Assembly (NCBI GenBank): GCA_017509685.1
Contig: JAFWPA010000083.1
Location: forward strand, 1-32,396
Origin: Bacteroidales bacterium
GTDB taxonomy: Bacteria > Bacteroidota > Bacteroidia > Bacteroidales > UBA932
Direction: 5' to 3'
Length of the DNA stretch: 32,396 nt
Shown piece by piece: positions 1 through 32,396 of this stretch. The notes under the pieces were generated by a model. That model saw only the letters and a list, made by a program, of their open reading frames with translations. It did no database searches and was not told the DNA's origin. Position 1 is the stretch's first letter; each line of letters begins with the position of its first letter. The position numbers and the translations under genes were made by a program.

Positions 1-63
1 AAGAACGAGATCCAGGCCTATATCCAGCAGGGTATCGACCTCATGATCAAAGAAATGGCATAA
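1..63 (+). CDS. nqrA: Na+-NQR subunit A, C-terminal end (partial)
   Basis: Only the last 20 codons are present, in frame from base 1 to the TAA at 61-63; the rest lies left of the window. The identification rests mainly on position: this is the gene immediately before nqrB, 3 nt away, and nqrA is the first gene of nqrABCDEF operons. The tail (ending GIDLMIKEMA) is compatible with an NqrA C-terminus but is too short to prove it. NqrA is the peripheral cytoplasmic subunit of the sodium-pumping NADH:quinone oxidoreductase and has been linked to quinone binding. Confidence 0.75.
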   Translation, partial: KNEIQAYIQQGIDLMIKEMA

Positions 64-66
64 GCT

Positions 67-1179
67 ATGGCAGACGAAAAGAAACCCTGGTGGCATTCCA
101 CCGTCGACGCTTTCGACACCTTCCTGCGCGTTCCCGGCACCGTAACGGCCAAGGGAGCTCACGTGCGCGATGGTATCGACCTCAAGCGCGTGATGATCAT
201 GGTGGTCATCGCTCTGGTGCCGGCTGCCCTGTTCGGTATGTACAACGTAGGTCTCCAGACCTCTACGCTCTACAGCCTCAACTGGACGTTCTGGCACATG
301 TTCTTCTACGGACTGCTGCGCATGCTGCCCCTGTTCGTAGTCTCCTACGCAATGGGTCTCGCCATTGAGTTCGCATCGGCCCAGATCCGCGGCGAAGAGG
401 TGAACGAAGGTTACCTGGTAACCGGCTTCCTCATCCCGCTCATCGTTCCGGTAGACGTTCCGCTGTGGATGCTGGCACTGGCTGTGGCTTTCAGCGTCCT
501 CTTCGTGAAAGAGGTCTTCGGCGGCACCGGTATGAATATCTGGAACCCCGCCCTGGTGGCCCGCGCGTTCCTGTTCTTCTCCTATCCTTCCAGCATGTCG
601 GGCTCCAGCGTCTGGGTCTCCAAGACCTGGGCCGGCCTGGGCAATGTAGACGCCATCAGCGCCGCAACGCCCCTGGCCATCGCCCACGACGGCGGCGTGG
701 AAGCGCTCTCTTCCCAGTATTCCTTTATGGATATGGTCTACGGTTTCATTCCGGGAAGTACCGGTGAAACCAGCGTCATCGCCATCCTGCTGGGCGCCAT
801 CCTGCTGGTCTGGTCCGGCGTGGCCTCCTGGAAGATCATGGTTAGCTCCCTGGCGGGCGGCCTGCTCATCGGCTGGCTGGGCCAGTTGGCCGGCGCCACC
901 ACCCTCCCCTGCTACTACCAGCTGGTGATGGGCGGCTTCCTCTTCGGCTCCGTCTTCATGGCCACCGACCCTGTCACCGCCGCCCAGACGGAAACCGGCA
1001 AATGGATTTACGGTTTCCTGGTGGGTGCCCTGGCCGTGGTCGTGCGTCTGTGGAACCCCGGTTATATGGAGGGTATGATGCTGGCTATCCTGTTCATGAA
1101 CACCATGGCTCCCATCATCGACCACTGTGTTGTATCGGCCCGCACCAACCGTCGTGCCAAGAAAGCCTTAACCGCCTAA
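67..1179 (+). CDS. nqrB: Na+-NQR membrane subunit B
   Basis: A 370-residue polytopic inner-membrane protein. NqrB carries a covalently bound FMN (phosphoester to Thr) and riboflavin and forms the core of the sodium and electron path. The family is recognised from the N-terminus (HSTVDAFDTFLRVPGTVT), the GGTGMNIWNPALVARAF stretch, and AISAATPLA, where Thr201 is the expected FMN-acceptor threonine in an S-A-A-T context. Hydrophobic segments recur to the C-terminus, which ends in a basic tail (RTNRRAKKA). The start at 67 is 3 nt after the nqrA stop. It is an internal gene of the nqr operon, 12 nt before nqrC. Length is near the family norm. No damage is seen. Confidence 0.96.
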   Translation: MADEKKPWWHSTVDAFDTFLRVPGTVTAKGAHVRDGIDLKRVMIMVVIALVPAALFGMYNVGLQTSTLYSLNWTFWHMFFYGLLRMLPLFVVSYAMGLAIEFASAQIRGEEVNEGYLVTGFLIPLIVPVDVPLWMLALAVAFSVLFVKEVFGGTGMNIWNPALVARAFLFFSYPSSMSGSSVWVSKTWAGLGNVDAISAATPLAIAHDGGVEALSSQYSFMDMVYGFIPGSTGETSVIAILLGAILLVWSGVASWKIMVSSLAGGLLIGWLGQLAGATTLPCYYQLVMGGFLFGSVFMATDPVTAAQTETGKWIYGFLVGALAVVVRLWNPGYMEGMMLAILFMNTMAPIIDHCVVSARTNRRAKKALTA

Positions 1180-1191
1180 AGGATTTGCGCT

Positions 1192-2022
1192 ATGAATACC
1201 AATAACAACGTATACACCGTTATCTACACTACCGTCATCGTAGTGATAGTAGCCGCACTCCTTGCCTTCGTTTCCCAGAGCCTCAAGGCCAAGCAGGAAG
1301 CCAACGAAAAGGCGGATACCATTTCCCAGATGCTCACCAGTGCCCAGTATGGCACCAAGGCGGAAATCAGCGGTCTGGGCAATGCGGCCGTCCTGGAGAA
1401 ATACGCCCAGGAGATTGACAAAGCTTTCGTCATTGACCTGGAGGGCAACGTGCTCCGGGATCTGGACGAAATGGAGGTGTACAGCCCCAAGCAGCTGAAA
1501 CGCCAGAACTATAATATTAAAGGTGGTCCCAACAAGACCGGGGAACCGGAACTTCCCGTTTTCCTGTTCAAGAACGGCCGCACGGTGGTTCCCATCTACG
1601 GGGCCGGCCTGTGGGGTCCCATCTGGGGCTACATGAGCTTCGACACCGACCTCAAGACCATCGGCGGCGCCTATTTCGACCACGAGTCCGAAACCGCCGG
1701 CCTGGGTGCCAAGATCAAGGACGACCCTTCCTTCCAGCAGGAATTCGTGGGCGAGGTGGCCGACTTCTCCAGCAAGAATGTCTTTGAAATCGTGAAGGGC
1801 GGAGCCCCCAAGGATGCCGAAGGCAAGTCTGTGGTGGACAACAAGATCGACGCCATCTCCGGCGCTACCATGACCTCCCAGGGCCTGGACGCCGCCATCG
1901 ACACCTGGCTGGGCGCCTATGCCAAGTACTTCATGGGCAATGCGCCCAAGAAGCAGCATTGCGGCAAATGCGGCCATCACCACGAGGGAGAAGAAGTAGA
2001 ATCTAATGAAGTGGAGGAATAA
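1192..2022 (+). CDS. nqrC: Na+-NQR subunit C (FMN-binding), with Cys/His-rich tail
   Basis: A 276-residue subunit with one N-terminal membrane segment (about residues 7-25) and a periplasmic FMN-binding domain. The covalent FMN site is the SGATMTS motif at residues 223-229, with Thr226 as the expected acceptor. NqrC relays electrons between the redox cofactors of the complex. Odd point: after the usual end of the domain the chain continues with a hydrophilic tail from about residue 248. It contains HCGKCGHHH and then an acidic run rich in Glu, which looks like a metal-binding site and which I do not know from NqrC proteins. The gene sits 12 nt after nqrB and 3 nt before nqrD. The end of nqrC (gtggaggaataa) doubles as a purine-rich ribosome-binding region for nqrD. 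Confidence 0.95.
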   Translation: MNTNNNVYTVIYTTVIVVIVAALLAFVSQSLKAKQEANEKADTISQMLTSAQYGTKAEISGLGNAAVLEKYAQEIDKAFVIDLEGNVLRDLDEMEVYSPKQLKRQNYNIKGGPNKTGEPELPVFLFKNGRTVVPIYGAGLWGPIWGYMSFDTDLKTIGGAYFDHESETAGLGAKIKDDPSFQQEFVGEVADFSSKNVFEIVKGGAPKDAEGKSVVDNKIDAISGATMTSQGLDAAIDTWLGAYAKYFMGNAPKKQHCGKCGHHHEGEEVESNEVEE

Positions 2023-2025
2023 GCC

Positions 2026-2640
2026 ATGGATGCAAAACTCAAAGAAACCATTCTGAACCCCATCTTCAAGGGCAACCCCATTACCGTCCTGGTGCTGGGT
2101 ATCTGCTCTTCCCTGGCGGTTACCGTTACCCTGAAGGGTGCGCTGGTCATGGCCCTCTCCGTGATTGTGGTCTGCGGCATCTCCAGCCTCATCCTGTCGC
2201 TGTTGCGCAACACCATTCCCGGCCGCGTACGTATCATCGTACAGCTGGTGGTGGTGGCCATGATGGTGATCCTGGTAGACCAGGTGCTCAAATCCTTCGA
2301 AGCCACTTACGCCATTGACAAGCAACTGTCCGTGTACATCGGCCTCATCATCACCAACTGTATCGTGATGGGCCGTATCGAAGCTTTCGCCCTGGGCAAC
2401 AAGCCCTGGCCCAGCTTCCTGGACGGTGTGGCCAACGGCGCCGGCTACGGCCTCATCCTCATCATCGTTGCCTTCTTCCGCGAGCTCCTGGGCTCCGGTA
2501 CCCTGTTCGGCATCGACATCCTCAACCGCTTCGGCTATGTTCCCAACAACCTGGTGATCCTGCCGCCCTTCGCCCTCATCCTCCTGGGATGCATCGTGTG
2601 GGTGCAGCGTTCCATCCAGAAAGATCTCCAGGAAAAGTAA
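2026..2640 (+). CDS. nqrD: Na+-NQR membrane subunit D
   Basis: A 204-residue, almost wholly hydrophobic inner-membrane protein with about six membrane segments. NqrD and NqrE are homologous, inversely oriented subunits that share an intramembrane iron-sulfur centre held by cysteines from both. Here the matching residues are Cys27 (LGICSSLAV) and Cys112 (IITNCIVMGR), at the same places as in characterised enzymes. Conserved PWPSFLDGVANGAGYG and FFRELLGSGTLFG stretches confirm the subunit. Start at 2026, three bases after the nqrC stop and preceded by GGAGGAA inside the end of nqrC. Confidence 0.96.
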   Translation: MDAKLKETILNPIFKGNPITVLVLGICSSLAVTVTLKGALVMALSVIVVCGISSLILSLLRNTIPGRVRIIVQLVVVAMMVILVDQVLKSFEATYAIDKQLSVYIGLIITNCIVMGRIEAFALGNKPWPSFLDGVANGAGYGLILIIVAFFRELLGSGTLFGIDILNRFGYVPNNLVILPPFALILLGCIVWVQRSIQKDLQEK

Positions 2641-2653
2641 ACTGTAACGCCTT

Positions 2654-3250
2654 ATGGAATATCTTAGCTTATTCACCAAGTCCATCTTTGTGGACAACAT
2701 GATCTTCGCTTACTTCCTGGGAATGTGCTCATTCCTGGCAGTATCGAAGAATGTGAAGACGGCTGCCGGCCTGGGCCTTGCAGTTATCTTCGTGCTCCTG
2801 GTGACCCTCCCCATCAACTATCTGCTCAACACCTATGTGCTGGCCCCCGACGCCCTCATCAAGGGTGTAGACCTTAGCTTCCTCAGCTTCATCGTCTTCA
2901 TCGCGGTCATCGCAGCCATCGTGCAGATTGTAGAAATGGTGGTGGAGAAATTCTCTCCGGAACTTTACTCTTCCCTGGGTATCTTCCTCCCGCTGATTGC
3001 CGTGAACTGCGCCATCCTGGGCGGTTCCCTGTTCATGCAGCAGAAGGACTTCCTGAATATCGGCGAAGCCAGCGTCTACGCCCTGGGCTCCGGTCTGGGC
3101 TGGTTCCTGGCCATCGTCTCGCTGGCCGCCATCCGGGAGAAAATGGCTTACTCCAACGTTCCCCCGGCACTCAAGGGCCTGGGCATCACCTTTATCACCG
3201 TGGGTCTGATGGGCATCGCCTTCATGACCTTCATGGGCATTTCACTGTAG
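2654..3250 (+). CDS. nqrE: Na+-NQR membrane subunit E
   Basis: A 198-residue polytopic membrane protein, partner of NqrD in the transmembrane electron path. The family signature includes [19 protein letters not shown] with Cys25 and [17 protein letters not shown] with Cys119; these are the two iron-sulfur-ligating cysteines expected from NqrE. The C-terminal part ([18 protein letters not shown]) is also typical. It lies 13 nt after nqrD and 12 nt before nqrF. No truncation; length equals the family norm. Confidence 0.96.
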
Positions 3251-3262
3251 GAGGATTGATTT

Positions 3263-4537
3263 ATGGGTAATACAATTCTGTTTTCCATCATCGTCATTAC
3301 AGTAGTGACCCTGATTCTGGTAGCGCTCCTCCTCTGGATCAAGACCGCCCTCACCCCTTCCGGCACCGTGAAGATCAACATCAACAACGGCACCAAGGAG
3401 TTGGAGGTCACCCCCGGCGGAGACGTCATGCACACCCTGGCCGATCACGGCATCTTCCTTCCCTCCGCCTGCGGCGGCAAGGCCAACTGCGGCCAGTGCA
3501 AACTGCAGGTGATTGAAGGCGGCGGCACCATCCTTCCCACCGAAACGGGCTTCTTCTCCCGCAAGCAGATCAAGGAAGGCTGGCGTCTGGGTTGCCAGGT
3601 GAAGGTAAAGGACAACATCCAGATTGCCGTTCCGGAGAGCGCCCTCAGCGTGAAGAAGCTGGAGTGCGAGGTTATCTCCAACGACAACGTGGCCACCTTC
3701 ATCAAGGAATTCACCGTGAAGCTCCCCGAAGGCGAGCACATCGACTTCAAGAGCGGCGAATACATCCAGATCGACATCCCCGAGTACGAAGCCGACTTCG
3801 CCGACATGGGCGTGGCCGATATCTACAAGGGCGACTGGGAGAAGTACGGTATCACTTCCCTGAAGTTCAAGAACACCGTGCCCACCATCCGCGCTTACTC
3901 CATGGCCAGCTATCCGGCCGAAAAGGACCTCATCAAGCTGAACGTACGTATCGCAACTCCTCCGTTCGACCGCACCCAGCCCAAGGGCGTCTTCAAGTTC
4001 GTGCCCGGCGTGCCTCCGGGAATCGCTTCCACCTATGTATTCTCCCGCAAGCCGGGTGACAAGGTGATGATTTCCGGCCCTTACGGCGAGTTCCTCCTCC
4101 CGAAGGACGACCCCGAGGATATGGAATACATCTTCGTTGGCGGCGGTGCCGGTATGGCTCCCCTGCGCAGCCACATCATGCACCTGTTCAAGACCCTCAA
4201 GACCAAGCGTCAGGTACACTTCTTCTACGGCGCCCGCGCCCTGGTGGAAGCCTTCTACCTGGAAGACTTCGCCGAAATCGAAAGGGACTTCCCCAACTTC
4301 CACTTCCATCTGGCCCTGGACCGTCCCGATCCCGCAGCCGATGCCGCTGGCGTGAAGTATACCGCCGGTTTCGTACACAACGTGATGAACGAAACCTACC
4401 TCAAGGACCACGAGGCCCCCGAGGACATCAAGTACTTCATGTGCGGTCCGCCCATGATGACCAAGTGCGTGTGCGACCTCCTGGATTCCCTGGGCGTTGC
4501 ACCCGAAAGCATCCTCTTCGACAACTTCGGAGGTTAA
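3263..4537 (+). CDS. nqrF: Na+-NQR subunit F (NADH dehydrogenase, 2Fe-2S/FAD)
   Basis: A 424-residue electron-entry subunit that oxidises NADH on the cytoplasmic side. Layout: an N-terminal membrane anchor (about residues 4-26), a 2Fe-2S ferredoxin domain with Cys70, Cys76, Cys79 and Cys111 (CGGKANCGQC, then RLGC), an FAD-binding domain with RAYSMASYP, and an NADH-binding domain with GGGAGMAPLRSH and CGPPMMTKC. Chain length and motif order match known NqrF proteins. The start at 3263 has an unusually good Shine-Dalgarno-like GTAGGAGGA 9 nt upstream, a signal that is uncommon in Bacteroidetes. It is the last gene of the operon and is followed by a strong terminator hairpin. Confidence 0.97.
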   Translation: MGNTILFSIIVITVVTLILVALLLWIKTALTPSGTVKININNGTKELEVTPGGDVMHTLADHGIFLPSACGGKANCGQCKLQVIEGGGTILPTETGFFSRKQIKEGWRLGCQVKVKDNIQIAVPESALSVKKLECEVISNDNVATFIKEFTVKLPEGEHIDFKSGEYIQIDIPEYEADFADMGVADIYKGDWEKYGITSLKFKNTVPTIRAYSMASYPAEKDLIKLNVRIATPPFDRTQPKGVFKFVPGVPPGIASTYVFSRKPGDKVMISGPYGEFLLPKDDPEDMEYIFVGGGAGMAPLRSHIMHLFKTLKTKRQVHFFYGARALVEAFYLEDFAEIERDFPNFHFHLALDRPDPAADAAGVKYTAGFVHNVMNETYLKDHEAPEDIKYFMCGPPMMTKCVCDLLDSLGVAPESILFDNFGG

Positions 4538-4543
4538 TCGATG

Positions 4544-4575
4544 AAAGCCCGGCTTTTTGATGCCGGGCTTTTTTT
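4544..4575 (+). terminator. Rho-independent terminator of the nqr operon
   Basis: A 10-bp perfect stem, AAAGCCCGGC (4544-4553) pairing with GCCGGGCTTT (4562-4571), an 8-nt loop and a T run to 4575. It begins 7 nt after the nqrF stop codon. Confidence 0.93.
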
Positions 4576-4598
4576 GCGTGCTATCGCCCGTTAACTGA

Positions 4599-4681
4599 TT
4601 GATAATCTATGTGATTGGAGATTTTCTTTAGGCTCCACGGGCTAAAGAAAAACAAGAACAACATTGATAATCAGCTACTTA
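4599..4681 (+). repeat. 83-bp intergenic hairpin repeat, copy A
   Basis: An element framed by two direct repeats, TTGATAATC (4599-4607) and TTGATAATCAG (4664-4674), whose starts are 65 bp apart. Between them is an A/T-rich hairpin, TTTTCTTTAG (4622-4631) with CTAAAGAAAA (4642-4651), around a GC-rich loop (GCTCCACGGG). The copy matches the reverse complement of 7222-7304 over 83 positions with 9 mismatches by my count. Its right end includes the TAA stop of the lipoprotein gene (4679-4681, read on the minus strand). It lies between two convergent genes. The arms are A/T-only and no T run follows the stem, so it is not a standard terminator. Confidence 0.85.
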
Positions 4682-6427
4682 CAACTTGTTCGAAAAGACG
4701 GCTACCACCGGATAAACCGTGTTCCGCACCACCGGGTCCAGAGGGACGCGGCAGACAAAGGGCGCGCCAGGGTCCGTGTGATAGTCCGGGGAGTGGTATT
4801 CGGCGCTTATCAAGATGTGGCTGGGGTGGATTTCGCTGCAGTTTTCCAGCAGGTAGAGACTGACTGTGCCGCTTAGGCCGTCGTTCAGGTCCCGGTTCAG
4901 CGCCTCCAGTTCCTGTCCTTCCAGCGTGAAGCCCCGGGCAAAGGCCTGGGAGGCGGTCTCTACGCCGCTGCCGGGGAACAGACTCACCGAAGAGGGACAG
5001 TTACCGACGGATACTTCGGCTACTTTCAGCAAAACATCGGCCTCCAACGCCCGCCGGTCCAGGCGAAGGTCCAGGCGCGCCATCAGGCGCTCCAGACGCA
5101 GGGGCATCTGTTCCGTGACCAGAACGTCCTCCAGCACGGCGGCCATGGGGATGCCCTCCCGATAATCGTCGGGGCGGGAAAGGTAGTAGCGGAAGGAGCG
5201 GGCATCGGCCAGGCTGTGAATGGGGAGCCGATAACCCAGGTTGGCGGCCGCCACCAGGGTATAAGGCACATCGCGTAGGAGGCGGGTCTTGTACATGGGC
5301 GTTCCCTTCCCATAGGCGTGCTCTTCCAGGTCGCCGAAGGCGTTGAATATCAAAAGATTCCAGTCGGACAGTTTTACTTCGTCGGGGAAATCGGCCTTGG
5401 TGGAGGCGTCCACATCCAGGGAAATGGTTACTTCTTGCGTCTGGCCGCGTGCCCAGGGAGTGGTGAGGGACTCGGCCACCACCGTGCCGCTTTCCACGGG
5501 CGTGTCGGAATCCGGAGCTCCTTTCCGCTGGAGGGTGAGGTCCAGTTCATACGTCTGCCCGGGCCGGAGGCCGCGGAGGGGGATGGGATAGTAGCAGACA
5601 TCGGCCCCCACCGTTCCCTCCAGCACCAGACAGGTTTGCCGCCCGGGGTAGCAGTAGAAGTCTTTGCCGGGGTAGATTCTTTCCGGGCCGATGACTCCCA
5701 GCCCCTCCTGCCACAGCATCTCAGGATGGGGTAGCCGGCGTACTTCGGCACTGTCCAGGAAGCCGGGGTTCAGCCAGGAAAGAGGCTCCGGAAAGTCTCC
5801 TGCGCCTAAGGGGCGGCACTCGGCACCCGCATAGGTTAGGTACAAATGCTTGTTGAAGAAACAGAAATCGGAATAAGGCTGAGTGCTGAAATCGCAGGAG
5901 ACGGACCGGAGATGGATACGCGCCAAAAGAGGCGAAAGCGCCAGCGACACTTCCCGGGAAGAAGCGTCTTCCACCAGGGCTTCCCCCCACAGCAGGGGAT
6001 CCTGGGGGCTGTCTTTTTCCAGGAGGAAACTGGTCTTGGAGAGGTCGGTATAAGTACGGACACGGTACCACTGATCTGCACCGGAAGACAGCCCGCGCAG
6101 AGCCACCAACCGCTTGACTCCGCTGCGGGACAAGCCCGCGACACTTTTACCTTCCGCGTTGCGCACACGCTGGTAAGCGTCCAGGAGTTGGATGCCGGAT
6201 GTGTCAAAAAAGAACAAATCTACCGTGTCTTGTATTGGATTATTGGTCCATGTTATATATATTTGCCTTCCGTTACGCGCAGGCGCGCTTTCACGCAAGG
6301 GTGTACAGGCAGAAAAAAAGGCCGGTAGCTGCAGTATGGCAGCCAGCATTATCACAGAGGCGTGATTCGCGGCGACGCGCGTGATGTCAGACGGGTGGTT
6401 TATGTTGGTAGAATTCCGGCCTTTCAT
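4679..6427 (-). CDS. Fimbrillin-like surface lipoprotein (FimB/Mfa2 or DUF4906 type)
   Basis: A 582-residue predicted lipoprotein. A hydrophobic stretch (about residues 25-40) ends in FFSAC, with Cys41 as the lipid-attachment residue. The rest is a beta-rich, secreted-type sequence with no enzyme motif. The repeated pattern of a sentence-like domain start (VKLSDWNLLIFNAFGDLEEHAYG) followed by LLRDVPYTLVAAANLG resembles the fimbrial minor-subunit/anchor lipoproteins of Bacteroidales, and I infer membership of that broad group. I chose the start at 6427 because a TAGCTTTG promoter box lies 25 nt upstream (6453-6460) and the downstream Met27 would leave no charged n-region. No fimbrial shaft gene is next to it; the neighbours are nqrF (convergent) and a DUF47 gene (divergent). 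Confidence 0.6.
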   Translation of the reverse strand: MKGRNSTNINHPSDITRVAANHASVIMLAAILQLPAFFSACTPLRESAPARNGRQIYITWTNNPIQDTVDLFFFDTSGIQLLDAYQRVRNAEGKSVAGLSRSGVKRLVALRGLSSGADQWYRVRTYTDLSKTSFLLEKDSPQDPLLWGEALVEDASSREVSLALSPLLARIHLRSVSCDFSTQPYSDFCFFNKHLYLTYAGAECRPLGAGDFPEPLSWLNPGFLDSAEVRRLPHPEMLWQEGLGVIGPERIYPGKDFYCYPGRQTCLVLEGTVGADVCYYPIPLRGLRPGQTYELDLTLQRKGAPDSDTPVESGTVVAESLTTPWARGQTQEVTISLDVDASTKADFPDEVKLSDWNLLIFNAFGDLEEHAYGKGTPMYKTRLLRDVPYTLVAAANLGYRLPIHSLADARSFRYYLSRPDDYREGIPMAAVLEDVLVTEQMPLRLERLMARLDLRLDRRALEADVLLKVAEVSVGNCPSSVSLFPGSGVETASQAFARGFTLEGQELEALNRDLNDGLSGTVSLYLLENCSEIHPSHILISAEYHSPDYHTDPGAPFVCRVPLDPVVRNTVYPVVAVFSNKL

Positions 6428-6452
6428 TGTTTGGGCGTGTTGGGTACGGAAG

Positions 6453-6460
6453 CAAAGCTA
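6453..6460 (-). promoter_or_regulatory. Bacteroidetes -7 box for the lipoprotein gene
   Basis: Read on the minus strand the sequence is TAGCTTTG, an exact TAnnTTTG match, 25 nt upstream of the ATG at 6427. No clear -33 TTTG was found at the usual spacing. Confidence 0.5.
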
Positions 6461-6550
6461 TAGAAGAAGAGTTTTGCGTGCAATAGCCAAACGGCAATCC
6501 TGCAAAACAAATTTATGTTTTGAGGGTTCTGCATGCAGATTTTAATGTTT

Positions 6551-6583
6551 TGATGGATTTTTCCATCAGAAAAAATATTTTTT
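6551..6583 (+). promoter_or_regulatory. Hairpin and A6-TA-T6 palindrome in the DUF47 leader
   Basis: TGATGGA (6551-6557) pairs with TCCATCA (6562-6568) around a TTTT loop. It is followed at once by a 14-bp perfect palindrome of six A, TA, six T (6570-6583). Both lie just upstream of the preferred DUF47 start at 6589. They could be an operator or an RNA control element; the sequence alone does not say which. Confidence 0.4.
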
Positions 6584-6588
6584 GTAAG

Positions 6589-7224
6589 ATGAGTTGGCGC
6601 CTTTTTCATCCCACAAGAGACCTGATTCCCATTTTGGAACGTCAGGCAGGCCTGCTTTGCCAGAGTGCAAGCCTTTTCTCCCAGATGCAGAAAACCCTGG
6701 ACCGGGACAGCTGGAAGAACACCTTTAACGAGATGCGCAGCCTGGAGCACCAGGGCGACGCCCTGCTCACGGAATTCCGTGAGGAGATTGCGCGCGTAGC
6801 CATCGGCCCCGGCTTCCGCAGGGAACTCACCACCATCTCCATGGCCATGGACGACTGCCTGGACGTCCTCAAGGACTGCTCCAACGCCCTCAACATCTAC
6901 AAGCCCGCCAAAATTGACGAGCAGCTTCGGGAACTCTCCCGCATCATCGTAGACGAAACCAAGGTCCTGAAGCAGCTGATGCCCCTTCTGGCCGATATCA
7001 AGAAAAACGCCACCGCCATCTCCCACCAGGCCGACCGTGTCACCGAACTGGAACACGACGCCGACGAAACCTATGAGACCTACGTGGGTTACATCTTCTC
7101 CGAAGAACCCGACATGCGGGAAATGACCAAATACAAGAACCTGGCAGAACTCTACGAAAAAGCCACGGACTCCGGAAAGCACGTGGCCGACTGTGTAAGG
7201 ATTCTGCTGATGCGGTTCGTCTAA
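6589..7224 (+). CDS. DUF47 / PhoU-like phosphate-transport accessory protein
   Basis: With the start at 6589 (MSWRLFHP) the protein has 211 residues, the usual DUF47 length; an in-frame ATG at 6520 would add 23 residues of unlikely sequence. The protein is all-helical with many charged heptads and the family's paired segments (LLCQSASLFSQM...EMRSLEHQGDALLTEF; ISMAMDDCLDVLKDCSNAL; RVTELEHDADE). DUF47 proteins resemble PhoU and are normally encoded next to a Pit-type inorganic phosphate transporter, whose activity they are thought to modulate. Here no pit gene follows: the next gene is convergent rfbD, so it is an orphan in this window. The TAA stop is the first codon of repeat copy B. The protein has no signal peptide and is expected in the cytoplasm. 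Confidence 0.82.
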   Translation: MSWRLFHPTRDLIPILERQAGLLCQSASLFSQMQKTLDRDSWKNTFNEMRSLEHQGDALLTEFREEIARVAIGPGFRRELTTISMAMDDCLDVLKDCSNALNIYKPAKIDEQLRELSRIIVDETKVLKQLMPLLADIKKNATAISHQADRVTELEHDADETYETYVGYIFSEEPDMREMTKYKNLAELYEKATDSGKHVADCVRILLMRFV

Positions 7225-7304
7225 GTAGCTGATTATCAATACTGTTCTGGTTTTTCTTTAGCCCGTGGAGCCTAAAGAAAAACTCCAACAACGCTGATTA
7301 TCAA
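7222..7304 (-). repeat. 83-bp intergenic hairpin repeat, copy B
   Basis: Inverted relative to copy A. Direct repeats CTGATTATCAA lie at 7229-7239 and 7294-7304, with a 65-bp period. The central perfect 12-bp stem is GTTTTTCTTTAG (7250-7261) with CTAAAGAAAAAC (7272-7283) and a 10-nt loop. The 19 bases TAAGTAGCTGATTATCAAT at its left end are identical to the end of copy A, and in both cases start with the stop codon of the adjoining gene. At its other end the TGA stop of rfbD (7301-7303) is supplied by the direct repeat. It lies between convergent DUF47 and rfbD. Confidence 0.87.
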
Positions 7305-8164
7305 GTGGTTAGTAAAGAGACCAGGCACTTTTGGAGCGATTCGCGCCAGTGAGGGATGCTGATACCCAGCGTTCCTTTAATTTTACTCTTGTCCAGGACG
7401 GAATAGGCGGGCCGATGGACCTTCGAGGGGAACTCGTCGCTGGTGCACGGCCGGATTTCGCACGTCGTGTGCCCGGACAGTTCAGCGATGGCGCACGCAA
7501 ACTCGTACCACGTGCACTCCCCCTCGTTGGTATAATTATACATACCTTCTTTTGCAGAAAGCATCTTGACAATGACTTCGGCCAGGTCTCCGGCATAGGT
7601 GGGCGTGCCGCGCTGGTCATCTACCACCTTCAGGGAAGGTTTTTCGGCGGTGAGGCGAAGCATGGTCTTGACGAAGTTTTTGCCGTATTCGCTGTACAGC
7701 CAGGCGGTGCGGATAATGATGTGCCGGCAGCTTACCCGCTGAATAGCTTCCTCCCCGTGGAGTTTGGACTGGGCGTACACGCCCTGCGGGGCAGGTTTTT
7801 GTGTTTCCGTAATGGGAGTGTTCAACACTTCCCCGCCAAAGACATAGTCCGTGGAGATATGCAGCAGCAAGCCGTTCACTTCCTTCATAGCCACGGCCAG
7901 GTTTTCCACCGCCTTGGCATTCAGCAGTTCAGCCAGTTCCGGATTATCCTCCGCCCCCTCTACATTCGTATATCCCGCACAGTTGACAATGGTGTCAATG
8001 CCCTCCCGGGCCACCAGCGCACGAATGGCCGGAAGATCTGTAATATCCAGCTCATCAACATCGGTGAAAAGCCAATCTTGCTTGCGCGTTGGCATTGCGA
8101 TGGCCGGAGTTGATTGTAAACTCCGTCCGAGTTGCCCGTTGGCACCGGTTACCAGCACTTTCAT
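7301..8164 (-). CDS. rfbD: dTDP-4-dehydrorhamnose reductase
   Basis: A 287-residue extended SDR enzyme that reduces dTDP-4-dehydro-L-rhamnose to dTDP-L-rhamnose in the cytoplasm. Motifs: the N-terminal nucleotide-binding turn TGANGQLG (7-14), HISTDYVFGG with the family's STDYVFDG-like signature, the YxxxK catalytic pair in VYAQSKLHGEEA, and the C-terminal RPAYSVLDKSKI typical of RmlD. The ATG overlaps the rfbC stop by 4 nt (ATGA), so the two are translated together. rfbA and rfbB are not in the window. The stop codon lies inside repeat copy B, so the last few residues (LLTT) may have been set by that insertion. Confidence 0.94.
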   Translation of the reverse strand: MKVLVTGANGQLGRSLQSTPAIAMPTRKQDWLFTDVDELDITDLPAIRALVAREGIDTIVNCAGYTNVEGAEDNPELAELLNAKAVENLAVAMKEVNGLLLHISTDYVFGGEVLNTPITETQKPAPQGVYAQSKLHGEEAIQRVSCRHIIIRTAWLYSEYGKNFVKTMLRLTAEKPSLKVVDDQRGTPTYAGDLAEVIVKMLSAKEGMYNYTNEGECTWYEFACAIAELSGHTTCEIRPCTSDEFPSKVHRPAYSVLDKSKIKGTLGISIPHWRESLQKCLVSLLTT

Positions 8165-8724
8165 AGGCCGTAGTCAAACAGATCCTGGCAATCGGCCAGA
8201 AGTGGATTATGAAAGTCCTTCTCCGACAGGAGGATATCGGCCCGGGGAAGACCCCAGTCAATGCCCAGGGCAGGGTCGTCCCAGGCAATGCCGGCTTCGG
8301 ATTCCGGATGGTAGTAGCGGTCGCACTTGTACTGGAAAACGGCCTCCTGGCTAAGGACGGCAAAGCCGTGGGCGAAGCCACGCGGCACGAAGAACTGCCG
8401 ATGGTTCTCTCCGGAGAGTTCACAGGCCACGTGCTGGCCGAACCAGGGGGATCCGCGGCGGATATCCACCGCAATGTCCAGCACCCGGCCGCTCACTACG
8501 CGCACCAGCTTGCTCTGGGCCCACTCCCCTTTCTGGAAATGAAGGCCGCGCACCACGCCATAGTGACTCTTGCTCTCGTTGTCCTGCACAAAGTCCACGT
8601 GGAAGCCCAGCGCGGCGTCCAGGTCCCGCTGGCTCCAGCTCTCGAAGAAATAGCCCCTGCTGTCCCCGAACACTCGCGGTTCCAGGACATAGACGCCGGA
8701 TATAGCTGTTTCAATAACGTTCAT
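8161..8724 (-). CDS. rfbC: dTDP-4-dehydrorhamnose 3,5-epimerase
   Basis: A 187-residue cupin-fold epimerase acting before RfbD in dTDP-L-rhamnose synthesis. Recognised by VFGDSRGYFFESWSQRDL near the N-terminus, VRGLHFQKGEWAQSKLVRVVSG with the catalytic-region histidine, DIAVDIRRGSPWFGQHVACELSG, and FVPRGFAHGFAVLS. The open frame extends far upstream, but the start is set at 8724 (MNVIETAISGVY): this gives the normal length and lies 6 nt from a TATCTTTG promoter box. Divergent from legB across 94 bp, suggesting shared control of rhamnose and legionaminate supply. Confidence 0.95.
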   Translation of the reverse strand: MNVIETAISGVYVLEPRVFGDSRGYFFESWSQRDLDAALGFHVDFVQDNESKSHYGVVRGLHFQKGEWAQSKLVRVVSGRVLDIAVDIRRGSPWFGQHVACELSGENHRQFFVPRGFAHGFAVLSQEAVFQYKCDRYYHPESEAGIAWDDPALGIDWGLPRADILLSEKDFHNPLLADCQDLFDYGL

Positions 8725-8730
8725 TAGATG

Positions 8731-8738
8731 CAAAGATA
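8731..8738 (-). promoter_or_regulatory. -7 box of rfbC, implying a leaderless mRNA
   Basis: Minus-strand TATCTTTG, an exact TAnnTTTG match, ends 6 nt before the rfbC ATG (8724). Transcription in Bacteroidetes starts about 6-7 nt after this box, which would place +1 at or next to the start codon. A second match (TAATTTTG, 8739-8746) directly upstream would give a leader of about 8 nt. Confidence 0.55.
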
Positions 8739-8786
8739 CAAAATTATATACAAAGTATATTGCTGGGAATATTCGTAATTTTTGCA

Positions 8787-8794
8787 TATTTTTG
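8787..8794 (+). promoter_or_regulatory. -7 box of the legionaminate operon
   Basis: TATTTTTG matches TAnnTTTG and ends 24 nt before the legB ATG. It lies in the A/T-rich divergent region shared with rfbC. No convincing -33 element was seen at standard spacing. Confidence 0.5.
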
Positions 8795-8818
8795 TAGATT
8801 TTAACGAAGTACGCACGC

Positions 8819-10027
8819 ATGTTCGACAGAGAGAGATTCATCGCGGAACACGTCACCGGAAGGAAGGAGAGCTTCTTCGCCGGGGACATGGTGAAGCATG
8901 AAGAGGAAATCCGCCGGGAAATCAGCGGGAAGAAGGTATGTGTCATTGGCGGCGCCGGCTCCATCGGCAGCGCCTTTATCCGGGAACTGGTGAAATTCGG
9001 CCCCGCGTCCCTCACGGTAGTGGACCTCAGCGAGAACGGCCTGGCCGAACTTACGCGGGACCTGCGCTCCACGGACGGCATCCAGATGCCGGAAGTGTAC
9101 CGCACGTATGCCCTCAACTTCGCCGACCCCATTTTCGCCCGCATCTTCCGGGAGGAGAAAGGCTTTGACATCGTGGCCAATTTCAGCGCCCACAAGCACG
9201 TGCGCAGCGAAAAGGACAAATACGCCGTCCAGGCCCTCCTGGAGAACAACGACATCAAGGCCGCCGGCCTCATGGACCTCCTGTGCGAATATCCCCCGCG
9301 CCACTTCTTCTGCGTGAGCACGGACAAAGCCGCCAATCCCGTGAACGTAATGGGTGCCAGCAAGCGCATCATGGAAGACGTGATCATGGCCTACAAGGAC
9401 CGTTTCAAGGTGAGCACCGCCCGTTTTGCCAACGTGGCCTTCTCCAACGGCTCCCTGCCCGACGCCTGGATGCAGCGCCTGCAGCGCCGTCAGCCCCTGG
9501 CCGCCCCCAAGGACGTAAAACGCTACTTCGTATCCCCCGCCGAAAGCGGACAGATTTGTCTGATGGCCTGTATCCTGGGCCGCGACGGGGAAATCTTCTT
9601 CCCCCGCCTGCAGGAAGACCAGATGAAGACCTTCTCTGAAATCTGCGACGCCTTCCTCGTGGCTAACGGACTAATCAAGAAAGAATTTACGGCCGATGCC
9701 GATGCCCGCGCCTATGCCGCTGCCATGCCGGCAGACAGCAAGGTGTATCCCGTGGTGTACAGCCTGAGCGACACCACCGGCGAAAAGGGTTTCGAAGAAT
9801 TCTACGTCCCCGGCGAGAAACTGGACATGGACCGCTTCGCCAGCCTGGGCGTCATCCTGGAGAGCCCCCGCAAACCGGCCGCCGAAGTGAACGCCTTCCT
9901 GCAGGAACTGGAGGCCATTTTCGCCAGCCCCGATTTTACCAAGGAGGAAGTGGTAAAGGCCATCAAACGCTTCATCCCCAACTTCGAGCACGAAGAAAAG
10001 GGAAAGAACCTGGATCAAAAAATGTAA
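8819..10027 (+). CDS. legB: NDP-N-acetylglucosamine 4,6-dehydratase (LegB type)
   Basis: A 402-residue cytoplasmic SDR of the CapD/FlaA1-like dehydratase group. It should convert an NDP-GlcNAc (GDP-GlcNAc in the legionaminate route) to the 4-keto-6-deoxy sugar, the first committed step. Evidence: the Rossmann motif GGAGSIGS (44-51), NFSAHKHVRSEKD, and STDKAANPVNVMGASK (167-182). In that last motif the usual SDR tyrosine is replaced by Met178 with Lys182 kept, the MxxxK form seen in FlaA1/PglF-type dehydratases. A 40-residue N-terminal extension precedes the Rossmann fold. It is the first gene of the eight-gene operon; legC follows after 1 nt. The nucleotide carrier (GDP or UDP) cannot be read from the sequence; ptmE downstream favours GDP. 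Confidence 0.88.
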   Translation: MFDRERFIAEHVTGRKESFFAGDMVKHEEEIRREISGKKVCVIGGAGSIGSAFIRELVKFGPASLTVVDLSENGLAELTRDLRSTDGIQMPEVYRTYALNFADPIFARIFREEKGFDIVANFSAHKHVRSEKDKYAVQALLENNDIKAAGLMDLLCEYPPRHFFCVSTDKAANPVNVMGASKRIMEDVIMAYKDRFKVSTARFANVAFSNGSLPDAWMQRLQRRQPLAAPKDVKRYFVSPAESGQICLMACILGRDGEIFFPRLQEDQMKTFSEICDAFLVANGLIKKEFTADADARAYAAAMPADSKVYPVVYSLSDTTGEKGFEEFYVPGEKLDMDRFASLGVILESPRKPAAEVNAFLQELEAIFASPDFTKEEVVKAIKRFIPNFEHEEKGKNLDQKM

Positions 10028-10028
10028 G

Positions 10029-11174
10029 ATGCAATACAAGGAAATCACCGATTTTGTGCACCAGCTGTACGGGACCAAAGACTTTGTGCCCCTGAGCGTA
10101 CCGCTGTTTGTAGGAAATGAAAAGAAATACCTGGAGGAGTGCATAGACACCACCTTCGTCTCCAGCGTGGGCCCCTTCGTAGACCGTTTTGAGAAGGAGA
10201 TTGCCGCCTACACCGGCGCCGCCCGCGCCGTGGTGTGCGTGAGCGGCACCAATGCCCTGCATATGTCCCTGATGCTCTCCGGCGTGCAGCGGGACGACGA
10301 AGTCCTCACCCAGGCCCTCACCTTCATCGCCACTTGCAACGCCATCAGCTATATCGGCGCGCATCCCGTCTTCGTGGACGTGGACCGCGAAACCCTGGGC
10401 CTGTCGCCCGACGCCCTGCGCAACTGGCTGAAAGAGAGCGCCGAACTGCGGGAAGACGGTTGCTACAACCGCCGCACCGGCCGCCGCGTGAAGGCCTGCG
10501 TGCCCATGCACACCTTCGGCCATCCCGTGCGCATCGAAGAGGTTGCCGCCATTTGCCAGGAGTGGAAGATTGCCCTGGTAGAGGACGCGGCCGAGAGCAT
10601 CGGCAGCCTGTACCACGGCCGGCATACCGGTACCTTCGCCCCCATCGGCGCCCTGTCCTTCAACGGCAACAAGACCATCACCACGGGCGGCGGCGGCATG
10701 CTGCTTTTCCAGGATCCCGCCGTGGGCGAGCACGCCAAGCACCTCACCACGCAGGCCAAGATGCCCCACCGCTGGGAGTTCCGCCACGACGAAATCGGCT
10801 ACAACTACCGCATGCCCAACATCAATGCGGCCCTGGGATGCGCCCAGCTGGAGAATCTGGACCGCTACATCGAGAGCAAGCGCCGCATCGCCGCAGCGTA
10901 TGCTAATTACTTCAAGGACGTCCCCGGCGTGCAGTTCTTCACCGAACCGGAGGGTTGCCGCTCCAATTACTGGCTCAACGCCGTCATCCTGGAAAACCGG
11001 GAGGCGCGGGACGCCTTCCTGGAATACAGCAACGACAACGGCGTGATGACGCGCCCCGTGTGGGAGCTGATGAACCGCCTGCCCATGTTTGAAAAATGCG
11101 AAACCGACGGCCTGGAGAACACCATCTGGCTGGCCGACCGCATTGTGAATATCCCCAGCAGCGCCAAATTATGA
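10029..11174 (+). CDS. legC: LegC-family PLP aminotransferase (4-aminotransferase)
   Basis: A 381-residue DegT/DnrJ/EryC1 aminotransferase expected to add an amino group at C4 of the 4-keto sugar made by LegB. The PLP lysine is Lys215 in ALSFNGNKTITTGGGGM. VSGTNALHMSLMLSGV and VEDAAESIGSLYHGRHTG are the other PLP-pocket segments. The long N-terminal part (ITDFVHQLYG...VPLSVPLFVGNEKKYLEECIDT) matches the legionaminate-type subfamily rather than short perosamine-type enzymes. It starts one base after the legB stop; its TGA overlaps the legG ATG (ATGA). In the legionaminate route the new amine becomes the C7 nitrogen of the nonulosonic acid. Confidence 0.91.
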   Translation: MQYKEITDFVHQLYGTKDFVPLSVPLFVGNEKKYLEECIDTTFVSSVGPFVDRFEKEIAAYTGAARAVVCVSGTNALHMSLMLSGVQRDDEVLTQALTFIATCNAISYIGAHPVFVDVDRETLGLSPDALRNWLKESAELREDGCYNRRTGRRVKACVPMHTFGHPVRIEEVAAICQEWKIALVEDAAESIGSLYHGRHTGTFAPIGALSFNGNKTITTGGGGMLLFQDPAVGEHAKHLTTQAKMPHRWEFRHDEIGYNYRMPNINAALGCAQLENLDRYIESKRRIAAAYANYFKDVPGVQFFTEPEGCRSNYWLNAVILENREARDAFLEYSNDNGVMTRPVWELMNRLPMFEKCETDGLENTIWLADRIVNIPSSAKL

Positions 11175-12268
11175 AAAAGATAGCCGTCGTCACCGCCACC
11201 CGGGCCGAATACGGCCTGCTCCGCCGGACCGTGGAAGCCCTGCGGGCACAGGCGTGCTTTGACGTGCGGCTCATCGTAACCGGCACGCACTTGAGCCCCG
11301 CCTTCGGGGAAACCTGGAAGGAAATCGAGGCCGACGGCGTGCGCATAGACTGTAAGATAGATTATCTTTCGGAAGACCGCTCCCCCGCCGGCATCGCCCG
11401 GGAAGCCGGCCACTGCGCGCAACTGTTCGCCGATACCCTGGCGCAGATGCAGCCGGACCTGCTGCTGGTGCTGGGAGACCGCTACGAACTACTGCCCATC
11501 TGTTCCAGCGCCCTGGTGCTGGGCATTCCCATCGGCCACATTGGCGGCGGGGAACGCACGGAAGGCGCCATTGACGACGCCGTGCGCAATGCCGTGACCA
11601 TGCTGGCCACCGTCCACTTCCCCAACAGCCCCGAGGCTGCCGAAGCCATCGTGCAGATGCGCGGCAGTGAAGAAAACGTCTTCGAAGTGGGCGAACCCGG
11701 CGCCGAAAACATCCTCAAGGCCACCCTCCCCACAAGGGAAGAGCTGGCCGCCCGCCTGAACCTGGACGCCGCCAAGCCCTGGGTACTGGGCACCCTGCAC
11801 CCTGAAACCCGGGAAAGCCTGGACTACAACCTGTCCATGGCCCGGAACATGCTGGAAGCCCTGGGCCACCTTAATGGATACGAGATTGTGCTCACCAAAG
11901 CCAACGCAGACCCCTGCGGGGAAAAGATGAACGCCCTGTATACCGCCGCCAAAGGCATCCATATGTACGATTCGCTGGGCCAGAACGGTTATCTGGGCCT
12001 GATGAAGGAAGCCGCCTTTGTCATTGGCAATTCCAGCAGCGGCGTCATCGAGGCGCCCCTTTTCGGCACGCCGGTGGTGAATATCGGCCACAGGCAGACA
12101 GGCCGGAAAATGAACCGCTGCGTCATCCCCTGCGAAGCGGGACTTCAAGACATCCAGGCCGCCATCGCAGCCGTCAAAGGGCGTTTCCAGCCCGATATCC
12201 TTCCCGGCACCGGCCATACGTCGGAACTCATCGCAGGACACTTAAAAGCGTATTTCCATGAACTTTAA
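11171..12268 (+). CDS. legG: NDP-sugar hydrolase/2-epimerase (NeuC/LegG type)
   Basis: A 365-residue hydrolysing 2-epimerase. It removes the nucleotide and inverts C2 of the di-N-substituted trideoxyglucose to give the mannose-configured hexose that LegI condenses. Motifs: TRAEYG (10-15), GDRYE (102-106), HIGGGE (123-128), HPET (210-213), GNSSSGVIEAP (286-296); all match the NeuC/WecB fold. The start at 11171 overlaps the legC stop by 4 nt; the open frame upstream of it is a shadow of legC. Its last 11 bases overlap the next gene. All active-site segments are intact. Confidence 0.93.
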   Translation: MKKIAVVTATRAEYGLLRRTVEALRAQACFDVRLIVTGTHLSPAFGETWKEIEADGVRIDCKIDYLSEDRSPAGIAREAGHCAQLFADTLAQMQPDLLLVLGDRYELLPICSSALVLGIPIGHIGGGERTEGAIDDAVRNAVTMLATVHFPNSPEAAEAIVQMRGSEENVFEVGEPGAENILKATLPTREELAARLNLDAAKPWVLGTLHPETRESLDYNLSMARNMLEALGHLNGYEIVLTKANADPCGEKMNALYTAAKGIHMYDSLGQNGYLGLMKEAAFVIGNSSSGVIEAPLFGTPVVNIGHRQTGRKMNRCVIPCEAGLQDIQAAIAAVKGRFQPDILPGTGHTSELIAGHLKAYFHEL

Positions 12269-13397
12269 CGAGCTCCGCACACCCTGTTTCATCCTGGACG
12301 CAGATACCCTGCGCCACCTGTACCGCAGTTTCCGGGACGCCCTGCAAAACCACTTTGCCAGCGCCCGGGTGGCCTATTCCGTGAAAACGAATGCCAATCC
12401 CACCCTGCTGCAGATCCTGCTGGAAGAGGGCGCCGCGGCCGAAGTGGTGTCGGATACCGAATATGACCTGGCATCGGCCCTGGGATTCCAGGAAATCGTG
12501 TTCAACGGCCCCGTCAAGGGAAAGGAGCACTTCCTGAAAGCCCTGGAGGACGGCCAAACAGTGAATATTGACAGCAAACGGGAGCTGGACTGGCTGGGGG
12601 AACTGCCCGCCGGAGCGCAGGCTTCCGTGGGGCTTCGTGTGAACGTGCCGCTGCCGGACGACGACACCTTCTCCCGCTTCGGCTTCGGGATGGAGGAGTT
12701 CAAGGAGGCCGTGGAGCGCATCAAGGCCCTTCCGAACGTGCGCCTGGCCGGCCTGCACCTGCACCGCACCTCCAGGACCCGCAGCCTGGAAGTGTATGCC
12801 ACCATCGCCGCCAAGGCGGCCGCCGTGCTGCATGCTTATAAGTTGGAGCCGGACTACATTGATATCGGCGGCGGTTACTTTGGGGAGATGCCCGGGAAAC
12901 CTTCCTTTGAAGAATATGCGGCCACGCTGGCCAAGGGACTCAAGGATTACCCCCGCGCCCGCATCATCGTGGAGCCGGGCAATGCCCTGTGCGCCGGCGT
13001 CTTCTCCTTCCTTTCCAGCGTGCTGGACGTGAAGGAAATCAGCGGCCACGCCGTGGTGGTGTGCGACGGCAGCCGCAACGACATCGACCCCTTCTTCCGC
13101 AAGACAGACTATTTCAAATCCTTCCCCACGGTAGAGGAAGGCCGGCCCCACGCACCCATACAGACGGTGGTGGGTGGCACCTGCCTGGAAAACGACCGCC
13201 TCTTTACGCTGGAGGGAGAACCGGCGCTGCGTCCCGGAGACCGCATCGCCTTTGCCAATACGGGAGCCTATACAATGGCCCTGAGCCCCCTGTTCATCCG
13301 CTATTTCCCGCGGGTGTATGTCCTGGAAAGCGGCCTGTACCGCCTGGCCAGCGAACAGTGGAGTGCCCAAGATTACTTAAACGCCTATGGAATATAA
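12258..13397 (+). CDS. Type III PLP-dependent decarboxylase-like protein
   Basis: A 379-residue fold-III (alanine-racemase-like barrel plus C-terminal domain) protein of the Orn/DAP/Arg decarboxylase 2 group, as in LysA, NspC and BtrK. Visible residues: the PLP lysine Lys43 in AYSVKTNANP, GGGYFG (204-209) for phosphate binding, EPG (239-241), Cys309 with Asp313 (GGTCLENDR), and GAYTMALSPLF with Tyr338. The usual HxHxGS block reads HLHRTS (167-172), so the glycine is replaced. The substrate is unknown. It is not an ordinary LysA by context: the gene overlaps legG by 11 nt and the ATP-grasp gene by 11 nt inside the legionaminate operon. I infer a role in making or trimming an amino-acid-derived N-acyl group. 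An inactive or racemase-like role is possible. Confidence 0.85.
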   Translation: MNFNELRTPCFILDADTLRHLYRSFRDALQNHFASARVAYSVKTNANPTLLQILLEEGAAAEVVSDTEYDLASALGFQEIVFNGPVKGKEHFLKALEDGQTVNIDSKRELDWLGELPAGAQASVGLRVNVPLPDDDTFSRFGFGMEEFKEAVERIKALPNVRLAGLHLHRTSRTRSLEVYATIAAKAAAVLHAYKLEPDYIDIGGGYFGEMPGKPSFEEYAATLAKGLKDYPRARIIVEPGNALCAGVFSFLSSVLDVKEISGHAVVVCDGSRNDIDPFFRKTDYFKSFPTVEEGRPHAPIQTVVGGTCLENDRLFTLEGEPALRPGDRIAFANTGAYTMALSPLFIRYFPRVYVLESGLYRLASEQWSAQDYLNAYGI

Positions 13398-14385
13398 CCT
13401 TCTTTGCTGTAACGTGGGCCGTCGCGGCCGCCTGATGCTGGACTTCCGCAAGTCGCTTGCCGGAAAGGGCCTGGTAGTGGGCACCGACAACTGGAGCGTG
13501 GCCCCCGCCATCTTCCTGGCCGACAAAATGTACGTGACGCCCAAGATCACGGACCCGCACTATATGGATGAGGTTTTCGCCATCTGCGAAAAGGAGCATA
13601 TCCGCGCCGTGAGCACGTTCATCGACCCCGAAATCGAAGTGCTGGCCGCCCACCGGGATGAATTCCTGGCCAAGGGCATACTGCCTCTATGTCCTTCCCT
13701 GAAAACAGCCCAGCTGTGCATGGACAAGTACCTGATGTTCAAGCATCTGAAGGAACACGGCGTAAGGACAGTCCTCACCTACCGCACGCTGGCCGACTTC
13801 CAGGCCGGTCTGGGCGCCGGGGAGATTGACTTCCCCGTGTTCATCAAACCGGTGAAAGGCAGCGGCAGCGTGGGCGCCCGCAAGGTGAACGACATGGAGA
13901 CGCTCAAGGACCTCTTTGCCGAAGGGGCCCACGACTATATCATCCAGGAACTGATGACCGAAGGAGACTGCGACGCCGACGTATACGTAGACTGCATCTC
14001 CCACCAGGTGATTTCCGTCTTTTCCAAGCGCAAGATCGAGACCCGCATCGGCGGGGCCTCCAAGACCATCAGCTTCAAGGACCCCTCCCTCTTTGCCTTC
14101 GTGCAGGAGGTAGTGAGCGTGCTGGAACTCAGCGGCCCCTGCGACATGGACTTCTTCATCAAGGGCGGCCAGTGGTACCTGTCGGAAATCAATCCGCGCT
14201 TCGGCGGAGCCTATCTGCATGCCTACGGCGCCGGGGTGGACTTTGTGAAATACATCCTGCAGAACATGGACGGGAAGGCCTCCCAGCCGGAAATCGGCCA
14301 GTACGACGAAGGTGTGCTGATGCTGATGTACGACGACGTGGTCATCGCCCGCGAGGCCGATTTGCTGAGAGACTACCATGACTAA
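13387..14385 (+). CDS. CarB/PylC-like ATP-grasp ligase
   Basis: A 332-residue ATP-grasp protein resembling the carbamoyl-phosphate-synthase large-subunit-like ligases found in polysaccharide loci. Layout: an N-terminal pre-ATP-grasp domain (NVGRRGRLMLDFRKSL; STFIDPEIEVLA), the DKYLMFKHLKEHGV segment (113-126), FIKPVKGSGSVGARKV with ATP-binding Lys154, and the metal site DMDFF...EINPRFGG with Glu267 and Asn269. Such enzymes join a carboxylate to an amine through an acyl phosphate. It overlaps the decarboxylase gene by 11 nt and legI by 8 nt. In this position, and with no LegH acetyltransferase in the operon, it is the best candidate for acylating a sugar amine. The substrate cannot be read from the sequence. 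Confidence 0.88.
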   Translation: MEYNLLCCNVGRRGRLMLDFRKSLAGKGLVVGTDNWSVAPAIFLADKMYVTPKITDPHYMDEVFAICEKEHIRAVSTFIDPEIEVLAAHRDEFLAKGILPLCPSLKTAQLCMDKYLMFKHLKEHGVRTVLTYRTLADFQAGLGAGEIDFPVFIKPVKGSGSVGARKVNDMETLKDLFAEGAHDYIIQELMTEGDCDADVYVDCISHQVISVFSKRKIETRIGGASKTISFKDPSLFAFVQEVVSVLELSGPCDMDFFIKGGQWYLSEINPRFGGAYLHAYGAGVDFVKYILQNMDGKASQPEIGQYDEGVLMLMYDDVVIAREADLLRDYHD

Positions 14386-15376
14386 GACCTTCATCATAGC
14401 CGAAGCCGGGGTGAACCACAACGGCCGCCTGGACCTGGCGCTGCAGCTTTGCGACGCCGCCAAGGCCGCCGGGGCCGATGCCGTCAAGTTCCAGACCTGG
14501 GTGACGGAGAAAATCATTGTCCCGGACACGCAGAAGGCCGATTACCAAAAGGCCAACAGCGGCGCCGGCGAATCCCAGTACCAGATGCTGAAAGCGCTGG
14601 AGCTGGGCTACGACCAGTTTGCGCAGATCAAGGCCTACTGCGACCGCATAGGCATCACCTTCCTCTCTACCGGCGACAATCCCGAGGACGTGGATTTCCT
14701 GCTGGGGCTGGGCATGCCGCTGGTCAAGATTGGCTCCGGCGACATCACCAACATTCCCCTGCTGCGCCATATCGGCGCCTGCGGCAAGCCCGTCATCCTC
14801 TCTACGGGGATGGCCGATATGGAGATGGTGCGCAAAGCGTACCGAACGCTGCAGGAGGCCGGTGCAAAAGACATCACGGTGCTGCACTGCACCACCAACT
14901 ACCCCTGCCCGCCGCAGGAAGTGAACCTGAAGGCCATGCTCACCATGAAGGCCGAACTGGGCTGCCCCGTGGGCTATTCAGACCATACGCTGGGAACCGA
15001 GGTTCCCGTGGCCGCCGTGGCCATGGGCGCCTGCGTCATCGAAAAGCACCTGACGCTGGACAGCCAGATGGAAGGCCCGGACCATGCCGCTTCCATGGAG
15101 CCGGACGCCTTTAGAGAAATGTGCCGCCAGATTCGCGCCATCGAGGTGGCGCTGGGCAGCGGCGTCAAGGAACCCAACGCCAGCGAGAAGGCCATCTCCG
15201 GCGTGGTGCTCAAACGCATCGTGGCCGCCAGTCCCATCCGCAAGGGAGAGGTGCTGTCGGCCCAGAATTTGGCCGTCAAACGCGCCCCCCAGGGCCTCAG
15301 TGTGGACCATTGGGACCAGGTTTGCGGCACGGTGGCCGGCCGGGATTACCAGACAGACGAACCTATCCAGTTATGA
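14378..15376 (+). CDS. legI: N,N'-disubstituted legionaminate synthase (NeuB family)
   Basis: A 332-residue PEP-dependent synthase that condenses the 6-deoxy-mannosamine derivative with phosphoenolpyruvate to make the nine-carbon 2-keto acid. The NeuB barrel shows IAEAGVNHNG (7-16), DAVKFQTW (34-41), LSTGMADMEM, TTNYPCPPQEVNL, GYSDHTLG and EKHLTLDSQMEGPDHAASMEP. An SAF (antifreeze-like) domain covers roughly residues 275-332. GDNPEDVDFL and the 4-amino-sugar context favour legionaminate over sialate or pseudaminate, but this is subfamily-level inference. It overlaps the ATP-grasp gene by 8 nt and legF by 4 nt (ATGA). Confidence 0.92.
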   Translation: MTKTFIIAEAGVNHNGRLDLALQLCDAAKAAGADAVKFQTWVTEKIIVPDTQKADYQKANSGAGESQYQMLKALELGYDQFAQIKAYCDRIGITFLSTGDNPEDVDFLLGLGMPLVKIGSGDITNIPLLRHIGACGKPVILSTGMADMEMVRKAYRTLQEAGAKDITVLHCTTNYPCPPQEVNLKAMLTMKAELGCPVGYSDHTLGTEVPVAAVAMGACVIEKHLTLDSQMEGPDHAASMEPDAFREMCRQIRAIEVALGSGVKEPNASEKAISGVVLKRIVAASPIRKGEVLSAQNLAVKRAPQGLSVDHWDQVCGTVAGRDYQTDEPIQL

Positions 15377-16095
15377 AAACGCTCATTACCATCTGCGCCC
15401 GCGGCGGCTCCAAAGGCATTCCGGGCAAGAATATCAAGACCATCGCCGGGAAACCGCTGATTGCCTATTCCATCGAGTGCGCCCGCAAGGTGCAGGCGGC
15501 CGTCGGCGCCGATATCATCCTGTCCACGGACTCCGCCGACATCACCGCCGTGGCGGCCTCCCTGGGGTTGGAGACGCCCTACCATCGGCCGGCCGAACTG
15601 GCCAACGACACCTGCGGCAAGCTGGACGCCATCGCCCACGCATGGGCCTGGGCCGAGGAACACTTCGGCTGCCGCTACGACTATGTGCTGGACCTGGACT
15701 GCACCTCTCCCCTGCGCACCCTGCAGGACGTTCTGGAAGGGTTCAAGCTGCTGGAGGCAGACCCGCAGGCCCTGGACATTTTCTCCGTGAGCCCCGCCGG
15801 CCGCAACCCCTATTTCAATATGGTGGAGCAGAAGCCCAGCGGCTACTTTGACCTGGTGATGGAGGGCAGCACCTTCACCACGCGCCAGGGTTCCCCAAAG
15901 GTGTACGACATGAACGGCTCTTTTTATATCTATCGGCGCCGTTTCTTCGAGGAGAACTTGCGGGATCCCAACACTCCCCTGTCCCTGGTGTACATCATGC
16001 CCCACCTGTGCTTCGACCTGGACGAGCGCACGGACTTTGACTATATGAGTTTCCTGCTGGAGCAGAACAAACTAGACTTTACCATCAATGGATAA
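15373..16095 (+). CDS. legF: CMP-legionaminate synthetase (cytidylyltransferase)
   Basis: A 240-residue CMP-nonulosonate synthetase that activates the keto acid with CTP. The N-terminal CTP-binding loop is ARGGSKGIPGKN (9-20). YDYVLDLDCTSPLRT carries the metal/CTP aspartates, and YDMNGSFYIYRR matches the C-terminal substrate region of NeuA/LegF enzymes. Length is normal for single-domain members. The true start is at 15373, where ATG overlaps the legI TGA; the longer open frame upstream is a shadow. It overlaps ptmE by 8 nt. Confidence 0.92.
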   Translation: MKTLITICARGGSKGIPGKNIKTIAGKPLIAYSIECARKVQAAVGADIILSTDSADITAVAASLGLETPYHRPAELANDTCGKLDAIAHAWAWAEEHFGCRYDYVLDLDCTSPLRTLQDVLEGFKLLEADPQALDIFSVSPAGRNPYFNMVEQKPSGYFDLVMEGSTFTTRQGSPKVYDMNGSFYIYRRRFFEENLRDPNTPLSLVYIMPHLCFDLDERTDFDYMSFLLEQNKLDFTING

Positions 16096-17101
16096 TATCA
16101 TCGGAAGAAACGCCAGCGTGCGGGAAGCCCTGGCCCTCATGGAAGACATCGATCTGCTGAAAACCCTCTTCGTGGTGGACGAGGAAGGCCATCTGGTGGG
16201 CACGCTCACCGACGGCGACATCCGTCGCGGCACGTTAAGCGGCAAAAGCATCGATGACACCGTAAGTGCTTTCATGCACCGCAATTTCCGCTCCGTGGTG
16301 GAAGGCGATGTAGATGTGGAATTCCTCAAGGCCTGCCGGGAAAAGGGCATTTTCATTATCCCCGTACTGGATATCACCGGACGGCTGAAAGAAATCATCA
16401 ACCTCAAGGAGAAGAAGAGCATCCTCCCCATCGACGCCGTCCTGATGGCCGGCGGGCAAGGCAAACGGCTGCGTCCCCTCACGGAAAATACGCCCAAGCC
16501 CCTGCTGAAGGTGGGCGGGAAAGCCATCATCGACCACACGATTGACCGCCTGCACAGCTATGGCGTGGGCCGTATCTGCGTGACGGTGAACTACCTGGCC
16601 AGCCAGATGATCGAGCACTTCAAGGATGCGCCGGGTGTGGAATGCGTGCAGGAACAGGAGTTCATGGGCACCATCGGCTCCCTGCGCTTTGTGAAGGACC
16701 TGGGCGAAGAAATCCTGGTGATGAATTCCGACATCCTCACCCAGATTGACTACGAAGCCTTTTACCTGCAGTTCCGCCACAGCGGGGCCGATATGTGCAT
16801 CGCCACCACCCCCTACGATGTCTCCATCCCCTACGGCATCATGGAATTCCGCAACGGACAGGTGAAGTGCATCAAGGAAAAGCCCGTGTTCAACTACTAC
16901 GCCAACGCAGGCATCTACCTCATAAAGAAATCCGTTCTGGATCTCATCCCTGAAGGACGCGTCTTCGACGCCACAGACCTGGTGAACGCCCTAGCCGCCA
17001 ACGGTGGCAAGGTGGTACACTTCCCCATCAACGGTATCTGGATTGATATCGGCAGCTTCGAGGAATATCAGAAGGCCTGCGAACTGGTGGCCAGAGGATA
17101 G
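16088..17101 (+). CDS. ptmE: CBS-domain sugar-phosphate nucleotidyltransferase (PtmE type)
   Basis: A 337-residue two-part protein. Residues about 1-110 form a CBS pair (VREALALMEDIDLLKTLFVVDEEGHLVGTLTDGDIRRG). Residues 115-337 form a nucleotidyltransferase with AGGQGKRLRPLT (121-132), KP at 137-138 and NSD (213-215). The same architecture in Campylobacter PtmE makes GDP-glucosamine, the source of GDP-GlcNAc for legionaminate. It therefore suggests that this operon uses GDP-linked intermediates. CBS pairs usually bind adenosyl ligands, so activity may follow energy state. It is the last gene of the operon. Its stop lies only 4 nt from the convergent waaA stop, with no terminator between. Confidence 0.87.
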   Translation: MDNIIGRNASVREALALMEDIDLLKTLFVVDEEGHLVGTLTDGDIRRGTLSGKSIDDTVSAFMHRNFRSVVEGDVDVEFLKACREKGIFIIPVLDITGRLKEIINLKEKKSILPIDAVLMAGGQGKRLRPLTENTPKPLLKVGGKAIIDHTIDRLHSYGVGRICVTVNYLASQMIEHFKDAPGVECVQEQEFMGTIGSLRFVKDLGEEILVMNSDILTQIDYEAFYLQFRHSGADMCIATTPYDVSIPYGIMEFRNGQVKCIKEKPVFNYYANAGIYLIKKSVLDLIPEGRVFDATDLVNALAANGGKVVHFPINGIWIDIGSFEEYQKACELVARG

Positions 17102-17105
17102 CCTG

Positions 17106-18284
17106 TCAGTCAAATAAGATATGCATGATAGCATCGGTTGCGCCGGCATTTGCCCGGCAGTAATCCGATGCTATTTTCGACTGCCGCTGCAGCTCTTCCG
17201 GATGGGTGGTGAGGTAATCGAACCAGGCCACGGCTTCCTCCGGCCCGTTAACGGACGTGGCGGCGCCCAGGCGCACCAGGGCAGCGCAGTTGGGTTCCCG
17301 CTGATACTTGGGGCCGAAAAGCACGGGCTGCCCGTACACGGCCGGTTCCACCACGCTGTGCGGCACAAATACAAAACCGGCGCCCACCATGGCGGCATAC
17401 CCGTACCGGTACAGGCGGGACAGCATTCCCACCTTGTCTACAATGAGAACCTGAACCTTTTCAATACCGCTTTCTCCGTGCTCGAAATGGGAATAGAGGT
17501 CTCCGCGGCCTCCCACCAGGGAGATAATACGCTGCATGGGTTCGGGATTCATCTCCTTGGGCACCACCATAATCTTTCTGTCCGGATGGGCGTTGGCGAT
17601 GGCAATGACCAGGTCTTCGTCGTGGAAGGAGTGGGTACAGCCGGAGACGAGCACTTTTTCACCGCCGCTCCACTGCTCTACAAGGGCGTTGGACCAAGGC
17701 TCGGAGGCCGTTTTCAGCACGCGGTCTATACGCGGATCCCCCACCTGCGTAACGTTTTGCACGCCGATGCTTTCCAGCAGATTCTTGGAAGTCTTGTCCT
17801 GCACCAACACGTGGCGGTAGCAGGTACGGAAGAAATCACGCCGCCTGTATCCGAGCCAGCCCATCAGGGAGGATTTTTCACTCACGCGCACCGACATGAT
17901 GGACGCGTCGATGCCCCGCCGGCGGATTTCCCGCATCATATGGGGCCACAGCTCTCCAATGGTGAAAATGGCCTTAGAAGGACGTACGATGTCAAAGAAG
18001 CGCCGCATGTTCCGACGGGTGTCGAAGGGCAGGTAAAACACCCAGTCCACCACCGGCCAGTCCTTGCGGGCCTCATATCCGTTGGGCGAGAAGAACGTGA
18101 GCAGGATTTTCCCCTGGGGGTAACGCTCCCGCGCAGCCTCTATCACCGGGCGCGCTTCTTCGAATTCGCCCAGCGAGGCCACGTGAAACCAGATAATCCC
18201 TTCCACGCCACCGCAGGCAGCCTCCAACTGCTGCAGCAACCCTTTCCGTCCTACAATGAGTTTCTTGGTCTTTTCCCAGTTCAT
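17106..18284 (-). CDS. waaA: Kdo transferase (GT30), without the usual N-terminal anchor
   Basis: A 392-residue GT-B transferase that adds Kdo from CMP-Kdo to lipid A precursor at the inner face of the inner membrane. Recognised by FHVASLGEFEEARP, with Glu40 as the expected catalytic base, ILLTFFSPNGYEARK, GDPRIDRV, and the C-terminal nucleotide site VGAGFVFVPHSVVEPAVYGQPVLFGP. The ATG at 18284 overlaps the uvrA TGA as TGATG, so translation is probably coupled; a GTG one codon upstream is an alternative. Compared with typical WaaA, the roughly 20-residue N-terminal membrane segment is absent: the protein begins directly at the soluble NWEKTKKLIVGRKG region. Membrane contact must then rely on other surfaces, or the protein is a shortened variant. 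Confidence 0.88.
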   Translation of the reverse strand: MNWEKTKKLIVGRKGLLQQLEAACGGVEGIIWFHVASLGEFEEARPVIEAARERYPQGKILLTFFSPNGYEARKDWPVVDWVFYLPFDTRRNMRRFFDIVRPSKAIFTIGELWPHMMREIRRRGIDASIMSVRVSEKSSLMGWLGYRRRDFFRTCYRHVLVQDKTSKNLLESIGVQNVTQVGDPRIDRVLKTASEPWSNALVEQWSGGEKVLVSGCTHSFHDEDLVIAIANAHPDRKIMVVPKEMNPEPMQRIISLVGGRGDLYSHFEHGESGIEKVQVLIVDKVGMLSRLYRYGYAAMVGAGFVFVPHSVVEPAVYGQPVLFGPKYQREPNCAALVRLGAATSVNGPEEAVAWFDYLTTHPEELQRQSKIASDYCRANAGATDAIMHILFD

Positions 18285-21115
18285 CACTTCACCTCCAGAT
18301 ACTTGGCAGTAAACGTCTTACCCTGTTTCACCAGGTCTTCCGGCGTACCGGCAAAGACCACCTCGCCGCCCTTGTCGCCGGCGTCGGGGCCCAGGTCGAT
18401 GACCCAGTCGGCGCTGCGGATTACGTCCAGATTATGCTCCACCACAATCACGGTGTGGCCCTTGGAAAGGAGCACGTCGAAGGCCTTGAGCAGTTTCTCC
18501 ACGTCGTAGAAATGCAGGCCGGTGGTGGGTTCGTCGAAGATGAACATGATGCGCTCCCGCCCGCCGGAAGCCAGGGACAGGAAGTAGGCCAGCTTGATAC
18601 GCTGGCTCTCGCCCCCGGACAACGTACTGGACGGCTGTCCCAGTTTGATATAGCCCAGGCCCACGTCCTTGAGCGGCTGCAGCTTCTGGGCAATGGACTT
18701 GGCGGCATCCTCCTTCTGCGCGCCGAAGAAGTCGATGGCCTGCTCCACGCTCATGTTCAAGATGTCGTCCACGTTCAGGCCCTGGTAACGGACCTCCAGG
18801 ATTTCCGGCTTGAAGCGCTTGCCGCCGCAGCTTTCGCACACCATGGTCACATCGGCCATGAACTGCATGCCAATCTTCACGAAGCCGTCGCCCTGGCACT
18901 CGGGGCACCGGCCGCCCTCCTGGTTGAAGGAGAAGTAACTGGGCGTGAAGCCGTTGATGCGGGCGTACTGCTGGTCGGAGAGGAGCTTGCGGATGTCGTC
19001 GTACACCTTGAGGTACGTCACTGCGTTGGAACGGGAACTGCGGCCGATAGGATTCTGGTCCACGTACTCCACGCGCGTGATGCGCCCCAGGTCTCCGGAC
19101 AAACCCTTGAACGTACCCGGCAGGTCCCCGGTCTCGTTCAGGCGCCGGTGCAGGGCCGGGTACAGGATGTCCCCCACCAGCGAGCTCTTTCCGCTGCCGG
19201 AAACGCCGCTCACCACCGTGAACGCGTTCAACGGGAACTGCACGTCAGTGTCTTTCAGGTTATTCTGCATGGCCCCTTCCACGGTAATCGAATACCTCCA
19301 GGGGTTCTTTTCCCGCACATACGGCTTGCGGACGCCCGCTAGGTACTGCAAGGTAAGGGACCGCCCGGCTTCACCGGGCATCTGCTCCAGGGACCCTTCA
19401 AACACCACCTCACCGCCGTTAACCCCGGCGCGGGGGCCCAGGTCGATGACCCAGTCGGCGGACCGGATGATTTCGGCGTCGTGTTCCACCACCACCACCG
19501 TGTTGCCGATGTCCCGCAGACGCTTGAGCACGGCGATAAGCCGGTCCGTATCCCGCGGATGCAGGCCGATGGAAGGCTCGTCCAGGATGTACAGGGAGCC
19601 CACCAGGGAGCTTCCCAGCGCCGTCACCAGATTCACACGCTGGCTCTCGCCGCCAGACAGCGTGTTCATGGTACGGCTCAAGGTGAGATACCCCAGCCCC
19701 ACATCCTGGATGCACTGCAGACGGTACTGTATCTCTTCAATGGCCTTCCCGGCGATAGACAGTTCGTGTTCCGTAAGACGGCACGTCTTGAACCATCCCA
19801 ACAGTTCATCCACCGTCATGCTCAGTAGTTCGTGGATGGTTTTTCCGGCCACTTTCACATACAGGGCCTCCGGGCGCAAGCGGCTTCCGCCGCAAGCGTG
19901 GCAGGTAGTACGGCCGCTGTACCGGGACAGCATATATTTATATTGTATCTTATACCGGTTACTCTCTACCCATTCGAAGAACTGGTCCAGTCCGCAAAAA
20001 TCACTGGGGTCCTCATAATTCCCCCGATAGGTCCAGATAATGCGCTTCTGCTCCGCCGTAAGCTTGGCATACGGCTCAAAGATGGGAATGTCAAACCGTT
20101 CGGCATTCTTGATGAGCTGGTCCTTGAACCAACCCATCTTGTCCCCTCTCCAGCACGCGATGGCCCCGTCATAAATACTCTTGGTCTTGTCCGGCACCAC
20201 CAGGTCCTCGCTCACCCCCACAATCTTTCCCAATCCCCCGCACACCGGGCAAGCCCCCAACGGGCTGTTAAAACTGAACAGATACTCATCCGGCTTCCGA
20301 AATACCATTCCATCCCGCTCAAACCTTGAGCAGAAATGCAAAAGTCCGGGTATGCCCTGGACCTGGTCCAACACCTGCAATTTTTCCCATAAGAACATGT
20401 CCCCCTCCCCTTTGTCAAATGCCGTCTGAATTGAACTGTGAAGACGAGTGCACATATCCTCGTCCAGGGATGAGGACAACTTGACGCGGTCTATTAAGAG
20501 AAGCAGATTATCGGGGTAGTTCCCATCCATTTGCATTACCTCTTCAATGCTCAGAATCTGCTCATTATCAGGGTTGAAGAAACGGCTGAAGCCTTCTTCT
20601 TTCAGAGAAAGCATGTACTCAACTTTGTCGGAACGGGACTGCCAGCGGGTTTCGGCCAGGATGTACCAGGCGTGCGGATGACCATCGGCCAGGACGGCCA
20701 GGACGTCCCCTACGGTGTGGGCTTTCACCTCTTCCCCGCTCACGGGGGAATAGGTGCGGCCGATGCGGGCAAAGAGGATGCGCAGATAGTCGTAGATTTC
20801 CGTGGTGGTGGCTACGGTACTGCGGGGATTCTTGATGTTGACCTTCTGCTCGATGGCGATGGCGGGGGGAATGCCCTCGATGACGTCTACGTCGGGCTTG
20901 GACATACGTCCCAGGAACTGCCGGGCATAGGAGGAAAGGCTTTCGGCGAAGCGGCGCTGCCCTTCGGCGAACAGGGTGTCGAAGGCCAGGGAGCTCTTGC
21001 CGCTGCCGGAAACGCCGGTAATCACCACCAGGCGGTTACGGGGAATCTCCACCGTAATCTCCTTGAGGTTGTTCACCCGGGCCTTTCTGACAATGATATT
21101 TCCCTCTTGCGGCAT
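18284..21115 (-). CDS. uvrA: Excinuclease ABC subunit A
   Basis: A 943-residue DNA-damage recognition ATPase of nucleotide excision repair. Two ABC modules: Walker A GVSGSGKSS (34-42) and again later (GVSGSGKSSLVGDIL), with signature motifs LSGGESQRVNL and LSGGESQRIKL and Walker B LYILDEPSIGLHPRD and MFIFDEPTTGLHFYD. The zinc-binding CXXC pairs are in CPVCGG/CHACGG and CPECQGDG/CESCGG. The start at 21115 (MPQEGNIIVRKARVNNLKEI) is chosen over the in-frame ATG at 21133 because it matches UvrA N-termini and lies 6 nt from a TATCTTTG box, while the longer start would sit on top of that box. Its TGA overlaps the waaA start. Confidence 0.97.
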   Translation of the reverse strand: MPQEGNIIVRKARVNNLKEITVEIPRNRLVVITGVSGSGKSSLAFDTLFAEGQRRFAESLSSYARQFLGRMSKPDVDVIEGIPPAIAIEQKVNIKNPRSTVATTTEIYDYLRILFARIGRTYSPVSGEEVKAHTVGDVLAVLADGHPHAWYILAETRWQSRSDKVEYMLSLKEEGFSRFFNPDNEQILSIEEVMQMDGNYPDNLLLLIDRVKLSSSLDEDMCTRLHSSIQTAFDKGEGDMFLWEKLQVLDQVQGIPGLLHFCSRFERDGMVFRKPDEYLFSFNSPLGACPVCGGLGKIVGVSEDLVVPDKTKSIYDGAIACWRGDKMGWFKDQLIKNAERFDIPIFEPYAKLTAEQKRIIWTYRGNYEDPSDFCGLDQFFEWVESNRYKIQYKYMLSRYSGRTTCHACGGSRLRPEALYVKVAGKTIHELLSMTVDELLGWFKTCRLTEHELSIAGKAIEEIQYRLQCIQDVGLGYLTLSRTMNTLSGGESQRVNLVTALGSSLVGSLYILDEPSIGLHPRDTDRLIAVLKRLRDIGNTVVVVEHDAEIIRSADWVIDLGPRAGVNGGEVVFEGSLEQMPGEAGRSLTLQYLAGVRKPYVREKNPWRYSITVEGAMQNNLKDTDVQFPLNAFTVVSGVSGSGKSSLVGDILYPALHRRLNETGDLPGTFKGLSGDLGRITRVEYVDQNPIGRSSRSNAVTYLKVYDDIRKLLSDQQYARINGFTPSYFSFNQEGGRCPECQGDGFVKIGMQFMADVTMVCESCGGKRFKPEILEVRYQGLNVDDILNMSVEQAIDFFGAQKEDAAKSIAQKLQPLKDVGLGYIKLGQPSSTLSGGESQRIKLAYFLSLASGGRERIMFIFDEPTTGLHFYDVEKLLKAFDVLLSKGHTVIVVEHNLDVIRSADWVIDLGPDAGDKGGEVVFAGTPEDLVKQGKTFTAKYLEVK

Positions 21116-21121
21116 AGATTG

Positions 21122-21129
21122 CAAAGATA
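21122..21129 (-). promoter_or_regulatory. -7 box of uvrA, implying a leaderless mRNA
   Basis: Minus-strand TATCTTTG, an exact TAnnTTTG match, ends 6 nt before the uvrA ATG at 21115. This is the same spacing as at rfbC and at the divergent DUF3667 gene. Confidence 0.6.
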
Positions 21130-21151
21130 GCAAAATTGACGCAATTTTTTG

Positions 21152-21159
21152 TAACTTTG
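21152..21159 (+). promoter_or_regulatory. -7 box of the DUF3667 gene, implying a leaderless mRNA
   Basis: TAACTTTG matches TAnnTTTG and ends 6 nt before the ATG at 21166. Divergent from the uvrA box; the two boxes are only 22 bp apart, so the promoters overlap and may compete. Confidence 0.6.
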
Positions 21160-21165
21160 CGTGTA

Positions 21166-22095
21166 ATGAGAAAGATACCGGATACCATCAAAGTACGCTG
21201 GCGCGCTTTTACCATCTGGCAGAAACTGGGGTACAACCCCTGGCACAAGCCCAAGGAGAAGAAAAAGCGCGTCAGAAAAGGAAACGCGTTTTACAAAGGG
21301 GCCTTCGACACCATTCCCTTCCTGAACGACGACGCCAAGCGCACGTTCTCCCACCTGCTGCTGCGTCCCGGTTATATGATGCGGGACTACATCCGCGGAG
21401 ACAACGAGCGTTATCTGGCCCCGTTAACCGCGCTCATCATCTTCTATGCCTTCTTCGCCCTGGTATCGGCCGTCCTGCAGCCTGTCCAGAAAGAGACCCG
21501 GGCCCAGCGGGTAGTGGAACAGTTGAGTATGGATAATGTAGACCTGGACGATATAAATAGTAGAGTCCACGGTGAAGACAGCACCTACACCACCTCATCA
21601 AGGGCCTTCAGCGTCCTCCAGAACGCTACCAAACTGATGCGTACCGGCTACATCTACCTGCACCTGGACCAGTTCCCCGAAGAGGTGGATACCCAGCACG
21701 AATCCTCCATCGCCGCCCTGGAAAACACCCTGCGCAGCCAGGGTATTCCCCTGTTCATCGGCAAGTTCATCCTGCTGTGGCTGGCCCTGGGCGTGGCGCT
21801 CCGGCGCTATAAGGTAGGGATGGCGGCGTGCGCGGCCATATCGGCCTACACCCTGTGCCAGTTCAGCTTCTTCATGCTCTTCGCCGTGCTGCTTACGTGG
21901 GGAAAGAGTGCCTCCATCAGCACCGTCCTGATGGGCGTGCTGCTCACGTTCGACCTGCACCAACTGCTGGGCATCAGCTACAAGAAGAGCATCCGGCGCG
22001 CCATTGCGGTGGGCATCCACTACGGCCTCATCTTCTGCGGCATGCTGCTCCTTTTCAGCCTGCTTTCCGTAGGCGTGGCCTATTACCAGAATTAA
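21166..22095 (+). CDS. DUF3667-family membrane protein
   Basis: A 309-residue protein of a Bacteroidetes-typical family of unknown function. The N-terminal 70 residues are basic and soluble (IPDTIKVRWRAFTIWQKLGYNPWHKPKEKKKRVRK). Then follows the family hallmark FLNDDAKRTFSHLLLRPGYMMRDYIRGDNERYLAPLTALIIFYAFFALVSAV, in which a threaded RPG-MxRDYIxG motif precedes the first membrane segment. A central soluble loop (about residues 110-190) leads to about four C-terminal membrane segments. The start at 21166 is preferred to 21136 because the promoter box lies between them. It is followed after 15 nt by the M48/TerB-like peptidase gene, suggesting an operon. No function is proposed. Confidence 0.75.
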   Translation: MRKIPDTIKVRWRAFTIWQKLGYNPWHKPKEKKKRVRKGNAFYKGAFDTIPFLNDDAKRTFSHLLLRPGYMMRDYIRGDNERYLAPLTALIIFYAFFALVSAVLQPVQKETRAQRVVEQLSMDNVDLDDINSRVHGEDSTYTTSSRAFSVLQNATKLMRTGYIYLHLDQFPEEVDTQHESSIAALENTLRSQGIPLFIGKFILLWLALGVALRRYKVGMAACAAISAYTLCQFSFFMLFAVLLTWGKSASISTVLMGVLLTFDLHQLLGISYKKSIRRAIAVGIHYGLIFCGMLLLFSLLSVGVAYYQN

Positions 22096-22110
22096 TTAAC
22101 ACTAACTGAT

Positions 22111-23325
22111 ATGACCCGAGTATTACAACCCGAGATTGCTCTTGAAAAGAACCTCGCCGCGCAGATTTACCACGCCCTGGAAGGCGACGTAGTGCGCTTT
22201 GTCCTCAAGAACGCCGAAGAAACCTCCGACGACGAATACTGGCGCAGCCACATGGAAGGCCACTGCATGAAGGCCGACGAAAAACTGCTGGGCAACTTCT
22301 ACAGAATGTGCATGGATGTCAAGCGCAGGCTGTCCTTCGACGAGCCCGTAGACTTTTACGTCACGGGCGATTCCTCCATCAACGCTTTCTCCATTGCGGC
22401 CGAAGACGAGGGACATCCCCACATCGTGAACGTGAATTCAGAACTGTTCAACCTGATGAGCGAGGACGAACTCAAGTTTGTGGTGGGACACGAACTGGGA
22501 CATCTGATTAACCAGGACACCGCCCTGCGGCGCCTCATCAATTTCGTCTATCCGCCCCAGGTTTCCCAGATTCCCCTTACCCTGCAGTACAAGATCCACC
22601 TGCACGACAACCTGGCCGAACTGGTGGCCGACCGCTACGGCTACATCGCCTGCGGTAACCTGGACGCCTGCGTCACGGCCTTCTTCAAGATGGCGTCGGG
22701 CCTGGACTTGGGGAAAATGCAGGTGAGCATCGAAGAGCTCCTGAACAACAACAGCGAGCACCTGGATTACTTCCTGCACGGCGGCGGCATGAGCCATTTC
22801 GACCATCCCGTGAATCCCATCCGCGTGCAGGCCATCAACCTGTTCGCCACGGCCCTTAACCAGGAAGAACTGGACAAGGGGATGGACGAACTCATCCAGA
22901 TTCTCCTGAAGGTGGGCAATCACCCCCTGGACGAACCTATGTCCATCTTCGTGGCCACTGCCGGCATCATCGCCGCCAACGTGGACGGCAAGGTGACCAA
23001 GGAAGAGTACGAACACATCATCGGCACGCTGGCCGGCAGCCACATCTTCCCCAAGGATTTCCTGGATGCCGTGGCCAAAGCCGACGTAGACAAACTGTTC
23101 CAGGATTCGGTGAACGCCATTCTCAGCATCAACCCCAACCTGAAGCCCAACCTGCTGGAATACATCATCGGCATTATGCTGGCCGACAAGGAAATCGGGG
23201 AGAAGGAGGTGAACTTCGTCTATAATATCGGCCAGAGAATGGGCCTGAGCATCAAGGAGATTTCCATTATCTTCGCCAATATGGTCCAGCGCAACTTCAA
23301 CCCCAGCCTGGACGCCATTTCCTAA
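22111..23325 (+). CDS. Soluble M48 metallopeptidase with C-terminal TerB-like domain
   Basis: A 404-residue zinc peptidase-like protein. The active site is HELGH (127-131) in LKFVVGHELGHLINQD, with Glu170 of NLAELVADRYG as the expected third ligand. These are gluzincin features of the M48 (HtpX/Ste24) group. Unlike HtpX it has no membrane segments and no signal peptide, so it should act in the cytoplasm. Residues from about 270 on form an acidic helical region (FVATAGIIAANVDGKVTKEEYEHIIGTLA...LADKEIGEKEVNFVYNIGQRMGLS) like the TerB/tellurite-resistance fold, including a DGKVTKEE-type motif. It is probably co-transcribed with the DUF3667 gene. The substrate is unknown; stress-related turnover is a guess from the domains. 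Confidence 0.82.
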   Translation: MTRVLQPEIALEKNLAAQIYHALEGDVVRFVLKNAEETSDDEYWRSHMEGHCMKADEKLLGNFYRMCMDVKRRLSFDEPVDFYVTGDSSINAFSIAAEDEGHPHIVNVNSELFNLMSEDELKFVVGHELGHLINQDTALRRLINFVYPPQVSQIPLTLQYKIHLHDNLAELVADRYGYIACGNLDACVTAFFKMASGLDLGKMQVSIEELLNNNSEHLDYFLHGGGMSHFDHPVNPIRVQAINLFATALNQEELDKGMDELIQILLKVGNHPLDEPMSIFVATAGIIAANVDGKVTKEEYEHIIGTLAGSHIFPKDFLDAVAKADVDKLFQDSVNAILSINPNLKPNLLEYIIGIMLADKEIGEKEVNFVYNIGQRMGLSIKEISIIFANMVQRNFNPSLDAIS

Positions 23326-23335
23326 ACGTCCGTGC

Positions 23336-23382
23336 ATAAAAAAACAGGTCCGGCCGCATCACAAGCGCCGGACCTGCTTTTT
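23336..23382. terminator. Bidirectional terminator between M48 gene and susD
   Basis: A perfect 10-bp stem, CAGGTCCGGC (23345-23354) with GCCGGACCTG (23367-23376). It is flanked by an A run on the left and a T run (23378-23382) on the right. It fits termination of both convergent transcripts, the M48 gene (plus) and susCD (minus). Confidence 0.93.
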
Positions 23383-23395
23383 GTATAGGAATCAG

Positions 23396-25198
23396 TTATC
23401 TCTCGTTGGAGGGAATGCCGCTCACGCTGGTTTCGTCCAGCGGAATCTGGTACTGAATCTTGGGGCTGTCGTAAGGGATCACCTCAGTCTTGGTACGGCT
23501 GGGGAAGCGACGGTCGATGTTCTTCTTGTTGCGGATCAGGTCGATGGTACGGAAGCCCTCATAGAAGAACTCCAGACGGCGCTCGTCCAGCACCATGTCC
23601 ACGGGATCGGCATAGCCGCGACCGGCGATGTTGGCGGCGGTCATCAGGGCGGTTCCGGACAGACCGGCACGGGTGCGGATCACATTCACGTCGGCGATGG
23701 CTTTGGCCTTGTCGCCCAGGTGGGCATAGGCCTCGGCGCGGTTCAGGATCACCTCGGAATAGCGGACCATGATGTAGGAAGCGTTCAGATCATAGGCCGA
23801 CCCTTCCCGCACGCTGAACTTGTTGCAGAACCAGGTGGGGAAACCGCCCGGACGCACACTGTACAGATTCTGCTCCCAAAGAGCCGATCCCTTCTTCGTT
23901 ATCATGGGAGTAGGCATCTTGTGACGCACATAGCAACGGGTATGGGCGGCGTCGTTGAGGATGTATCCAGGGAATTCGTCGCAGTACTTGGAGGACGTAT
24001 TGTCCGGGATAGCCTTGTAGGACTTGCCGTCCTTGGAGAAGGAATAAGTGCCGTCACCGTTGTCCGTGATGCTGGAAGTGAGCACCAGCGGATCGGGACT
24101 GGTCACATTAGGATAAACGTTGACGTTGGTGAGGCAGCTATTCACTTCGTCGGTCTCGCCCCAGGTGATGAACAGGCCGTCCACACCCAGATGGAGCCGG
24201 ACCAGGTCCGTGTAACGCTTGTCCTGCGGGAAACGCTCCATCAGGTCCAGCAGCGGGTCGGCCACATAGAGTTCGCCCCAGCCGATTCCCTGCGTGCCGT
24301 TAGGAGAGTCGTACATGCTGGCGATCAGGCCCTTGACAGACCAGCCGGCCACATCGGCATCGGTGACGTCGATGCACCAGAGGACCTCCTTGTTGGAGCT
24401 GGCCTTGGCATACAGGTCCTTCACCTCTACCAGATAAGAGGAAGGGTCGGCCACCAGGATTTCGTCGCACACGTCAATGCACTTCTGCCATTCCCCTTCA
24501 TAGAGATAGACTCTGGAGAGCAGGGCCTGGGCGGCTTCCTTGGAAGCATAACCGTTGTCACCGCGCTTGGTGCTGGGATCCATCAGGCGGATGGCCTCCT
24601 TGAGGTCTGCTTCAATGGCATCATAGCACTCGCCCACGGTGGAACGCTTGGTAACGGTATAGTCCGTGCCGATACGAAGCACCACGCCCATGTTGTCCCG
24701 GCCGAAGCTGTACGGCTTGGCGTACAGGTTGCACAGGATGAGGTGGAAGAAGGCGCGCAGGAAATAGTTTTCGCCTTTGAGCTGGTTATTCTCGCTGGGA
24801 TCTTCGGTTTCCGGAATGGCCTGGATGTTGGAATTGGCCGCATAAATCATCTTGTAGCAGGCCATCCACAAATAGCTGGCGTCGGCCGAGTTGGCGTCGT
24901 CCATATACTGGGCCGATGTCCAGAACGGGTCCGTACTGGTCCAGGAGAAGCAGATGTTGTCCGCCTTCACCTCGTTCAGCAGGAAATACTGGCGGGCAAA
25001 GGTGTTGTTGAGGCTGATACTTCCGCGGAATTCCTGCATATCCTTCATCATCGAATAGATACCGTCGGTGGTGTACACGGCGGCGGCCGGGTTGCTGGCC
25101 AGCGATTCGCTGTTCAGGGTATCGGACGGGAAGTAATCCAGTTTAACGCAGCCTGCAAGGAGCAGGGGAAGGAATATGAATGAGAATATCTTTTTCAT
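23396..25198 (-). CDS. SusD/RagB-type outer-membrane nutrient-binding lipoprotein
   Basis: A 600-residue lipoprotein, with the signal peptide MKKIFSFIFLPLLLAGC ending at the lipid-bearing Cys17. It belongs to the SusD/RagB family, whose helical TPR-like scaffold caps a SusC transporter on the cell surface and captures the ligand. Family segments include LKGENYFLRAFFHLILCNLYAKPYSFG near residue 130, AQALLSRVYLYEGEWQKCIDVCDEIL, VRYSEVILNRAEAYAHLGDKAKAIADVNVIRTRAGL, and DERRLEFFYEGFRTIDLIR close to the C-terminus. It is 12 nt downstream of susC in one operon and ends at the shared terminator. The ligand cannot be inferred; no glycoside hydrolase or lyase is adjacent. Confidence 0.93.
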   Translation of the reverse strand: MKKIFSFIFLPLLLAGCVKLDYFPSDTLNSESLASNPAAAVYTTDGIYSMMKDMQEFRGSISLNNTFARQYFLLNEVKADNICFSWTSTDPFWTSAQYMDDANSADASYLWMACYKMIYAANSNIQAIPETEDPSENNQLKGENYFLRAFFHLILCNLYAKPYSFGRDNMGVVLRIGTDYTVTKRSTVGECYDAIEADLKEAIRLMDPSTKRGDNGYASKEAAQALLSRVYLYEGEWQKCIDVCDEILVADPSSYLVEVKDLYAKASSNKEVLWCIDVTDADVAGWSVKGLIASMYDSPNGTQGIGWGELYVADPLLDLMERFPQDKRYTDLVRLHLGVDGLFITWGETDEVNSCLTNVNVYPNVTSPDPLVLTSSITDNGDGTYSFSKDGKSYKAIPDNTSSKYCDEFPGYILNDAAHTRCYVRHKMPTPMITKKGSALWEQNLYSVRPGGFPTWFCNKFSVREGSAYDLNASYIMVRYSEVILNRAEAYAHLGDKAKAIADVNVIRTRAGLSGTALMTAANIAGRGYADPVDMVLDERRLEFFYEGFRTIDLIRNKKNIDRRFPSRTKTEVIPYDSPKIQYQIPLDETSVSGIPSNER

Positions 25199-25210
25199 GA
25201 TGATCCTGTT

Positions 25211-28200
25211 TTAGAATTTGAGCTCGATACCGAAGATAAAGGATCTGGGTACAGGATAGTTGTCGCTGAACGTACCGGCAAGGGAGGAACCGCTGCCTTC
25301 CAGACGGACTTCAGGGTCGGCGCCGGAGAACTTCGTGAAGGTGAAGACATTGTCGGCGGTGAAATAAATGCGGCCGCCCTGGATGAAGCCCTTGAACAGA
25401 GGCTTGTTGATGTTGTAGGCCAGGGTGATGTTCTTCACACGGAGGAAGCTGCCGTCTTCCAGATAACGGGTAGAGTAGCTGTTACTCTTCTTGTTACCAT
25501 TCATCATGGGACGGGGATGGGTGGCGATTTCGTGCGTGCTCTCGTCATTGGGATCCCAGCGCACCCAGCCCAGACCGTTGTTGATACTCATCATATTGTA
25601 GTCCACGTAAGAACCGTCGCAGTCGTTGGTGATACGGCTCCTGTTGAAAATCTGGTTGCCGTAGACAAAGTAGAAATTGGCACCCAGGCTCCAGTTCCTC
25701 CAGGTGAGGGTGGTGTTGATACCGCCGGTGAACTTGGGAGTGGCAGAGCCTACCATACGGTAGTCGGCCTTGTCATACAGGTTGGTCTTCTCACGGTTGC
25801 CGGTGTAAACGGGCCATGCGGTTTCTTCTGTAGATTTCTCGGAAGTGGGATTGCCACGGCCGTCCAGCACATAGTAAAGCGTGTTGCCATCGGTATCCGT
25901 TTCCTTTTCATACATCCACCACTGCGGCTCGCCGGTGGCGGGGTCTACGCCGGCCCATTCGGGCATGTACCAGGTGTAGATGTCATAGCCTTCGCACACG
26001 ATCTGCTCCACCTTCGGGGTGCCGTAACCGCGGCGGAAAGCGCCGTTGGGAAGGTACTTCACGGTGTTGCGGTTAAGGCCGAAGTTGAAACCGAGGTTCC
26101 AGCGCCAGTCCTTGTTCTTGATGATATCGGCGTCCATGGCCAGTTCGATACCCTTGTTGTTGATGGTACCGACGTTGGCGGTGAAGTAAGTAAAACCGCT
26201 GGAAGCGGCCTGAGGAACGTCCAGAAGCAGGTTCTTGTTGTCCGTGTTATACAGGTCCAGGGAAATGTTGAGACGGTCGAACAGACGTGCCTCGATACCC
26301 AGGCTGGCCATGTAGGCCATTTCCCATCCCAGCTCGGGGTTGGCCATACGCTCGGCCACGGCCACTACCTTATCATTATAGGTATAGCTGGTAGAGAAGG
26401 AGTCCTGATAGAGGAAAGGAGAGATGTCGGAGTTACCGGTGACACCGTAACCCACACGCAGTTTGAGCATATCCAGGGCCTTGGCATTCTGCAGGAAGGG
26501 TTCCTTGCTGATGATCCAGGCTGCGGAAACGCCGGGGAAGAAACCGCCGCGGGTCTTGGGAGCGAACTTGTACGTTTTGTCGTAACGGATAGAGGCGGTG
26601 GCAATGTACTTTTCCTTATAGGAGTACTGTGCCTGCGCCAGGACAGCCCAGGCGGCGGAATCGTAGTCACTGCCCCAGACACCCATACCGGAAGAGGAGA
26701 CGCTGTTGAGCGCCTTCATGCCGGTGGGCATAAAGCTGCCGGAAGCGCCGATGTTTTCGTCGTAGCCACGGCTCAGTTCATAGCCGATGATACCGTTGAT
26801 GGCGTGGTCCCCGAAGGTCTTATGGGCCTTGAGGAGGGCGGTGAGGCCAATGCCCCACGCACGGCCCGTGCTCTGGGAAAGGGAACCGACACCCAGGGAG
26901 CCGGTGTTGGTGCGGGCGTCCGAGTACGACTTGCTGTTCCAGTTGGAGGAAGCAAAACGGCCGGTCCCGGTGAGGGAGAGCCAGTCGGTGATGTTCCAGA
27001 TGAGCTGCAGGTCGGCCACAATCTCTTCGCTCCAGCTCTCCGAAGTGTTATACAGAAGCGTGTGGAAAGGATTGTACTGTTCCTTACCGTACCAGGTAAT
27101 GCCCTCCCCTTCGGGAGTGCCAACGGCATAAGGATTGCCGTTTTCGTCGAACGGGATATCCCAGGGCAGGCCCTGATAAGCCATGGCCACATCCTTCCAG
27201 TCGGAGGTATAGTTGCTCTTGGCACGGTTGTAGGCCAGACGGGTGTTGAAAGTAAGGGATTTGCCGATAGGGGCCGACAGGTTCAGGCGGGCGGAATTGC
27301 GCTTGAAGCCGGTGAAAATCAGGGAACCCTGCTCATTATAATGGTCGAAGCTGGCGAAATAGCTGATACGTCCGGCCATGCCGGCCAGGGAAGCATAGTA
27401 GTCCTGTACCACACCCTTCTTGAAGATGTGGTTGTACCAGTCGTAGTCGCGCTCCAGGAGCGATTCCGGGCGCAGGCTGGCGAACTGCTTCTCGCTCATC
27501 ATCAGACGCTGGGTCTCATAGAGTTCCTGACTTTTCATGGGATGATAGCGGCCGGAAAGGGCCTGCTTGATACCGGCGCTGGCCTTGAAGTTCACCTCGG
27601 TGCGGCTGCGGTCCTTGGCGTTCTTGGTGGTGACCACAATCACACCGCCGGCAGCGGAGGCACCGTACAGAGCGGTGGCGGAAGCATCCTTCAGGATGGT
27701 CACGCTCTCTACGTCATTGGGGTTGAAGGTGCCGCCGGCGATACCGTCCACCACGTAGAGAGGATCGGCGCTGGCCGAAATGGAACCGGTACCACGGATG
27801 CGGATCTGGGCGCCTTCACCGGGCTGGCCGCTGGCGTTCATTACCACCACACCGGCCGCCTTGCCCTGGATCATGGTCCCCAGGTCGGCGGTGGAGTTGT
27901 CCAGGAGTTCCTCGCTGCGGAGGGAAACTACGGAACTGGAGAGTTCGTTCTTCTTCTGGGAGGTATAACCCAGCACCACGACCTCGTCCAGGAAATTGAT
28001 GTCTTCCTTCATGAAGACTTCCATCTTAGTGCGTCCGTTCACAGGCTCCACCACATCGGAATAACCGAGGAGGTTGAAGGTGAGGACGGCGTTCTTTCCA
28101 ACCGTGACGGTGAAATTACCGTCTGCGTCGGTCATGGCACCGCCGCCGGTAGAAACAATCACGCCCACGCCGATGAGGGGTTCACCCGTCACGGCGTCCT

Positions 28201-28282
28201 TTACCGAACCCGAAACGGTATTCTGCGCGAACGCAACCACCGAAAACAAGCTCAGCAGGATGACAGTAAATACTTTTTTCAT
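25211..28282 (-). CDS. SusC/RagA-type TonB-dependent outer-membrane transporter
   Basis: A 1023-residue outer-membrane importer. Order: signal peptide (residues 1-19, cleaved after AFA), a carboxypeptidase-regulatory-like beta domain (about 21-92: GSVKDAVTGEPLIGVGVIV...GYSDVVEPV), a TonB-box region (LDEVVVLGYTSQKK, 98-111), a plug with IQGKAAGVVVMNASGQPGEGAQIRIRGTGSI and PLYVVDGI, then a large beta-barrel ending in the aromatic FIFGIELKF. No STN domain, so it is not built for anti-sigma signalling. Partner of the adjacent susD gene. The start is at 28282, with a TAAATTTG promoter box 33 nt upstream. It energises uptake of an unknown ligand with TonB/ExbBD encoded elsewhere. Confidence 0.95.
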   Translation of the reverse strand: MKKVFTVILLSLFSVVAFAQNTVSGSVKDAVTGEPLIGVGVIVSTGGGAMTDADGNFTVTVGKNAVLTFNLLGYSDVVEPVNGRTKMEVFMKEDINFLDEVVVLGYTSQKKNELSSSVVSLRSEELLDNSTADLGTMIQGKAAGVVVMNASGQPGEGAQIRIRGTGSISASADPLYVVDGIAGGTFNPNDVESVTILKDASATALYGASAAGGVIVVTTKNAKDRSRTEVNFKASAGIKQALSGRYHPMKSQELYETQRLMMSEKQFASLRPESLLERDYDWYNHIFKKGVVQDYYASLAGMAGRISYFASFDHYNEQGSLIFTGFKRNSARLNLSAPIGKSLTFNTRLAYNRAKSNYTSDWKDVAMAYQGLPWDIPFDENGNPYAVGTPEGEGITWYGKEQYNPFHTLLYNTSESWSEEIVADLQLIWNITDWLSLTGTGRFASSNWNSKSYSDARTNTGSLGVGSLSQSTGRAWGIGLTALLKAHKTFGDHAINGIIGYELSRGYDENIGASGSFMPTGMKALNSVSSSGMGVWGSDYDSAAWAVLAQAQYSYKEKYIATASIRYDKTYKFAPKTRGGFFPGVSAAWIISKEPFLQNAKALDMLKLRVGYGVTGNSDISPFLYQDSFSTSYTYNDKVVAVAERMANPELGWEMAYMASLGIEARLFDRLNISLDLYNTDNKNLLLDVPQAASSGFTYFTANVGTINNKGIELAMDADIIKNKDWRWNLGFNFGLNRNTVKYLPNGAFRRGYGTPKVEQIVCEGYDIYTWYMPEWAGVDPATGEPQWWMYEKETDTDGNTLYYVLDGRGNPTSEKSTEETAWPVYTGNREKTNLYDKADYRMVGSATPKFTGGINTTLTWRNWSLGANFYFVYGNQIFNRSRITNDCDGSYVDYNMMSINNGLGWVRWDPNDESTHEIATHPRPMMNGNKKSNSYSTRYLEDGSFLRVKNITLAYNINKPLFKGFIQGGRIYFTADNVFTFTKFSGADPEVRLEGSGSSLAGTFSDNYPVPRSFIFGIELKF

Positions 28283-28315
28283 TGTAAATTAAGGTAAGTA
28301 ATAGTTTTTAGTACC

Positions 28316-28323
28316 CAAATTTA
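28316..28323 (-). promoter_or_regulatory. -7 box of the susCD operon
   Basis: Minus-strand TAAATTTG, an exact TAnnTTTG match, 33 nt upstream of the susC ATG. The region between it and the M28 gene holds two hairpins and no gene. Confidence 0.5.
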
Positions 28324-28335
28324 CCAATTATTTTA

Positions 28336-28379
28336 AAAAGCGCCCGGCAGATAATCTATAAAATTAGATTACCCGCCGG
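28336..28379 (-). terminator. Terminator-like hairpin upstream of susC
   Basis: Two nested inverted repeats: CCGGC (28344-28348) with GCCGG (28375-28379), and TAATCTA (28352-28358) with TAGATTA (28365-28371). On the minus strand the stem is followed by a five-T run (28336-28340). It is a second hairpin after the M28 gene, just before the susC promoter box, and may insulate the two units or have a regulatory role. Confidence 0.55.
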
Positions 28380-28457
28380 AGCATAAATCAACTATTTTTA
28401 GTAAAATAGGCCTTGGGGCGCCAGTGATTGATAAATTCGGCGTTTCGGTTTCCTATT

Positions 28458-28489
28458 AAAAAGTGTTTCGGACTGTTCCGTTCGAAACA
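28458..28489 (-). terminator. Terminator of the M28 peptidase gene
   Basis: TGTTTCG (28464-28470) pairs with CGAAACA (28483-28489). On the minus strand the stem is followed by C and five T (28458-28462). It begins 12 nt after the peptidase stop codon. Confidence 0.75.
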
Positions 28490-28500
28490 GGCATCATTTG

Positions 28501-30060
28501 TTACAAGGCCAGCGAAAGCGCCACGCCGAAGACCAGGTTCACATTGGCCAGGGTTCCTTCCAGGTCCCAGTCTTCCCGGTACTCGTCACAGGGTTTGTGA
28601 TACCAGCTGGCCATCGGATATTTGTCTGGCTTGGCGGGATCGGCCGGCACAAGGCCGTTCTCCATCACCACGGCGGGAACGCCTTTTTTCACAAAATTGT
28701 AATGGTCGGACCGGTAGAACCAGCCGTCGGAGTTGTCGTCGTCAAAGAAAATATAACGCCCCTGGGCGGCAGCAGAAGCTACATAATAGGGAGCCAGGAC
28801 ACTATGCTCGCCGCCCAGGATGACGACGTCGCGCGTGAGCGGAGCCGGGCCGATACTCTCGTAATTCAGGCACGCAACCGTTTTCCCCAGCGGAACCGCC
28901 GGATGCTCGCAGTAGTAGGCCGATCCGAACAGGCCGCTCTCCTCCGAGGAAGGGAACAGGAACACGATGCTGCGGCGGGGCTTGACAGCGAGGTCTTTGA
29001 ACTTCTGGGCCGTGAGCAGGGCGCCGGCCACACCGGTGGCGTTGTCGGCGGCTCCGTTGTAGATGGAGTCCCCGTTTTCATCGGGTGTGCCAATGCCCAG
29101 GTGGTCCCAATGGGCGCATACGACCACGGCGCCGCTTTCCTCATCGGCCCCGCGAAGGATGCCTCCCACATTGCGGGTTTCCTGAATGTCATAGGAGACG
29201 GCCATCTTCACATCCCCTTTCACCTTGAGCGGGATGCTGCGGAAACCGGGCTTCTTGGCATCGGCCAGGGCCTTGTCCATATCCATTCCGGCGGCCGAGA
29301 AAATCTTGCGGGCGCCGTCCTCGTGCAGCCAGCCCTTCACGCCCAACTCATCGGCATTGCGGGTCTGAGGATTATACAGAGCTAGGTTATCCTCCAGATG
29401 ACCGTTCACGCACACGTGCCATCCGTAACTGGCGGCCGCGGTATTGTGCAGCACCAGGCAGCCGGCGGCACCCTGGCGGATAGCCTCCTCGAACTTGTAC
29501 AGCCATCGGCCATAGTAGGTCATATTGCGGCCCTGGAAAAGCGAAGGGTCATAGTAGCCGGGATCGTTCACCATGGCTATCACAATCTTCCCCTTAACGT
29601 CCACGTCTGCGTAATCATCCCAGCCGAACTCCGGCGCGTGGATGCCAAAGCCGCAGAAGACGAATTCGGCCTTGGGAATCTCCACTTTGTCGGCAGCACG
29701 GGCGGTCCACACTATCAGGTCTTCCGGATACTTTAACTGCGCCTTTTTCTTCCCCTTTACGGTAATCTTGTCGCCTTCCAGCCGGGCCGTGACGGAAAGC
29801 ATCTGGAAAGGCTGGAACCAGCTGCCGTCAAAGGCGGGTTCCAAACCCAGTTTTTCCAACTCCCCTGCCAGATAGTTGATAGTAAGGTCCTCGTGGGGAG
29901 TCATCGGCTTCCGGCCGCCGAAAGCGTCGGAGGCGACGATCTGGATCCAGGAGCGCATGAGTAGTTCATCATCACCTGTTTCGGCGCCTCCCGGTTCGGC
30001 CTGCGCCGTAACGCTCAGAAACAGGAGCGCCCCGGCGGCGAGTATCAGTACTTTTTTCAT
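28501..30060 (-). CDS. Exported M28 family aminopeptidase with PA-like insert
   Basis: A 519-residue zinc peptidase with signal peptide MKKVLILAAGALLFLSVTAQA (residues 1-21), so it acts in the periplasm or outside. A PA-type segment (about residues 130-225, VDVKGKIVIAMVNDPGYY...AAGCLVLHN) is inserted before the catalytic domain. Zinc-site motifs of the M28 group are visible: CAHWDHLG (His317), NGAADNATG (Asp339), SSEESG (Glu373/374 as base and ligand) and YRSDHYNF with the last histidine. The start could be either of two adjacent ATGs (30063 or 30060). It lies 61 bp after the phosphatase gene on the same strand and ends at its own terminator, so it may belong to the same transcript as its two upstream neighbours. 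Substrates are probably peptides. Confidence 0.88.
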   Translation of the reverse strand: MKKVLILAAGALLFLSVTAQAEPGGAETGDDELLMRSWIQIVASDAFGGRKPMTPHEDLTINYLAGELEKLGLEPAFDGSWFQPFQMLSVTARLEGDKITVKGKKKAQLKYPEDLIVWTARAADKVEIPKAEFVFCGFGIHAPEFGWDDYADVDVKGKIVIAMVNDPGYYDPSLFQGRNMTYYGRWLYKFEEAIRQGAAGCLVLHNTAAASYGWHVCVNGHLEDNLALYNPQTRNADELGVKGWLHEDGARKIFSAAGMDMDKALADAKKPGFRSIPLKVKGDVKMAVSYDIQETRNVGGILRGADEESGAVVVCAHWDHLGIGTPDENGDSIYNGAADNATGVAGALLTAQKFKDLAVKPRRSIVFLFPSSEESGLFGSAYYCEHPAVPLGKTVACLNYESIGPAPLTRDVVILGGEHSVLAPYYVASAAAQGRYIFFDDDNSDGWFYRSDHYNFVKKGVPAVVMENGLVPADPAKPDKYPMASWYHKPCDEYREDWDLEGTLANVNLVFGVALSLAL

Positions 30061-30121
30061 CATGTACGAGGAAATACTTTTATTGGTAAAAATAAGCAAA
30101 TGTTGGCAATAAACCAACTGC

Positions 30122-31000
30122 TTATTCCAGATACCGTTCCCTGAGTTTTTTGAAATCATCGTCCGTGAGTTCGATGGGGCCTTTCAAATAGGCTTCCAGG
30201 GAACCGTATTCCTGGTCGATGCGGTCCAGGGCTTTCACAAAGTTGTCTGTATTGCAGCCCAGGAAGGCTTTTACAACGCCTATCTCCTCTTCCTTGCCAC
30301 CCCAGAACTTGACGCGGCGGGTATACTTTTTAACGTCTTTTTCATAGACTTTGTTGGTGGCGTCGAAATCGGCCACAATGGTTTCCCGGCAAGCTCCCAG
30401 CGCCGCCAGCAGAAGAGCCGATGCTACGCCGGTGCGGTCTTTCCCCTGCGTGCAGTGGAAAAACACGGCGCCGTCTTCCGTAGCCAGCACATGGCGGAAG
30501 AACTGGGCAAACTGCGCCTGGCACTCCGGATCGAACAGCAGGTTGGGATACATTTCCCGGGCCACCTTCTTCCCCTTCTCATTGAAGGCGGCAAAGACGA
30601 TGATCTTCCGCACGTCAAACTTCTTCTTTCCCCGGGTGAACTTCTTCTTTTCCTTATCCGTCATCTGCTCCTTGGCGTGGCCGCTGGCGTCGATGGGAAG
30701 GAGGATGTAATCGGCCCCGGGGACCTCCCGGTCGGCCCGTTCCACTTTCTCGCTCTCTGTGCGGAAATCCACCACTTTTGCCACTGGCATCTGGGAAAGG
30801 AATTCCAGGTCTTTGTCGGTGGCATCGGCCAGATGGGCGGCCCTGATGAGGACATGATCCTTTACCTTTCTGCCATCCTCCGTGATATAGCCGCCCAGAT
30901 CCCGGGCATTCACAATGCTCTTGGTGGGGAGAAACTGCTGGGCGTATAGGGAGGAGGAAACGGTCATGGCAAGTGCTAAAACAACTGCGGTCTTATTCAT
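30122..31000 (-). CDS. Exported protein-tyrosine/serine phosphatase (Y_phosphatase3-like)
   Basis: A 292-residue phosphatase with a signal peptide (MNKTAVVLALAMTVSSSLYA, residues 1-20), so it should be periplasmic. The catalytic P-loop is HCTQGKDRTG with Cys183 as nucleophile and Arg189 in the CX5R motif; ARDLGGYITEDGRKVKDHVLIRAAHL and VVDFRTESEKV are hallmark segments of this family of dual-specificity-like phosphatases. A Lys-rich stretch (TDKEKKKFTRGKKKFDVRK, about 114-132) sits between them. Its ATG overlaps the stop of the kinase-like gene by one base (TGATG). The substrate may be a phosphoprotein, inositol phosphate or phospholipid; the sequence does not decide. Confidence 0.87.
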   Translation of the reverse strand: MNKTAVVLALAMTVSSSLYAQQFLPTKSIVNARDLGGYITEDGRKVKDHVLIRAAHLADATDKDLEFLSQMPVAKVVDFRTESEKVERADREVPGADYILLPIDASGHAKEQMTDKEKKKFTRGKKKFDVRKIIVFAAFNEKGKKVAREMYPNLLFDPECQAQFAQFFRHVLATEDGAVFFHCTQGKDRTGVASALLLAALGACRETIVADFDATNKVYEKDVKKYTRRVKFWGGKEEEIGVVKAFLGCNTDNFVKALDRIDQEYGSLEAYLKGPIELTDDDFKKLRERYLE

Positions 31001-31857
31001 CAGAAGTAGTTTTTAACATGATTGCGGATGTACGAGGCAAAGAAAAGGCTCTCCACCAGGCTGGGCTTTTGAAATTCGTTGCGTACGACCAAATCCAGGC
31101 AGGCGAACTTTCCGGCCAGGCGGTTGAACGCTTCCGGGGTTTCCTCACCCGTATACGCTTTGGCAAACGCTGTCCAGAAACGCTTCAGCTGCTCCTCTGA
31201 CATATGGAAGATGTCCTGCACCTGTTTCATGGAAGAATACACGTTGCATATCTGGAAAAGATGGCCGATGTCGAACATAGGATCCCCGTAGCCAAAGCGG
31301 TCCAGGTCTATCCAGTAGTAATTGCCTTCCGATACAATGATATTGGCCATACTGAAATCTCCGTGAACGCAGGTCTTTTCTTCCGGGATTGTCCGGGCGA
31401 ATTGGGCAATGATTTCACGGTTCTTTTTGCCGATGAACCTCGCTTTGCCGATGGCCCTCAGCAACTGCTCCTTCCGGCTGGGGAAGATATCCGTATTGCA
31501 GGGAGTACGGAACAGTTCCTTCCCCTTCTCACACAGCACCCGAGCCATCTCTTCCGTGCGGTCAGGATTCTCCTGACAGGTCCGGGAGAAGGATTTCTTG
31601 TTCCTGATGCGCTGGGAAAGGGTAGCATATGCATCTCCCACCTTCACAATCTCATACATCTTGGGGACCTGAATTCCCAGTCCCTCCACGGCCCTGGAAA
31701 CCTTGTACTCGTTGGAAACAAACGCAAGCGTATTGATCCCCGCCTTATTCACCTTCAAAATCACATCCGGCTCCGACGGATTCTCGTACACAGTCCCGTT
31801 TCCGCCCTCACCCACCTTAGTCCAGGCACTGATGTCTATATTTCTGTATTCGTCCAT
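31000..31857 (-). CDS. APH/choline-kinase-like phosphotransferase
   Basis: A 285-residue small-molecule kinase-like protein. Residues GEGGNGTVY (16-24) form a glycine-rich loop and Lys35 is the probable ATP lysine. VHGDFSMANI carries the catalytic Asp (HGDxxxxN, 165-172), and WIDLDRFGYGDPMFDIGHLF the metal-binding IDxD (183-186). This is the aminoglycoside phosphotransferase fold, in a subgroup common in anaerobes that has not been tied to drug resistance as far as I know. The start at 31857 (MDEYRNIDISAW) is preferred over an in-frame ATG at 31929; a TATATTTG box lies 21 nt upstream. First gene of a probable kinase-phosphatase-peptidase unit; its stop overlaps the phosphatase start. Confidence 0.83.
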   Translation of the reverse strand: MDEYRNIDISAWTKVGEGGNGTVYENPSEPDVILKVNKAGINTLAFVSNEYKVSRAVEGLGIQVPKMYEIVKVGDAYATLSQRIRNKKSFSRTCQENPDRTEEMARVLCEKGKELFRTPCNTDIFPSRKEQLLRAIGKARFIGKKNREIIAQFARTIPEEKTCVHGDFSMANIIVSEGNYYWIDLDRFGYGDPMFDIGHLFQICNVYSSMKQVQDIFHMSEEQLKRFWTAFAKAYTGEETPEAFNRLAGKFACLDLVVRNEFQKPSLVESLFFASYIRNHVKNYF

Positions 31858-31878
31858 AGGATAAGTAATTAAATTGTA

Positions 31879-31886
31879 CAAATATA
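31879..31886 (-). promoter_or_regulatory. -7 box of the kinase-phosphatase unit
   Basis: Minus-strand TATATTTG, an exact TAnnTTTG match, 21 nt upstream of the ATG at 31857. It supports that start over the in-frame ATG at 31929, which lies upstream of the box. Confidence 0.55.
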
Positions 31887-31952
31887 CACAGAAAAACGAA
31901 ATACGCAGACTCGGAACCGGCACCGGCATCAGCAGCAGAATCTTGTAATCGA

Positions 31953-32028
31953 CTGATAATTAACACCTTAAGTTTTTTTCTTTATCCCCGCGGGAGTCAA
32001 GAAAATTTCTTACACACTTGATAATCAG
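31953..32028 (+). repeat. Intergenic hairpin repeat, degenerate copy C
   Basis: The same architecture as copies A and B: CTGATAATTA (31953-31962) and TTGATAATCAG (32018-32028), again with exactly 65 bp between starts. In the middle TTTTCTT (31976-31982) pairs with AAGAAAA (31999-32005), and the loop contains the palindrome CCCGCGGG (31987-31994). The interior sequence has diverged while spacing and ends are kept. Confidence 0.7.
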
Positions 32029-32049
32029 AACTTTACGCCATGAGCGCCT

Positions 32050-32222
32050 GCTTATGTGCCGGGAAGGAGGTGGCCGAGGGTGTGGCCACCCTCGGCCGCA
32101 TTAGAGGGAGGGGCCCGCTGGATGGCCGTTCACGAAGTGGACGAGCCAGACAGTGGGAAGGATGAAGTGGAGCGCGAAGCGCGGAACGGAACCGCTCGGC
32201 CACCTCCTTTTCGGCACTAAGC
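32050..32222. repeat. 173-bp long inverted-repeat element (MITE-like or structured RNA)
   Basis: Outer arms GCTTA-t-GTGCCG (32050-32061) and CGGCACTAAGC (32212-32222), then a 4x4 mismatch, then a perfect 13-bp pair GGAGGTGGCCGAG (32066-32078) with CTCGGCCACCTCC (32195-32207). The left arm can instead fold locally, as GGCCGAGGGT (32072-32081) with ACCCTCGGCC (32088-32097). Further hairpins lie inside, for example CGTTCAC-GAA-GTGGACG near 32127-32143 and GCGC-GAA-GCGC near 32172-32182. No convincing reading frame, no transposase and no clear target-site duplication are present. Confidence 0.65.
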
Positions 32223-32244
32223 TGACTAAGGCACATTGTGAAAC

Positions 32245-32274
32245 AAAAAAGCCCCTACAGATAGCTGTAGAGGC
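32245..32274 (-). terminator. Terminator downstream of the tRNA-Asp remnant
   Basis: GCCCCTACAG (32251-32260) pairs with CTGTAGAGGC (32265-32274) around ATAG, with one G-T pair. On the minus strand six T follow (32245-32250). It is placed where a tRNA-Asp transcript reading leftwards would end. Confidence 0.85.
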
Positions 32275-32282
32275 ATTTTAAG

Positions 32283-32328
32283 CGGTGCGGACGAGGCTCG
32301 AACTCGCGACCCCCGGCGTGACAGGCCG
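32283..32328 (-). tRNA. tRNA-Asp(GTC), 3' portion only; probable att site
   Basis: On the minus strand this reads as the anticodon loop CTGTCAC (anticodon GTC at 32320-32322), the 3' side of its stem GCCGG, variable GGGTC, the T-arm GCGAG-TTCGAGC-CTCGT, the 3' acceptor strand CCGCACC and discriminator G (32283); CCA is not encoded. It matches bacterial tRNA-Asp closely. Upstream of about 32328 no D-arm and no complementary GGTGCGG acceptor strand follow, so only the 3' part exists. A correctly placed terminator lies 8 bp beyond the 3' end. This is the pattern left when an element integrates into the 3' half of a tRNA gene, with the element lying to the right. Confidence 0.8.
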
Positions 32329-32396
32329 TTAAACACCCTCATAAGACGCTGAAAATGAGCAACTTAAGAAATCCCATTTTCATTCTCACTGATTTC

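What the first reader, a model, noticed from the sequence alone, without database searches (positions are those of the whole stretch)
8819..17101. Legionaminate operon without LegH but with a PLP decarboxylase and an ATP-grasp ligase
Seen: eight same-strand genes with 1-nt gaps or overlapping ends, in the order legB, legC, legG, PLP decarboxylase, ATP-grasp, legI, legF, ptmE. Known: the Campylobacter-type GDP route needs an acetyltransferase (LegH) on the C4 amine made by LegC; known nonulosonic acids also carry amino-acid-derived N-acyl groups in some bacteria. Inference: no GNAT or hexapeptide acetyltransferase is here, and the two extra genes overlap both legG and legI, so they probably act in the pathway. 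The ATP-grasp enzyme would couple a carboxylate to a sugar amine, and the decarboxylase would make the acyl donor or trim it after attachment, as BtrJ/BtrK do in butirosin side-chain synthesis. The product would be a legionaminate with an unusual N-acyl group.
Basis: partly seen in the sequence, partly recalled or inferred. Interest (0 to 1): 0.74.

Follow-up and report, generated by a model that had tools for sequence, protein, structure and literature searches.

The report
Legionaminate operon with swapped N-acylation genes
A bacterium's gene set for a sialic-acid-like sugar lacks the usual acetyl-adding enzyme and instead carries an amide-forming ligase and a decarboxylase, which probably attach and then trim an amino acid so that the sugar ends in an unusual, positively charged group.

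Summary
In detail: eight tightly packed genes (8819-17101), no acetyltransferase among them, and a PLP decarboxylase / ATP-grasp pair between legG and legI. One label is wrong: "legB" is not of the LegB family (TIGR04180) but a PF02719 dehydratase. The order recurs in four rumen Bacteroidales loci; in Prevotella amnii the pair lies beside a PglC-type transferase, without leg genes. Among 38 LegC+LegI loci, 22 have a NeuD-type LegH in the operon and 11 an ATP-grasp (5 this pair, 6 a distant one); none has both in the operon, but one has a NeuD gene just outside. On the LegC tree the pair arose once; the distant ATP-grasp needs at least four changes. None of six pair genomes shows a full-length NeuD. 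The closest solved decarboxylase is FigC/FslC, whose clade includes enzymes that trim amino acids after conjugation. Best reading: the ATP-grasp replaces LegH by coupling an amino acid to the LegC-made amine, and the decarboxylase removes its alpha-carboxylate, leaving an amino-acyl (for example beta-alanyl or 4-aminobutanoyl) sugar. Acyl group, acceptor and order of steps are inferred.

The parts
8819..10027 (+). 4,6-dehydratase of PF02719 type, probably filling the LegB step (not TIGR04180 LegB)
10029..11174 (+). legC, PLP aminotransferase TIGR04181
   Evidence: 560 bits over cut-off 420
11171..12268 (+). legG, hydrolysing 2-epimerase (NeuC/LegG type)
   Evidence: TIGR03568 365 bits; start
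12258..13397 (+). type III (alanine-racemase-fold) PLP decarboxylase, closest solved relative FigC/FslC
13387..14385 (+). ATP-grasp carboxylate-amine ligase (PRK12767/PylC-like)
14378..15376 (+). legI, NeuB-family synthase
   Evidence: TIGR03569 448 bits over cut-off 400
15373..16095 (+). legF, CMP-nonulosonate cytidylyltransferase
   Evidence: PF02348; PseF 115 bits, below its cut-off; start
16088..17101 (+). ptmE-like CBS + sugar-1-phosphate nucleotidyltransferase

Best explanation
The operon makes a CMP-activated legionaminic acid (or its 8-epimer) in which the usual LegH acetylation of the LegC-made amine is replaced by a two-enzyme module. The ATP-grasp enzyme activates a carboxylate with ATP and couples it to the amine (future N-7); the most likely donor carboxylate is the side chain of an acidic amino acid. 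The FigC/BtrK-like decarboxylase then removes the alpha-carboxylate of the attached amino acid, leaving an omega-amino-acyl amide such as beta-alanyl or 4-aminobutanoyl with a free, positively charged amine. Shown by sequence: gene content, conserved order, conserved catalytic motifs, no NeuD-type LegH found, exclusion of NeuD and ATP-grasp within operons. Inferred: acceptor amine, order of the two steps, identity of the acyl group.
For: Pair inside the leg operon in 5 of 5 leg loci that have it (window, L004-L007) and adjacent in L008. In-operon exclusion with NeuD: 22 NeuD and 11 ATP-grasp among 38 loci, overlap 0 (naive hypergeometric 3.6e-6, not corrected for relatedness). On the LegC tree the pair is one clade (SH-aLRT 100), the distant ATP-grasp needs at least 4 changes, and a NeuD locus (L059) and an ATP-grasp locus (L056) of one genus are sisters (SH-aLRT 100). 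Formyltransferase-like proteins stand in the slot of L061 (family scan) and L095 (by similarity to L061). Full-length NeuD genome-wide: 0 of 6 pair genomes; positive controls chosen for a NeuD in the operon 6 of 6. The profile of six pair decarboxylases scores FigC/FslC 172 bits, the best DAP decarboxylase 142, BtrK 109. The own genome has a separate lysA (389 bits). Positions that bind DAP in lysA-type enzymes (roles partly from PMC7857480 section 8, partly recalled) differ: the Arg of lysA's LGR is N242 and the Glu of its CES is L310, both invariant in 6 of 6; the Arg of its IRP falls on D277 (alignment to 2p3e) or P278 (alignment), not on a basic residue. Precedents: PglB2 (ATP-grasp), mutually exclusive with acetyltransferase PglB, makes a glyceramido sugar (PMC11130364 passages); a C. 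difficile ATP-grasp gene is needed for a peptidylamido-sugar (PMC5207246 passages).
Against: The pair lies after legG, not directly after legC where most NeuD and all six distant ATP-grasp genes lie, so it may act later. The genome is 79% complete (completeness of the L004-L008 genomes was not shown), and a GNAT-type LegH was not searched for. L044 has an ATP-grasp in the slot and a NeuD gene about 1 kb downstream on the other strand (the same gene is the G417 hit); G499 and G207, two more of the six genomes with the distant ATP-grasp, hold a full-length NeuD on another contig. The pair traces to one origin on the LegC tree, so its five leg loci are not independent. The FigC clade also holds DAPDC and D-ODC, which act on free amino acids (PMC7857480 section 14). 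The AlphaFold model's pocket loops (272-285, 307-314) have pLDDT below 50, so the pocket could not be read.
Confidence: 0.5

Rival explanations
1. Decarboxylase first: the decarboxylase makes a free omega-amino acid (beta-alanine, GABA or similar) and the ATP-grasp enzyme then couples it to the LegC-made amine. The product is the same or similar; the order differs.
For: Same genetic evidence for the module. The gene order is decarboxylase then ligase in all six loci. The FigC clade also holds enzymes of free amino acids (DAPDC, D-ODC).
Against: FigC, the closest solved relative, and SbnH, AcsE, MccE and BtrK of its clade act on conjugated amino acids (PMC7857480 section 14). In the distant pair of L108 the ligase gene comes first.
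Confidence: 0.2
2. The pair acylates another amine or another stage (the C-2 amine, the sugar after LegG, or a different amino sugar), so that the product differs from a simple N-7 acyl variant.
For: The pair sits after legG. In P. amnii it occurs without leg genes in the 13.8 kb held, next to a PglC-type transferase; two DegT-family aminotransferases of that genome lie on other contigs, so its acceptor there is probably another amino sugar.
Against: In 30 of 38 loci the operon holds one alternative of this kind (NeuD, distant ATP-grasp or formyltransferase), and here the LegH-like function is the one not found.
Confidence: 0.17
3. Ordinary di-N-acetyl legionaminate: a LegH of GNAT or other type lies elsewhere or in the missing part of the genome, and the pair adds something later or does something unrelated.
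For: Genome 79% complete. C. jejuni LegH is not of NeuD type (recalled). L044 shows that an ATP-grasp in the slot can coexist with a NeuD gene near by.
Against: None of six pair genomes shows a full-length NeuD, and the order with 8-11 nt overlaps in the window is kept among loci whose decarboxylases are 65-79% identical to it.
Confidence: 0.1

Closest known systems
Campylobacter/Tannerella CMP-legionaminate pathway (LegBCHGIF; PtmE, PtmF, PtmA)
   Same: LegC, LegG, LegI, LegF and PtmE-like steps; relatives L004-L007 also have PtmF- and PtmA-like genes
   Different: No LegH found; decarboxylase + ATP-grasp pair instead; LegB step filled by a PF02719 dehydratase; window lacks ptmF and ptmA (best ptmA match in the genome 33% identical)
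Neisseria PglB / PglB2 swap (acetyltransferase versus ATP-grasp; diNAcBac versus GATDH)
   Same: An ATP-grasp domain stands in for a sugar acetyltransferase, the two being mutually exclusive (PMC11130364 passages)
   Different: PglB2 is fused to a phosphoglycosyltransferase and makes a glyceramido sugar; no decarboxylase partner is mentioned in the passages read
FigC/FslC, SbnH, AcsE, MccE, BtrK decarboxylases (within clade 2 of PMC7857480)
   Same: Alanine-racemase-fold PLP enzymes that trim an amino acid after it has been attached to something; FigC is the best PDB match
   Different: The substrates named in section 14 are citryl-amino acids, a microcin C intermediate and a Glu-carrier protein, none a sugar
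C. difficile type B flagellin glycan genes (ATP-grasp CDR20291_0245)
   Same: An ATP-grasp gene, annotated as putative carbamoyl-phosphate synthetase, in a cluster with an aminotransferase-like gene, needed for a peptidylamido-sugar (PMC5207246 passages)
   Different: Partners are ornithine cyclodeaminase-like and FemAB-like; no leg-type genes are named in the passages read

Membership tests
CMP-legionaminate biosynthesis operon | LegC-family aminotransferase | tested here: met
   TIGR04181 560 bits, cut-off 420
CMP-legionaminate biosynthesis operon | NeuB-family synthase and hydrolysing 2-epimerase | tested here: met
   TIGR03569 448 bits, TIGR03568 365 bits, both over cut-off
CMP-legionaminate biosynthesis operon | LegB-family dehydratase (TIGR04180) | tested here: not met
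   no TIGR04180 hit at E<=0.001; PF02719 type, 3pvz-like; controls L045 and L050 hit it
CMP-legionaminate biosynthesis operon | LegH acetyltransferase, NeuD type | tested here: not met
   best hit in the 79% complete genome 47 bits, partial, cut-off 160.8
CMP-legionaminate biosynthesis operon | LegH acetyltransferase, GNAT type, elsewhere in the genome | not tested
   no GNAT search of the whole genome was made; 20 window proteins scanned have none
CMP-legionaminate biosynthesis operon | product is a legionaminic acid by stereochemistry | not testable with these tools
   needs NMR or mass spectrometry; a PF02719 dehydratase could be retaining or inverting (recalled)
Clade-2 (FigC/SbnH/BtrK/DAPDC) PLP decarboxylases | closer to FigC, DAPDC and BtrK than to ODC or CANSDC | tested here: met
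   best bits: FigC 172, DAPDC 142, BtrK 109, ODC 86, CANSDC 51; no tree with these enzymes was built
Clade-2 (FigC/SbnH/BtrK/DAPDC) PLP decarboxylases | acts on a conjugated amino acid, as FigC, SbnH, AcsE, MccE and BtrK do | not testable with these tools
   needs an enzyme assay
Diaminopimelate decarboxylase | lysA equivalog score and DAP-contact residues | tested here: not met
   142.7 bits, cut-off 297.9; true lysA on C50; PGN and CLE where the own lysA has LGR and CES
ATP-grasp carboxylate-amine ligases (PRK12767 group) | family score and conserved ATP-grasp residues | tested here: met
   NF009406 453 bits, cut-off 271; SEINPRFGG and F(I/M)KP conserved in 6 of 6

The most novel reading that the evidence does not exclude
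A 'ligate, then decarboxylate' cassette installs an omega-amino-acyl group (beta-alanyl or 4-aminobutanoyl) on a sialic-acid-like sugar, giving a zwitterionic nonulosonic acid; and the LegH position of these leg operons is a swap site for at least four N-acylation chemistries (NeuD acetyltransferase, formyltransferase, ATP-grasp with or without a HAD-like partner, ATP-grasp with decarboxylase).
Probability: 0.35. Interest if true: 0.7.

Novelty: new variant of a known kind. Interest (0 to 1): 0.55.

Why it matters
Bacterial nonulosonic acids resemble host sialic acid, and their N-acyl groups change charge and recognition (general knowledge). [quoted passage not shown] The slot comparison gives concrete candidates, not only here but also for the ATP-grasp plus HAD-like pair in five other loci, and makes each one testable with purified enzymes.

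Tried and rejected
Diaminopimelate decarboxylase was rejected. CANSDC-like identity, suggested by the CLxxD motif (recalled for CANSDC), was set aside by the profile ranking. A wide distribution of the pair was looked for and not found: decarboxylase at E<=1e-40 in 1 of 149 family genomes and 2 of 393 order genomes, own genome included; profile A1 at E<=1e-55 in 3 of 395 phylum genomes, own included; profile A2 at E<=1e-60 in 1 of 393 order genomes, the own. Of 26 plasmid records with a match the 20 listed are at most 30.1% identical. The genome-contig scan uses exact peptide patterns of one protein and finds close relatives only. Paper searches gave no paper; searches gave lists, of which I looked into those cited. 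In these searches I saw no paper that puts an ATP-grasp and decarboxylase pair in legionaminate synthesis; the nearest is PMC3765264 (NeuB-domain and ATP-grasp genes for a flagellin nonulosonate). The searches match words literally (one search missed PMC11130364, which writes 'ATP grasp'), only 20 of the 80 papers of one search were listed, and most subscription journals are not held. The pocket could not be read from the AlphaFold model; the fold search and the ATP-grasp model were never run.
Full report
Observation. The eight genes are present at the stated coordinates on one strand, with one 1-nt gap and six overlaps of 4 to 11 nt. Pfam and NCBIfam confirm LegC, a hydrolysing 2-epimerase, a type III PLP decarboxylase, an ATP-grasp protein of the PRK12767/PylC-like group, a NeuB-family synthase, a cytidylyltransferase and a CBS-nucleotidyltransferase. 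The first gene needs a new label: it has no TIGR04180 (LegB) match and belongs to PF02719; its best PDB match is 3pvz, named UDP-N-acetylglucosamine 4,6-dehydratase, at 317 bits. Of 37 fetched LegC+LegI loci (the window not counted), 31 have a gene of over 250 aa close upstream of legC; in 11 of these it is similar to the window's gene, among them all four relatives with the pair. Of the other 20, two were tested and are TIGR04180 LegB over the cut-off. Because the dehydratase sets the configuration that becomes C-8 (recalled), the sugar could be legionaminate or its 8-epimer.

Setting. The window is a whole contig (C89) of a 2.31 Mb, 79% complete assembly in 91 contigs; its order is inferred to be Bacteroidales from the named relatives. 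One scan of genome contigs with the decarboxylase gave five relatives. Four are Bacteroidales MAGs (two roe deer rumen, one goat abomasum, one of the RUG series; decarboxylase 65-79%, ATP-grasp 78-92% identical) with the same order legB-legC-legG-decarboxylase-ATP-grasp-legI-legF, followed by ptmF-ptmA-ptmE. The window lacks ptmF and ptmA, and the best ptmA match in its genome is 33% identical. The fifth, Prevotella amnii (L008; 45% and 62%), has the two genes side by side after a PF02397 sugar-phosphate transferase and an NAD-dependent epimerase, with no leg gene in the 13.8 kb held, which ends at a contig end; two DegT-family aminotransferases of that genome lie on other contigs. So the pair does not seem tied to legionaminate alone. 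It is rare: 1 of 149 family and 2 of 393 order genomes at E<=1e-40, own genome included.

The slot test. LegC was found at E<=1e-120 in 56 of 393 genomes of the order, 58 places. I fetched the 57 places other than the own one and added L004-L007 and the window: 62 loci. 24 were dropped because legI was not found in the stretch; 38 remained. In the operon, 22 carry a NeuD-type protein, 5 the pair, 6 a distant ATP-grasp (22-28% identical to the window's; in 5 of 6 followed by a 102-106-aa HAD-like protein), 2 a formyltransferase-like protein, and 3 none of these (L043, L062, and L094, whose legC is cut at a contig end). The 22 NeuD calls rest on clustering and on a profile made from 8 of them that scores all 22 at 105 bits or more; six of them also match TIGR03570, five over its cut-off and L049 with 132 bits below it. 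L063, counted as NeuD, also has FemAB-like and formyltransferase-like ORFs. No operon has both NeuD and ATP-grasp; the naive chance is 3.6e-6, which ignores relatedness. The NeuD profile run on all ORFs of at least 90 aa of the 61 fetched loci, both strands, finds one exception near by: L044, about 1 kb beyond its operon on the other strand. Across whole genomes a full-length NeuD match (at least 129 bits) is in 0 of 6 pair genomes (best partial hit 69 bits), 3 of 6 genomes with the distant ATP-grasp (G417, which is L044's, G499 and G207), 1 of 2 with a formyltransferase (G378), and 6 of 6 positive controls chosen for a NeuD in the operon.

Tree. On a LegC tree of the 38 rows (quick method, SH-aLRT only; 9 of 35 inner branches starred, 11 open) the pair is one clade (100), the distant ATP-grasp needs at least four changes by starred branches, and all five labels together need 10 changes against a shuffled mean of 15.2. 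L059 (NeuD) and L056 (ATP-grasp), of one genus (g27), are sisters with support 100. So the acylation gene has been swapped more than once while LegC was kept, but the pair itself entered this group once.

Decarboxylase. The profile of six pair decarboxylases matches FigC/FslC, N-citrylornithine decarboxylase 7kh2, best (172 bits; DAPDC 142, BtrK 109, ODC 86, CANSDC 51). The paper on FigC (PMC7857480; passages and sections 8 and 14 read) places FigC in a clade with SbnH, AcsE, MccE and BtrK, which act on citryl-amino acids, a microcin C intermediate and a Glu-carrier protein, that is on amino acids already attached to something; the clade also holds DAPDC and D-ODC, which do not. It says that the residue beside the catalytic Cys is Met in FigC; it is Leu (L310) in all six pair enzymes. 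The DAPDC specificity-helix Arg that it names has no basic counterpart in the pair enzymes: it falls on D277 in the HMMER alignment or on P278 in MAFFT's, both invariant. The PLP lysine K43, the GGG loop, E239, C309 and Y338 are invariant (roles recalled). An AlphaFold2 model from six sequences has mean pLDDT 75 but under 50 in the pocket loops, so the pocket was not interpreted, and no fold search was run.

ATP-grasp. The best PDB match is 2pn1, listed only as 'carbamoylphosphate synthase large subunit' (E 1e-69). The ATP-grasp signature residues are conserved in 6 of 6. The close members seen all stand beside the decarboxylase (6 of 6 loci), but five of those loci were found through the decarboxylase; the one search made with the ATP-grasp profile found only the window (1 of 393).

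Mechanism. A carboxylate-amine ligase in the place of an acetyltransferase, plus a decarboxylase whose nearest solved kin trims a conjugate, fits 'attach an acidic amino acid through its side chain, then remove the alpha-carboxylate'. The product would be Leg5Ac7(beta-alanyl) or Leg5Ac7(4-aminobutanoyl), or a related acyl, with a free amine. Precedents for the first half are PglB2 of Neisseria (PMC11130364 passages) and the C. difficile peptidylamido-sugar ATP-grasp (PMC5207246 passages); Shewanella oneidensis has an operon with NeuB-domain and ATP-grasp genes for flagellin modification (PMC3765264 passages). Precedents for the second half are FigC and BtrK. In searches I saw no paper that joins the two on a sugar; the library lacks most subscription journals.

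Limits. Nothing here identifies the acyl group, the acceptor amine or the order of steps. The position after legG rather than after legC leaves a later acceptor possible. The genome is incomplete and GNAT-type LegH was not searched. The exclusion rests on a handful of independent events (one for the pair, at least four changes for the distant ATP-grasp) and has one near exception.

Verdict. A real, conserved variant of the legionaminate pathway; the replacement of LegH by an ATP-grasp is likely (my estimate 0.7), trimming after attachment is the likelier of the two orders, and the named acyl groups are guesses.

Noticed in passing
L047, L050, L054, L055, L056 (between legC and legI): A different ATP-grasp followed by a 102-106-aa HAD-like protein (in L050 weakly similar to capsule phosphatases EcbF-BcbF) holds the LegH slot; a candidate for N-glyceroyl or another hydroxyacyl group.
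   Followed up: partly
L061:8367-9272 and L095:8224-9117: A formyltransferase (Formyl_trans_N/C in L061; L095 similar to it) sits in the LegH slot, suggesting N-formyl legionaminate.
   Followed up: partly
L043:2923-4990, also L062 and L063: A protein without Pfam match (looks like a fold-I PLP enzyme) plus a FemAB/GNAT_6 protein lies between legG and legI in L043, and similar ORFs lie before legI in L062 and L063; perhaps another aminoacyl module.
   Followed up: partly
window 16088-16095 compared with L004-L007: ptmF and ptmA, present between legF and ptmE in all four relatives, are missing in the window; the best ptmA match in the assembly is 33% identical.
   Followed up: partly
L107 and L109: A decarboxylase 31-32% identical to the window's beside a sugar-transferase-like gene, an aldolase-like gene (HpcH/HpaI in L109) and an aminotransferase-like gene (class IV in L109), without ATP-grasp; L107 was not scanned against families.
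   Followed up: partly
L108:8210-10611: A distant ATP-grasp (22%) and decarboxylase (30%) pair beside an ORF with urea transporter and peptidase M23 domains in another family of the phylum.
   Followed up: partly
window 67-4537 and 4679-6427: Upstream lie what look like nqrBCDEF genes (naming recalled; only the last was scanned), then a 582-aa protein on the - strand with no Pfam or NCBIfam match.
   Followed up: no
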